Made by a program: the position numbers and the translations under genes. Below are positions 1 to 56,428 of a DNA stretch of 56,428 bases, piece by piece (positions within the stretch are counted from its first letter, which is position 1; each line of letters starts with the position of its first letter). This DNA is from Bacteroidaceae bacterium (GTDB lineage Bacteria > Bacteroidota > Bacteroidia > Bacteroidales > Bacteroidaceae). Where the stretch lies: the NCBI GenBank assembly GCA_017560125.1, contig JAFYOS010000024.1, positions 1-56,428 of the forward strand, in the 5' to 3' direction. The notes below the pieces were generated by a model. The model had not been told where the DNA came from and made no database searches. It was given only the letters and a program-made list of their open reading frames with translations.

Positions 1-29
1 GAGAACAGCGGCCATTGGCCGCTGTTCTC
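1..29. terminator. Perfect 13-bp hairpin downstream of the alpha-galactosidase-like gene
   Basis: A GC-rich inverted repeat with 13-bp arms (1-13 and 17-29) and a 3-base loop. It lies about 27 bases beyond the stop of the minus-strand gene ending at 56. On the plus strand it is followed by a short T-rich stretch; on the minus strand the U tract would lie outside the window. It is probably an intrinsic terminator, perhaps shared with a gene to the left. Confidence 0.6.
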
Positions 30-55
30 GTTTATATTTATGCTTGGTGGTGCAA

Positions 56-2488
56 TTACTTTTTGGTCATGTATTTTGTAATCTCGCATTTGCCGTCGGC
101 AAACATGGTCTTTATAATGTACATGCAGCCAGTGGCCGGAAGCGACAGATTGGCAGTCTTTTCGCCGTTGCAATCTGTTTTTGAGAGCAGCGTGCCACTC
201 GCGTTGTAGATGGCGATGCAGGCAATCTCGCTGTTGGCGTTGATGTCTATGGCGCCGGCGGTTGACGAGCTTATGCTGAGGCCGCTTCCTGCTTCGATGT
301 CATCTATGCCTGTCTCGATATCTTTTTTCATGCGATATACTCGCACATCCTTGGCCGGGACATTGTACTCGATGCTGTAGTCGTTGTATTCGACCTTCTT
401 GTTCATCCACAACTCCTCTATTTCTATGATGTCCTCGATGTTGATACCTATTCTATCGAAATTGATGCTTCCGGTCTTGCTCTTTGAGCTGCTGTAGTTG
501 AAGACGGCAAGGTAGAAGTACTCCTTGGTGTCTCTTACGAAGAAGCTTTCGGCCTGCTGCGAATCCGAAGGGTTGTCGCCACTGACCGGCATGAACGAAC
601 CTGTGTTGTTGCGCACATATTCGTTTATCGCTTCGTTGCCCATTATCTCCAGAGCGCGTTTGCGCGACTCAGTGGGGTAGCCGGGCTTCGAACCATTCTT
701 CAATCCGCTCAAGCTGAAGTTGTCGCCGAAGATGAATGCGCCTGTAACCATGCCGGTGGTAGCGCGTGCGCGGTTTTCGCCCATCGTCTCGTTGGCGCCA
801 TTGTCCTTTTTGCACATCACAAGGTGGTCGGGGTCGTTCACAGCATATAGCTTGTCGGTCCACCAACCGTACGATATTGCGTTGAGCACATACTCGCTCT
901 CGGCCATTTCGCTGAAACGGTCACACGATACTCGACGGCCGTGGGCATACTGGTAGGGGAAGATGGGCGATATCGATTCCACTACGTACATGTCGTACAG
1001 CTTAGCTGTTTCGCGCAAAATCTTCATTCCGTAGTTGTAGGCCTGTACGCCGGTGGTTACGTTGGGGTTGTACCAGCTGTCACCCTCTATTATACCGTTG
1101 TTCAAGAAGTCGGCCTTCACATATTTTACGCCCCAACTGCTCCATAGCTTCAATGTGTATTCTATGTTGGCCTTGATGGCGGGGTGGGTGGGGTCGCTGG
1201 CATATCCGCCGTTGCTCGATACTTTGTAGATGTTACCATTTACCTTGAGCGCAGCATCGCGGTATTTATATTCGGGTATTCCGTTCTCGCCGGTGCCTTT
1301 TACCTTCTTATCGAGAATCCATTCCCAGATGACGAAGGGGCCATAGTAGTGTCCGAGCGTTTGGTTGGTGCCGAAATTCTTTATTCCGCCGTCGATGTAC
1401 GAGCCGTTGCCCAATACCTTTGTTCCAAGCTTCTCGAACTCCTCGGTCGATATATTGTCCTCGGCATACGAATCGAGGCTGATTACGGTCTTGCCCTCGC
1501 GATCGTGGAAACCGAGCGAGTAGAGCTCCTCTTTTATAAATTGAGCAGTTTCTACCGCTCCCTTGTAGTTTACGACGGTCTGCATTACTCCCCACGAGTT
1601 CCAGCCCATGGGGTTGCCCTTTGTCCATTCGGCGGGCGGTGCTACAAGAGCGTTTGTCGCTGCAAAAGTGTTCAAGCCCTCGCGCCAGTCGTCGAACATG
1701 CCTATCATGAAGCGTGACGATGATATTACATCGCCACTCACTTTGCTGTGCGAGAGTGCGTCGCGTGTGTCGCTGCTGGTATATCCCGAAATGCAACGGA
1801 AGCGTGTGAGTTTGTTGCCGTCGGTACCTTTAACGGTTACTCCGTTCTTCCATGTGTCGTGGTCTATTGAGCCCGCAACGAGTCCGTATCTGCTGCCGCC
1901 GTCGAACACCGCAGTTACTTCGTGTGAGGTTATTTCGGTGTCATCGGTCAGGGTGTAGTTGCGGTATCTTGTGTGGCCGTCATTGTCGAAGGGTACCCAT
2001 ATCATGCGGTTCTGCGTGCCCTTGAACGGGGTGCTTTCGGCGTCGCTGGCCATTGCTGTCATTTGGCCTGTTTTCACCTCGATGCCCTCGTCGGCCTCTA
2101 CTGTTACCGATGCAATCATGTAGGGCTTGTCGCCATAGAATGTCAGCAGGTGCTTCATGGTGAGGCCGCTGCGGTAGTACTCGAATTGGTAGCACTGACC
2201 GGCGCCCAATTCGTCTTCCACCTTGTACGAGGTGATTGTGGGTTTCAGTGTGGTGCCCGACCTGATGGTTCCCGCGCCGCTGCTTGCGCCTGTTTTCACG
2301 AACGACACACTAGCATAGGCGTTGTTGAACAGGGTGGTGCCATCGTAGGCAATAGTGAGGCCTTTTACCTGGTCGCTGTATGTGACGCTCCATTTACCCT
2401 CGGTGAGGCTGAAATCCTCGGCTTTTGCAGCAATGGCGGTAAATATGGCCATGATGCATAAGAAAAATTGTAATCTGTATTTTTTCAT
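56..2488 (-). CDS. Secreted alpha-galactosidase-like glycoside hydrolase (clan GH-D, GH27/GH36-like) with sorting-type C-terminal tail
   Basis: An 810-residue enzyme predicted to release alpha-linked galactose from glycans outside the cytoplasm. Residues 1-23 are a signal peptide. Residues 25-280 form a beta-rich N-terminal domain. The TIM barrel begins at the hallmark GWNSWG (295-300). The likely nucleophile is D460 in KYVKADF, and D523 in RRVSCDRF is a candidate acid/base. After a C-terminal beta domain, the last ~75 residues (IYNASGTLLS ... GCMYIIK ... ITKYM) resemble a type IX secretion sorting domain, which would fit the DUF5103 and GldE genes in this window. It stands alone; a -7 box lies 28 bases upstream. 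The substrate is inferred from the fold, and related alpha-glycosidase activities are possible. Confidence 0.8.
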   Translation of the reverse strand: MKKYRLQFFLCIMAIFTAIAAKAEDFSLTEGKWSVTYSDQVKGLTIAYDGTTLFNNAYASVSFVKTGASSGAGTIRSGTTLKPTITSYKVEDELGAGQCYQFEYYRSGLTMKHLLTFYGDKPYMIASVTVEADEGIEVKTGQMTAMASDAESTPFKGTQNRMIWVPFDNDGHTRYRNYTLTDDTEITSHEVTAVFDGGSRYGLVAGSIDHDTWKNGVTVKGTDGNKLTRFRCISGYTSSDTRDALSHSKVSGDVISSSRFMIGMFDDWREGLNTFAATNALVAPPAEWTKGNPMGWNSWGVMQTVVNYKGAVETAQFIKEELYSLGFHDREGKTVISLDSYAEDNISTEEFEKLGTKVLGNGSYIDGGIKNFGTNQTLGHYYGPFVIWEWILDKKVKGTGENGIPEYKYRDAALKVNGNIYKVSSNGGYASDPTHPAIKANIEYTLKLWSSWGVKYVKADFLNNGIIEGDSWYNPNVTTGVQAYNYGMKILRETAKLYDMYVVESISPIFPYQYAHGRRVSCDRFSEMAESEYVLNAISYGWWTDKLYAVNDPDHLVMCKKDNGANETMGENRARATTGMVTGAFIFGDNFSLSGLKNGSKPGYPTESRKRALEIMGNEAINEYVRNNTGSFMPVSGDNPSDSQQAESFFVRDTKEYFYLAVFNYSSSKSKTGSINFDRIGINIEDIIEIEELWMNKKVEYNDYSIEYNVPAKDVRVYRMKKDIETGIDDIEAGSGLSISSSTAGAIDINANSEIACIAIYNASGTLLSKTDCNGEKTANLSLPATGCMYIIKTMFADGKCEITKYMTKK

Positions 2489-2515
2489 TGCTCTTGCTGT
2501 GGCTTAAATTTTGTG

Positions 2516-2523
2516 CGAAGATA
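2516..2523 (-). promoter_or_regulatory. Bacteroidota -7 box for the alpha-galactosidase-like gene
   Basis: TATCTTCG on the minus strand, 28 bases upstream of the start codon, matches TAnnTTTG with one change. No clear -33 TTG is seen at the proper distance, so this is a -7-only match. Confidence 0.45.
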
Positions 2524-2610
2524 CTCATTTTTTCTCTCTTAACCTTGTCTGTCGCTTTCTCTTTTTTTTGCATGGTGGCGAGGAGAGCATTTCGCAAGCG
2601 CGGACTAGGC

Positions 2611-2730
2611 AAAAAAAGGCCTGCCCGGCCTCACGGTCGAGCAGGTCGAGTGGTATATAACCAGTTGTTGTAATATTACCTCCTTTCGTATGGGAGGCTT
2701 GAAACGATTTTTTACACTATATTGACTGCA
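2611..2730 (-). ncRNA. Candidate small RNA or leader RNA with two hairpins and its own terminator
   Basis: Minus-strand unit in the 357-bp gap between the alpha-galactosidase-like gene and the porin. A promoter (2731-2761) is followed by a hairpin at 2678-2697 whose 3' arm holds a GGAGG run. An unpaired stretch follows, then an 11-pair stem with tetraloop (2618-2647) with one C-A mismatch and a run of seven U (2611-2617). The GGAGG has no start codon after it, so it is not an obvious ribosome site. Predicted length is about 110 nt. It could be a free sRNA or an attenuator of the downstream enzyme gene, which begins 120 bases later and has its own -7 box. Confidence 0.5.
2618..2647 (-). terminator. 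Intrinsic terminator of the candidate small RNA
   Basis: GC-rich stem with a 4-base loop, followed on the minus strand only by seven U. No coding gene ends here on that strand, which is why an RNA gene is proposed. Confidence 0.65.
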
Positions 2731-2761
2731 CAAATATGCAAAGGTTTAATCGTGGGAACAA
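2731..2761 (-). promoter_or_regulatory. Promoter of the candidate small RNA
   Basis: On the minus strand TTG, 20 bases, then CATATTTG, one base off TAnnTTTG, with correct Bacteroidota spacing. Transcription would begin near 2723 and run toward the terminator at 2618-2647. Confidence 0.45.
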
Positions 2762-2845
2762 TTTTTTTCAATGATTTTTATTGCTTGCTCTTAAACCATA
2801 TTAAATATGTGCTTGTTCAATCAGTGAATATTTAATATAACATTT

Positions 2846-4114
2846 ATGAAAAAAGCATTTATTTTAATGTCTCTTCTGTCGGGACTATTTGCCTCTGCCC
2901 AAGCGCAGAATGCAAACGGAACATCGGAAATGCCTGCTCCTGTCGTCTATATTACGGAAAATGTATATGAGCAGCCCGATATTATTGCGGTATTCAATAA
3001 CACGCACAGCGGTTATTTCCGCGACCCCAAGGCGCCTCGATTCATTTTTGTCGATCAGCAGGGAAAATGGGGCTTGGGTATAGGTGGATATGTTCAGACT
3101 AAGGCCGAGTACGATTTTGGTGGCATTGTAGATGATGTCGATTTCGAACCGTCGGCCATTGCCACCGGCGATAAGGCGTCGAGCGCATTCCGCATGGACG
3201 CAACCACTTCGTTGCTCTTTCTGAAACTGGTTGGCCGCAGTGCGTGGTTCGGCGATTTCAGCGTATATACGGCCGGTACATGGCGTGGTGCCAATAATAC
3301 TTTCAAGCTGCACAACGCCTATATGAAATTCAAGTACCTAACTGTGGGCTACGACACCGGTAATTTCATGGACGATGCAGCGGTTCCCTTTACGCTCGAC
3401 TATGCGGGCCCTTGTGGTATGCTTTTTTACAGAACGGTGCAGGCGCTCTTTCACTATGGCTTCGATTGGGGCTTGTCGATGGGCCTTGCCCTGGAAACAC
3501 CCGAGGCCAAAGGCATAAATAGCGATTATGCTACGGTGGGTGCTCAGCGAATGCCTAATATCCCCATATATTTCCGTTATGCGTGGGACCAGAATAGCCA
3601 TGTGCGCCTGGGTGGTATTTTGCGCGACCTCTCCTACGACGACCATTTGAACGGCAAAAATTATCAGAAGCTGGCATGGGGCGCTCAGGCATCTACCCTT
3701 ATGACCTTTGGAAATGTGCAGTTGCGCGGCCAGTATTGCGTGGGCGAGGGCATAGCTTCGCTCTTCAACGACCTGTCGAATGTGGATGCCGACCTTGTGC
3801 CCAATCCCAACAAGCCCGGCGCTATGATGAAAATGCTCACCGACGGTTGGTATGCGAGTGTGCAATATAATTTCACATCGAAGCTCTTTGCTTCGGCTAC
3901 ATACAGCCAGTGTACGGTACATTCGCGCAACGGTTACAATATAGCCAACCCCGACAACTACAAGCGAGGACAATATGTGGTGGCCAACGTCTGCTACCAT
4001 TTGTCGCCCAATCTGCAGCTCGGTGCCGAGTATCTGCATGGCTGGAGGGTTGATTACGAAGGCGATACGAACAACGCCAACCGTGTGAACCTGTCGGCGC
4101 AATTTAATTTCTGA
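2846..4114 (+). CDS. DcaP-like trimeric porin family outer-membrane protein
   Basis: A 422-residue outer-membrane beta-barrel, likely a diffusion channel for small anionic solutes. Residues 1-20 are a signal peptide ending AQAQ. The rest alternates polar and aromatic strands (GLGIGGYVQTKAEYDF, FLKLVGRSAWFGDFSVY, LQLGAEYLHGWRVDY) and ends in a terminal phenylalanine (SAQFNF), the usual Bam recognition signal. The early G-Y-V-Q-x-K strand and the length match DcaP-like porins common in Bacteroidales. It is transcribed alone and followed by a terminator. The substrate cannot be read from sequence. A role in phosphate uptake is conceivable given the nearby locus, but nothing at its promoter resembles the repeats upstream of the transporter. 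Confidence 0.75.
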   Translation: MKKAFILMSLLSGLFASAQAQNANGTSEMPAPVVYITENVYEQPDIIAVFNNTHSGYFRDPKAPRFIFVDQQGKWGLGIGGYVQTKAEYDFGGIVDDVDFEPSAIATGDKASSAFRMDATTSLLFLKLVGRSAWFGDFSVYTAGTWRGANNTFKLHNAYMKFKYLTVGYDTGNFMDDAAVPFTLDYAGPCGMLFYRTVQALFHYGFDWGLSMGLALETPEAKGINSDYATVGAQRMPNIPIYFRYAWDQNSHVRLGGILRDLSYDDHLNGKNYQKLAWGAQASTLMTFGNVQLRGQYCVGEGIASLFNDLSNVDADLVPNPNKPGAMMKMLTDGWYASVQYNFTSKLFASATYSQCTVHSRNGYNIANPDNYKRGQYVVANVCYHLSPNLQLGAEYLHGWRVDYEGDTNNANRVNLSAQFNF

Positions 4115-4129
4115 TAAATTTTATGTTTT

Positions 4130-4201
4130 GTGAAAATCGGCAAATGAAAAAAATCTTTTAAGAAATAGTTACTATTCGTTTGTCGATTTTCACTTTTTTT
4201 T
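4130..4201 (+). terminator. Terminator after the porin, merged with the next promoter
   Basis: Arms at 4130-4144 and 4179-4193 pair over 15 positions with one wobble, followed by eight T. The loop is long (34 bases). The 3' arm begins with the TTTG that serves as the -33 box of the next gene. Confidence 0.6.
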
Positions 4202-4209
4202 TATCTTCG
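4179..4209 (+). promoter_or_regulatory. Promoter of nfo
   Basis: TTTG (4179-4182), 19 bases, TATCTTCG (4202-4209): full Bacteroidota architecture. The -33 box lies inside the preceding terminator stem. The start codon is 53 bases beyond the -7 box. Confidence 0.65.
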
Positions 4210-4261
4210 CCACACGAACCTATATTGCGGGAATATGTCCCGCACTTTAATTGATCATAAA

Positions 4262-5098
4262 ATGAAATATATCGGAGCTCATGTTTCGTCGAGCGGTGGC
4301 GTGGAAAATGCCCCCAAGAACGCTCTGTCGATAGGAGCGAATGCGTTTGCGCTCTTCACAAAGAACCAGCGTCAGTGGGTTTCGGCTCCACTGAGCGAAA
4401 AAAGTATATCTCTTTTCAAGCAGCGCTGTGCTGACGGCAATCTCGATGCTCGATACATACTTCCCCACGACAGCTATCTTATAAATCTGGGCAGTCCTGA
4501 CGAAGAGGGGCTGCAGAAATCGCGTACAGCCTTCTTCGATGAAATGCAACGCTGTGAACAGCTGGGCCTTACCATGCTCAATTTCCATCCCGGTAGCCAT
4601 CTGAACAAAATTTCTTTGGAGGAGTGCCTCGACAGGATTGCCGATAGCATAAATATGGCGCTCGACAGAACCGCCGGTGTTACGGCTGTAATAGAAAACA
4701 CGGCAGGGCAGGGTAGCAATGTGGGCAACCGCTTCGAGCACATACGCTATATTATAGATAAGGTAAACGACAAAAGCCGCGTAGGTGTGTGCATCGATAC
4801 ATGTCACACATATTCGGCCGGATATGATATTGTCGGGGCCTACGACGAGGTGTTTGACGAATTTGAGCGCGTCATCGGTTTCAAATATCTGCGCGGAGTG
4901 CATTTGAACGATAGCAAGAAAGCGCTTGCTTCGCGCGTTGACCGTCACGACTCGCTTGGCGACGGTACTTTGGGAACGGAATTTTTCAAACGATTTATGA
5001 ACGACAGCCGTTTCGATGATATGCCCATTATACTCGAAACGCCCGACGAGGAGCGTTGGCGTGACGAAATAGAACTTCTGCGCAGTTATATTTTGTGA
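4262..5098 (+). CDS. nfo: Deoxyribonuclease IV (apurinic/apyrimidinic endonuclease)
   Basis: A 278-residue AP endonuclease of base-excision repair that cuts 5' of abasic sites and trims blocked 3' ends. It uses a TIM barrel with three zinc ions. Metal and active-site motifs are all present in order: GAHVSSSGG at the N terminus, [58 protein letters not shown] and [11 protein letters not shown] chose the ATG at 4262 because it begins MKYIGAHVS as in the family; an in-frame ATG at 4235 would add nine unrelated residues and fall too near the promoter. E. coli Nfo has 285 residues, so this is full length. The Pho-box-like repeats begin three bases after its stop. Confidence 0.95.
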
Positions 5099-5101
5099 TT
5101 T

Positions 5102-5141
5102 TGTAACAAAAATGTAACAATTTTGCAATATGACGGTAATC
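5102..5141 (+). promoter_or_regulatory. Pho-box-like array of 7-bp direct repeats with 11-bp period
   Basis: TGTAACA occurs at 5102-5108 and again at 5113-5119 with a 4-base spacer. A third related heptamer TGCAATA (5124-5130) and a weak fourth GGTAATC (5135-5141) keep the same 11-bp step. A one-mismatch -7 box TTATTTTG lies at 5151-5158 and no TTG is at the -33 position; the third repeat sits there. Seven-plus-four direct repeats overlapping -35 are the known geometry of PhoB/OmpR-family sites. A PhoB-like regulator is encoded in the same locus. Confidence 0.55.
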
Positions 5142-5228
5142 ATTATGAGGTTATTTTGTAGCGTCGAGTTGCGAAACGCAATGAATGATAATTAGAGAGA
5201 AAAATTGAAAAACACAATATAACAAATT

Positions 5229-7517
5229 ATGGAAATAGCTTATTTATTTGTCGTTATTTTCTTGTTTACACTCGCTACCATCGACTTGACGGTAGGTGTC
5301 AGCAACGACGCGGTGAACTTCCTGAGTTCGGCCGTTGGTAGCAAGGCTGCCAAACTGAAACACATATTGCTGGTGGCTGCGCTCGGTATTTTTATCGGTG
5401 CTTCCTTCAGCAGTGGTATGATGGATATTGCACGACATGGAATCTTCAACCCCGAATTCTTTTATTTCAGGGAGGTTATGTGCATATTCCTTGCGGTTGT
5501 AATCAGCGATGTTTTTTTGCTCGACCTCTTCAATTCGCTTGGTCTGCCCACATCAACCACCGTTTCTATGGTGTTTGAGCTGCTTGGAGCTTCGTTCATA
5601 GTTTCGCTTATAAAAATATCATCGGGAAGCTATCCCGTGGTGGCCGAAATGGGCGATACCGTACCTACGATAGCCAATCTGCTCAATTCGGATAAGGCGT
5701 TGACAATGATTATCTCTATATTCCTTTCTGTTGCAATTGCATTCCTCTTCGGACTTATTGTGCAGTGGATTTCGCGTATTATATTTACATTCCATTTCCG
5801 CAATAAGGTGGGATATAAAATAGGTATCTTCGGTGGTATTGCCGTTACCTCTATCCTCTATTTTATGCTTATCAAGGGTCTGAAGGGCAGCTCGCTTGTT
5901 ACCCCCGAAATTATGTCGTGGATTAACAACAATACCGTGATGTTGCTATTTGGCTCGTTTGTATGCTTCACTGTGCTCATGCAGTTGCTACATTGGATGA
6001 AGGTCAACGTATTCAAGATAATAGTACTCATCGGTACATTCTCGTTGGCAATGGCTTTTGCTGGTAACGACCTTGTGAACTTTATTGGTGTTACGCTTGC
6101 CGGCTTCTCGTCTTTCCTCGATTTCACAGCAAATGCAGGTGGTCTTAGTGCCGACGAATTTGTGATGAATTCGTTGTCCGAATCGGCTAAGACATCGCCC
6201 CTCTTCCTTGTTGCTGCGGGTGCCATCATGGTATTTGCCCTCTACACAAGCAAAAAGGCTAAGAAGGTGCTTCAGACCTCTATCGACCTTACCAGTCAGC
6301 AGAACGAAGAGAACGAAATGTTCGGTTCGTCGTCTATTGCACGTAACATAGTTCGTTCGGCTACAAATATGATTGACGGTGTGGCTCGCAAAGTGCCTCA
6401 GAATGTAAAGGATTGGGTGAACGACCGTTTCCGTCCCCTGGAGGATCGTTCCGAAGTGGTTGCGTTCGACCTTGTTCGCGCATCGGTTAACCTTGTATTG
6501 GCCGGTCTGCTCATTGCAGTGGGTACATCGCTCAAGCTGCCCCTTTCTACAACATACGTTGCTTTCATGGTGGGTATGGGTTCGTCGCTTGCCGACCGTG
6601 CCTGGAGCCGCGAAAGCGCTGTTTATCGCGTTACCGGCGTTGTTTCGGTTGTCGGTGGATGGTTCGTTACTGCTGGTGCAGCATTTCTTATTGCCTCAAT
6701 CGTAGCGTCGATAATGTACTTTGGTGGACAAGTGGCTATGTTTATTATGATTGCCCTTGTGGTATATCTGCTCATTCACAGCCACATCAGATATAACAAG
6801 AAACAGCAGCAGGTGAAGGTTGACGAGAAGATGGAGGTTATCCTGAAATCGCAGTCGAAAGACGAGGTGTGGGAGGCTCTTAAATCACACTCGGCCGACA
6901 CGCTCAACAACGTGGTTGCATTCTCGACCGAAACCTATAAAACGCTGTTCGAATCGTTTGCCAAGGAGGAACTTCGTCCTTTGAAGAGCGCTCTTGTAAA
7001 TATTGTTGTGGAGAAGAACCGTCTGAAGAAAATGCGTCGTAGCGAGGCACAGGGCTTCCAGCGCATCGACGGTGCCATCGCATTGGAGCGTGCAACATGG
7101 TATCACCTGTGCACAAGCAGTTGCCAGCAGATGCTCAACACGCTTCTGCGCATTGCCGAGCCTATGAAGGAGCACACCGACAACAGCTTCAGCCCTCTGA
7201 CCGAGTCGTATATTCAGGAATTCTCGCCCTATTGCCGCGATATATATCATGTTCTCAACGATATTGCGCAGATGCTGCGCGACAACGACTATTCTAATTC
7301 CGAGGCGGTGTCGCAGCGCGCCAAGGATCTGAAGCACAAATTGGCTACATTGCGCAAGGAACAGACCATTCGTTTGCATCAGAAGAGCGGCAGCTTGAAG
7401 ATGGATTTCGTATATCTGAACCTTATCCAGGAGTCACACGAGATACTTAGCGAGGTGCGTAACCTGTTGCGTGGTAGCATTAAGTTCTTTGCACCTTATA
7501 ATTCTTCCGAGGAGTAG
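5229..7517 (+). CDS. PiT-family inorganic phosphate transporter fused to a PhoU-like domain
   Basis: A 762-residue inner-membrane phosphate transporter driven by H+ or Na+. The two PHO4 repeats are visible, with signature segments near residues 20-45 (GVSNDAVNFLSSAVGSKAA) and 275-295 (FAGNDLVNFIGV). Many hydrophobic helices extend to about residue 515. Typical bacterial PiT proteins have 400-500 residues. Here a further ~240-residue soluble, helical, charged segment (about 525-762) resembles PhoU/DUF47 proteins, which usually work with phosphate transporters as separate subunits. The next genes are a PhoB-like regulator (39 bases on) and a PhoR-like kinase, likely co-transcribed. Such long forms are common in Bacteroidota; the PhoU-like assignment rests on helical character and context. 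Confidence 0.88.
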   Translation: MEIAYLFVVIFLFTLATIDLTVGVSNDAVNFLSSAVGSKAAKLKHILLVAALGIFIGASFSSGMMDIARHGIFNPEFFYFREVMCIFLAVVISDVFLLDLFNSLGLPTSTTVSMVFELLGASFIVSLIKISSGSYPVVAEMGDTVPTIANLLNSDKALTMIISIFLSVAIAFLFGLIVQWISRIIFTFHFRNKVGYKIGIFGGIAVTSILYFMLIKGLKGSSLVTPEIMSWINNNTVMLLFGSFVCFTVLMQLLHWMKVNVFKIIVLIGTFSLAMAFAGNDLVNFIGVTLAGFSSFLDFTANAGGLSADEFVMNSLSESAKTSPLFLVAAGAIMVFALYTSKKAKKVLQTSIDLTSQQNEENEMFGSSSIARNIVRSATNMIDGVARKVPQNVKDWVNDRFRPLEDRSEVVAFDLVRASVNLVLAGLLIAVGTSLKLPLSTTYVAFMVGMGSSLADRAWSRESAVYRVTGVVSVVGGWFVTAGAAFLIASIVASIMYFGGQVAMFIMIALVVYLLIHSHIRYNKKQQQVKVDEKMEVILKSQSKDEVWEALKSHSADTLNNVVAFSTETYKTLFESFAKEELRPLKSALVNIVVEKNRLKKMRRSEAQGFQRIDGAIALERATWYHLCTSSCQQMLNTLLRIAEPMKEHTDNSFSPLTESYIQEFSPYCRDIYHVLNDIAQMLRDNDYSNSEAVSQRAKDLKHKLATLRKEQTIRLHQKSGSLKMDFVYLNLIQESHEILSEVRNLLRGSIKFFAPYNSSEE

Positions 7518-7556
7518 CGGCGTTGAACATCGTTGTGCAAAAAACGTTAGATTTGT

Positions 7557-8246
7557 ATGTCGAGGATTCTTGTTGTAGATGATGAGCCCGATTTGTGCGA
7601 GATATTGAAATTCAATCTCGAAAACAACGGCTTTGAGGTGGATACCGCCAATTCGGCCGAAGAGGCCATGGGGTACGACCTGAGCGTTTACGACCTTTTC
7701 ATGCTCGATGTGATGATGGACAAAATGAGTGGTTTTGCCTTTGCATCGTATCTGCGCAAGAATCCCGAGACATCGCAAAGCTCCATCATTTTCGTGACGG
7801 CTAAGGACAGCGAGAATGATGCTCTCACCGGTTTCAACGTGGGTGCCGACGACTACATTCGCAAGCCCTTTGGTATCAGCGAAGTGGTCTTTAGGGTGAA
7901 GGCTGTCATGCGTCGTTTTACAAGAACCTCGCCCGCTGTCGGAGCCGAACTCGCCTTTGCCGACCTTGTGCTCAATCCAGATACCAAGCGTGCGACGTTG
8001 GCCGGTGCCGACCTGTCGCTGACCAAGAAGGAATTCGAACTGCTGTATATCATGCTTAAAAAGCCCGGTCGTGTATATTCGCGTCAGGAATTGCTGGGCT
8101 TGATATGGCCAAACGATGCCAACGTGCTCGAGCGCAGTGTGGATGTGAATATAGCCCGTATGCGCAAGAAGCTCGGCGTCTATGCGTCGTATATAGTTTC
8201 GCGCAGTGGCTACGGATATTGTTTCGATAAATCTGCAACCGAATAA
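7557..8246 (+). CDS. OmpR/PhoB-family response regulator
   Basis: A 229-residue two-component transcription regulator. The receiver domain (1-120) has the acidic pair D8-D9, phospho-acceptor D51 in FMLDVMMD, T81 and K103 in RKPFG. The C-terminal winged helix (about 130-228) contains LTKKEFELLYIML, the VYSRQELLGLIW loop, and ERSVDVNIARMRKKLG, the usual OmpR-class recognition region. It follows the phosphate transporter by 39 bases and precedes the kinase by 13, so the three are likely one operon. Best guess is a PhoB-like regulator answering phosphate supply and binding the repeats at 5102-5141; that link is inference. RprY-type regulators of Bacteroides are similar in sequence, so another signal is possible. 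Confidence 0.88.
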   Translation: MSRILVVDDEPDLCEILKFNLENNGFEVDTANSAEEAMGYDLSVYDLFMLDVMMDKMSGFAFASYLRKNPETSQSSIIFVTAKDSENDALTGFNVGADDYIRKPFGISEVVFRVKAVMRRFTRTSPAVGAELAFADLVLNPDTKRATLAGADLSLTKKEFELLYIMLKKPGRVYSRQELLGLIWPNDANVLERSVDVNIARMRKKLGVYASYIVSRSGYGYCFDKSATE

Positions 8247-8259
8247 CCCCAACATCGCT

Positions 8260-9882
8260 ATGTCGTGGATGCATTCTCGTCTGTTAGGTGTGGCCGTGCT
8301 GCTCTTTTTGGTGTTGGCCGGTGCGTTCATTTCGTATCAGTTTAATCGCGAGAACAGGTTGCACATGTTTGCCTTGCAGGACGAATTGCAAGGATTGAAC
8401 GACCGCGTTTACGACCTCTTCGAATTCAAATTCGATGGCATGTACAACGATAGCTGTCTGTACGAACTGCCATCGCTGTTGGATGCTTACGAGGGTGTGC
8501 CGTTGCGTGTAACCATCATATCAGTGAAGGATGGCAGCGTGCTTTTCGATACGTATGGCGACGGTACATTCATGCACGAAAACCATTTCGACCGTCCCGA
8601 GGTGATAGAGGCCTATTCGAGCGGTGTGGGATATGATAGGCGCGAAAGTACCCTTCCGTCGCATTCCGATTGCATATATAGTGCCACATATCGCAAGGCG
8701 TCCGATTTCATTGTTCGCACTTCGGTGGCCTCCGACGTTCGTTTGGCCGATATCTATCCGAGCGACAGATTTATTCTATGGTTCGAAATTGCCATAACGC
8801 TCATCTTTATTGTATTTATATATAATGTGCTGCGCCGTATGGGCTCCTCACAGTTGGCCAAGGAAAAACTGCTTGCCCATCTTAGAATATCGCAGGAGGG
8901 CCTTGCCGTGTTCGACAAGAACAGGCGCCTGATATTTGCCAATAAGCTGTTTAGCAGTTACGGCGACCTCATCTCGTCGAAATATCTCACTGATACGGCC
9001 GAAATAATATACCAGCCCGAATTTTACAATGTGCGCATGTTTCTCGATAGAAACAGCGAAGCGCAGCATTTGGCTGAGCCCTGTTTTTCGGATAAGATAG
9101 AGAAGGACGGCAGGACATACTCCGTGCAGTGCTTCCGCTTTACCGATAGGAGCTTCGAGATATCCATAAACGATGTCACACAGTCCGAGGCGCAGTCGCA
9201 GCTGAAGCAGCAGCTCACGCAGAACGTGGCCCACGAATTCAAGACCCCAGTGTGCAGCATACAGGGCTATCTGGAAACCATTTTGGCCAATTATCCCCAC
9301 AATCTGTCCGAAGAGCAGTTGAACCACTTCCTTGGCAGATGCTATTCGCAAAGTACCCGACTGAAAAACCTGGTGCAGGATATGTCGCAGCTCATCGAGA
9401 TTAGTGGCAATTCGCCATATATAGAAAAGGAGATGTTCAACCTTGCGGCGGTTGTTCGCGGACTTGTTGGCGAGATTAGCGACAAGCTTACTGCGCAGCA
9501 TATAACGGTGCTGAACGAATTGCCCGAGGTGCTCCTCGTCAATGGTAATTCGTCGATGCTCTATTCCGTGTTCAGAAATCTGTTCGAAAATGCAATAACA
9601 TATGCCGGTGGCGATTGTACCATAAAGCTCAATTGCTATCGCAGCGATTCGGAATATTACTATTTTTCTTTCTCCGATAATGGCGCCGGCGTCGAAGATG
9701 AGCATCTTAATCGCCTTTTCGAGCGTTTTTATCGCGTCGATAAGGGTCGCAGTCGCAAGCTTGGCGGTACAGGCCTCGGTCTTGCAATAGTAAAAAATGC
9801 TGTTATTTTGCATGGGGGCACAATTTCGGCCCGTCGCAACGATGGTGGGGGACTGGAATTTGTTTTTACCGTCCGTCGCTAA
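8260..9882 (+). CDS. PhoR-like membrane sensor histidine kinase
   Basis: A 540-residue sensor kinase, partner of the regulator just upstream. Order: transmembrane helix (about 7-25), extracytoplasmic sensor (26-165), second helix (170-190), a PAS-like segment (about 205-300), dimerisation domain with phospho-acceptor H325 in NVAHEFKTPV, and an ATPase domain with N box (NLFENAITYAG), SDNGAGV, FERFYRVDKGRSR and GGTGLGLAIVKN. The HEFKTPV-SIQGYLETI stretch is close to PhoR-class H boxes. I chose ATG 8260, giving a short cytoplasmic start MSWMHSRLLG directly before the first helix. An in-frame ATG at 8206 would overlap the regulator by 41 bases and add 18 residues. The signal sensed is unknown. 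Confidence 0.88.
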   Translation: MSWMHSRLLGVAVLLFLVLAGAFISYQFNRENRLHMFALQDELQGLNDRVYDLFEFKFDGMYNDSCLYELPSLLDAYEGVPLRVTIISVKDGSVLFDTYGDGTFMHENHFDRPEVIEAYSSGVGYDRRESTLPSHSDCIYSATYRKASDFIVRTSVASDVRLADIYPSDRFILWFEIAITLIFIVFIYNVLRRMGSSQLAKEKLLAHLRISQEGLAVFDKNRRLIFANKLFSSYGDLISSKYLTDTAEIIYQPEFYNVRMFLDRNSEAQHLAEPCFSDKIEKDGRTYSVQCFRFTDRSFEISINDVTQSEAQSQLKQQLTQNVAHEFKTPVCSIQGYLETILANYPHNLSEEQLNHFLGRCYSQSTRLKNLVQDMSQLIEISGNSPYIEKEMFNLAAVVRGLVGEISDKLTAQHITVLNELPEVLLVNGNSSMLYSVFRNLFENAITYAGGDCTIKLNCYRSDSEYYYFSFSDNGAGVEDEHLNRLFERFYRVDKGRSRKLGGTGLGLAIVKNAVILHGGTISARRNDGGGLEFVFTVRR

Positions 9883-9946
9883 TTTGTTGAATATCAATAG
9901 TGGTGAAAAAATAATGAAAAAAAGTATAAAAATTTTTCTCATTTTG

Positions 9947-9978
9947 TTTGCAGGTATCAAATAAAAGCTATACCTTTG
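9947..9978 (+). promoter_or_regulatory. Promoter of tRNA-Ser
   Basis: TTTG (9947-9950), 20 bases, TACCTTTG (9971-9978): an exact Bacteroidota promoter 47 bases upstream of the tRNA. Confidence 0.75.
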
Positions 9979-10025
9979 CAACGTCAAAATCAGAATGACC
10001 AACTGATGTGGCTGACAAAAATATT

Positions 10026-10110
10026 GGAAAGGTGGCAGAGTGGTCGATTGCACCGGTCTTGAAAACCGACGTACTGAGAGGTACCGGGGGTTCGAATCCC
10101 TCCCTTTCCG
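10026..10110 (+). tRNA. tRNA-Ser (anticodon UGA)
   Basis: An 85-base class II tRNA. The acceptor stem GGAAAGG (10026-10032) pairs with CCTTTCC (10103-10109), and 10110 G is the discriminator. The anticodon loop CTTGAAA gives TGA at 10060-10062, reading UCA codons. A long variable arm with GTAC pairing across TGAGAG (10071-10084), typical of serine tRNAs, precedes the GGTTCGAATCC T arm. CCA is not encoded. Confidence 0.95.
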
Positions 10111-10117
10111 CAGCAAA

Positions 10118-10143
10118 CGAGGAACAACGAAAGTTGTTCCTCG
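10118..10143 (+). terminator. Terminator hairpin after tRNA-Ser
   Basis: A perfect 11-bp stem capped by a GAAA tetraloop, eight bases beyond the tRNA 3' end, followed by a weak T-rich stretch. Confidence 0.6.
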
Positions 10144-10215
10144 AATTGTTTATATACGGTAATGATCGCCATAAAATTCCTGATGGCGTTTCAATGTCGG
10201 GCATGCAACAAACAA

Positions 10216-10896
10216 ATGAAGGTAGTAGCTTATAATATATCCGGATGTACTCAAGGTAAAATAGATTACCTTATGGCTGCAGGTGCCGACATGTATATCT
10301 TACCCGAGTGTGCCGAAAACAGCTATATAAATCTTCCTGTCGGCTACGAAATGGTGTGGAGTGGCGACGACGATGTTCCGCAAAAGGGGCTTGGCGTTGT
10401 GTGGCGAAGCGGTTTAAGCGTTTCCTTGGTCGATGATTTTAAGAAAATAAAGCACCATTTGCCGTTGCTGGTAGATGATGGTGTTTCAACGAGGTTTGTA
10501 TTGGCATGTTGGCCCACCGTTCGGAAGGAGCTGAAGAGCTATCCGCAGTTGCTCCTTGAAGCGATAAGGTTATATGCTCCCTATTTTAAGGCCTATCCAT
10601 CTATTGCTGTTGGCGATTACAATTGCTACGTAGGGCAGGCTGTCGCAAGAAAGCATTTGGGCACCTTCGAGGATTGCATCGCCGAATTTGGGAAGTATGG
10701 CATGCGCAGCCTTTATCACGAAACAACAGGTGAGCGCTTTGGCTGCGAAACCGTACCTACATTTTATTGGCGTTTCAAAGAGAATTCGCCCTATTTTTTG
10801 GACTACGCTTTCTGTAATTTCAATGTGGCTTCTTTTTCCATCGGTGAATGGGAAAAAGAAATCAGCGACCATAGGCCGCTGATTATAGAGTGGTAA
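10216..10896 (+). CDS. Endonuclease/exonuclease/phosphatase (EEP) family protein
   Basis: A 226-residue protein of the fold shared by DNase I, exonuclease III and inositol phosphatases, metal-dependent phosphodiester or phosphomonoester hydrolases. It begins MKVVAYNISG with the early asparagine of the family, then YILPECAE (metal-binding Glu), AVGDYNCY in place of the usual GDFN, LDYAFC and the C-terminal EISDHRPLIIEW with the catalytic Asp-His pair. There is no signal peptide, so it is likely cytoplasmic. Start ATG 10216 is chosen because upstream in-frame ATGs (10162, 10183) add residues unlike the family. Its 5' end lies 105 bases from the tRNA. The substrate is unknown; DNA repair or nucleotide hydrolysis are both possible. 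Confidence 0.75.
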   Translation: MKVVAYNISGCTQGKIDYLMAAGADMYILPECAENSYINLPVGYEMVWSGDDDVPQKGLGVVWRSGLSVSLVDDFKKIKHHLPLLVDDGVSTRFVLACWPTVRKELKSYPQLLLEAIRLYAPYFKAYPSIAVGDYNCYVGQAVARKHLGTFEDCIAEFGKYGMRSLYHETTGERFGCETVPTFYWRFKENSPYFLDYAFCNFNVASFSIGEWEKEISDHRPLIIEW

Positions 10897-10912
10897 TAGA
10901 ATGTGTCTGCTA

Positions 10913-11386
10913 TTATTCGTGGTGATAGGGTAGGTGGTTTATTATGGTGTAGGCCCTGTATAACTGTTCCACAAAGAGCAGGCGTATCATCTGATGCGAG
11001 AAGGTCATGCGCGAGAGCGATATTTTTTCGCTTGCAAGGTTGTAAATCCTTTGCGAGAAACCATAGGGACCGCCAACTATGAAAACAACCCTTTTGGCTG
11101 TTATCTGCTGTTTCTTTTCTATCCATGCGGCGAATTCGGTCGAGCGGAACTCCTTGCCGCCTTCGTCGAGCAGTATGACGGTGTCGCCCGGAAGTATCGA
11201 TTTCAGTATCAAGTCCGCTTCGGCCTCTTTTTGCTGTGCTTCGCTCAGTTTGCGCGCGTTTTTCAGCTCGGGGATTACCTCTATATCGAACGGGGCAAAA
11301 TGCTTTATGCGTCCCGTGTAGTCGTCTATGGCCGCTATGAGGTTTTTATCTACGGTGCGTCCTACTACTATAAGTGTTGTTTTCAT
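10913..11386 (-). CDS. rlmH: 23S rRNA (pseudouridine-1915-N3) methyltransferase
   Basis: A 157-residue SPOUT-class methyltransferase that methylates the pseudouridine at position 1915 in helix 69 of 23S rRNA using S-adenosylmethionine, acting as a dimer on assembled ribosomes. The trefoil-knot SAM site is clear: VILLDEGGKEFRSTEFA, FIVGGPYGFS and LSRMTFSHQMIRLLFVEQLYRA at the C terminus. Length matches E. coli RlmH (155). It is convergent with the EEP gene (16-base gap) and divergent from nadC. Confidence 0.95.
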   Translation of the reverse strand: MKTTLIVVGRTVDKNLIAAIDDYTGRIKHFAPFDIEVIPELKNARKLSEAQQKEAEADLILKSILPGDTVILLDEGGKEFRSTEFAAWIEKKQQITAKRVVFIVGGPYGFSQRIYNLASEKISLSRMTFSHQMIRLLFVEQLYRAYTIINHLPYHHE

Positions 11387-11529
11387 TTGGTCTGTTTTAA
11401 TTTGTTCTTTGTCTGTTCAAAGAATTGCGAAGTGGCTTCTCCCTTGTATAATTCGCAAATAAAATCCCTGGGGCTGTGTAAAACCGCTTCTAATTGCAAA
11501 CTTACATAATATTTTAGAAATTCTTTCTG

Positions 11530-11558
11530 TTGTTTTTCGTTTTTTGTTCTTATCTTCG
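11530..11558 (+). promoter_or_regulatory. Promoter of nadC
   Basis: TTG (11530-11532), 18 bases, TATCTTCG (11551-11558), then 23 bases to the start codon. Spacing is one base short of the usual range. Confidence 0.5.
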
Positions 11559-11581
11559 CGAAAATTAAAGAACAAACTACT

Positions 11582-12433
11582 ATGGACGTAAAAGAAGAAT
11601 TGATTGAGAAACTTATAGAGCTCTCTTTTGCCGAGGATATCGGCGATGGTGACCATACTACGCTTTCCTCTATCCCCGAGGATGCTATGGGTGAGAACAT
11701 TCTTATCATTAAGGAAGACGGCGTGCTGGCTGGCGTTGAAATGGCGAAGCGCATCTTTGCCCACTTCGACAAGGATTTGTGCGTTGAGGTTCTCATGGAG
11801 GATGGCACCGAGGTTAAGAAGGGTGACATCGCTATGCGTGTTTCGGGTAAGGTTCGTTCGTTGTTGCAGACCGAGCGTCTCATGCTCAATGTGATGCAGC
11901 GCATGAGCGGTATCGCCACAATGACACGCAAATATGTGAAACAGCTCGAGGGTACTAATACCCGTGTGCTCGATACACGCAAGACCACTCCTGGTATGCG
12001 CATCATGGAGAAAGAGGCTGTGAAAATCGGCGGTGGCGTGAACCATCGTATAGGTCTTTTTGATATGATTCTTCTCAAGGACAACCACGTTGATTTTGCC
12101 GGTGGCATCAAGCAGGCTATTGAGCGTGCAAAGGAGTATTGCCGCGAGAAGGGCAAGGACCTTAAGATTGAGATTGAGGTGCGCAACTTCGACGAACTTC
12201 AGCAGGTGCTCGACCTCGGTGGCGTGGACCGCATCATGTTCGACAACTTCGACACCACTGCTACACGCAAGGCTGTGGAAATGGTTGCAGGCCGCTTCGA
12301 AACTGAGTCATCGGGCGGTATCACATTCGATACTCTGCGCGACTATGCTCTCTGCGGTGTAGATTTTATCTCTGTCGGTGCACTTACTCACTCTGTGAAG
12401 GGTCTCGACATGAGCTTTAAGGCTGTTAAGTAA
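11582..12433 (+). CDS. nadC: Nicotinate-nucleotide pyrophosphorylase (carboxylating)
   Basis: A 283-residue quinolinate phosphoribosyltransferase. It makes nicotinate mononucleotide, CO2 and pyrophosphate from quinolinate and PRPP, a step of de novo NAD synthesis in the cytoplasm. The N-terminal domain carries AEDIGDGDHTT and ERLMLNVMQRMSGIAT. The barrel has VLDTRKTTPGMR, EKEAVKIGGGVNHRIGLFD, LLKDNH, IEIEVRNFDEL, DRIMFDNF, ESSGGI and DFISVGALTHS, which together form the quinolinate and PRPP site. It is transcribed alone; nadA and nadB are not in the window. A hairpin follows at 12447-12484. Confidence 0.96.
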   Translation: MDVKEELIEKLIELSFAEDIGDGDHTTLSSIPEDAMGENILIIKEDGVLAGVEMAKRIFAHFDKDLCVEVLMEDGTEVKKGDIAMRVSGKVRSLLQTERLMLNVMQRMSGIATMTRKYVKQLEGTNTRVLDTRKTTPGMRIMEKEAVKIGGGVNHRIGLFDMILLKDNHVDFAGGIKQAIERAKEYCREKGKDLKIEIEVRNFDELQQVLDLGGVDRIMFDNFDTTATRKAVEMVAGRFETESSGGITFDTLRDYALCGVDFISVGALTHSVKGLDMSFKAVK

Positions 12434-12446
12434 TAAATGAACTTGA

Positions 12447-16664
<4,218 letters not shown>

Positions 16665-16681
16665 TAGATATATTGCTACAT

Positions 16682-16720
16682 AAAAAGAGAAGCATTGGGT
16701 TGCCAATGCTTCTCTTTTTT
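16682..16720. terminator. Bidirectional terminator between beta-galactosidase gene and rng
   Basis: A 13-bp stem (AGAGAAGCATTGG and its complement) with a 4-base loop and T runs on both strands, between convergent genes. Confidence 0.85.
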
Positions 16721-16755
16721 ATGCGAATCTCACGATTTGGTGTCGTTTGAGATTT

Positions 16756-18333
16756 TTACTTCATTTCGGATTCTTCTTTCATGTCCAGTTCCTTGCCATC
16801 CGAATCGACGAATCTGTATTCAAGGTATGCAAGGCTTTGGTCGGGGACAATCCTTATGCCAAACCCATATTTGAACTGCCATTTGCGATAGAGCGATGGC
16901 AGGCCTTTGTTTATGTAGGCTGCGACATAGGGATGTAAATAGAGCCTGAATTTCTTTATCCCGATGGTGTTTACCAGTCTGTCTATTTTGCTCTCTATTG
17001 CTTCTGTGAAGAGTATGGACGAGCGTACTTTGCCTTTTCCGAAGCAAGTGGGGCATGCCTCTTCTACGGGCATGTCTATTGCGGGGCGCACTCTTTGGCG
17101 CGTTATCTGCATGAGGCCGAATTTGCTCAATGGCAGAATGTTGTGCTTGGCGCGGTCGTTCTCCATGTTCTGCACCATGCGTTCGTATAGCGCATGACGG
17201 TTTTCTGATTTGTCCATGTCTATGAAATCGACGACAATGATACCGCCCATGTCACGCAATCGGAGCTGTCGTGCCAGCTCGTCGGCTGCACCCAGGTTTA
17301 CTTCCAATGCGTTCTCTTCTTGTGTGGCTGCGCTTTTGCGCGAACGGTTGCCGCTGTTCACATCAACCACGTGCAGTGCTTCGGTGTGTTCTATCACCAG
17401 GTATGCTCCTCCTTTGTATGAAACAATCTTACCGAACGACGATTTTATCTGTTTGGTTATTCCGAAATTGTCAAAAATGGGCAGCTCGCCTTTGTATAGC
17501 TTTACTATATGCTTGCGCTCGGGGGCTATCAGCGACACGTAGTTGAGAATGTCGTTGTAGGTGCTTTCGTCGTTTACGTATATGTTTTCGTATGACGGGT
17601 TGAAAAGATCGCGCAGCAATGCTGTTGTTCTGTTCGACTCCTCGTGAACGAGTGTAGGGGGCTTGGTCGCTTTTTGCGTCTTTGCTACCATGGCGTCCCA
17701 TGCTGCTATCAGTGAGCGTAGTTCGCTGTCGAGTTCCGCCACGCGTTTGCCCTCGGCTACCGTGCGTACAATTATTCCGAAATTCTTCGGTTTGATGCTT
17801 TGAAGTAATTGTTTCAGGCGTGTGCGCTCTTCGGGTGACTTTATCTTGGACGATACAGAAACCTTGTCCTCGAAGGGTATGAGTATTAAAAAACGTCCTG
17901 CAAAGGAGAGCTCGCATGTGAGTCGGGGGCCTTTTGTGCTTATTGGCTCCTTGGTTATCTGTACGAGTATCTCCTGTCCTGTTTCAAGAGCATCGGAAAT
18001 GTTTCCCTCTTTCTGCTTCTCGGGCAGTATGGCTGCCTTGGATATGGGGAAATGTTTTTTTCTGTCGCTTGTAATCTGTTTCAGATATTTCTGAAGAGAG
18101 TAAAATTGTGAACCTAAATCGAGATAGTGAAGAAAGGCTTCTTTCCCTGAACCCACGTCAACAAAGCAGGCATTTAACCCGGGCATAATTTTCTTTACTC
18201 GCCCAAGGTATATATTACCTACCGAAAACGATACGTTCTTCTCCTCTTTGTGGAATTCCATCAGCAATTTGTCTTCTGTTATTGCTATGGAGACATCCTG
18301 AGGTTGAACATTTATTACGAGTTCACTTGTCAC
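16756..18333 (-). CDS. rng: Ribonuclease G (RNase E/G family)
   Basis: A 525-residue single-strand endoribonuclease for rRNA maturation and mRNA decay. An S1 RNA-binding domain occupies about residues 35-120 (VGNIYLGRVKKIMPGLNACFV, GKEAFLHY). The DNase I-like core carries magnesium-binding aspartates near 323 (LHVVDVNSG) and 367 (IIVVDFIDMD). A zinc-link CPTC lies near residue 426. The length matches RNase G (489 in E. coli), and the long disordered tail of RNase E is absent. In this window it lies downstream of the genes for the tiny basic protein and HU on the same strand, with 203 bases in between that may hold its own promoter. Confidence 0.94.
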   Translation of the reverse strand: MTSELVINVQPQDVSIAITEDKLLMEFHKEEKNVSFSVGNIYLGRVKKIMPGLNACFVDVGSGKEAFLHYLDLGSQFYSLQKYLKQITSDRKKHFPISKAAILPEKQKEGNISDALETGQEILVQITKEPISTKGPRLTCELSFAGRFLILIPFEDKVSVSSKIKSPEERTRLKQLLQSIKPKNFGIIVRTVAEGKRVAELDSELRSLIAAWDAMVAKTQKATKPPTLVHEESNRTTALLRDLFNPSYENIYVNDESTYNDILNYVSLIAPERKHIVKLYKGELPIFDNFGITKQIKSSFGKIVSYKGGAYLVIEHTEALHVVDVNSGNRSRKSAATQEENALEVNLGAADELARQLRLRDMGGIIVVDFIDMDKSENRHALYERMVQNMENDRAKHNILPLSKFGLMQITRQRVRPAIDMPVEEACPTCFGKGKVRSSILFTEAIESKIDRLVNTIGIKKFRLYLHPYVAAYINKGLPSLYRKWQFKYGFGIRIVPDQSLAYLEYRFVDSDGKELDMKEESEMK

Positions 18334-18536
18334 TATTCTGTTATTTAATAGGTTAATTTGGTCCTCTTTTGTGGGTGAGGACGATTCCCGATGGGGTGCT
18401 CTTCGTCGGTTGACGAATTAGCTGTTTTTGTTCATGTCGGCAACCATCGTAGGTCGCTTAAAACAAAGAACAAACTTGAAAAGTCTATAGAAATAGGTGT
18501 CTCTTGCAAGTCTGTTCTTTGTGTCTGTTTAGGCAA

Positions 18537-18629
18537 TTACTTTTTGCTCTTATGCCTATTCTTTCTCAATCTTTTTTTACGCTTGTGCGTAGACATCTTA
18601 TGTCTTTTTTTCTTTTTACCGTTGGGCAT
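18537..18629 (-). CDS. 30-residue basic ribosome-associated protein (AURKAIP1/COX24 domain, mS38-like)
   Basis: A 30-residue ORF, about 60% Lys/Arg/His. It begins MPNGKKKKRHKMSTHKRKKR and continues LRKNRHKSKK. This pattern matches the short Bacteroidota proteins of the AURKAIP1/COX24 C-terminal family, related to mitochondrial ribosomal protein mS38, which binds the small subunit. It sits between HU and RNase G on the same strand, 30 bases after HU, so it may be co-transcribed with hup. It is easily missed because of its size. The family match is from memory of the motif; the ribosomal role here is inferred. Confidence 0.8.
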   Translation of the reverse strand: MPNGKKKKRHKMSTHKRKKRLRKNRHKSKK

Positions 18630-18659
18630 AGTTAATAATTTGTTTTATGAATACTTATG

Positions 18660-18938
18660 TTACTTGTTTTTAACTTCCTGAACGAATGTCTTAGCCGGCT
18701 TGAATGCGGGGATATTGTGTGCCGGTATGATAAGTGTTGTCTCCTTGTGGATGTCGCGAGCTGTTTTTTCTGCTCTTTCCTTTATGATGAAGCTACCGAA
18801 ACCACGAAGGTAAACGGGTTCCTGATTTACCAAAGACTCTTTAACCACTTCCATAAATGTTTCAACTGTAGAAAGAACCGCTGTTTTTTCAATTCCGGTT
18901 CTTTTTGCGATTTCATTTACAACCTCTGCTTTTGTCAT
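18660..18938 (-). CDS. HU-family DNA-binding protein
   Basis: A 92-residue histone-like protein that bends and compacts DNA as a dimer. It begins MTKAEVVNEIAKRTGIEKTA, the HU/IHF helical body, followed by VYLRGFGSFIIKERAEKTAR, the start of the beta arms, and the DNA-intercalating arm with proline in IPAHNIPAFKP. The gene has a -7 box TATATTTG on the minus strand at 18990-18997 and probably leads into the mS38-like gene. Confidence 0.93.
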   Translation of the reverse strand: MTKAEVVNEIAKRTGIEKTAVLSTVETFMEVVKESLVNQEPVYLRGFGSFIIKERAEKTARDIHKETTLIIPAHNIPAFKPAKTFVQEVKNK

Positions 18939-19272
18939 TGTTTTTGTATTTTAAATTATACTTGAAAAATCGTTTTTATTTTCGAACTGCAAATATATTG
19001 CTTTTTTTGCTTTTGCAGAAATTTAGAAACTATTTTTTTGTAAAAAAACGTCATATTCTTGTGCTGCAGGTGAAAAAGTGGCTAAAACGCTCTGTTTGTC
19101 GCTGTTCCGCAATGGTTTTCATAGTTGGCTGTCGTGCGATTTTTCGACCTACTATTTATTAAGGTATAGTTTCTTGTGAATATATGGCACTAATTGTTTT
19201 TTTTGTTGTATTTTTGCAGAGAATACGCGGAAATAGCCTCCGAGGCCGGTTTCCATAATAAATTTATATTAA
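18939..19272. other. 334-bp AT-rich gap between HU and ssb
   Basis: Divergent control region. It holds the HU -7 box (18990-18997) and a plus-strand -7 box TATTTTTG (19209-19216) for ssb. No supported ORF is present; the 85-codon plus-strand frame across 18905-19162 is Phe/Leu-rich low complexity and antisense to HU at its start. I found no remnant of a coding gene. Confidence 0.6.
18990..18997 (-). promoter_or_regulatory. -7 box of the HU gene
   Basis: TATATTTG on the minus strand, 51 bases upstream of the HU start, exactly fits TAnnTTTG. No good -33 TTG is seen. Confidence 0.5.
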
Positions 19273-19641
19273 ATGTCTGTTAATAAAGTTATTCTTATAG
19301 GTAATGTGGGTAAGGAACCCGAAGTTCGTCATCTCGATAGAAATATGGCTGTAGCTAATATCGCATTGGCGACAACCGAGCGCGGTTATACGCTTCAGAA
19401 CGGTACTCAGGTGCCCGAAAGAACTGAATGGCACAATGTGGTGCTGTGGGGTGGTCTTGCCGATGTAGCCGAGAAGTATGTTCACAAGGGTGATAAATTG
19501 TATATTGAGGGCAAAATAAGAACCACTACGTACGAGGACCAGACCGGCATACGTAGATATCGCACCGAGATTCTTGCAGAAAACATGGAGATGCTTTCTT
19601 ATCGTTCGGCCAACAATTCCAACGGTGGCGATGTGAAATAG
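19273..19641 (+). CDS. ssb: Single-stranded DNA-binding protein
   Basis: A 122-residue OB-fold protein that coats single-stranded DNA in replication and repair. Motifs include SVNKVILIGNVGKEPEVR at the start, RTEWHNVVLWGGLADVAEKYVHKGDKLYIEGKI and ENMEMLS. It lacks the long glycine-rich linker and the acidic DDDIPF-type tip that recruits partner proteins in E. coli SSB, ending instead in SNGGDVK. It is therefore a short form. gldE follows 49 bases later. Confidence 0.93.
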   Translation: MSVNKVILIGNVGKEPEVRHLDRNMAVANIALATTERGYTLQNGTQVPERTEWHNVVLWGGLADVAEKYVHKGDKLYIEGKIRTTTYEDQTGIRRYRTEILAENMEMLSYRSANNSNGGDVK

Positions 19642-19690
19642 TTCCGGGTGTCCTATGTTGCACCCTATGTTTAAGTAAAATTATTTTTGA

Positions 19691-21022
19691 ATGGATTTTT
19701 TAGCTGCCACGCAGCCTTTATACAATTTTTTCCCTGCTATTGCTATTAACGCTCCAAGCCTCACCGCTGTTATAGCGGTGTTGCTAGCCTGTGTGCTACT
19801 TGTGGTTTCGGCCTTCGTGTCGGGCTCCGAAATAGCCCTGTTCTCTTTGGACGCGGCAGATATGGAGCAGATAGACGAAGAGAAGAACCTTTCGGACAAG
19901 CGCATTGTCACCATGCTTTCGCAACCCGAGCGTCTGTTGGCTACCATATTGATAATAAACGATTTTGTCAATGTGGCAATCGTCATGTTGCTCAATTATT
20001 TCTTCATGCAGGTGCTCGATTTCTCGGCAACGCCCGAGTGGGTGGAGTTCCTATTGCTCACGGTGGTGCTCTCATTCCTGCTGTTGCTCTTCGGCGAGGT
20101 GATGCCCAAAATTTATTCCAAGAACTATGTTCTGAAATTTGCTCGTCTGGTATCGCACGGGCTCTATTCGCTCTATTTCCTGCTTGCTCCATTGGCTAAA
20201 TTGCTGGTGAGGTTTACGTCGTTCTCGGACAGGATAGTTTCGAAAAAGAATTTTTCGCTGTCGGTTGATGAGCTTGAGCAGGCCCTTGAACTGACCGATA
20301 AAAAAGAGATAGGCGATCAGCAGAAGATGTTACAAGGTATCATACGCTTCGGCGACGAAACGGTGAAGGATATCATGACCTCGCGCATGGATATGGTGAT
20401 GCTCGATATACACGACAGCTACGACAGGGTGTTGCGCTGCGCTGCCGAGAATGCCTATTCGCGCATTCCCGTCTATTCGAGCAAGCAGGACGATATTCGC
20501 GGCGTGCTCTATATAAAGGATTTGTTGCCCTATCTCAATCGTGGCGAGTCGTTCCGATGGCAGTCGCTCATTCGCCAGCCCTATTTTGTGCCGCAGACAA
20601 AGAAAATCGACGACCTGTTGTGCGATTTTCAAACCGTAAGGGTGCACATGGCTATTGTGGTCGATGAATTCGGTGGTGTTTCGGGCCTTGTTACCCTCGA
20701 GGATATCATCGAGGAGATTGTGGGCGAAATTAACGACGAATTCGACGAAACGGATTTGCCCTACGAGAGAATAGATGAGCGCACTGTAGTTTTCGATGGA
20801 AAGGTGTTGCTTGCCGATTTCTATAAGATAATGAACCTCGATGCCGACGATTTCGACGAGGTTGCCGGCGAGGCCGATTCGCTTGCAGGATTGCTGCTCG
20901 AGATAAAAGGCGAGTTCCCCAAATTGAACGAGGTGCTTGTTTGTAACGATATTAAATTCAAGGTGCTACAGCGCAGTAACCATCGAATAGCAAAAATCAT
21001 GGTTACAGCTCCCGAGCAGTAG
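19691..21022 (+). CDS. gldE: GldE-like membrane protein (CNNM transmembrane, CBS pair, CorC domains)
   Basis: A 443-residue inner-membrane protein. Residues 20-190 hold the CNNM/DUF21 transmembrane domain (ACVLLVVSAFVSGSEIALFS, FVNVAIVMLLNYFF, GEVMPKIYSKNY). A CBS pair follows (about 205-330: VKDIMTSRMDMVMLD, YSRIPVYSSKQDDIRGVLYI, HMAIVVDEFGGVSGLVTLEDI). A CorC/HlyC domain ends the protein (FDGKVLLADFYKIMN). Homologues in Bacteroidota are named GldE and are tied genetically to the gliding/type IX secretion lipoprotein GldD; the wider family moves magnesium or cobalt. Position between ssb and a phosphopantetheinyl transferase is a conserved order in the group. Confidence 0.82.
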   Translation: MDFLAATQPLYNFFPAIAINAPSLTAVIAVLLACVLLVVSAFVSGSEIALFSLDAADMEQIDEEKNLSDKRIVTMLSQPERLLATILIINDFVNVAIVMLLNYFFMQVLDFSATPEWVEFLLLTVVLSFLLLLFGEVMPKIYSKNYVLKFARLVSHGLYSLYFLLAPLAKLLVRFTSFSDRIVSKKNFSLSVDELEQALELTDKKEIGDQQKMLQGIIRFGDETVKDIMTSRMDMVMLDIHDSYDRVLRCAAENAYSRIPVYSSKQDDIRGVLYIKDLLPYLNRGESFRWQSLIRQPYFVPQTKKIDDLLCDFQTVRVHMAIVVDEFGGVSGLVTLEDIIEEIVGEINDEFDETDLPYERIDERTVVFDGKVLLADFYKIMNLDADDFDEVAGEADSLAGLLLEIKGEFPKLNEVLVCNDIKFKVLQRSNHRIAKIMVTAPEQ

Positions 21023-21053
21023 TTGGGCGGGTGGTAGTGTAAAACAGTTTCCT

Positions 21054-21686
21054 ATGCGTTGTTGTAACCATCATATAGACAATGGCCTCGAATGGATGAT
21101 ATGTGAGTTCGGCGAATCGTTCGCCGAGCTCTCTTTGCTTTTGGGTGATGTCTCCATAGCCGAGTATGCCATGAATAGTTTCGGCAGCGAAAAGCGCCGC
21201 AAGGAGTGGCTCGCAACGCGTGTGGTGTTGCGGAAAATGCTTGGCGACGATGCTTTCATTGTTTACGACGCCAACGGCAAGCCATTCATCGCCGGTAGCG
21301 ATAAATATATAAGTATATCACACTCCGGTAATTATGTCGCTGTGGCGGTGCACTCGTCGTTCGAGGTGGGCATCGATATCGAGCTGACCTCCTCGTCGGT
21401 AGAGAGGGTTAGGGCGCGTTTTATGTCGCATGACGAAGAGGCTGCTATAGATAAATGCAACGAAAAGGCGGCGTTGCTGCTCCATTGGTCGGCCAAGGAG
21501 GCGTTTTACAAGATAATCGGCAACCGTGGCGGTAGTTTTCTGGATAGCTTCCGCATTGCGCCATTTGCGGTTTCTCCCGCGGGCTCATTTCCCATTTCAT
21601 ATATCAAAGGGCAGGCCTTAATTAGGCAATGCCTTGTGAGCTACATTGTCGATAGCGATTTCGTTTTTACCTGCTGCGTGGGGTGA
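21054..21686 (+). CDS. 4'-phosphopantetheinyl transferase (Sfp type)
   Basis: A 210-residue enzyme that moves the phosphopantetheine arm of coenzyme A onto carrier-protein serines. The magnesium and CoA motifs are clear: GKPFIAGSDKYISISHSGNYVA region, then VGIDIEL (about 104-110) and LHWSAKEAFYKIIG (about 144-157). Sfp-type enzymes are longer than AcpS and often broad in substrate. It follows gldE by 31 bases and is probably in the ssb-gldE operon. No polyketide or peptide synthetase gene is visible, so acyl carrier protein may be its target. Confidence 0.88.
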   Translation: MRCCNHHIDNGLEWMICEFGESFAELSLLLGDVSIAEYAMNSFGSEKRRKEWLATRVVLRKMLGDDAFIVYDANGKPFIAGSDKYISISHSGNYVAVAVHSSFEVGIDIELTSSSVERVRARFMSHDEEAAIDKCNEKAALLLHWSAKEAFYKIIGNRGGSFLDSFRIAPFAVSPAGSFPISYIKGQALIRQCLVSYIVDSDFVFTCCVG

Positions 21687-21720
21687 GTGCTTCGTGCAGC
21701 GATGTAGGTGTTTTCTCTCC

Positions 21721-21756
21721 GCGCGCCTTTGCGCTGGCGCCGTTTTCTCTTTTTTA
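21721..21756 (+). terminator. Probable terminator after the phosphopantetheinyl transferase gene
   Basis: A short GC stem (GCGCC with GGCGC, loop TTTGCGCT) followed by a T/C-rich run. The stem is short and alternative pairings exist. Confidence 0.4.
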
Positions 21757-21817
21757 TATTTATAAACAATATTTAATAATTGGCCGGTTTAATGTTATAC
21801 AATATTTAAATTTGTGC

Positions 21818-21825
21818 TATCTTTG
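21818..21825 (+). promoter_or_regulatory. -7 box of the envelope cluster
   Basis: TATCTTTG, exact TAnnTTTG, 48 bases before the HdeD-like gene. The -33 box is unclear. Confidence 0.5.
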
Positions 21826-21872
21826 TGTGATTCTATGTAACTAATTTGTTGTCATTGTAAAATTTATTTTAT

Positions 21873-22454
21873 ATGATACATGTTTTTATTCGTAATTTGG
21901 CAATGGTTGCTATAGGTGTGTTGCTCTTGATGTTTCGCGAGCAGGCAATGCCGTTTATCGTAATGTGTATAGGTGCGCTGTTCCTGGTGCCGGCCTTTTT
22001 TACGGTTGTAGCGCTGTTGATACCTGTGCTGCTAAATAAAAGCGAGGAGAAGAAATTGCCTGTAATGGCTCTTATCATGTCATTGGGAAGCCTGTTGCTG
22101 GGTGCTTGGATGTTGGTCAATCCCTCGTTTTTTGTGGCTATTCTGATGTGGGTGCTTGGTGGTGTCATGGTTTTTTCGGGAATCGTGCAAATTGCCAATC
22201 TGCTGAAATCGCGTGCGGTGGTAAAGCTGTCAGCTTCGTTTTACGTGCTTCCGGTGCTGCTCACCATTGCCGGAATAACGGTGTTGTACAATCCTTTCCA
22301 AACTGCATCCGTCCCGTTCCTTATTTTGGGCGTTGCAGCCATCATCAGCTCAATATCCGATTTATTGTGTGTCCTCTATGTGAAATATATGTCCAATAAA
22401 CTGAAGAAGAACGAAGTGGAACAAATAGAGAGCACTGTGGAAACCGAAGAATAA
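21873..22454 (+). CDS. HdeD-like (DUF308) membrane protein
   Basis: A 193-residue integral membrane protein with six hydrophobic segments (first MVAIGVLLLMF region, last FLILGVAAIISSISDLLCV) and internal repetition typical of DUF308/HdeD. It ends in a charged cytoplasmic tail (KKNEVEQIESTVETEE). HdeD is linked to acid stress in E. coli, but the function in Bacteroidales is unknown. The lipoprotein gene starts 18 bases after its stop. Confidence 0.75.
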   Translation: MIHVFIRNLAMVAIGVLLLMFREQAMPFIVMCIGALFLVPAFFTVVALLIPVLLNKSEEKKLPVMALIMSLGSLLLGAWMLVNPSFFVAILMWVLGGVMVFSGIVQIANLLKSRAVVKLSASFYVLPVLLTIAGITVLYNPFQTASVPFLILGVAAIISSISDLLCVLYVKYMSNKLKKNEVEQIESTVETEE

Positions 22455-22472
22455 TATCTTACAATAATTACT

Positions 22473-24308
22473 ATGAAAAAACAACTATTAATTACACTGC
22501 GCCATTGCTTTGTGGGTGCGTTGTCGTTGCTGGCGATAGCATCGTGCAGCATCGATGATAAGTACGACCTGTCAAAGGATTTGGACATGACAATCGGAGT
22601 AGGCAAAGGGCTTGCGTTGCCCATCGGCTCTACCGAAAAAATTATGCTCACCGAGTTGATCGACACGGTTGATTCCGATGTCGTGAAGATTGACATGGAT
22701 GGCTACTATTCTGTGTATAGCGAAGGTTCATTCGAGCCCCAGTCTTTCGATATAGACGAGGTTGATGTCGAGCTCGACCCCAAGGCCGAACAGAAACATT
22801 ACGATTTCGACCTTATTGACTATTCTGGTTACGAGGATTTGCCCGAATGGATCAAGCAGCAGATGATGAACCAGATGTTCCCCTATGTGGTATATAACGA
22901 GGTCGATTATGTAACATCGTTTGATGTAGATCAGTCTGTACCCGAGGAGATAAAGAAGCTTCGCACCATGCGCTTCAAGGAGCCTGTGAAAATGCTTTTC
23001 GAGCTCGAGGTGATGAGCGAGAACAACGTGTCGGATGATTTGCTGATGGCTACCAACGAGGTGGATTTGTGCTCCGACGAGGCCGATGGATTTATCGTGA
23101 ATGTCCCCAACTATATCGTTTTCGAAGAGGAGGATAGCGTTGATAATGGCAGGATTGTACTCAAGGGCAAGGTAAAGTACGACGCTTCGAGAAATGCGAT
23201 GATATACAACAAGGAATATACAATCGTAGGTCTCGATTTCACAAAAATGGAGAATGGCTACCTGGAGGTGAACGATGGACAAATAGTTCTGCACGACGAC
23301 ATGAGCGCACGTGGATATTTCCAGTCGGACATTGTGGTGTTCAAGTTCGAGAACATCACTCACATCCAGTCGGTCGATTTCAAACCGAGCCTCAGCATTG
23401 GCACCATGCAGATTGCCGAGGTCGAGGGTATCTTCGAGCCTACAATCGACCCCATAAGCGAAAAGGTTGATCTGAACCTAGGTGACGATATGGATTTTTT
23501 GAACGATGCATATCTCGATTTCACCGATCCCAGAATTTTTGTTACATTCAGCAACCCCGTCGATGCCTCTATTTTTGTTGATGCCGAATTTGCCGGATAT
23601 GACAAGAGTGGTGCAATGATAGATGGTTCCAAGGTGTGGGCCAACCTCGATTTCCCCGCAGCTACAACCACAAATTTCTGCATAAAAAGAGATAGTGAGT
23701 CTGTCGATGGCTACACAGTGGTGGAGGTGCCCGAGCTGAACAACATGCTGAAGAAAATCCCCGACAACATCAATGTGAACATCGATGCCCGCATGGACAA
23801 CACTAAATATACCACCATCAGCCTTGGCAAAACAATGCAAATCGAAGGCGACTATCAGGTGAGTGTGCCCATGGCGTTCGAATCGTTCGACCTTGTATAT
23901 ACCGAAAAGGTCGAGGATGTTTTTGGCGACGATAACGACATAACCGACTATGTTACAGACATCAATTCAATAACCGTTACATTCGATGTATATAATACCA
24001 CGCCCGCCAAGTTCGTTCCTTCGATAGTGGCATACGACAAGCGTGGTCGCGAACTGAATGCCGTCACTGCTGAATTCATTGGCGAGATTGCCAAGGGCGA
24101 TGGTATGAAGGATGGTGCTGTAAGCGCTCCCGTAAAATCGCCTATAACCATCAAATTGAGCGCCAAGAACGGTCAATTGAAGGATTTGCAAGACCTTGAT
24201 ATAAAATTTGCAGGTAGCGGTTCGGGCGTTTTCAATGCCAACGAGTATATACAGATAAAGGACATTGTCGTTACGATAGACGAGCAGATATCTGTTGATT
24301 TGAACTAA
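22473..24308 (+). CDS. Large Bacteroidales lipoprotein of unknown function
   Basis: A 611-residue protein with a lipoprotein signal (LLAIASC, Cys at 26), followed by SIDDKYDLSKDLD, whose acidic residues near the Cys resemble the surface-export signal of Bacteroidota. The rest is acidic and beta-rich, with repeated strand pairs and no enzyme motif that I recognise. Regions near 320-400 and 500-600 look like immunoglobulin-like sandwich domains. It lies between the HdeD-like gene and a DUF5723 outer-membrane barrel (35-base gap), so the two may act together at the outer membrane. Function is not assigned. Confidence 0.65.
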   Translation: MKKQLLITLRHCFVGALSLLAIASCSIDDKYDLSKDLDMTIGVGKGLALPIGSTEKIMLTELIDTVDSDVVKIDMDGYYSVYSEGSFEPQSFDIDEVDVELDPKAEQKHYDFDLIDYSGYEDLPEWIKQQMMNQMFPYVVYNEVDYVTSFDVDQSVPEEIKKLRTMRFKEPVKMLFELEVMSENNVSDDLLMATNEVDLCSDEADGFIVNVPNYIVFEEEDSVDNGRIVLKGKVKYDASRNAMIYNKEYTIVGLDFTKMENGYLEVNDGQIVLHDDMSARGYFQSDIVVFKFENITHIQSVDFKPSLSIGTMQIAEVEGIFEPTIDPISEKVDLNLGDDMDFLNDAYLDFTDPRIFVTFSNPVDASIFVDAEFAGYDKSGAMIDGSKVWANLDFPAATTTNFCIKRDSESVDGYTVVEVPELNNMLKKIPDNINVNIDARMDNTKYTTISLGKTMQIEGDYQVSVPMAFESFDLVYTEKVEDVFGDDNDITDYVTDINSITVTFDVYNTTPAKFVPSIVAYDKRGRELNAVTAEFIGEIAKGDGMKDGAVSAPVKSPITIKLSAKNGQLKDLQDLDIKFAGSGSGVFNANEYIQIKDIVVTIDEQISVDLN

Positions 24309-24343
24309 AAAAGGAACTGTACTCTTTATTTAATGAATCTATT

Positions 24344-25756
24344 ATGAAAAACACATATATAATTAGACCTTTAGGTCTGATGGCAGCGCTGTTTTTTGCA
24401 GTGGCTGTTGCCGTGGCTCAGCCTACACTGAGAACCGGATATTTCCTTCAGGGCAACCCTTATCGTTACCGATTGAACCCAGCCCTGATGAACGACCAGA
24501 ACTATCTTGCAATGCCCGTGCTCGGTAATATCAATGTGAATACCGCCGGTAATGTGGGCCTTTCGAGCTTCGTTTACGATGCTCCAAACGGTCGCGACCT
24601 TGTTACATTCATGCACCCCTCGGTGAGTGCCGACGATTTCCTTGGCGACCTCGACGACAACAATAACATTCGTGCCAACTTCGATTTCACTCTGTTGTCG
24701 TTCGGATTTTTCGGATTCGGAGGTTACAACACCTTCGACGTGGGATTGCATTCGCGCATGGGCGTCAATCTGCCTTACGACATGTTCAAGTTCATGAAGG
24801 TGATGGGCAGTGGCGACTATAGCTTCAGCGACATAAATGTAAACACCAAGAATTATGTCGATTTGGCCCTTGGTCATTCACATAAGATAACCGACGAGCT
24901 CACAATTGGTGCGCGAGTGAAGTTCCTCTTCGGTATTGCCTATGCCGAAATGATGTTCGACAGAATGGAGGTATCGATGAATGGCAACCGATGGATGATA
25001 AACGCCATGGGTAGTGCCAATATCGCTATGGGAGGTCACTATACCTTCTCCGACGAGAAAACAGCCAGCGGAAAGAGCCGCATCGATGGATATGACGATG
25101 TTGCTATCGGAATGAATGGCTTTGGTATGGGTATCGACCTTGGTGCCACATACGATTTGAGCGATGTGCTCACCGATGGTTTGAGCGTTTCTGCAGCGTT
25201 GAACGATATAGGATATTTGAAATGGAAAAAGGTGGCCAAAGCTGCCATTTCGCCCGAGAATCCCTATGTATTCGATGGTTTCAATAATATCGCCATTCAC
25301 GACGATACCCCCGGAACAAACATCGAGGACCAGTTCGATGCATTAAAGGACGACCTCGAAGATTTCTTCACACTTGAGGACAATGGCGAGGGTAGCGAGA
25401 ATTGCGGCCTTGGAGCTACCTTGAACCTCGGTGCCGAATACAAGATGCCCTTCTACAAAAAGTTGAGCGCCGGTGTGCTATATACACACTGCTTCGACGA
25501 TATGTATTCCTACGACCAGCTGTCGCTCATGCTGAATGTGTCGCCCTTGAAAAGCTTCAATCTGGCCCTGAGCGCAACAACATCAACCTATGGTGCCGGT
25601 TTCGGAGCAATGGCCAATATCCATCTTACAGGATGCAATCTTTTTGTGGGTACAGACTGTTTCTTGAGCAAGGTGGGTAAGCAGTTCATCCCGTTGGAGA
25701 ATATGAACAGCAGCGTTTCCCTTGGTGTGAATATTCCCTTCGGACGCAAACGATAA
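24344..25756 (+). CDS. DUF5723 outer-membrane beta-barrel protein
   Basis: A 470-residue secreted protein. A signal peptide ends near residue 25 (AVAVAQPTLRTGYF). The mature part has the early RYRLNPALMNDQNYLAMPVLGNINV stretch (abbreviated motif: LNPALMND) seen in DUF5723 proteins, followed by repeated amphipathic strands with glycine and aromatic ends (FGFFGFGGYNTFDVGLHSRM region) and a C-terminal strand VSLGVNIPFGRKR. These features suggest an FadL-like barrel. It follows the large lipoprotein by 35 bases and is probably co-expressed with it. Its cargo or role is unknown. Confidence 0.72.
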   Translation: MKNTYIIRPLGLMAALFFAVAVAVAQPTLRTGYFLQGNPYRYRLNPALMNDQNYLAMPVLGNINVNTAGNVGLSSFVYDAPNGRDLVTFMHPSVSADDFLGDLDDNNNIRANFDFTLLSFGFFGFGGYNTFDVGLHSRMGVNLPYDMFKFMKVMGSGDYSFSDINVNTKNYVDLALGHSHKITDELTIGARVKFLFGIAYAEMMFDRMEVSMNGNRWMINAMGSANIAMGGHYTFSDEKTASGKSRIDGYDDVAIGMNGFGMGIDLGATYDLSDVLTDGLSVSAALNDIGYLKWKKVAKAAISPENPYVFDGFNNIAIHDDTPGTNIEDQFDALKDDLEDFFTLEDNGEGSENCGLGATLNLGAEYKMPFYKKLSAGVLYTHCFDDMYSYDQLSLMLNVSPLKSFNLALSATTSTYGAGFGAMANIHLTGCNLFVGTDCFLSKVGKQFIPLENMNSSVSLGVNIPFGRKR

Positions 25757-25786
25757 TTGCACGCTAATTGTAATGTAATCAGAACA

Positions 25787-26245
25787 ATGGATAAAACGAC
25801 AAGCATATCGAACAACCGCTTTTTTGCCGAGGTGGATGCTCTTATCAAGCAGGGTAGGAGCGTGCGCCTTAAGGCAAGGGGCAACAGCATGCTGCCCCTG
25901 CTCAGAAGCGGCGACGAGGTGTTGCTTGTTCCGCCCACATCGGACAACGTGAAGCTGTGGATGCCGGTGCTTGCCCATACCGACGAGAAGGGCATAGTGC
26001 TGCATCGCATAGTGAAAATAGATGGCGCGAAAATAACTTTGGCTGGCGATGGAAACGTTATTCAATTCGAGCACACTGTGCCCGAACGCATAATAGCGGT
26101 GGCGACGCATTACTATCGTGGAAAAAAGAGCCTCCAGACAGATACACGCGCCATGCGGCTGTTTGCCTCGCTGTGGTATTGGGCGTTGCCGTGCCGCAGA
26201 ATAGTGGTGAAAGCGGGCTCAAAAATAAAGCGCTTTTTTAGATAA
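25787..26245 (+). CDS. S24/S26-family peptidase-like protein (signal peptidase fold)
   Basis: A 152-residue protein with the signal-peptidase box RGNSMLPLLRSGDEVLL (Ser34) and a second box VLHRIVKIDGAKITLAGDGN (His73). A Ser-His pair in place of the bacterial Ser-Lys dyad recalls SipW/Sec11-type enzymes and the small S24/S26 proteins found in Bacteroidales. It lacks an N-terminal transmembrane anchor; a weak hydrophobic stretch lies near residues 125-140 (LFASLWYWALPC). Start ATG 25787 was chosen over an upstream TTG at 25757. It follows the DUF5723 gene by 30 bases. Target proteins are unknown, and a non-proteolytic role is possible. Confidence 0.65.
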   Translation: MDKTTSISNNRFFAEVDALIKQGRSVRLKARGNSMLPLLRSGDEVLLVPPTSDNVKLWMPVLAHTDEKGIVLHRIVKIDGAKITLAGDGNVIQFEHTVPERIIAVATHYYRGKKSLQTDTRAMRLFASLWYWALPCRRIVVKAGSKIKRFFR

Positions 26246-26312
26246 TTACCATGATTGTGCTCTGTCGCACCAAGGCAAAATATATTAACAGAATATAATC
26301 CCTGTAAAATAA

Positions 26313-26363
26313 AACAGCTACTGAGGGTATTATTAAAAAATAATAATTAACTTTGTAGCTGTT
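26313..26363 (+). promoter_or_regulatory. Promoter with flanking inverted repeat upstream of the nucleotidyltransferase gene
   Basis: A -7 box TAACTTTG (26348-26355) is bracketed by a perfect 9-bp inverted repeat: AACAGCTAC (26313-26321) and GTAGCTGTT (26355-26363), spacer 33 bp. The right arm begins at the last base of the -7 box, so a protein binding both arms would cover the promoter. No -33 TTG is seen. Confidence 0.4.
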
Positions 26364-26415
26364 ATACATATAATAGAGAACAACCGATTTATAACTTTTA
26401 TAAAAATAAAAAAAC

Positions 26416-27321
26416 ATGAAACCTACACTTTTTGTATTAGCAGCAGGAATGGGTAGCCGTTACGGCGGTTTGAAACAGCTCGACGGTCTGGGCCCCAACG
26501 GTGAAACAATCATGGATTATTCAATCTTTGATGCTATCCGCGGTGGCTTCGGTAAATTGGTATTCGTTATCCGCAAAGATTTCGAGCAGGATTTCCGCGA
26601 GAAGATTCTTAGCAAGTACGAGGGCCATCTTCCCACCGAGTTGGTATTCCAGGCTATTGACGACCTTCCCGAGGGCTTCACAGCTCCCGAAGACCGCAAA
26701 AAACCTTGGGGAACAAACCACGCAGTGCTCATGGGTAAAAACGCAATCAAAGAGCCTTTCGCAGTTATCAACGCTGACGACTTCTATGGTCGCGACGCAT
26801 TCGAGGTAATGGGCAAGTGGCTTACAGAGCTTCCCGAGGGCAGCACAAACCGTTACAGCATGGTAGGTTTCCGCGTTTGCAATACACTTAGCGAGAACGG
26901 TAGCGTTGCACGTGGTGTTTGCGAGAAGAACGACGAGAACATGCTTACAGGTGTTGTTGAGCGCACTGAGATTATGCGCGTTGATGGCAAAATCTGCTAC
27001 AAAGACGAGAACGGCGAGTGGATTGAGGTTGCCGAGAACGCACCCGTATCAATGAACTTCTGGGGCTTCACACCCGACTACTTCAACTACTCAGAGGAGC
27101 AGTTCATCGAGTTCTTGAAGGCTAATGCAGCTAACCCCAAATCGGAGTTCTTCATTCCTTTGGTAATCGATACACTCATCAACAGCGGTAAGGCTACTTG
27201 CGAGGTACTCGACACTACATCTAAGTGGTTCGGTGTAACATACGCTGACGACCGTCAGGCTACTGTTGACAAGATTGTCTCTTTGGTTGAGGCAGGTGAG
27301 TATCCCAACAAATTGTTCTAA
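26416..27321 (+). CDS. Sugar nucleotidyltransferase family protein
   Basis: A 301-residue NTP_transferase enzyme of the Rossmann-like GT-A fold. It begins with the nucleotide-binding LAAGMGSRYGGLKQLDGLGP, followed by ETIMDYSIFDAIRGGF, KPWGTNHAVLMGK, INADDFYGRDAF and VSMNFWGFTPDYF. These are the motifs of glucose-1-phosphate thymidylyl/uridylyl-type enzymes, but the sugar and nucleotide cannot be told from them. Codon use is strongly biased to AAC, GAC, TTC and GAG, as in proS, suggesting high expression. It has its own promoter and a strong terminator. It is convergent with a mannose-1-phosphate guanylyltransferase gene. Confidence 0.82.
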   Translation: MKPTLFVLAAGMGSRYGGLKQLDGLGPNGETIMDYSIFDAIRGGFGKLVFVIRKDFEQDFREKILSKYEGHLPTELVFQAIDDLPEGFTAPEDRKKPWGTNHAVLMGKNAIKEPFAVINADDFYGRDAFEVMGKWLTELPEGSTNRYSMVGFRVCNTLSENGSVARGVCEKNDENMLTGVVERTEIMRVDGKICYKDENGEWIEVAENAPVSMNFWGFTPDYFNYSEEQFIEFLKANAANPKSEFFIPLVIDTLINSGKATCEVLDTTSKWFGVTYADDRQATVDKIVSLVEAGEYPNKLF

Positions 27322-27374
27322 TAATTGATTACATCTTCTTGGTCGCGCTTCCTGCGACGACCGAGTAAGGATAT

Positions 27375-27410
27375 AAAAAATCCGACACCGCAAGGTGCCG
27401 GATTTTTTTT
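27375..27410. terminator. Bidirectional terminator between the two nucleotidyltransferase genes
   Basis: Stem ATCCGaCACC / GGTGcCGGAT with one mismatch and a GCAA loop, flanked by runs of A and T on both sides. Confidence 0.85.
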
Positions 27411-27424
27411 GTTGTTTATCTGTT

Positions 27425-28489
27425 CTATTTTCCTTTGGTAAGCTCTTTTATTCGCTCCTCTTCGTTCAGTTTGCACACAAGCAGGTTGCCGTCCTGCTCC
27501 GAAACCACGCAGTCGCTCAGTCCAATGACGATGACCTTCTTGCACTGCTCGGTGTGTATGATGCAGTTGCGCGAGTCGTGAATGGAGATGTTGGGCCCTA
27601 TGAGCACATTGCCGTTCAAATCCTGTGACAGGTGCGAGTGCAGCGAGGTCCATGTGCCCAGGTCGCTCCAGCCGAACTCGGCGGGGAATACGAACACCTC
27701 GTCGGCATGTTCGAGGATGGCGTAATCGACCGAAATATTACGGCAATAGGGGAATTTCTCGGCCAACATCGCGGGCTCCTCGTCGGTGCCGTAGTAGGGT
27801 AGCATCGATTCGAAAATCTGTGCTATCTGGGGCTGATATATGCGGAAGGCGTTTACCACGGTCTGCACGTTCCAAATGAAAACGCCCGAATTCCAGTAGA
27901 AATTCTTTTTGCTTATATAGGTTGTAGCCGTGTCGATGTCGGGTTTTTCCTTGAACGAATCGACGCGGAAAACCTCCTTGTTCGACAGTGATGCGCTACC
28001 CAATGCCGCTTCAATGTATCCGAAGCCTGTTTCGGGACGCGTGGGTTTGATGCCTATGGTAAGTATCGCATCGGAGTCGTCAACGAAACGCAGCGATGAA
28101 TTTATAACGCGCTGAAATTCCTGTACATCGGTTACAAGGTGGTCGCTGGGGGTTACAACCATGTTGGCATGCGCGTCTATTTTCTTTATCCTCCATGCGG
28201 CATATGCGATGCATGCAGCAGTGTTGCGTCGGCAGGGCTCTTTAAGAATGTTGCTGTCGGCAATTTGTGGCAATTGCTCGCGTACGATGTCGGCATATTC
28301 CTCCGAGGTAACTACCCATATGTTCTCTATGGGGCAAATACCTTTGAAATGATCTACGGTCAGTTGCAGTAACGATTTTCCACAACCAAGGACATCGATA
28401 AACTGCTTGGGCTTTTCGCGAGTACTCACCGGCCAAAATCTGTTGCCGACACCACCCGCCATTATTATTAGATGATTCGAATTTTTCAT
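27425..28489 (-). CDS. manC: Mannose-1-phosphate guanylyltransferase
   Basis: A 354-residue enzyme making GDP-mannose from mannose-1-phosphate and GTP for polysaccharide and GDP-fucose synthesis. The nucleotide-binding loop is MAGGVGNRFWPVSTREKPKQF (first 20 visible as MAGGVGNRFWPVSTREKPKQ), then LKEPCRRNTAACIAYAA, VVTPSDHLV, ETGFGYIEAA, FKEKPD, NSGVFIWN and SVDYAILEHADEV. It is the short, one-domain form without a fused phosphomannose isomerase. A -7 box TATATTTG lies on the minus strand at 28518-28525. A separate divergent region leads to the sigma factor gene. Confidence 0.9.
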   Translation of the reverse strand: MKNSNHLIIMAGGVGNRFWPVSTREKPKQFIDVLGCGKSLLQLTVDHFKGICPIENIWVVTSEEYADIVREQLPQIADSNILKEPCRRNTAACIAYAAWRIKKIDAHANMVVTPSDHLVTDVQEFQRVINSSLRFVDDSDAILTIGIKPTRPETGFGYIEAALGSASLSNKEVFRVDSFKEKPDIDTATTYISKKNFYWNSGVFIWNVQTVVNAFRIYQPQIAQIFESMLPYYGTDEEPAMLAEKFPYCRNISVDYAILEHADEVFVFPAEFGWSDLGTWTSLHSHLSQDLNGNVLIGPNISIHDSRNCIIHTEQCKKVIVIGLSDCVVSEQDGNLLVCKLNEEERIKELTKGK

Positions 28490-28517
28490 TTACTTATTGT
28501 TCTATTCGTCCTACCGA

Positions 28518-28525
28518 CAAATATA
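28518..28525 (-). promoter_or_regulatory. -7 box of manC
   Basis: TATATTTG on the minus strand, 28 bases upstream of the start codon; no matching -33 TTG. Confidence 0.45.
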
Positions 28526-28718
28526 CAAACAAACGAGCGAGAAATATGAAGCTTGCTTCAATATTTTTCACAGCGAGTGCAGAAAATATTCGAGCCCCGC
28601 TCAAATATACTTCTTTTTTACAGCCGATGCGGAAATTTTCTTTACATCGCAGGAACAAAACAGAAATCCATATGTTTTAAGATTAGCGCACTTTGCGCTG
28701 CTTAATACATAACATAAT

Positions 28719-29225
28719 ATGGATGCTGCAAAATTTAGAAGGGAATTGCTGGAGGTGCAGTCGGAGCTTCATCGCTTCGCATACAAGCTGACAGCAGACA
28801 GAGATGAGGCGAATGATCTTTTGCAAGAGACATCACTTAAAGCGCTCGACAACATGGATAAGTATATCCCCGATACCAATTTCAAAGGGTGGATGTACAC
28901 CATCATGCGTAATATTTTCATAAATAATTATCGCAAGATTGTGCGCGACCAGACCTTTGTAGATCACACCGATAACCTGTATCACATGAACCAGACGCAG
29001 GAGATTGATAGCGATTCCACAGAGGGTAATTACGATATCAAGGAGATACAGAAGGCAGTGAACGACTTGCCAAGCGAATATAGAATACCATTTGCTATGC
29101 ACATATCGGGCTTCAAGTATCGCGAAATAGCCGAAAAGCTATCCCTTCCGCTTGGAACGGTAAAGAGCCGTATATTTTTCACCCGACAGCGTTTGCAGTC
29201 GCAGTTGCACGATTTCATAGCATAG
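28719..29225 (+). CDS. ECF-type RNA polymerase sigma factor
   Basis: A 168-residue sigma-70 family protein of the extracytoplasmic-function group. Region 2 has DRDEANDLLQETSLKALDN and FKGWMYTIMRNIFINNYRK, which melts the promoter. Region 4 has LPSEYRIPFAMHISGFKYREIA and LPLGTVKSRIFFTRQRLQ, which binds the -35 element. No anti-sigma (FecR or zinc-type) gene is beside it, which is unusual for SusCD-linked sigma factors, so it is probably of the stand-alone stress or housekeeping kind. Its 5' region has a small hairpin at 28685-28699 (AGCGCA/TGCGCT). Confidence 0.9.
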   Translation: MDAAKFRRELLEVQSELHRFAYKLTADRDEANDLLQETSLKALDNMDKYIPDTNFKGWMYTIMRNIFINNYRKIVRDQTFVDHTDNLYHMNQTQEIDSDSTEGNYDIKEIQKAVNDLPSEYRIPFAMHISGFKYREIAEKLSLPLGTVKSRIFFTRQRLQSQLHDFIA

Positions 29226-29279
29226 TCGTGGGCGGGGTGGGGTGTCATCCCCTTCGTACTATAATGCGTTCTTGTGGCG

Positions 29280-30530
29280 CTAGTTACGCTCAAGGTCGTA
29301 TTTAATCTGCAACATGCCCACGAGCTTGTCGTGACGGCCGCCGAAGTCGCGATGATATATCAATATCAGGTATTCATTCTCGGTATTGTAGAAATCGCCT
29401 TCGGCGCGCGCCGTTGTGCCTACGTGGCTGCCGCGTGGCACCCACAGATAGTGGTAGTTGTACAATCCCATTTTCAGTAACTGTACAGAGCGGTAGGCGC
29501 CGCTCTTCTCGTCGTAGTGCATGCGGTTGGCCGCCCCGAAGAAATTGCCGTTGAAGTCACCACACAGGTAGTAGTCGCCCGTGCCGTCGTATGGAGCGTT
29601 CAGTGTGAAGTGAACAGCTGCGTAGTCGGCTGCCATAGGGTCGCCGAAGCCTTGCAGGGTGTTTACAAAGTAGCGTCCGTTCTCGTCGCGGGTGTTGGTG
29701 TATGTATATTTTACCTTGTCGTCGTACAGTTCGGCGTGGTAATAGGGCTCGGCATATTCCACCCTATCTACATTCTGCCCGGGGGCGTATGGGTCGGTGA
29801 GTTCGAAGCGGCGATACTCGTTTCCGGCCTTGAATATCAGTTTTTCGTTATATATATATTGCAGCGAAGTGCCGGTGATGTATGTCGGGGTTATTCCGCT
29901 GACACAATTATCGGGGCGTCTGTTCTGATATACTACCGGCTTGATGTCAACTGCAGGTGTCAGTATGTTGTAGCCTGCTATTCCTACATCGAACGAGAGC
30001 TGCTGATGCGTTTCGTTGGTGTCAATGTCGGTATTGCCGCTAATCTTGGCCGATACATGCAATTTGGGCTCCAACACCGCGAATGCAAATACCGCTACGG
30101 GCTCTTCGTCGTCCTCGTCGTCGTATATCTCTATCTTGTAGTTTCCCGATGCTTTCAGGCGCACATCCTCGTTGGGGATTGAAAAGCTGTAGTTGGTGTA
30201 AAGCTGTGTGGTATTTACCGAATTTTCCCAGTTTTCTATGGGGCGGTCGTTGAATCCCTCGATATAATCCACCTGGTGCAGTTCCGATGTGCTCCAGTCG
30301 GAGTTGCAGTGGATTATGCGATAGGTGAAGCGCTTGTACTTGTGCGACAGCTCGTCGAACGACAGGCATAGTTCGTCGTCGCTGCCCAGTGTGAGTATGG
30401 CCGGCTTGCTCCAATCGTTGTTGAGTACCATTTGCAACGATGCTATGTTGCCCGACATTGAGCGTGCAAATTGGGCGTTAATGGCGGTGGTGCAAATGAA
30501 AAATATTATAAGTATAAGGTATTTTCTCAT
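29280..30530 (-). CDS. DUF5103 protein (type IX secretion system plug protein)
   Basis: A 416-residue secreted protein with signal peptide MRKYLILIIFFICTTAINA. DUF5103 was identified with the Plug protein that closes the SprA translocon of the type IX secretion system in Flavobacterium. Motifs include DDELCLSFDEL, RFTYRIIHCNSDWSTSEL, YSFSIPNEDVRLKASGNY, CGDFNGNFFGAANRM and YNYHYLWVP. The last part has a carbohydrate-binding-module-like shape. Start ATG 30530 gives a clean signal peptide; a longer frame from 30563 would run through the promoter. The role in type IX secretion here is inferred from the family. Confidence 0.82.
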   Translation of the reverse strand: MRKYLILIIFFICTTAINAQFARSMSGNIASLQMVLNNDWSKPAILTLGSDDELCLSFDELSHKYKRFTYRIIHCNSDWSTSELHQVDYIEGFNDRPIENWENSVNTTQLYTNYSFSIPNEDVRLKASGNYKIEIYDDEDDEEPVAVFAFAVLEPKLHVSAKISGNTDIDTNETHQQLSFDVGIAGYNILTPAVDIKPVVYQNRRPDNCVSGITPTYITGTSLQYIYNEKLIFKAGNEYRRFELTDPYAPGQNVDRVEYAEPYYHAELYDDKVKYTYTNTRDENGRYFVNTLQGFGDPMAADYAAVHFTLNAPYDGTGDYYLCGDFNGNFFGAANRMHYDEKSGAYRSVQLLKMGLYNYHYLWVPRGSHVGTTARAEGDFYNTENEYLILIYHRDFGGRHDKLVGMLQIKYDLERN

Positions 30531-30551
30531 TATATAGTGCAAATATCGCCA

Positions 30552-30582
30552 CGAAGATAACACATGGCAGTCGTATTACAAA
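30552..30582 (-). promoter_or_regulatory. Promoter of the DUF5103 gene
   Basis: Minus strand TTTG (30579-30582), 19 bases, TATCTTCG (30552-30559), 21 bases before the start codon. A plus-strand TATCTTTA (30592-30599) nearby may serve the divergent DUF1460 gene. Confidence 0.65.
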
Positions 30583-30621
30583 ATAAGTTCGTATCTTTAT
30601 GCATCGATAATAAACTACACA

Positions 30622-31476
30622 ATGCAAATGAAAAGAATATTTTTTGCAATAGCAATTCTATTGATATCATTGCCGTTGCTCAGTCGCGATATCGCATACA
30701 CGGCCGAGGATAGCACCAAGGTGACGGCCATGCTGCGTGCCTTGAAGCGTGCCAAGTGTGGCGACATGGGCACGCTGTTGCTGCATAGTGCGCAGCAGTT
30801 CCTTGGTACAGAATATGTGAGCGGTACGCTCGACCGCGAACAAAAGGAGCGCTTTACGGTAAATGTCACCGAGGTCGATTGCACCACGTTTGTAGAGCAG
30901 GCCATTGCAATGGCGCTAACGGTGCGTGATGGCAAGTGCGACTTCGCTACATTTTGCGACAAGCTGCGCCTCATTCGCTACCGCGACGGGGTGTGCAGTG
31001 CATATGCCGACAGGTTGCACTATTTCAGCCAATGGGTTGGTGATGGTTGCAAGAAAAACATCGTGAAGGAGATTAACGGCAAGGCGTTCAGTGGCAAACA
31101 GCATTTGGTGCTCGATTTCATGAGCCGCAACTACGATAAATATCCTCAACTGCAGAGCGACACTGCGCTTGTGAAAGCCATTGCCGAGCACGAAAAACCA
31201 TTCCGTGGCATTGCTGTTTCCTATATCCCCAAGGCTGCTTTGAACGGCGGTAAGGGTCGCTTGCCCATACGCAGCGGCGACATAATAGCCTTGGTTACCA
31301 CCATTAAGGGACTCGATGTCACGCACCTGGGCTTCGCCGTATGGCAGTCGGGCAGGTTGCACCTGTTGCACGCCTCGTCGAAAGAGAAAAAGGTAGTGCT
31401 CGATAAAATGACACTGCACGACTACCTTGCTCCGCGCAAATCGTGCCCGGGTGTGCGAGTCGTGCGAGTGAAATAG
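30622..31476 (+). CDS. DUF1460 family protein (N-acetylmuramoyl-L-alanine amidase-like)
   Basis: A 284-residue exported protein of the NlpC/P60-like cysteine peptidase superfamily, thought to cut peptidoglycan. Residues 1-21 are a signal peptide. The catalytic Cys87 is in VTEVDCTTFVEQAIA and His235 in DVTHLGFAVW; the phrase RSGDIIALVTT precedes the histidine as in the family. Structures of related DUF1460 proteins show an amidase-like fold, but substrates differ. ATG 30622 or 30628 may be the start; both keep the signal peptide. It is divergent from the DUF5103 gene and convergent with the TlpA-like gene. Confidence 0.85.
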   Translation: MQMKRIFFAIAILLISLPLLSRDIAYTAEDSTKVTAMLRALKRAKCGDMGTLLLHSAQQFLGTEYVSGTLDREQKERFTVNVTEVDCTTFVEQAIAMALTVRDGKCDFATFCDKLRLIRYRDGVCSAYADRLHYFSQWVGDGCKKNIVKEINGKAFSGKQHLVLDFMSRNYDKYPQLQSDTALVKAIAEHEKPFRGIAVSYIPKAALNGGKGRLPIRSGDIIALVTTIKGLDVTHLGFAVWQSGRLHLLHASSKEKKVVLDKMTLHDYLAPRKSCPGVRVVRVK

Positions 31477-31540
31477 GTGGGGTTTTATGCAATTACACCT
31501 TTCACCTTGTCGGTGAGCCTGTAGGTGGGGCGTTTTTCGT

Positions 31541-33103
31541 TTACTCCCTTTGCAAATTCACATTCTTGTTCACTAAATTTATAACAGCATCTTCGGCATA
31601 CCCTCGCATTTTGTCGAGCACAATGCCGTCGGGAGATACTATGACGAATGTAGGAAGGCCCTCGACGTTGAATTTTGTGCATATGCCGTCCTGTGTGCTT
31701 CCTCTAAGGTCGTTAAGGTTGTGCCAGCCGATGCCATGCCTTACCGATGCCATTTTCCATACGCTCTTGGCGTCGCTGCTGATGCTGATGACTTCCACTT
31801 TGTCGCCCATTGCATCGGCAATGCTCTTCAGTTCGGGGATGCTTTTCATGCAGGGGCCACAATTGGAACCCCAGAAGTCGAGCAGCAGATATTTCCCTTT
31901 GAAATCCTGCAAATGGTGTTCGTTGCCAAGCGTGTCGTACAATGCTATATTAGGGACTATGTCGCCAATCTCAACGGTCTCGTTCTGTAAATGTAGTGAC
32001 GGCTTTTCCTCGCTGTTTTCACTCTTGCCGTTGCCTGTACGGGTGAAATAATCGGGTAGGTCGAACTCCACTAAAGTATATTCAGGTATGCGTGCGATAC
32101 CGTAGAGCTTCTTTCCATTGGCGCTGACTGCTATGCTCTTGAGATAGCAGTCGAGGTAGAATGTGCTTACATGTTCTCCGTCGTGGCTATATACCAGTAC
32201 TTTATTGGAACAGGAATTCTGAATCTCTTTCCAGTCGTAACTGCTCAGCAGTTCGTCCCTGTAGAGCAAATAGAGGAAATGCGAATCGGCGCAGATGGCT
32301 TTCAACGGTCCGGTCGATTTCTCCTTGTCGTACTGTATGGCATCATTGGAAACTTTGTAATACGGAGTGCGATAGAAGCATTCCCACTGCTTCTTCATAG
32401 CCCCGTCCTGCAGGCTGTATGTAGCTAGCCATGGGAGGTCTTCTGTGGCAAAGAAGAATTTCTTTTCGTTTGTAGCCATATACCCATTAAGGCAATTGCG
32501 CATTCCATACCACGACAGGTTGCCGACTACAGGCGAGTCGCCGAAGCGGCACTCTTTTTGCAGTCTGCTGTCCGACAAGGTAAACATGCTTGCCGAATCT
32601 TTTAGGAATAGCGATACATAGCGCCCGGTGCCTGGTAGCAATGTGTATCGTGTATCATTAGGAATGAAATCTTCCCCGGTCTTTGTTCTTGGCTTATCGG
32701 CTTTAAGGCGTTCGCTTGCACTCATCTTGCCTTTTGCGTCAATATTCACAAGGGTCAGTGTCATCTCATTGATGTCGTTGATTCCAAAAGTGCTACCCGA
32801 CGCAAATGTCAGTACCGGCTGGCGGTATTCGGCCGCACCACCGCCAATGCTTCCGTACGAGCCGCATAGCTCAAGCTCGCCCCCTTTTATTGAGTAGGTG
32901 CGGCAAAAACCGTTTTCGAAAAAGGCGGAAACAAGGACGATGAACGAATCGGTCACTGCTATCTGCACATCGTTCATCAGTGTTATGTCGTGTGCCCTAT
33001 GGGTTAGTCTGTACTCCTTTTCGGCTTGTCTGCATCCCTGCACAAGGTTGCACACCGCGCAGAGCGACATCGCTGCAGCAAGGGCTATAAAAAGCTTTTT
33101 CAT
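31541..33103 (-). CDS. Lipoprotein with beta-propeller and TlpA-like thioredoxin domain
   Basis: A 520-residue exported protein. The signal region ends near VQGC (Cys 24), a possible lipobox. Residues about 35-365 form a 6-bladed beta-propeller-like part (repeated strand blocks such as NKVLVYSHDGEHVSTFYLDC and KKLYGIARIPEYTLVEFDL). Residues about 380-520 are a TlpA/ResA-type thioredoxin with CxxC in FWGSNCGPCMKSIPEL and the cis-proline loop VEGLPTFVIV. It probably moves electrons to or from disulphides of envelope proteins. Fusions of propeller and TlpA are known in Bacteroidales but their role is not. Promoter 33138-33169. Confidence 0.8.
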   Translation of the reverse strand: MKKLFIALAAAMSLCAVCNLVQGCRQAEKEYRLTHRAHDITLMNDVQIAVTDSFIVLVSAFFENGFCRTYSIKGGELELCGSYGSIGGGAAEYRQPVLTFASGSTFGINDINEMTLTLVNIDAKGKMSASERLKADKPRTKTGEDFIPNDTRYTLLPGTGRYVSLFLKDSASMFTLSDSRLQKECRFGDSPVVGNLSWYGMRNCLNGYMATNEKKFFFATEDLPWLATYSLQDGAMKKQWECFYRTPYYKVSNDAIQYDKEKSTGPLKAICADSHFLYLLYRDELLSSYDWKEIQNSCSNKVLVYSHDGEHVSTFYLDCYLKSIAVSANGKKLYGIARIPEYTLVEFDLPDYFTRTGNGKSENSEEKPSLHLQNETVEIGDIVPNIALYDTLGNEHHLQDFKGKYLLLDFWGSNCGPCMKSIPELKSIADAMGDKVEVISISSDAKSVWKMASVRHGIGWHNLNDLRGSTQDGICTKFNVEGLPTFVIVSPDGIVLDKMRGYAEDAVINLVNKNVNLQRE

Positions 33104-33137
33104 TTTGTCGGTTATGTTATTTATTATATTAGACGCA

Positions 33138-33169
33138 AAAAGGTAGCGTTTGTAACACCATTTTTCAAA
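33138..33169 (-). promoter_or_regulatory. Promoter of the TlpA-like gene
   Basis: Minus strand TTTG (33166-33169), 20 bases, TACCTTTT (33138-33145). The -33 TTTG overlaps the U tract of the GH92 terminator. Confidence 0.55.
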
Positions 33170-33209
33170 AAAATGCTTCTACGATGCAAAATGCAACATA
33201 GAAGCATTT
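33167..33209 (-). terminator. Terminator of the GH92 gene
   Basis: Perfect 11-bp arms AAATGCTTCTA (33171-33181) and TAGAAGCATTT (33199-33209) on either side of a 17-base loop; T run on the minus strand. Confidence 0.75.
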
Positions 33210-33232
33210 ATCTGTTATCGAAGCCTATCTTA

Positions 33233-35554
33233 TTACTCTGCTGTCAGAGAGTAGGGCTTGTCCGATTTCGCTTTTCCGCGACCTTTGCTGGGCGACGCGC
33301 TCATCACAAATTCCAATACACCGCCATCGGTTATATCCTTGTGTGTGATATACATCTTGCTGTAGGGCTTGCCGTTCAAGCGTACCGATTTTACGTAACG
33401 CTTCTTGTCGCTCACGCCCGGAGCCTTTATCTCGAAGCTCTTTCCGTTGGGCAAAGAGAGCTTCAGGTAGGGCAGATAGGGCGCACCCAATACATATTGG
33501 TCGGTTCCGGGGCATACGGGATAGAAGCCCATGGCTGTGAACAGATACCAAGCAGACATCTGACCGCAATCGTCGTTGCCGCTCAATCCGCGAATGTGGT
33601 TTTTATACATTCTGTTCATCACCTCGCGCACCCAATACTGTGTCTTCCAGGGCTGCGATGTCCACGCATAAAGATAGGGAATATGGTGGCTCGGTTCGTT
33701 GCCATGAACATATCCGCCAATCAAGCATTCAGAGGTAATATCCTCGTTTGCTTCGTAATATTTTTCGGGCAAATGCATGGCAAAGAGCTCATCAAGCTTG
33801 CGAACAAATTCCTTGTCGCCGCCCATCTGCGCCATTACGCCCAACACGTCGTGAGGCACATGGAATGAGAAATTCCACGAATTACCCTCGATGAAGCCTT
33901 CGCCGTGGGTTTGCAACACATCGAATTCCTTTTTGAAGCTGCCATCCTTGTAGCGAGGGCGTGCGAAACCGATTGAGGGGTCATAAATGCGACGATAATT
34001 AAGTGCGCGTTCCTTGTATTCATTGGCAACGGCCTCGTTACCGGCCAACAGGGCTGTATGATAGATTGTCCAATCGTCGTAGGCATACTCCAAAGTGGTG
34101 GATGCAGCCGTAGAACTGATGTCGAAGGGCACATATCCTAACTGCATGTATTCGCCAAGGCCGTCCATGTAAGGCACTTTCGAGGTGGTAACCATTGCCT
34201 TCAACGCCTCATCCTTGTCGATGTCGGCACCCTTGGCGATGGCATCGGCCAATACCGAAGCAGCGTGATAACCGCTCATGCACCAGTTGTCGTTTGCCAT
34301 GTGGCTCCATATGGGAAGCAATCCGTGCACGCTCTGCTGCTGGTGACGAATCATTGACATCACCATGTTGCGAGCCTCGGCAGGTTTCATCAGCATCAGG
34401 AAGGGATGCTCGGCGCGATAGGTGTCCCACAACGAGAAGACAGTGTAGTTGGTGAAATCACTTGCCTCGTGAATGTTCTGGTCCAATCCGCGATACTTGC
34501 CATCTACATCCATATATACAGAGGGGTTGATGAGTGTGTGATAATAAGATGTATAGAACATCGCCTTCTGGTCTTCGCTTCCTTCAACCTCTATCGATGC
34601 AAGCTGTTTGTTCCAATTGTCCGATGCCTCTTTGAGCAAAGCGTCGAAGGATTTGCCCATCGCCTCGGCCTTCAGGTTTTTTAGTGCACCCTCTGCGCTT
34701 GTAGCAGAGAGGGCTACCTTTACAACAAGCTCGGGAGTATCTTTGGTGTCAAATTCGAAATAAGATACCAGCTTGCGACCACCCATTTCGGGGAAATTGG
34801 TGTTTACAGGGAATTTGCGCCAGAAACCATTGTACTTGATTTTTTCCATGTCCTTATAGCCGTAATTTTTAATGGGCTTGGACAATGAAATAGCAAAATA
34901 GGTGTAGTTGGTGCGTGCCCAACCGTTGGTGATGCGGTAGCCGGTGAGCAATGTGTCGTTTTCCACGCGAATCTGCGCCCAAAGGGTTTTGCCGTCGTAG
35001 TTGTATATCGCATGGTTCAAATCGAGAATGATACGCGCATCCTCGCCCTTAGGGAAGGTGTATTGGTGAACACCCACTCTTGGAGTGGCAGTGAGCTGTG
35101 CCTTCACCTTATAATCATCGAGCATCACTTCGTAGTAGCCCGGAACAGATTTCTCGGTGTCGTGCGAAAAACGCGAACGATAACCGCTTTCGGGCTTGTC
35201 CGATGTACCGGGGTTCAGTTGTAATTTACCGGTAGTGGGCATTATAAGGATATCGCCCAGGTCGGAATGTCCCGTGCCGTTGAAGTGGGTGTGACTGAAT
35301 CCCACTATCGTAGGATCGTTGTAACAATAACCGGCACAATACTCATAAACCTTGCTTTGATAGGCGCCATTAACGCTGTGGGGAATAGTGTCCGTGTCGG
35401 GGCTTAATTGAACAATACCAAAGGGAACACAAGCACCGGGGAAGGTGTGTCCCATTCCATCTGTACCGATAATCGGGTTTACATATTGCACCTGAGCCGT
35501 AGCCGTGACAGCCAATGCAATGGATAAAAGAAAGAATTTTATACGTTTTTTCAT
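33233..35554 (-). CDS. GH92 alpha-mannosidase
   Basis: A 773-residue calcium-dependent exo-alpha-mannosidase of family GH92, used by gut Bacteroidales to trim host or yeast mannans and N-glycans. A signal peptide (1-21, ending TATAQ) is followed by YVNPIIGTDGMGHTFPGA, the N-terminal beta-sandwich signature, and an (alpha/alpha)6 barrel. Catalytic and metal loops include GYVHGNEPSHHIPYLY near residue 615 and GLSGNDDCGQMSAWYLF near residue 660. The ATG at 35554 gives the signal peptide; upstream in-frame residues are outside the transcript start. Most close relatives cut alpha-1,2 links, but linkage cannot be fixed from sequence. It is alone, without SusCD partners. Confidence 0.92.
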   Translation of the reverse strand: MKKRIKFFLLSIALAVTATAQVQYVNPIIGTDGMGHTFPGACVPFGIVQLSPDTDTIPHSVNGAYQSKVYEYCAGYCYNDPTIVGFSHTHFNGTGHSDLGDILIMPTTGKLQLNPGTSDKPESGYRSRFSHDTEKSVPGYYEVMLDDYKVKAQLTATPRVGVHQYTFPKGEDARIILDLNHAIYNYDGKTLWAQIRVENDTLLTGYRITNGWARTNYTYFAISLSKPIKNYGYKDMEKIKYNGFWRKFPVNTNFPEMGGRKLVSYFEFDTKDTPELVVKVALSATSAEGALKNLKAEAMGKSFDALLKEASDNWNKQLASIEVEGSEDQKAMFYTSYYHTLINPSVYMDVDGKYRGLDQNIHEASDFTNYTVFSLWDTYRAEHPFLMLMKPAEARNMVMSMIRHQQQSVHGLLPIWSHMANDNWCMSGYHAASVLADAIAKGADIDKDEALKAMVTTSKVPYMDGLGEYMQLGYVPFDISSTAASTTLEYAYDDWTIYHTALLAGNEAVANEYKERALNYRRIYDPSIGFARPRYKDGSFKKEFDVLQTHGEGFIEGNSWNFSFHVPHDVLGVMAQMGGDKEFVRKLDELFAMHLPEKYYEANEDITSECLIGGYVHGNEPSHHIPYLYAWTSQPWKTQYWVREVMNRMYKNHIRGLSGNDDCGQMSAWYLFTAMGFYPVCPGTDQYVLGAPYLPYLKLSLPNGKSFEIKAPGVSDKKRYVKSVRLNGKPYSKMYITHKDITDGGVLEFVMSASPSKGRGKAKSDKPYSLTAE

Positions 35555-35577
35555 TGCTGAATGATTATTATTTTTCA

Positions 35578-35607
35578 CAAAAGTAATGCTTATTTTTTGC
35601 TCTTCAA
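35578..35607 (-). promoter_or_regulatory. Promoter of the GH92 gene
   Basis: Minus strand TTG (35605-35607), 19 bases, TACTTTTG (35578-35585); 23 bases before the start codon. Confidence 0.6.
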
Positions 35608-35630
35608 TTATATGAGCATAATATTTTAGC

Positions 35631-35680
35631 AACAAAAAAAGAGCGAGCCTTAAAGGTTTTCACACTTCAAGGCCCGCCTC
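35631..35680 (-). terminator. Terminator of the OmpA-like gene
   Basis: A long stem (GCGGGCCTTGAAG with CTTTAAGGCTCGC on the minus strand, two wobbles) and a T run (complement of AACAAAAAAA at 35631-35640). Confidence 0.75.
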
Positions 35681-35704
35681 AATTTTCAAATGTATGCTTG
35701 TGAA

Positions 35705-36415
35705 TTACTTCAAAGTACCGTTGTTTGCAGAGTTGATCATAGCCTCGCTTGCATACATGTAAACCTCTACGCGGCGGTTCTGGCTGCGACCGGCAGCAGT
35801 GCTGTTGTCGGCAACAGGCTCTGTAGAACCCTTACCTTCAACGCTCTTAATCTGGCTTGCAGCAACGCCGAGTGACTTCAAGTAGTTGGCAACCGAGTTA
35901 GCGCGGTTAACCGAAAGAGGATTGTTGATAGCGTCGCTACCTGTAGAATCGGTGTGACCATAGATTGCTACGTCGGCATCGCTATACTCCTTGAGAACCT
36001 TTGCGAAGTCGCTGAGGTTGGCCTTAGCATCGTTGTTGAGGTCATATTTGTTTGTAGCGAAAAGAACGCCCGAATCAAATGTAACCTTAACGGCTGTAAG
36101 GTTGTTAGCGTCGGTAACTGTCTCAACAGTAGCGTTCTCTACCTGCTTTGCAGCAGCGGCAGCCTTGTCCATTCTGTTGCCGATGATGACACCTGTACCG
36201 GCACCTACGGTTGCGCCGATGGCAGCACCGATGGCAGCGCCCTTACCCTTGTCGCTCTTGCCGCTAACCAATGTACCTACGATAGCACCGAGAGCAGCGC
36301 CACCGCCACCACCAAGAAGACCGCCCTTGGTTGTGTTGTTCATACTCTGACATCCGCTAAGCACATAGAGTGCGCAAAGTGCAACGCTGAAAATCTTCAA
36401 AAAATTCATTTTCAT
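35705..36415 (-). CDS. OmpA-family lipoprotein with glycine-zipper segment
   Basis: A 236-residue envelope protein. The signal ends in the lipobox YVLSGC (Cys 22). Residues about 31-82 form a glycine zipper (GGLLGGGGGAALGAIVGTLV, GAAIGAAIGATVGAGTGVII), likely membrane-inserting. Residues about 110-225 are an OmpA C-terminal domain that binds peptidoglycan: VTFDSGVLFATNKYDLN, AIYGHTDSTGS, LSVNRANSVANYLKSLGV and GRSQNRRVEVYMYA. It tethers the outer membrane to the wall. The codon bias suggests high expression. A -7 box TATCTTTG lies on the minus strand at 36507-36514. Confidence 0.92.
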   Translation of the reverse strand: MKMNFLKIFSVALCALYVLSGCQSMNNTTKGGLLGGGGGAALGAIVGTLVSGKSDKGKGAAIGAAIGATVGAGTGVIIGNRMDKAAAAAKQVENATVETVTDANNLTAVKVTFDSGVLFATNKYDLNNDAKANLSDFAKVLKEYSDADVAIYGHTDSTGSDAINNPLSVNRANSVANYLKSLGVAASQIKSVEGKGSTEPVADNSTAAGRSQNRRVEVYMYASEAMINSANNGTLK

Positions 36416-36506
36416 AATTGTTTTTCTTTTTGTTGTTATACGTAATTTTCAATTTCGAATGGTATTCGATGATATTTCCGTGCGAAAAACCTATCGAACA
36501 CATCTG

Positions 36507-36514
36507 CAAAGATA
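36507..36514 (-). promoter_or_regulatory. -7 box of the OmpA-like gene
   Basis: TATCTTTG on the minus strand, 92 bases upstream of the start codon, leaving a long 5' leader. A CAA at 36541 would give too wide a spacing for a -33 box. Confidence 0.45.
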
Positions 36515-36620
36515 GTGCAATTTGTAAATAATATAAGTTACAATTTGAATTTTATTGAAAATATTTTTAGCGACGGCGAATGAATTTTTTAATAATCTGC
36601 AAAATAATCGTCGTCTGTTT

Positions 36621-36652
36621 TTTCGCCAATTCAATGTTTCTGTGTAAATTTG
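36621..36652 (+). promoter_or_regulatory. Promoter of proS
   Basis: TTTC (36621-36624), 20 bases, TAAATTTG (36645-36652), 35 bases before the start codon. Confidence 0.5.
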
Positions 36653-36687
36653 CAGTTCAATACAGAAAAACATAAAGCTATTGATAT

Positions 36688-38166
36688 ATGGCAGAACTTA
36701 AAGATTTGACAAAACGCAGCGAGAACTACTCGCAATGGTATAACGAATTAGTTGTTAAGGCCGACCTTGCCGAGCAATCGGCTGTTCGCGGTTGCATGGT
36801 TATCAAACCCTATGGCTATGCTATTTGGGAGAAAATGCAGCGCATACTCGATGACATGTTCAAGGCGACAGGCCACTCAAATGCATATTTCCCTTTGCTT
36901 ATCCCCAAATCGTACCTCAGCCGCGAGGCCGACCACGTAGAGGGCTTTGCCAAGGAGTGTGCAGTGGTTACTCACTACCGTCTGAAAAACTCGGCCGATG
37001 GCAAGGGTGTTGTTGTTGACCCCGCAGCCAAGCTCGAGGAGGAGATGATTATCCGTCCCACATCGGAGACCATCATTTGGAGTACTTATAAGAACTGGAT
37101 ACAGTCGTACCGCGACCTTCCCATCCTTTGCAACCAGTGGGCAAACGTGCTTCGTTGGGAGATGCGTACACGCCTTTTCCTCCGCACAGCCGAGTTCTTG
37201 TGGCAGGAGGGCCACACAGCTCACGCTACACGCGAAGAGGCCGAGCAGGAGGCTAACACCATGTTGCACGTATATAACGATTTCGCAAACAAGTATATGG
37301 CAGTGCCCGTGGTTATGGGTGTGAAATCGGCAAACGAGCGCTTCGCCGGTGCATTGGAGACATACACCATCGAGGGCTTGATGCAGGATGGTAAGGCGCT
37401 TCAGTGTGGTACATCGCACTTCTTGGGACAGAATTTCGCCAAGGCATTCGATGTTCAGTTCATGAACAAAGAGAACAAGCCCGAGTATGTGTGGGCTACT
37501 TCGTGGGGTGTATCTACACGCCTTATGGGTGCGCTCATCATGACTCACTCGGACGACAATGGTCTTGTGCTTCCTCCCGCACTTGCACCCATTCAGGTGG
37601 TTATCGTTCCCATTTACAAGAACAACGAGCAGTTGGCCCTCATCGACAGCAAGGTGAACGTACTCATCGACGAGCTGAAGGCATTGGGCATCAGCGTTAA
37701 GTACGACAACGCCGACAACCGTCGTCCCGGCTTTAAATTTGCCGATTACGAATTGAAGGGTGTGCCCGTACGTTTGGTGCTTGGTGCACGCGACATCGAG
37801 AACGGCACCATCGAGGTTATGCGTCGCGATACACTCGAGAAGATTACCCGTCCCTTGGAGGGCATCACCGAGTTTGTTAAGGCTTTGCTCGACGAGATGC
37901 AGCTCAATATCTATCACAAGGCATTGAAGATGCGCGAGGAGAATACACGCACCGTAGATACATACGAGGAATTCAAGCAGGAGATAGAGAAGGGTGGTTT
38001 CATTCTTGCTCACTGGGATGGTACTCCCGAGACCGAGGAGCTCATCAAGGCCGAGACAAAGGCTACCATTCGCTGTATCCCCTTGTTGGGCGACAAGACA
38101 CCCGGCAACTGTATCGTTACAGGCAAGCCCTCGGCACAGCGAGTGCTTTTTGCAAGAGCATACTAA
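36688..38166 (+). CDS. proS: Prolyl-tRNA synthetase (archaeal/eukaryotic type)
   Basis: A 492-residue class II aminoacyl-tRNA synthetase. Motif 2 and 3 regions are clear ([45 protein letters not shown] in part, and [22 protein letters not shown]). An anticodon-binding domain follows ([13 protein letters not shown]) and a C-terminal zinc-domain-like end. It lacks the editing insertion of the bacterial type, so it is the shorter archaeal/eukaryotic form, which many Bacteroidota use. Codons are strongly biased as in highly expressed genes. Confidence 0.95.
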
Positions 38167-38182
38167 TAGAAATATCCATAAT

Positions 38183-38213
38183 AAAAAACCAGGCATCGCT
38201 GCCTGGTTTTTTT
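38183..38213. terminator. Bidirectional terminator between proS and tamL
   Basis: Perfect stem ACCAGGCA / TGCCTGGT with TCGC loop and A/T runs on both sides, between convergent genes. Confidence 0.85.
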
Positions 38214-38220
38214 GTGCCCG

Positions 38221-40548
38221 TTAGAATGGGTAGCCAATGGCGAAATGCCAAGCATAACCCTTGCCGAACGACGGTATGTTGTAGTAACCGCTCTTGCCGG
38301 TGTCGTAGGGGTAGTGCAGTGCGATACCCACATCGAAGCGCAGCACCAGAAAATCGAGGTCGTATCTTATACCAAATCCGGTGTTCAGCGCTATCTGCTC
38401 GGCAAAATCCTTCAGCTTGAATTCGCCGCCCGGACGATTTTCGTCGGCCTTCAGCAGCCATATGTTACCCGCATCGACGAAGAGCGCTCCTTGCAGGTTG
38501 CCGAACAGCTTTGCCCTGTACTCGAGGTTCGCTTCGAATTTCAGCGTACCGGTCTCGTCAAGGTACGAGTATCGTGTGGCGTCGGCAGGGTGGTAGCTTC
38601 CCGGGCCAAGCGAGCGCACGGTGAAGGCTCTGAGGCTGTTGGCACCACCTATATAGAACTGTTCGCTATATGGCGCGGTGGTCGAATTGCCGTAGCTTGC
38701 AATGGCGCCCGCCATAAATCGGGTGGCAATGTGGTTCCTTGCATTTATGCGGAACAGATTGCGTATCTCAGTGGTGAATTTCATGAATTGCGCATAGGGG
38801 TTGTCGAAGATATTCTTGTTTTTTTCGTTCCAACCATCGCCAAGCGCACAGAAGGCAAGCGACACAATGTTGCCCGACGACGTCACCGAGTTCTGCCACC
38901 ACGTCTTGTTCCTGTGTGCGGTGTTGGCGTTGTCGTATGTCACGGTGTATTGCATTGCCGGAATAAACTGGTCGCGGAAGCTGTTGGCTATTGACGGGTT
39001 GTTCGATATTATGGAGTCGAACTTCGTCGTGGTGCGTTGCAGCATGTCGTATGTAAGGCGGAAGGGTATGATGGTGTGCGTGGTGGTGCGCTTAGGCTTC
39101 AGGGTGTATGCAGCCTCGCCGCCCACATGTACCATCTTGAAAAATCCCGACCTGTTGAGCTGGTTGCCATATATGCTGAACGACGTGGATGACGGGAAAC
39201 GCAGATAGCGCCTCTGCACGAAGGGCATGAACAGCCTTGGGAAAGTGAGCGACACGTTGCTACCTATCTCCCACGAATTTATCACCGATTCCCTGCCGCG
39301 CACCTCGTCGTCCGTTTGCCATTCGTACGAACCGAACAGAGAAAATTTCAGCGTTTCGCCTCCACGGAAAATATTATTTCTCGACAGGGTGATTTTGCTT
39401 CCGGGGCCTATCTGGCTGTTGCTCTTCGATGTGGCGTTGAGCTCGAACGAAAAATCGTAGGGCTTGTCGAGCTGCGCCGTGATGGTCATGTCGAGCGTGT
39501 CGTTGTCGGTGCTGTTGCGCGGTGTGAATGTGAAATTGAGCCCGCTGAAAATGTTCAGTTGGCTCAGCTGTTCGAGCGTGAGCGACTGGTTGGCCTGCGA
39601 GTAGAGTGCTCCGGGGCGCAGTTGCACGTTGCGCAGTATGGCGCCGGCCTTCACCGGCGGTTTCTTACCATTATATATATATGTAAGGTTGCGGAAGGTG
39701 ATGGTATCCATACTGCCGCGCGACAGGTAACGGCCGTCGTTGCCCGATTTTGTTACCTTCAGCGTGGTGCGTCCCATGTGCCACGGCTTTCTTACATATG
39801 CCGGCAGCCCTTTGCGTGGTTCCACACGCAGGCTTACGTGGCCAGGGTTGTTTATGGTGTCGGCGCTGTAGTTTATATACGAGCTCTGATAGTAATAGTA
39901 TCCGTTGTTGCGGAACAGCGTGTTCAGTCTTTCGCGCTCGGCTGTTAGGTTGGGCACGCTGAACTGCTCGCCCTGTTTCAGCTTCCTCTCGCGCCACGTG
40001 CATTCGATGAGGCTGTCGGCCTTAGCCGAAAAGTATCTGTATTCTATCGAATCGTACAGGTATGGTTCGCCCAATGTGACGGTGTAGCTCACCTTGGCCT
40101 TGCGTTTGTTCTTCTTGTTATATACAACCTCCTCGGTTACTTTTCCGTTGAAATAGCCGTAGTTGGGCAGGCGGCTTTCGGCAACCTGAGCCCTCAGCGT
40201 CGGTTTTACGCTCGACATCAGCACGGGCTTGCTTGCAAAGGTCTTGAAGAACCATTGTCCTATTTTGCTCTTGCTGTTCACGAAGCTGTTGTACCACCAC
40301 AGACCGAATGGTATTCCTCTGTGGGTGGAGCTGCCGGCGATGGATGCGTTCGGGGGGCAGTCGAGCGCGGCTGTTATTTCGGCAACTGCCTCTTCGCCTA
40401 TCGGGGTGGCGCCATTCTCCCTGCCATCGACAAATGTGAGCTTGTCGATGCCGGTGTATAGCGTTTCGCCCTCGGGCAGGTTCTTCGTGGTGCTGCACGA
40501 GGCGAGTATAAGCATCGCGCACACTATGTTCAGTATATTTCTTTTCAT
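38221..40548 (-). CDS. tamL: TamL: lipoprotein form of TamA (BamA/TamA family)
   Basis: A 775-residue outer-membrane protein. Unlike TamA of Proteobacteria, it has a lipoprotein signal, MKRNILNIVCAMLILASC (Cys 18), then STTKNLPEGETLYTGIDKL as in Bacteroidota TamL. POTRA-like repeats fill about residues 40-390, and a C-terminal BamA-type barrel fills about 400-775 (FYIGGANSLRAFTVRSLGPG, LKFEANLEYRAKLFG, FGIRYDLDFLVLRFDVGIAL), ending in GYPF. The ATG is one base after the TamB stop codon, so the two are translated together. With TamB it should insert or move proteins or lipids at the outer membrane. Confidence 0.85.
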   Translation of the reverse strand: MKRNILNIVCAMLILASCSTTKNLPEGETLYTGIDKLTFVDGRENGATPIGEEAVAEITAALDCPPNASIAGSSTHRGIPFGLWWYNSFVNSKSKIGQWFFKTFASKPVLMSSVKPTLRAQVAESRLPNYGYFNGKVTEEVVYNKKNKRKAKVSYTVTLGEPYLYDSIEYRYFSAKADSLIECTWRERKLKQGEQFSVPNLTAERERLNTLFRNNGYYYYQSSYINYSADTINNPGHVSLRVEPRKGLPAYVRKPWHMGRTTLKVTKSGNDGRYLSRGSMDTITFRNLTYIYNGKKPPVKAGAILRNVQLRPGALYSQANQSLTLEQLSQLNIFSGLNFTFTPRNSTDNDTLDMTITAQLDKPYDFSFELNATSKSNSQIGPGSKITLSRNNIFRGGETLKFSLFGSYEWQTDDEVRGRESVINSWEIGSNVSLTFPRLFMPFVQRRYLRFPSSTSFSIYGNQLNRSGFFKMVHVGGEAAYTLKPKRTTTHTIIPFRLTYDMLQRTTTKFDSIISNNPSIANSFRDQFIPAMQYTVTYDNANTAHRNKTWWQNSVTSSGNIVSLAFCALGDGWNEKNKNIFDNPYAQFMKFTTEIRNLFRINARNHIATRFMAGAIASYGNSTTAPYSEQFYIGGANSLRAFTVRSLGPGSYHPADATRYSYLDETGTLKFEANLEYRAKLFGNLQGALFVDAGNIWLLKADENRPGGEFKLKDFAEQIALNTGFGIRYDLDFLVLRFDVGIALHYPYDTGKSGYYNIPSFGKGYAWHFAIGYPF

Positions 40549-40549
40549 A

Positions 40550-43500
40550 TTACTGCTCCTTTCTCTCCTGCTTCGGCTGCTCGTTGCCATTCCTTGCGGG
40601 GAGGGCCTTCTCGTCCTCTTTCCTCTTGAAAATGAGCAGTTCGTTCAGGTTGTTAAGCTTGCGTTTGTATATATATCCCACGCCTGTTTCTATTATCTCG
40701 CCCTCGAGTATCGATTCGTAGTTCTTGTCGTAGAATATGCGCAGATACCTGTTGCCCGAATTGCTTATTTTCCATTCGAGCGACACGTTGTTTATGAAGC
40801 TCTCGTTGTTCGTCGCATGCTCGTTGTTGTTCACCTCGCCGCCTATTACCACTTTCAGTCGGTCGTTCCAGAACCTCTTGGTGAAGCTGAACGAGTAGTT
40901 CTTGTAGCTGTCGCCCGTGCTCTTATCCTCGAGGTCGGTGATGCCCACGTTTATATCGACGCTCTTGTCCATGACGTTTCCAACGAAATTGTTTATCTGG
41001 TTGTCTAGGAACGAGCTCAGGGCGTTCGATGCGTTCAGGCTGTTTTCGCCACCCGTATATACTCCCGTCACAAGCATGGTTAGGGCATATTTGTTAAGCG
41101 TTTCGGCGTCCACCGAGTTCAGCTGGTTTTGCACGGCGGCATTTTCGGGCGCCGATAGCGTGAAGCTCAGTCCCATCTGCTCGAGGCTGTTGGTCAGCTT
41201 CACTCCCACATCGAACGCCACCGCCTGGTTGCTGTTGTCGATGGTTACGGGCGAAATGACCCGTTCGGTGGCTGTGATGTTCAGCGTGGGGTTCATTATC
41301 TCGCCGTTCCAGTTTATGTAGCTGCCTTGGCCTATGGTGAATGTCTTCAGCGGTATTATGGGCAAGGTGTATTTCAGCTCGCCGTCGCTCAATAGGTAGC
41401 GGCCCGTAAGGTTCATGCCCGCCTCGCTGCTGTATGTGAGATTGAGGTTGCCCTCGCCCTGTAGCTTTATGTAGCTGTTGCGTGCCTCGTCGAAGTCGGC
41501 GTTTATGCGTGCTCCCTCCTCTATGTTCATGGTGATGTTCATGTTTATATTTCCAAGGTCATACTCGGTCGCCTCCTGCACCACCTCGGTGGTGTCGTTG
41601 AAATTGGTGAATGTAACCAATCCGTCGAGGCTGTTCTCCGTTTCCAGGGGGGTGTCCTGTATCACGTATGTGAAATCGCTCTTGCCGAGTATGGTTGCCG
41701 CGCCGTTCACGTTCAGCGCACTGAGCATGCCGCTTATGCGCGAGTTTACGTTTATGAACATTCGTCCATAGAGCATGCTTCCTTTCGTCTGCTTGGCGTT
41801 GACAATCTCATACTCCTTGGCCGTCATCCTCAGGCTGAATTTGGGATCGAGCGGGCTGTTCATGTCAATCGTTCCGTTTATTTTGAACGGCGTATTGCCC
41901 TTGGCATATATATCGAACTCGTTGAAATGCAGAATATTCTCCTTTATATCAATCTTGTCGTCAACCATGCGCAGCGCGGTGCCGAACTGCGGTATGTCGG
42001 TATATACCGAATCGAATTGCACATATCCGTCTGCCCTTGCTTTGCCGGCTTCGTTCCTTATGCTCATGTCGCCATTTATATAACCGCTTGCCGCTATTCC
42101 GCTATCCTTTATGAAGGCGTTGGCAATGGTTACGGGGAAACGCGACAGTTGCAGCTTGCCTACATCCTCACGTTGCAGCGAATCGCTGCTGTATATTCCC
42201 TCCATGTGGGCCACCTCGTCGCCGTAGTGCATGAGCGTAAGGTAGGTATAGTGCTCGGTGCTGCTGCGCGGTATGTACGAGAACTCCAATATCTCGTCGC
42301 CAATGAGCGTTCCTTCGTATTCGAGCTGTTCGCTTCTGATGTCGCTGCCAATCATCATGCCGTCGCGGTTCTCGCGGTAGTGCAAATCGGCGTTCACCAT
42401 GCCGGCGATGTCGGGGGCGAATGGCAGGGTGCGTGTAATGCTCTTCAGGTCTATGTTGAACAGCTCAAGGTATATGTCGCGCTTGTTTATGGAGTCGGAA
42501 TAGGCATAAAGGTTCATTCCGCTGTCGGCGCTGTCGCGCAGCTCTATGTTGCCCCTTATGTTCATTGCCTTGTCCAGTGTTATTTCGTTCTCGTCGTTGA
42601 AGCGGAACGGATGCCTGAATAGTATGGCGTCGGGGGTGAAATTGAAGCGGAAACCCCCACCTGTCATTCGTGCCGTCAGGCCCAGCTTCATGCCTATGTC
42701 GTCTTTCCTGTCGCGGAAAATGTAGTTGGCCGTCAGTTTGTTGCGCTCGAGTGCTCCATGCAGCGCCGCGCCGAAGGTGGCCTTCTCTTCGCTCTTTTCG
42801 GTAGCTCGGCTTCTTATTCCGGCGAAGTAGCGCAGTCGTGTGCTGTCCTGCGACAGCGCAAAGCGCAGGGTGTCGAAGTGCTGCTGCTCGCGGGTGAAAT
42901 GGAATATTTTTCCGAAAGCGTTCAACCCCTTGGTGCTGTCGAGGTTACATCTTACATCAATGGCGTCGAAGCCTATGCCCTCGGCCGACAGGTATTCGGC
43001 GGCGATGTTGTTTTTCATTGCGCTCACGGCTATTTTCGCTTCGGGCAGCAGTCGTTCGTAGCGGCGTATATCTATGATGGTGTCGCGCGCCTCGAGGTTC
43101 TTTTCCACCAGCGACGTCACGTCGGCCACGCTTTTCATTATGGCCTTGTAACCCGCCGACAGGTAACCGTTTATGCTCAGGTCGCCGTTTTGCAGTTCAA
43201 GCAGGGTGCTGTCGTTGTCGGTGGCGGCATATATCGATATATTTTCGGGGGTATATTTTTTTCTGTTGTTCACCAGCAGAATATCCTCGCCGGTGCCCTT
43301 CAGTGTGTATCGGTTATCGAAGTCGGTGAAGGCCTCTATGCTCATAGCCATGCTTGCCGTCGTGGGGCTTTGGGCCAATCCCAGCAGGCGCACGTCGGCC
43401 TCTTCTATCTTCACCTTGGTGCTGTTGGTTACGGTGGAATCCTTCAGCAGGGTATTGGCAAAAAGGCTGCCCTTCAATCCGCTGTATGCCGACACGATGT

Positions 43501-45202
43501 GTATGTCCGATACGTGCCTTTTCTGCTGCGCGTTCAGCGTTATGTTGTTCAGCGTTTGGGTGTCGTATGTGAGCGTGTCGAGCACTACGCTGCATCTGTA
43601 CTCCGTGCTTTCGTCGAACAGGTCGAAGCCCTTGCCGTCGGCTGTGGCTATCATCGTTATTTCGTGGAGCGCCACCTGTGGCAATATCTCCGAAAGAGCA
43701 AATTTGTGGAAATTGGCCGTTGCCTCGTAGCTGTTGTCGTCGGTCATGTACGATGCCACTATGTCGGCCTTGCCCTTTCCTGTTGCAAGCGTGGCATTTG
43801 CGCGGTATTCGCCGTGGTATAGCGATGCGTTACCCTTGAGCCTTATGGGGTGGCTTTGTATGGTGTCGCTCCTTTTCGTCAGCGACATCAGTCGGGCGAG
43901 GCTCTTCGTTTCGCCGTATATATCCACGTCGAACGACCTGTTTTTGCTTGCGATATCAGTGGCTTCGCCCTTGGCGGTTATTGTTGCGATGGCCGGGATG
44001 GTGGCATAGAGCGTGTCGAGCTCTATTTTCTTGCTGTTGCCACGGAGCGATGCCTCTATGTTCAGCATGGAGTCGGGTAGCACGGCAAGGCTGTTGTAGG
44101 TTGTCGCCGTTAGGAATCCCACGAGGTCGCGCTTGTCTATGTGCAGCGCCACAGCCGCGTCTATATTTTTTTCGAACGTATGGCCGCTCAATGCCTCGCC
44201 GGGGATGGTTACCGCGGCGTTTAGCAACGAACCGTTGTGGCTCGACAGCGATAAATCATCTATCACTATGCTGTTGCTGTCGCCGTGCAGTGCCATGTGG
44301 GCCTCCTCTATGGTCAATCCCTGCGGTTGCTGTACCAGTCCAAGGCTATGCAGCTTGGCGGCTATCCTGTCGGGCGAGTAGTGCACCCCTTCGAGCCTTG
44401 CCGATATGTTGCCGAAGCATAGGTGGTCGGTGGGTGCTATGCTGTCGGGCTCGTTGCCTCTGTCGTACCTGAACATGCTTTCGGCAATCTCCAGTTCGTC
44501 GAGGCTGTAGCGCGCTTTGCCCAAATCGACTACGGCGTTGCGCAGCTCGGTGCTTTCGGTGTGGATGGCCATTCCAAAGGGCTCCTTGGGCTCGCGCATT
44601 TCGAAGCCGCTGTTTTCGAGCTTTCCCTTTTTGATGGCTATTTTCCATTCGGCGGGCGACGCGGCGGTTGTGTCCTGCGGCTCGGTGCGTTGCAGGGTGG
44701 TTAGTGCAACGTGGCTGTCGTTTATGTATAGCTGGTTTATGTTTACAATCCTCTCGGATATTTTCAGATTGCGTATGGCGGTGCGGAAATGGCCTATCGT
44801 TCCCTCTATCTGCATGCCGTCTATAAGGTCGTGGCTGTCGATGGTGGTGTTCGACAGCAGTACGTAGTTCACCTCCATCTCGCCGCGGAACAGTGGCAGC
44901 ACCTCGATGTTCACCTTCAGTCGCTCGCCGCTCACTATGGTGTCGCTCTCACGGTAGAGCGTGTAGTCGGTGATGGTAAGGTTCAGTGGGAAGTGGAGCC
45001 TGAACGAGCCCAGGTGGAGCCCGAAATCGCTGTTCTGAGCGACAAGCTCGCTACATTTTCTTGTGGCATGATTTTGTATCGCCGGCACATAGAGCAATAT
45101 CATTGCTGCGAACAGCAAAATGGCAGGCGTCGCAAGTACGATACCCACGACGTTCAATATCCTTCTGCTTTTGCTCTTGTTTTTTTTCATGCTATCGACC
45201 AT
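40550..45202 (-). CDS. tamB: TamB (translocation and assembly module, DUF490 domain)
   Basis: A 1550-residue periplasm-spanning protein, AsmA-like family. An N-terminal transmembrane anchor (NVVGIVLATPAILLFAAMIL, about residues 16-40) is followed by long stretches of regular beta strands forming a groove, thought to carry lipid between membranes. The C-terminal TamB/DUF490 domain spans about residues 1150-1500 (TDLPQFGTAL-like strands, ARINADFDEARNSYIKLQGEG, LTGRYLLSDGELKYTLPIIP) and ends in KRKEDEKALPARN. In E. coli it partners TamA; here the next gene is tamL. An ATG at 45190 is another possible start (drops four residues). fucP lies upstream by 82 bases. Confidence 0.85.
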   Translation of the reverse strand: MVDSMKKNKSKSRRILNVVGIVLATPAILLFAAMILLYVPAIQNHATRKCSELVAQNSDFGLHLGSFRLHFPLNLTITDYTLYRESDTIVSGERLKVNIEVLPLFRGEMEVNYVLLSNTTIDSHDLIDGMQIEGTIGHFRTAIRNLKISERIVNINQLYINDSHVALTTLQRTEPQDTTAASPAEWKIAIKKGKLENSGFEMREPKEPFGMAIHTESTELRNAVVDLGKARYSLDELEIAESMFRYDRGNEPDSIAPTDHLCFGNISARLEGVHYSPDRIAAKLHSLGLVQQPQGLTIEEAHMALHGDSNSIVIDDLSLSSHNGSLLNAAVTIPGEALSGHTFEKNIDAAVALHIDKRDLVGFLTATTYNSLAVLPDSMLNIEASLRGNSKKIELDTLYATIPAIATITAKGEATDIASKNRSFDVDIYGETKSLARLMSLTKRSDTIQSHPIRLKGNASLYHGEYRANATLATGKGKADIVASYMTDDNSYEATANFHKFALSEILPQVALHEITMIATADGKGFDLFDESTEYRCSVVLDTLTYDTQTLNNITLNAQQKRHVSDIHIVSAYSGLKGSLFANTLLKDSTVTNSTKVKIEEADVRLLGLAQSPTTASMAMSIEAFTDFDNRYTLKGTGEDILLVNNRKKYTPENISIYAATDNDSTLLELQNGDLSINGYLSAGYKAIMKSVADVTSLVEKNLEARDTIIDIRRYERLLPEAKIAVSAMKNNIAAEYLSAEGIGFDAIDVRCNLDSTKGLNAFGKIFHFTREQQHFDTLRFALSQDSTRLRYFAGIRSRATEKSEEKATFGAALHGALERNKLTANYIFRDRKDDIGMKLGLTARMTGGGFRFNFTPDAILFRHPFRFNDENEITLDKAMNIRGNIELRDSADSGMNLYAYSDSINKRDIYLELFNIDLKSITRTLPFAPDIAGMVNADLHYRENRDGMMIGSDIRSEQLEYEGTLIGDEILEFSYIPRSSTEHYTYLTLMHYGDEVAHMEGIYSSDSLQREDVGKLQLSRFPVTIANAFIKDSGIAASGYINGDMSIRNEAGKARADGYVQFDSVYTDIPQFGTALRMVDDKIDIKENILHFNEFDIYAKGNTPFKINGTIDMNSPLDPKFSLRMTAKEYEIVNAKQTKGSMLYGRMFINVNSRISGMLSALNVNGAATILGKSDFTYVIQDTPLETENSLDGLVTFTNFNDTTEVVQEATEYDLGNINMNITMNIEEGARINADFDEARNSYIKLQGEGNLNLTYSSEAGMNLTGRYLLSDGELKYTLPIIPLKTFTIGQGSYINWNGEIMNPTLNITATERVISPVTIDNSNQAVAFDVGVKLTNSLEQMGLSFTLSAPENAAVQNQLNSVDAETLNKYALTMLVTGVYTGGENSLNASNALSSFLDNQINNFVGNVMDKSVDINVGITDLEDKSTGDSYKNYSFSFTKRFWNDRLKVVIGGEVNNNEHATNNESFINNVSLEWKISNSGNRYLRIFYDKNYESILEGEIIETGVGYIYKRKLNNLNELLIFKRKEDEKALPARNGNEQPKQERKEQ

Positions 45203-45284
45203 GTATCACTGAATGGCTTTTCTTCGCCCGTTGCAGTAACATTTTCGCCCCTTTTTTAGTTTCCGTTATGGGCTGCCGGCGTTG

Positions 45285-46589
45285 TCAGCTTGTTGCTTTT
45301 GCTGTGCTGCGACCATAGGCAGCTATCACCACGAAGCATATCAGTGGCAGCACGAACGACAGGTTCACGGCGGGCACTCCGGCTATGGTGTCTTGGTCTA
45401 TTATCATGGCCTGCACGGGCGGTAGTACCGAACCACCCAGAATGGCCATTATGAGGCCTGCTGCACCCAGCTTGGCGTCCTCGCCGGTGCCCTTGAGGGC
45501 AATGCCGTATATTGTGGGGAACATGAGCGACATGCATGCCGAAATGGCTACAAGCGAATAGAGGCCATATATGTTCTGCAATACTATCGCTCCCGTTGTG
45601 AAGATCGCAGCGGCTACGGCCAATGTGGCAAGCAGTTTGCCAGGGTTGATAAATCGCAGCAGGTATGTGCACACGAAGCGACTGCAACAGAACAGTATCA
45701 TAGCAGCTATGTTATATCCTTGCGAAAGCACTTCGGCGCTCTTCTCGTCCATGCCTTGCGATGTGAAAAGCCTTGTGCCATACTGTATTATGAAGGTCCA
45801 CACCATTATCTGTGCGCCCACGTAGAAAAATTGTGCTACCACGCCGTTGCGGTATCTGTTGTTCGCAAACAGGCGCTTGGCGGTGTCGCCAAATTTCATT
45901 TGTCCCGAGGTGTCGCCTTCGGTGGGCATTTTCACTACCATGAAGAGCAGGAATATGATGCCTATTACAATGCCAATGGCTATGTATGGCTCAATGAGTA
46001 TTCCCAAATCGGCGTCGCGAAGCGCGGCAAATTCCGCATCTCCCAGCAGGCTTCTCTCGCTGGAGCTCATGGGGCTCAATCTGTTCTGAATGAAGTTCAT
46101 TGCAACGTACATGCCCATGAGCGAGCCTATGGGGTTGAACGACTGCGCAAGGTTCAGTCGCTGTGTGGCGGTTTTTTCGTCGCCTAGCGATAGTATGTAC
46201 GGGTTGCAGCTTGTTTCCAGGAACGACAGTCCGCATGTGAGCACGAAGTAGGCCAACAGGAAAGGGTAGTAGCTGCCTGTCGCCTTGGCCGGAATGAAAA
46301 GCAGTGCGCCACATGCATAGAGCGCAAGGCCTGTCATTATGCCGGCCTTGTACGAGAAGCGGCGTATGAACATGGCAGCAGGTATGGCCATTGCAAAATA
46401 GCCACCATAGAAGGCTACCTGCACGAGCGCACCGTCGGTAACGCTCATGCGGAATATCTTCGAAAATGCTTTAACCATGGGGTTTGTTATGTCGTTGGCA
46501 AATCCCCACAGGGCAAAGCAGCATGTTACCAAAATGAACGGTATTATCAGTGAGGCGCTGCTTGCGCTCTTTTTTTGCGTGTCTTTCAT
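45285..46589 (-). CDS. FucP-like sugar:proton symporter (MFS)
   Basis: A 434-residue 12-helix major facilitator protein of the L-fucose permease/glucose-galactose group. Motifs include FALWGFANDITNPMVKAFSK at the first helix, FYGGYFAMAIPAAMFIRR, LSFLETSCNPYILSLG and AQSFNPIGSLMGMYV, all close to FucP. It imports fucose, glucose, galactose or a similar sugar with protons; the exact sugar is not clear. No fucose catabolic genes are adjacent. A -7 box TATTTTTG lies at 46620-46627 on the minus strand. It may share a transcript with tamB and tamL. Confidence 0.88.
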   Translation of the reverse strand: MKDTQKKSASSASLIIPFILVTCCFALWGFANDITNPMVKAFSKIFRMSVTDGALVQVAFYGGYFAMAIPAAMFIRRFSYKAGIMTGLALYACGALLFIPAKATGSYYPFLLAYFVLTCGLSFLETSCNPYILSLGDEKTATQRLNLAQSFNPIGSLMGMYVAMNFIQNRLSPMSSSERSLLGDAEFAALRDADLGILIEPYIAIGIVIGIIFLLFMVVKMPTEGDTSGQMKFGDTAKRLFANNRYRNGVVAQFFYVGAQIMVWTFIIQYGTRLFTSQGMDEKSAEVLSQGYNIAAMILFCCSRFVCTYLLRFINPGKLLATLAVAAAIFTTGAIVLQNIYGLYSLVAISACMSLMFPTIYGIALKGTGEDAKLGAAGLIMAILGGSVLPPVQAMIIDQDTIAGVPAVNLSFVLPLICFVVIAAYGRSTAKATS

Positions 46590-46619
46590 CTTTTTTCTGT
46601 TGTTTATGTGTCTAAACTA

Positions 46620-46627
46620 CAAAAATA
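46620..46627 (-). promoter_or_regulatory. -7 box of the FucP-like gene
   Basis: TATTTTTG on the minus strand, 30 bases upstream of the start codon; no -33 TTG found. Confidence 0.45.
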
Positions 46628-46973
46628 CTCATTTCTATTTTAATAAGGATAATTTTTCGCAAAATTGTTGCCCTCGCCTTGTTATTTGCATGCAATGGAT
46701 AACATGCTACCCATGTTGTCGCTATAATAAACCGTGTGTTGGTTTTGAATATAATTTACAAAAGCGCCTCGATGCTCTCGCGCTTTTTATGTGAATCCTT
46801 CCGCCGGTGGTTGTGAAATGGCTGTAGTGTTTTTTGCGCCGTTTTGCAGCCGAGCGATACTGTTTATCTCTTTGTTGTTCATTTTTTACGCGAAACGTGG
46901 AATATTGTGATGAATGACGGCGCTTTTTTTGCAAATTATATTCTCGTTTATCGCCACTATTATTTATTCTACA

Positions 46974-46981
46974 TATATTTG
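46974..46981 (+). promoter_or_regulatory. -7 box upstream of the FAS1 array
   Basis: TATATTTG, exact TAnnTTTG, about 150 bases before the first FAS1 gene. The -33 position lacks TTG, so an activator or alternative sigma factor is possible. Confidence 0.4.
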
Positions 46982-47131
46982 CCTATAGATGTTTGCCTGT
47001 TTTATAGTGGCTTCTATTGAAAAAACAGTTGTTAATAAATATTAAATCGGGGGGGTAAATCCTTTGGATGTATATTGTAAAATATTTACAAATGCTCTTC
47101 TCCTTATAAAGAGGTTTTTATGAAGAGAGGT

Positions 47132-49108
47132 ATGAAACGAATACTATACATACTCGCAATAGCGCTGTCAATCTTCGCCTGCACCGACGAGATAGACAAG
47201 AGCAACCGCTACACCTTCACCGGTGAGACGGTGGCCGACTATTTGCTCAATCGCAGCGAGAAATACTCCCACATGATTACCCTGCTGAAACGTGCCGACC
47301 TTCTCAGCCTGCTGAATACCTACGGGCAATACACCCTGTTTCTGCCTGATAACGACGCGGTGGAAAAATACCTTGCCGAACAGGACAGCATCTACCACGC
47401 AACCAAGGATAGCGACAACCCCATTTGGACGGGTGTTACCTCGCCACTCGTTGAAGACCTCAGCGACTCGATGGCGGTGGTGCTTGCACGCACCCACATA
47501 GTTGAGGGCTGTTTCAATACCTCTAATCTGGGCGAGGGCTCGGTAGCGCAGTGGAACTTTGATAACCACTATCTTGGAATAAATTATGTGGTGGAGGGCG
47601 AGAATTACTACATAATGATAAACAACTATTCGCGCATAATGACACGCGACGAATATGTGGAGAATGGAATAATACACACTCTCGACAAGGCTATAAACCC
47701 CGCCTCGTTCAGCTTGCCGGGGCATATTGGGCGGTACAACTATTTCGGGCTATTTAGTGCCGCGTTACAGCTTACTGGCCTTGCCGATTCGTTGCTGAAA
47801 TATAGCGACGATTCGTATGTGGCGCCCGAAAAATATTCATTAAGCGCCGAAGGAGCGATTTATGTCCCGGATAATCTCGTTTCCGTTCCTGAAAAGAAAT
47901 TTTATCGCTACACGGCATTTGTAGAGAGCGACGAGGTGTTCCGCAAGCAAGGAATAGAGAGCATAGACGACCTTGTTGCCTTTGCCGAGAAGTGGTACGG
48001 CGCCGAGGATAAGGGCAATTTCTCCAGTCGGAAAAATGCGCTGAATAGGTTCGTTGCCTATCATATAATAGAGGGTGAATATCCATCGAACAAGATTTTG
48101 CCGCAGGGTGGTCAGTACGAAATTCATTTGGGCAAAAAATATCCCCGTTTCGACTATTTTGAAACCATGCAGGGCACGTTGATGAAGGTGGTAAAGCCAT
48201 ATGGCACGCAGGATGCAGCCAATATCTACATAAACTATTCCAAGCGCGAAATGCCTTACAACCCCGAACTGCGGCACCATGTAAATGTTCGGCTGATAGA
48301 GACAACCGAGTTTACACAATCCGACCCGAGGCATAGTGATTTTGTACAAAATGCGCTTAACGGCGTTGTTCAGCCTATCGACAAGATTCTCATCTACAAC
48401 GAGGATGAAATGGTGGGCAACATACTGAACGAGCGCATGCGCTTCGACTTTTTATCGATGATGCCCGAATTGTCAAGCAACAATATAAGATACAAATATA
48501 GTAATAATGATTTTACAATCATCCCCACCGACTATTGTCGCAATATAAAGAGCAACAGCAATCAATTCAAGATATATAAACAAAATAATGGTGGTTTATA
48601 TTTTCTTGATGATTTAAGACCATTGGGGCTTTTTGATTTTTCGTTTCGGTTGCCACCTGTTCCTTCGCGAACATACGAAATACGCTTTTCTTGCAACATA
48701 CAGGACTTCTATGATGACAGAGAGGCTGTGGTGCAAATGTATATTGATAATAAGGTAAGTGGATTGCCAATAGATTTTCGCATAGGGTGCCTTGACCAGC
48801 GCATTGGTTGGTTCGCGGATGAAGAGACTAACGACAATGGTGTTGAAAAAGATAAACAGATGCGTAACCGCGGATGGATGAAAGCACCCGATAGTTTTAA
48901 CCTTATGACTGGTGAATATACGGCAAGAAGCATCCGGGGTACTCTTCGTCGCATAGTGGATAGAAAATATTTAAGTGAAGGCGAACATTGGATACGTTTC
49001 AAAAACGTATCTGAAAATACAAATTTTAATAGTTTTATGTTCGATTATATTGAACTTGTGCCATTGCATATTGTAAGCGACCCCAACAAGCCCGAGGATA
49101 GACATTGA
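47132..49108 (+). CDS. FAS1-domain lipoprotein, copy 1
   Basis: A 658-residue lipoprotein. The signal ends at the lipobox LSIFAC (Cys 17), then TDEIDKSN, an acidic start like surface-export signals of Bacteroidota. A first fasciclin domain lies at about 25-190 (GETVADYLLNRSEKYSHMI, YGQYTLFLPDNDAVEKYL, NGIIHTLDKAI). A second spans about 195-420 (KFYRYTAFVESDEVF, NALNRFVAYHII, VVQPIDKILIYNEDEM). A C-terminal beta-rich domain runs from 430, with FRLPPVPSRTYEIRF and RIGWFADEETNDNG, ending in HIVSDPNKPEDRH. FAS1 domains mediate adhesion; FAS1 lipoproteins in Bacteroidales often accompany SusCD loci. I chose ATG 47132, as in the other copies and after GAGAGG; another ATG is at 47120. Confidence 0.8.
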   Translation: MKRILYILAIALSIFACTDEIDKSNRYTFTGETVADYLLNRSEKYSHMITLLKRADLLSLLNTYGQYTLFLPDNDAVEKYLAEQDSIYHATKDSDNPIWTGVTSPLVEDLSDSMAVVLARTHIVEGCFNTSNLGEGSVAQWNFDNHYLGINYVVEGENYYIMINNYSRIMTRDEYVENGIIHTLDKAINPASFSLPGHIGRYNYFGLFSAALQLTGLADSLLKYSDDSYVAPEKYSLSAEGAIYVPDNLVSVPEKKFYRYTAFVESDEVFRKQGIESIDDLVAFAEKWYGAEDKGNFSSRKNALNRFVAYHIIEGEYPSNKILPQGGQYEIHLGKKYPRFDYFETMQGTLMKVVKPYGTQDAANIYINYSKREMPYNPELRHHVNVRLIETTEFTQSDPRHSDFVQNALNGVVQPIDKILIYNEDEMVGNILNERMRFDFLSMMPELSSNNIRYKYSNNDFTIIPTDYCRNIKSNSNQFKIYKQNNGGLYFLDDLRPLGLFDFSFRLPPVPSRTYEIRFSCNIQDFYDDREAVVQMYIDNKVSGLPIDFRIGCLDQRIGWFADEETNDNGVEKDKQMRNRGWMKAPDSFNLMTGEYTARSIRGTLRRIVDRKYLSEGEHWIRFKNVSENTNFNSFMFDYIELVPLHIVSDPNKPEDRH

Positions 49109-49176
49109 TGAGGTTAATAATTGTTAAATAATGGGGTGGCTTCGCTAATTCTAAAAAGAACTATATTTGAAAAAAA
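49109..49176 (+). repeat. Type A spacer between FAS1 copies 1 and 2
   Basis: 68 bp. It shares most positions with the spacer before copy 4: a GTTAAA stretch, a G run (four here), GGCTTCGCTAATT, AAAAAGAACTATATTTG and an A run before the ATG. TATATTTG (49162-49169) matches a -7 box but lies only 7 bases from the ATG. Confidence 0.75.
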
Positions 49177-51168
49177 ATGAAACGATTACTTTACATACTC
49201 GCATTTGCGCTATCAATGGTCGCCTGCACCGACGACATCGACAAGAGCAACCGTTACACTTTCACAGGTGAGACGATGGCCGACTATTTGCTCAACCGCA
49301 GCGAGAAGTATTCCCACATGATTACCCTGCTCGAACGTGCCGACCTTTTCAGCCTGCTCAATACATACGGGCAATACACCCTCTTCCTGCCCGACAACGA
49401 GGCGGTGGAAAGATTCCTTGCCGAGCAGGACAGCATATACTGGGCAACAAAGGACACCCCCGGATTCATAAACACCGGAATAACCTCGTCACTCGTGGAG
49501 GAACTGAGCGACTCGATGGCGAACGTAATTGCACGCACCCATCTAATAGAGACCATGCACATGATGGCAGAGATGGGCGAAGGCGCTCTCCCATCGCGTA
49601 ACTTCAATTACCGTTTCTTAGGCATCAATTATGCTGTCAAGGGCGAACAGTATTACATAATGCTCAACAACAGCGCAGCAATAATTGCCGGCGACAATCA
49701 GGTAGAAAATGGAGTAGTGCATATAGTAGATGAGGTAGTCGTTCCCTCGCAGAAGAATGTCCCCGAACTCATAGGTTCGTACAGTTTCTTCAGCATCTTT
49801 GCCAATGCACTCTACCTGACAGGCTTCCGCGACTCGCTGACGCTTGAAAATGATGACAGCTACGATGCTGACAATTATAAGTTTCAGGATGATAAATCTT
49901 TTGGAGCTTGGGTTACTTCTCCCCCGACACGTTACTATAAATATACAGGCTTCATTGAGACCGATGAGGTGTTCCGCAGCTACGGCATCAACGATGTGAA
50001 CGACCTGCGTGTCTTTGCCGAAAAGTGGTACGGCTCCGAAGACAGGGACAGCCTGACAAGTCCGCGCAATGCGCTGCATAAATTCGTTGCCTACCACTTT
50101 GTGCCGCGCGAAATGCCGCACAACCGGATAGTGCCCTACGGTCTGGGCAACCATTATTGGAACATAGATAAATATATGCCGACAATGTACGACCGCTACG
50201 ACTATTTCGAGACTATGCAGGGCACAATGATGAAGGTTGTGAAGCCCTTGAGCCGCCCCGATGGAAGTGATACGTTCATCAATTACAATATGCGCGAAGT
50301 ACCGTTCAACACAGATATGCACCGCCATCTGAGTGTGCGCGTGATTCCGCTCACCGAGTTTGTAGCTTCGCATGAGGAGTATGCCCGATTTGACCAGATG
50401 GCGACCAACGGCGTTGTGCACCCCATAGACAAGATTCTCATTTACAACGAGAATGAGATGTTCGGCAACATCCTCAATGAGCGCATAAGGATAGATGTGC
50501 TCAGTCTGCTTCCCGAACTCCAATGTAACGGTTGCAGATATAATACTGCGCAAGTGTACTATGAAAATTATCTGCCCAATGGGTACAGCAAGAATTTGAG
50601 CGTGAGAGAAGGAGTTGTGCAGTATGGTAGCGGACTTTTCATGGGTGGATCTATTCATTGCAGTAGGTTCTTTGATTTCGAATTGACACTTCCTCCACTT
50701 CCGTCGCGTGTGTACGAGGTGAGGGTTGGAATGAGGCAACCGTTGACATTTATAGGTGTCATGATAGATTTTCCTTGTCAGGTATATATCGACGGAAAAG
50801 TGGAGGGGGACCCATTCAGGGTTACATATTTGGATGTTTCAAGCAGATGGGAGGGGAATTTTACCGGTTATGTGCCCGATGACGAAACATACGACAATGG
50901 ATTGGAAAATGACAAATACATGCGTCTTAAAGGGTGGATGAAGGCACCAATGTCACTTTATACAACTAACAGTGATGGTTATATGTGCGCAAGAGACGAT
51001 AAAGCCAATATAAGAAGAATTATTACAAAAAAGAGGTTCGACGGCGGGCGCCATAAGATAAGATTCAGGTATATCGGTGAATTTAGCGTGGATGCCATCA
51101 TAGATTATCTCGAATTTGTGCCGTTGCACATTGTCAGCGACCCGACGAAGCCTGAGGACAGATATTGA
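49177..51168 (+). CDS. FAS1-domain lipoprotein, copy 2
   Basis: A 663-residue paralogue of copy 1 with the same plan: lipobox LSMVAC, TDDIDKSNRYTFTGETMADY, two fasciclin domains and the C-terminal domain with YVPDDETYDNGLENDKYMR, ending HIVSDPTKPEDRY. Its first ~250 bases are nearly identical to copy 4. From about residue 85 it instead resembles copy 5 (FINTGITS, VVVPSQKNVPE versus PPTQKNVAE). The segment before the C-terminal domain (about 455-500) is unlike all other copies. Confidence 0.8.
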   Translation: MKRLLYILAFALSMVACTDDIDKSNRYTFTGETMADYLLNRSEKYSHMITLLERADLFSLLNTYGQYTLFLPDNEAVERFLAEQDSIYWATKDTPGFINTGITSSLVEELSDSMANVIARTHLIETMHMMAEMGEGALPSRNFNYRFLGINYAVKGEQYYIMLNNSAAIIAGDNQVENGVVHIVDEVVVPSQKNVPELIGSYSFFSIFANALYLTGFRDSLTLENDDSYDADNYKFQDDKSFGAWVTSPPTRYYKYTGFIETDEVFRSYGINDVNDLRVFAEKWYGSEDRDSLTSPRNALHKFVAYHFVPREMPHNRIVPYGLGNHYWNIDKYMPTMYDRYDYFETMQGTMMKVVKPLSRPDGSDTFINYNMREVPFNTDMHRHLSVRVIPLTEFVASHEEYARFDQMATNGVVHPIDKILIYNENEMFGNILNERIRIDVLSLLPELQCNGCRYNTAQVYYENYLPNGYSKNLSVREGVVQYGSGLFMGGSIHCSRFFDFELTLPPLPSRVYEVRVGMRQPLTFIGVMIDFPCQVYIDGKVEGDPFRVTYLDVSSRWEGNFTGYVPDDETYDNGLENDKYMRLKGWMKAPMSLYTTNSDGYMCARDDKANIRRIITKKRFDGGRHKIRFRYIGEFSVDAIIDYLEFVPLHIVSDPTKPEDRY

Positions 51169-51276
51169 AAGCCCAGCAAAGGGCGAAATTATAAAGCGTA
51201 GTCCGTTAGGGCTACGAATAAAGCACAAAACACGTATAACCCTGCAAGGGGCGACATAAAAACGAGATTGTTTAAC
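51169..51276 (+). repeat. Type B spacer between FAS1 copies 2 and 3 (short GC hairpin repeats)
   Basis: 108 bp. It contains small GC-rich palindromic units: GCCC-AGCAAA-GGGC, a GCGTAGTCCGTTAGGGCTAC block, and CCCTGCAAGGGGCGACA, then GAGATTGTTTAAC before the ATG. The same units in the same order occur in the spacer before copy 5. They resemble dispersed hairpin repeats of Bacteroidota genomes rather than promoters. Confidence 0.75.
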
Positions 51277-53256
51277 ATGAAACGAATACTTTACATACTC
51301 GCATTTGCGCTATCAATAGTCGCTTGCAACGACGACATCGACAAGAGCAACCGCTACACTTTCACCGGTGAGACGATGGCCGACTATTTGCTAAACCGCA
51401 GCGAGAAATACTCCCACATGATTACCTTGCTGAAGCGTGCCGAGCTTTTCAGCTTGCTGAATACATACGGACAATACACTCTGTTCCTCCCGGACAACGA
51501 GGCAGTAGAAAAATATGTGGCAGATCAGGACAGCATATATTGGGCAACAAAAAATAGCGACAATCCTGTATGGACAGGAATAACCTCGCCGTTTATCGAA
51601 GAGCTGAGCGACTCGATGGTAAATGCAATTGCCCGCATGCACCTGATAGAGAAAGATTACCGCACTGCCCAAATGGGTGAGGGGGCAATAGCCAAATGGA
51701 ATTTCAACGACAGGATATTGACAATAAACTACAAGGTGGACGATGAGCGTTTCTACATAATGCTCAACAATGACGCAGCCATAATAGATGGCGACAATCA
51801 AGTAGAGAATGGTATTATCCATCTGATAGACAAGCCTATTAACACCAAAAGCACCACAGTGGCAGCACAGATAGCCCAACATAAATTCTTCAGCATATTC
51901 AGCAAGGCTATTGCCGAGACAGGCTTCGAAAGTAAAGTGGCTGATATGATAGATTTTTCATATTCCGAATATATTCCAAGTAACAGCGATTTGCAGAAAT
52001 ATGTTCCCAAGAAAAAATACATTAAATACACCGCCTTTGTCGAACCCGACGAGGTGTTCCACAAGAATAGCATCTACACCCTCGACGACCTCAAGGCATT
52101 TGCCGAAAAATGGTACGGCACAGAGGAGAGGGACAACCCACGTAATCCCAAAAATGCCCTCCACAAATTTGTTGCCTACCACTTTGTAGAGGGTGAAATA
52201 CCATACAACATGATAGTGCCCTCCGAATCCGGCCTAATAGAGAATGGCTACGTATCTACTATTGTTCCCGGATACGATCTTTATAACTATTATCCTACAA
52301 TGATGGGGAAATTGATGAAAGTACTGAAACCATTGAGCACACCAAATGGCCGTAATATATACATCAACTGGTCGAAACGCGAGATTCCGTATAATTTCGA
52401 GATGCGCAACCACACAAATGTCCGCATCATTGAGCTTACAGAATTTATTCAGACGGATGAACAGTATGCCAATTTTGTATCGACGGCAGGCAACGGCCTT
52501 ATACACCCGATAGACAAGATACTTATATATAACGAGGATGAAATGGCTGGCAATATACTCAACGAACGTATGAGATTCGACATTGCAGCTTTGCAGCCCG
52601 AACTGTCGAGCAACAATTTATGGCAAGGCAGCGCGTATGTCTATTTCCCAATAGACTATTGCAAAGGGCTTAAAAAATGTGGTCTTGAAGACCTGATGCA
52701 TTATCGTGTTGATTTTGGACATAACTGCGATTTCTTTATTTTTATGAACGAATACGATGTAGCCATTAAGATACCTCCCGTGCCAACAAGAACATACGAA
52801 ATAAGATATTCAACAATACAGCAAGCCACTGAGCAAGTTAGTGAAACAGATTTTTATCAAGTTTATTTCGATGACAAGATATGTGGGCTGCCTGTTTGCA
52901 ACGATATAAATTCTACGGACTCCCGCATCGGATGGGTAAGAGACGATGAAACATTAGATAACGGAGTGGAAAATGACAAGCTTCTTCGGAATAAGGGCTG
53001 GATGAAAGCACCTGATACATATAATACACATAATTATAGACCAGGTTATGTGGATGGTCCCGCACGAGACGATTACAGTTCGATGCGCAAAATTGCCTTG
53101 ATTGAGCATCTTGTAGAAGGGGAGCATTGGCTGCGTTTCAGACATCTAAGAGAAGGTAATTATCATTCTAAAATTGCATCGGATATCTTCGACTATATTG
53201 AACTTGTGCCGCTACATATTGTAAGCGACCCCATAAACCCCGAGGACAGGCACTAA
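51277..53256 (+). CDS. FAS1-domain lipoprotein, copy 3
   Basis: A 659-residue paralogue. Lipobox LSIVAC, then NDDIDKSNRYTF. The first fasciclin domain carries LLKRAELFSLLNTYGQYTLF, and the middle resembles copy 4 (ARMHLIEKDYR, KWNFNDR, IDKPI, IAETGF). The C-terminal domain has RIGWVRDDETLDNGVENDK and ends HIVSDPINPEDRH. The start is ATG 51277; an in-frame TTG lies at 51268 but the other copies begin MKR. The 5' leader is type B, unlike that of copy 4. Confidence 0.8.
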   Translation: MKRILYILAFALSIVACNDDIDKSNRYTFTGETMADYLLNRSEKYSHMITLLKRAELFSLLNTYGQYTLFLPDNEAVEKYVADQDSIYWATKNSDNPVWTGITSPFIEELSDSMVNAIARMHLIEKDYRTAQMGEGAIAKWNFNDRILTINYKVDDERFYIMLNNDAAIIDGDNQVENGIIHLIDKPINTKSTTVAAQIAQHKFFSIFSKAIAETGFESKVADMIDFSYSEYIPSNSDLQKYVPKKKYIKYTAFVEPDEVFHKNSIYTLDDLKAFAEKWYGTEERDNPRNPKNALHKFVAYHFVEGEIPYNMIVPSESGLIENGYVSTIVPGYDLYNYYPTMMGKLMKVLKPLSTPNGRNIYINWSKREIPYNFEMRNHTNVRIIELTEFIQTDEQYANFVSTAGNGLIHPIDKILIYNEDEMAGNILNERMRFDIAALQPELSSNNLWQGSAYVYFPIDYCKGLKKCGLEDLMHYRVDFGHNCDFFIFMNEYDVAIKIPPVPTRTYEIRYSTIQQATEQVSETDFYQVYFDDKICGLPVCNDINSTDSRIGWVRDDETLDNGVENDKLLRNKGWMKAPDTYNTHNYRPGYVDGPARDDYSSMRKIALIEHLVEGEHWLRFRHLREGNYHSKIASDIFDYIELVPLHIVSDPINPEDRH

Positions 53257-53327
53257 GTGATTATTAAAGATTGTTAAAAATGGGGGGGTAGCTTCGCTAA
53301 TTGTAAAAAGAACTATATTTGAAAAAA
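53257..53327 (+). repeat. Type A spacer between FAS1 copies 3 and 4
   Basis: 71 bp, homologous to the spacer before copy 2. It has a run of seven G, then TAGCTTCGCTAATTGTAAAA, GAACTATATTTG and an A run. Confidence 0.75.
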
Positions 53328-55301
53328 ATGAAACGATTACTTTACATACTCGCATTTGCGCTATCAATGGTCGCCTGCACCGACGACATTGACAAGAGCA
53401 ACCGCTTTACCTTCACCGGTGAAACGATGGCCGACTATTTGCTCAACCGCAGCGAGAAGTATTCCCACATGATTACCCTGCTCGAACGTGCCGACCTTCT
53501 CAGCCTGCTCAATACATACGGACAATACACCCTTTTCCTGCCCGACAACGAAGCAGTGGAAAAATATGTTGCAGAGCAGGACAGCATATATTGGGCAACA
53601 AAAGATACTGATATCCCGGTGTGGACCGGAATAACCTCGCCCCTTGTTGAGGAGCTTAGCGACTCGATGGCAAATTTCATTGCTCGCATGCACCTGATTG
53701 AGAAAAACTACCGCATGGCAGACTTTTGCGAAGGAACGATAGGGAAATGGAATTTCAACGACAGAGCACTGGTGATAAGCTACAAGGTAACCGGCGAACA
53801 GTTCTATATGATGATAAACAACAGCTCGGCAATCGTCGATGCCGACAACGAAGTGGAGAACGGATTTATACATCATATAGACAAGCCCATCGACATCAAG
53901 CATACCACCATTGTCAACCGCATCAACGAGCAGAGTTTCTTCAAGATTATCAGCAGGGCAATAGCAGAGACCGGGTTCACAAATGCCGTATTAGGCGATA
54001 TAGACTATACATACAAACTTCCTGAAGATGCCGAAACAAAAGGTTTCCTCAAAACAAGGAAATATATAAAATACACAGCTTTCCTTGAACCCGACGATGT
54101 GTTCTATAAAAATGGCATATATACTCTCGACGACCTGATTGCATTTGCCGAAAGGTGGTACGGCACCGAGGACAGAGGTAATCTGCGTAGCCCAAAGAAT
54201 GCGCTGTACAAGTTCGTTGCCTATCACTTTATAGATGGCGAAATAGCCTATAACAAGATAGTGCCGTCGCCTTCGGTAGGATATTTCGGTGAAGTATGCC
54301 GTCCGGAGTACGACCTATACAACTATTTTACTACTCTCTACGGCAAACTAATTAAGGTAATGAAGCCGCTGAGCACCCCCGACGGGCAGAACATATACAT
54401 AAATTACTCAAAACGCACAATGCCGTATAACTTCGAAATGCGCAAGCACTTGAATGTACGCGTAATTCAACTTACGGAATTTACTAAGATGAATGAAGAG
54501 TACGCCGATTTCAACCCTATGGCAGCCAATGGAATAATACACCCCATAGATAAGATTCTCGTTTACGATGATGACGAGATGACGGCTAATATACTCAACG
54601 AGCGAATGCGTTTCGACGCAGTAACGTTGCTGCCCGAACTGTCGAGCAACAACATTTGGCAAAATGAGTCGTATAAATTTCCTGGAGAGTACTGCAAGGG
54701 TATCAAGAGATACGGAACTGAAAGGTATTTGAGATATTTATGTCCCTATTATCGTTATCATTGCGATTGCTTGCCAATGATTAACCGTTTCGATTGGGCG
54801 ATAAAGTTGCCGCCTGTACCGAGTAGGGTTTACGAAATAAGAATAAATTTAGAATTGCATTCACAAGAATCTGATTCGCGCAAGAATAATGGGGGCATAC
54901 AAATATACCTTGATGATGTGATATGCGACCTTCCTTTGAATACGGGATTGGCAGCTAAGGACGAACGTGTCGGATGGATTGCAGACGATGAGACATACGA
55001 TAATGGTGTCGAAAACGACAAACTTCTCAGGAATAAGGGATGGATGAAGGGACCTGATAACTTTTGTTACAATTATGGATCAAGTATTTTGCCTGCAAGG
55101 AACTATCCTAATTTTATGCGTAAAATTATAACAAGGAAGTATCTTGCGGATGGGGAACATTGGCTACGTTTCAGAAATCTTTCAGAGGATACCGATGGTA
55201 TCGAAAATAATTACGATGTGTCTTATTATATGCTTGACTACATAGAGATAGTGCCGTTTCGCATAGTCAGTGACCCCACAAAACCCGAGGACAGGCACTG
55301 A
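53328..55301 (+). CDS. FAS1-domain lipoprotein, copy 4
   Basis: A 657-residue paralogue. The signal peptide is identical to that of copy 2 (MKRLLYILAFALSMVAC), while the body from about residue 85 is closest to copy 3 (VEKYVAEQDSIYWATKD, ARMHLIEKNYR, IDKPIDIK). The C-terminal domain has RVGWIADDETYDNGVENDK and the end is RIVSDPTKPEDRH. The variable segment before it is Tyr/Cys-rich (LRYLCPYYRYHCDC). An in-frame TTG at 53319 is not needed. Confidence 0.8.
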   Translation: MKRLLYILAFALSMVACTDDIDKSNRFTFTGETMADYLLNRSEKYSHMITLLERADLLSLLNTYGQYTLFLPDNEAVEKYVAEQDSIYWATKDTDIPVWTGITSPLVEELSDSMANFIARMHLIEKNYRMADFCEGTIGKWNFNDRALVISYKVTGEQFYMMINNSSAIVDADNEVENGFIHHIDKPIDIKHTTIVNRINEQSFFKIISRAIAETGFTNAVLGDIDYTYKLPEDAETKGFLKTRKYIKYTAFLEPDDVFYKNGIYTLDDLIAFAERWYGTEDRGNLRSPKNALYKFVAYHFIDGEIAYNKIVPSPSVGYFGEVCRPEYDLYNYFTTLYGKLIKVMKPLSTPDGQNIYINYSKRTMPYNFEMRKHLNVRVIQLTEFTKMNEEYADFNPMAANGIIHPIDKILVYDDDEMTANILNERMRFDAVTLLPELSSNNIWQNESYKFPGEYCKGIKRYGTERYLRYLCPYYRYHCDCLPMINRFDWAIKLPPVPSRVYEIRINLELHSQESDSRKNNGGIQIYLDDVICDLPLNTGLAAKDERVGWIADDETYDNGVENDKLLRNKGWMKGPDNFCYNYGSSILPARNYPNFMRKIITRKYLADGEHWLRFRNLSEDTDGIENNYDVSYYMLDYIEIVPFRIVSDPTKPEDRH

Positions 55302-55428
55302 AAGCCCCGAAGGGGCGACATTATAAAGCGTAGTCCGTAAGGGCTATGAATGAACGTAAGGACTATGTATGAAAATCAAAAACCAACAAAGCCCTGTAAG
55401 GGGCGACACAAAAATGAGATTGTTTAAC
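55302..55428 (+). repeat. Type B spacer between FAS1 copies 4 and 5
   Basis: 127 bp with the same GC hairpin units as the spacer before copy 3, more perfect here: GCCCCGAAGGGGCGACAT, AAAGCGTAGTCCGTAAGGGC, and GCCCTGTAAGGGGCGACA, plus an extra CGTAAGGACTATG unit. The last bases GAGATTGTTTAAC are identical in both type B spacers. Confidence 0.75.
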
Positions 55429-56428
55429 ATGAAACGAATACTCTACACACTCGCATTGGCCCTGTCAATCCTCGCCTGCACCGACGACATCGACAAAAGT
55501 AACCGCTTTACCTTCACCGGTGAGACGATGGCGGACTTTTTGCTCAACCGCAGCGAAAAGTATTCGCATTTCATCACGATGCTCGAACGTGCCAACCTGC
55601 TGGGATTGCTCTCCACCTATGGACAATACACCCTCTTCCTACCCGACAACGATGCTGTAGAAAAATTCGTCGCCGAGCAAGACAGCATCTATTGGGCGAC
55701 AAAAGATACACCGCAATTTATAAATACGGGAATAACCTCGCCGCTCGTGGAGGAACTGAGCGACTCGATGGCAAACGTGCTTACTCGCACCCATCTGCTT
55801 CCGGCACGCTTTCACAGCGCAGATATGGGTGAGGGGGCAATGGGTACACGCAATTTCAATAAACGCTATCTTGGAGTGAACTACAAAGCAACCGATGAAG
55901 ATTTCCATATTCTTATAAATAATCTATCGGCTATCACACATGGCGATAATGAGGTTGAAAATGGAATTATTCATATAATTGACAGGGTAATTCCTCCAAC
56001 GCAAAAAAATGTAGCTGAACAGATAGCATCGTGCAGTTTCTTTAAGATATTCACGGCAGCCATCAACGAAACGCGCTTTTGCGACTCGCTTCGGCTCGAT
56101 ATGGACAACACATACTTGCTTGCAGATGTTCCTGCGCTCGGCTACAACGGCCAGTCGAATATGGCTATATATCCAAAATCGAAGCACTACAAATACACTG
56201 CGTTTGTAGAAACAGATGACCTCTTCGCTAAGAATGGCATTTACACCTTGGACGACCTGAAAGCATTTGCCCGAAAGTGGTACGGCGTCGAGGATAGCGA
56301 TAACCCGCGCAGCCCAAAGAACGCGCTCTACAAATTCGTGGCCTATCACTTCATAGAACGCGAACTTATATATAACGAGCTTATCCCACACAATATAGAC
56401 AAATATCACTATAACAGCGAACATGCAA
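55429..56428 (+). CDS. FAS1-domain lipoprotein, copy 5 (cut by the window end)
   Basis: The first 333 residues of a fifth paralogue; the frame is open to the window edge. It starts MKRILYTLALALSILAC, then TDDIDKSNRFTF, with the first fasciclin domain (YGQYTLFLPDNDAVEKF) and part of the second (YKYTAFVETDDLFAKNGIY, NALYKFVAYHFIEREL). It is the most diverged in the first domain (HFITMLERANLLGLLSTYG) and groups with copy 2 in the middle. Further copies or SusCD genes may follow. Confidence 0.78.
   Translation, partial: MKRILYTLALALSILACTDDIDKSNRFTFTGETMADFLLNRSEKYSHFITMLERANLLGLLSTYGQYTLFLPDNDAVEKFVAEQDSIYWATKDTPQFINTGITSPLVEELSDSMANVLTRTHLLPARFHSADMGEGAMGTRNFNKRYLGVNYKATDEDFHILINNLSAITHGDNEVENGIIHIIDRVIPPTQKNVAEQIASCSFFKIFTAAINETRFCDSLRLDMDNTYLLADVPALGYNGQSNMAIYPKSKHYKYTAFVETDDLFAKNGIYTLDDLKAFARKWYGVEDSDNPRSPKNALYKFVAYHFIERELIYNELIPHNIDKYHYNSEHA

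Follow-up and report, generated by a model that had tools for sequence, protein, structure and literature searches.

The right end of the window, by which we mean the whole 56,428-nucleotide stretch analysed here, carries on its + strand five FAS1 lipoprotein genes, four of them complete and the fifth represented by its 5′ portion (47120–56428; Table 1). The window corresponds to contig C21 in a draft genome of 2.61 Mb, which is 98.5% complete with 6.4% contamination. All five proteins match the Pfam Fasciclin model (PF02469) above its cut-off, at 61–73 bits against 22, and the array described in the sequence-only reading is thus real. That reading had counted five copies of about 660 residues. 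The count stands and the length holds for the four complete ORFs (660–663 aa), but only 353 aa of gene 5 lie inside the window, where the contig terminates within the gene, and genes 1, 3, 4 and 5 likely start at internal ATGs. The last 122 bases of the window overlap exactly with the end of contig C29 of the same genome, which holds the remainder of gene 5 with the C-terminus SDPTKPEDRH, then a cyclophilin gene and an M16 peptidase gene. Because this overlap places the cyclophilin and the peptidase after gene 5, the array ends there and comprises five genes. Between the five, the + strand carries no further gene; the sequence-only reading had noted that no transporter, sigma or enzyme gene is interspersed. 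The copies share 51–62% protein identity with each other, so the array is not a chance arrangement.

Table 1. Positions of the array genes, their predicted heads and nearby features in the window.
Feature	Position	Strand	Basis or remark
FAS1 lipoprotein gene 1	47120..49108	+	ORF and Pfam Fasciclin; likely start internal ATG 47132
FAS1 lipoprotein gene 2	49177..51168	+	ORF and Pfam Fasciclin; source of structure model
FAS1 lipoprotein gene 3	51268..53256	+	ORF and Pfam Fasciclin; likely start internal ATG 51277
FAS1 lipoprotein gene 4	53319..55301	+	ORF and Pfam Fasciclin; likely start internal ATG 53328
FAS1 lipoprotein gene 5, 5′ part	55369..56428	+	Open-ended frame; likely start internal ATG 55429; remainder on contig C29
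Head of gene 1 (CBM-like jelly roll)	48416..49105	+	Placed by GNILNER motif; near-unchanged in a SIG131 copy
Head of gene 2	50464..51165	+	Modelled alone
Head of gene 3	52549..53253	+	Placed as for gene 1 head
Head of gene 4	54585..55298	+	Placed as for gene 1 head
TATATTTG box upstream of gene 1	46974..46981	+	Presumed Bacteroidales-type -7 box
G7 tract, conserved upstream region of gene 1	47049..47055	+	
Palindrome TTGTAAA-n-TTTACAA before gene 1	47075..47091	+	Operator-like; sole exact one in window
G4 tract upstream of gene 2	49133..49136	+	25 nt before TATATTTG box 49162-49169; place derived from distances
G7 tract upstream of gene 4	53282..53288	+	25 nt before TATATTTG box 53314-53321
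Spacer, genes 2-3	51169..51267		Repeat type 2 (GGGGCGACA family)
Spacer, genes 4-5	55302..55368		Repeat type 2 (GGGGCGACA family)
fucP, L-fucose:H+ symporter	45285..46589	-	Divergent neighbour; context, outside array

The proteins begin with a lipoprotein signal and an acidic start after the cysteine, as first read: all five leaders follow C-[TN]-D-[DE]-I-D-K-S-N-R after the lipobox. Across an 18-row alignment the lipobox Cys is invariant and followed by [TSNK]-[DE]-[DE]-I-D, which is an outer-membrane lipoprotein signal; acidic residues after this cysteine are the export-signal rule of Bacteroidota lipoproteins. The leader motif, together with knowledge of the family, predicts outer-membrane lipoproteins exposed on the surface. 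Pfam reports a second Fasciclin stretch in only two of the five array proteins, and the second FAS1 domain was called from two-domain alignments. An AlphaFold2 model of the gene 2 protein (mean pLDDT 89.3) and fold comparison support a pair of FAS1 domains and a distinct domain at the C-terminus, so that the FAS1 fold on which the earlier description depended is present. All four complete proteins end in SDPxxPEDR[HY], and the gene 5 remainder on C29 shares this ending.

The C-terminal domain, for which profile and structure searches had been proposed, forms a jelly-roll head whose closest folds are carbohydrate-binding modules (fold comparison; the gene 2 head was also modelled alone). Its identity to CBM35, CBM6 and the MiXBM/xanthan-lyase module is 7–17%, and the fold score of Cry toxin domain III is as high as that of CBM35. 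None of 59 heads scanned reached the cut-off of any Pfam model; the best CBM-like match was PF14683 (E 0.015, in two of the 59) and the best of any family Endotoxin_C (E 0.00086, in one). The five array proteins have no NCBIfam match, and their weak Pfam matches below cut-off include one in gene 2 (PF05588, 18.5 bits against 21). The heads are probably carbohydrate-binding, as judged from a fold that also occurs without sugar binding, and by itself this fold cannot pick among an adhesin, nutrient capture and a variable surface coat.

The window also contains a GH92 gene, a LacZ-type beta-galactosidase-like gene (below the model cut-off) and a T9SS plug gene. Elsewhere in the genome, one orphan copy lies amid sialic-acid acetylesterases, a GLAA-B protein, an M60 peptidase and GH123, with no SusCD. 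This mucin cluster is one example only, because the other neighbours scanned are often housekeeping genes: with ten neighbours scanned, genes for SecDF, gyrase and transketolase adjoin copies in related genomes, and some copies have GH2, GH20 or rhamnosidase genes nearby.

The family profile gives 22 matches in this genome, corresponding to 20 genes, since gene 5 and a broken copy on C8 count as two matches each. Five are those of the present array, and five more form another array about 119 kb away on C29; C8 carries two, C13 four, and C31, C24, C22 and C26 a single gene each. One C8 copy, interrupted by a stop, is the only one of the 20 that is visibly broken. Two C13 genes lie inside a locus of the order SusC-SusD-FAS1-FAS1-(shorter FAS1)-SusC-SusD (L026). 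BLAST with the SusC and SusD of this locus found neither in the stretches read around the other 18 family genes, and the SusC/SusD pair, for which the array's surroundings were to be checked, is absent from both the window and the C29 flank and occurs only at L026. Similar one-member loci surround matches titled Prevotella, Xylanibacter, Coprobacter, Duncaniella and others. Across 20 loci (L112–L131), SusC1–SusD1 precede the family gene in 19, SusC2 follows in 18 and a labelled SusD2 in 16; L115 and L129 are cut off, L126 is without the locus, and L112 has a gene called on the opposite strand at the family gene. The family derives from the FAS1 lipoprotein of this Bacteroidales FAS1-SusCD locus, and the earlier remark that FAS1 lipoproteins occur beside SusCD pairs is borne out as the ancestral setting.

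All three SusC matches of the genome at E ≤ 1e-20 fall in the L026 FAS1 locus, and only two SusD-like matches stand against the 20 family genes. The FAS1-SusCD locus is kept in this genome, RGIG4123, RGIG7298 and SIG128. SIG131, with 27 family matches, has no SusC2 and no SusD match, and RGIG7201 has SusC2 at 93% and a single weak match to SusD but none to SusC1; with completeness of about 85% in each assembly, these absences are suggestive only. Recent tandem duplication was rejected as the source of the copies, the paralogues of this genome having a mean pS of 0.69–0.84 over most of the gene and lower values (0.55–0.65) only toward the 5′ end. Phage or plasmid carriage was also rejected, with no confirmed relative among viral contigs and, in the plasmid search, one partial match at 26% in Runella. 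Insertion borders cannot be claimed from clean empty sites; in the case tried (L064) one flank alone matched.

The sequence-only reading had called the array unusual, and it proves to be one piece of a genome-wide expansion restricted to one clade. Among 44 genomes of the genus, all draft MAGs, six have 9–27 family matches (this genome 22, G041 27, G011 23, G055 12, G020 12 and G024 9) and 38 have 0–3; the counts include fragments and at most 27 candidates were scored per genome, so that large counts are approximate. Judged by coordinates, the expanded genomes include MAGs titled water buffalo cecum (G020, G055) and roe deer colon (G011), as well as SIG131 and SIG128. The fusA protein, matched in 18 of 30 genomes searched and not in G020, is 96–98% identical to that of this genome in G041, G024, G011 and G055 and 86–87% identical in 13 unexpanded genomes. 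SusC2 identity to the protein of this genome is 93% in G020, 78–81% in G055, G011 and G024, and 61–67% in nine unexpanded genomes. The expansion therefore marks one clade, since both proteins set the expanded genomes together. A tree of 102 proteins, each with a profile score above 400 and 590 aa (six loci of L113–L131 were admitted and four of these, L113, L116, L121 and L125, entered), places 59 in one supported clade, all from expanded species and RGIG4115. Because species interleave within it, the copies either diversified before the species split or have been exchanged since. SusD-like genes number 0–3 in the expanded genomes and 2–8 (median 6) in the others. Few SusD genes and many FAS1 genes thus count as a single correlated change, because both mark the same clade.

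Within the expanded family, variation is concentrated in the head. Mean column entropy over 13 orphan copies of this genome is 0.81 in the first FAS1 domain, 1.21 in the second and 1.58 in the head, and four random clade sets of 18 give 0.84–0.92, 1.22–1.27 and 1.61–1.64. Variability in the head is close to double that in the first FAS1 domain, which is not so in two sets of relatives. The corresponding values are 1.40, 1.45 and 1.34 for 18 SusCD-locus orthologues of other genomes (without L112 and L126, near relatives included), and 1.24, 1.50 and 1.24 for 15 proteins at a site before a NadE-like gene. The latter set covers 12 loci, three with two copies, from MAGs taken for unexpanded genus members, a placement inferred from matching gene spacing. 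As neither set of relatives has the contrast, it belongs to the expansion. Insertions in the clade fall mostly within the head (9.0 of 11.0 units), in a 59-row set that leaves out the PUL copies, the C26, C22 and C13:225k branches together with the orthologues of these branches, and rows under 590 aa; this set also underlies the entropy values of the clade and the nearest-relative count given below. Head pN/pS is below 1. Of the surface adhesin or glycan-binding repertoire first suggested, the glycan-binding part gains support from the CBM-like fold and from the head being the diversified part, and the suggestion as a whole is partly supported.

The family genes are mosaic between species. For flanking genes, median dS per 60-codon window is 1.39 to SIG131 (5th percentile 0.52, minimum 0.06; 134 windows) and 1.14 to RGIG7201 (5th percentile 0.62, minimum 0.43; 68 windows); for gene 2 it is 0.20 to the SIG131 counterpart and 0.15 to the RGIG7201 counterpart. 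Low divergence is not unique to the FAS1 family, because one small flanking gene is also close to SIG131 (dS 0.34, lowest 60-codon window 0.06). Gene 1 reaches a dS of up to 3 to a SIG131 copy in the first FAS1 domain, has no synonymous difference from it over 192 codons of the head (residues 452–647; permutation p ≤ 0.0005), and differs again in the codons after residue 647. The longest run without synonymous change gave p < 0.05 in eight of nine family pairs and 0.06 in the ninth; in four flanking-gene controls the same test gave 0.41–0.71 in three and 0.0075 in one, with a 17-codon run. Three further pairs have sharp divergence changes at other points. In 38 of 59 rows the domains do not all have the same nearest relative, an uncontrolled count that includes near-ties between orthologues. 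Recombination may be the cause of each mosaic. Assembly of low-coverage MAGs could yield single chimeras; such blocks recur in several MAGs. Positive selection on the 192-codon head was considered and dropped, as eight nonsynonymous against zero synonymous differences are non-significant by an estimate of site numbers.

A run of 4–9 G after a TTAA motif lies upstream of 9 of the 20 copies in this genome and of 8 of 56 copies in other species (SIG131 6/22, RGIG7298 2/6, RGIG4123 0/11, RGIG7201 0/9, elsewhere 0/8). In 12 of these 17 tract-bearing copies the sequence TATATTTG, which we take to be the Bacteroidales-type -7 box consensus, follows the run at 25–26 nt. This genome has 23 runs of 7 G or more, and seven of them lie upstream of family genes, against 0.02 expected if independent, but duplicated upstream regions are not independent. 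Three dispersed copies have about 250 bp of upstream sequence in common, with G tracts of 7, 9 and 7 and the palindrome TTGTAAA-n-TTTACAA, which is perfect in two of the copies and has a single mismatch in the other. Such tracts would allow slipped-strand phase variation as a candidate mechanism, and the common upstream regions with their palindrome would fit one regulator for several copies. The pattern GTTAAAN{1,6}GGGGG has 18 overlapping matches at eight sites in this genome, six of them upstream of family genes and two on C17. As a general promoter motif it is weak, given six matches of a reversed-pattern control, and the promoter argument consequently rests on the G-run count. Across 13 other genomes, matches of a stricter pattern lie upstream of family genes in 4/4 cases in G041, 1/1 in G055 and 0/1 in G020, with none found in G011 or G024; four of eight unexpanded genomes have five matches between them, none on a contig with a listed family gene. 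An invertible promoter seems improbable for the array, which has no inverted repeat of at least 18 nt; one 17-nt AT-rich inverted pair, upstream of gene 1, leaves the TATATTTG box outside. REP-like 24-mers occur within 400 bp of family genes in 8/9 cases in G011 and 5/32 in G020 (positions compared by eye).

The best explanation of these observations, which we hold with fair confidence, is a repertoire of surface glycan-binding lipoproteins with exchangeable heads. On the outer-membrane surface, each protein would have a lipid anchor, a stalk of two FAS1 domains and a CBM-like head. The family would have been founded within a single clade of gut Bacteroidales, when the FAS1 lipoprotein of the FAS1-SusCD locus was duplicated, and copies would have dispersed into arrays and to single sites that lack SusC and SusD. 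Intragenic recombination near conserved borders may then swap heads and N-terminal parts among copies and species, leaving the stalk rather constant while the head varies. The heads would bind different glycans, most likely of host mucin type, and serve adhesion rather than uptake: they would hold the cell on its glycan substrate, exo-glycosidases would free sugars, and symporters such as FucP would import them. With modest confidence, we favour host-glycan binding over both receptors that share a transporter and a variable coat. Under the former reading, which we consider unlikely, the FAS1 lipoproteins are interchangeable capture subunits that dock on the one or two SusC/SusD transporters encoded in the ancestral locus, broadening import. 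It draws on the position of the ancestral member directly after SusD, on the confinement of SusC to that locus beside so few SusD-like genes, and on the retention of the locus in four genomes. The SusC2 and SusD matches missing from SIG131 and the SusC1 match missing from RGIG7201 point the other way, as far as incomplete assemblies allow, and the conserved stalk might serve for docking or be no more than a stalk.

The heads might instead diversify under phage or antibody pressure in a variable surface coat whose copies are switched on and off, with glycan binding incidental, as in phase-variable S-layer lipoproteins and mycoplasma Vpma. The G tracts and their differing lengths in otherwise similar upstream regions, the mosaic genes and the repeat-rich spacers agree with such a coat, but the similar regions are duplicates, few copies of other species have a tract, long inverted repeats are absent from the array and head pN/pS is below 1; we regard this reading as rather improbable. 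Mostly non-adaptive proliferation through recombination between dispersed short repeats, with heads under relaxed constraint, seems to us very improbable. The REP-like 24-mers, the broken copy and sites that differ between species speak for it, yet a single visibly broken copy is few for paralogues this old, and relaxed constraint predicts neither heads more diverse within the clade than among orthologues of other genera nor a near-unchanged head in otherwise diverged genes. Returning to the repertoire of exchangeable heads, a far-reaching version is that the clade largely swapped SusCD glycan capture for mosaic receptors, in which a constant FAS1 stalk would carry some 20 CBM-like heads that species exchange at conserved borders within the genes and that are expressed copy by copy through slipping promoter G tracts. 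As a whole, this version is speculative and rather doubtful.

The usual account of gut Bacteroidales centres on their SusCD systems, and a SusCD-poor clade with about 20 variable-headed proteins suggests another hold on host or diet glycans. A constant stalk with an exchangeable head would also constitute a natural library, through which the evolution of ligands could be tested directly in an uncultured lineage. Each part of the system is known, but searches of the open-licence PMC literature brought up no description of such an array, as a polysaccharide locus or otherwise, nor of the combination of clade-specific expansion, head-specific diversity and exchange, and SusCD scarcity. In two papers, fasciclin is named an ancient adhesion domain (PMC7661554) and a PUL figure only labels a FAS1 protein (PMC4891872). 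According to a third, the B. thetaiotaomicron S-layer lipoprotein BT1927 is phase-variable and switched by an invertible promoter (PMC12548429). The present family resembles it as surface lipoproteins whose expression can switch, here only as a candidate property, and differs in having G tracts only, with no conserved inverton found.

Among established systems, the closest is the Bacteroidales FAS1-SusC-SusD locus, in which family members likewise follow SusC1-SusD1 and precede a shorter FAS1 protein and SusC2. Unlike it, the expanded family has orphan copies without SusC/SusD, in arrays and at single sites, and their heads vary more than their stalks. Promoter switching by poly-G or poly-C operates in Treponema Tpr and Bordetella fim; like these, the present family has surface-protein genes with a homopolymer tract close to the promoter, and here switching would be a candidate mechanism. 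TGFBIp, periostin and Drosophila fasciclin I, which have extracellular adhesion roles, share the FAS1 fold and its tandem arrangement; here the domains belong to bacterial lipoproteins with a CBM-like head. That head is likened to CBM35, CBM6 and the MiXBM/xanthan-lyase module by fold alone and, unlike them, is not attached to an enzyme. SusE/SusF-type surface glycan-binding proteins of PULs are outer-membrane lipoproteins with binding domains, as is predicted here, and the ancestral SusCD link extends the likeness; in contrast to that type, the copies of the FAS1 family far outnumber the transporters.

The window also holds a type IX secretion plug protein gene, as well as the TamL and TamB genes, which adjoin fucP and the FAS1 lipoprotein array (see table). 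Elsewhere in the same draft genome, one of the two family copies on contig C8 has a break close to where the stalk meets the head, and yet its G tract of 9 is the longest among the genome's own copies. Contig C17 (locus L051) carries numerous short frames and several G6-G9 runs, and looks like mobile or foreign DNA.

Coordinates of the features described
Feature	Contig	Position	Model
Type IX secretion plug protein	C21 (window)	29280-30563	NF052315
TamL and TamB genes	C21 (window)	38221-45202	
Region of the interrupted family copy (L025)	C8	4940-8870 of L025	
Orphan FAS1 gene and cluster (L028)	C13	217000-236000	

Across many related MAGs, a family gene occupies a constant position (loci L092-L107 and L110) ahead of two genes, which we take from their sequences to be NadE-like and ClpB-like. 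REP-like palindromic repeats with a 24-mer core occur in the spacers of loci L053-L070 and in the genome of the FAS1-expanded relative G020, with 32 matches in G020 and 9 in G011; the own genome has a single match and G024 has none.

The orphan FAS1 gene on C13 is surrounded by a mucin-type degradation cluster (SASA esterases, GLAA-B, an M60 peptidase, GH123, GDSL and a BspA-type LRR protein) from which SusCD is absent. Genus-wide, the number of SusD-like genes is 0-3 in FAS1-expanded species, compared with a median of 6 for the other members of the genus.
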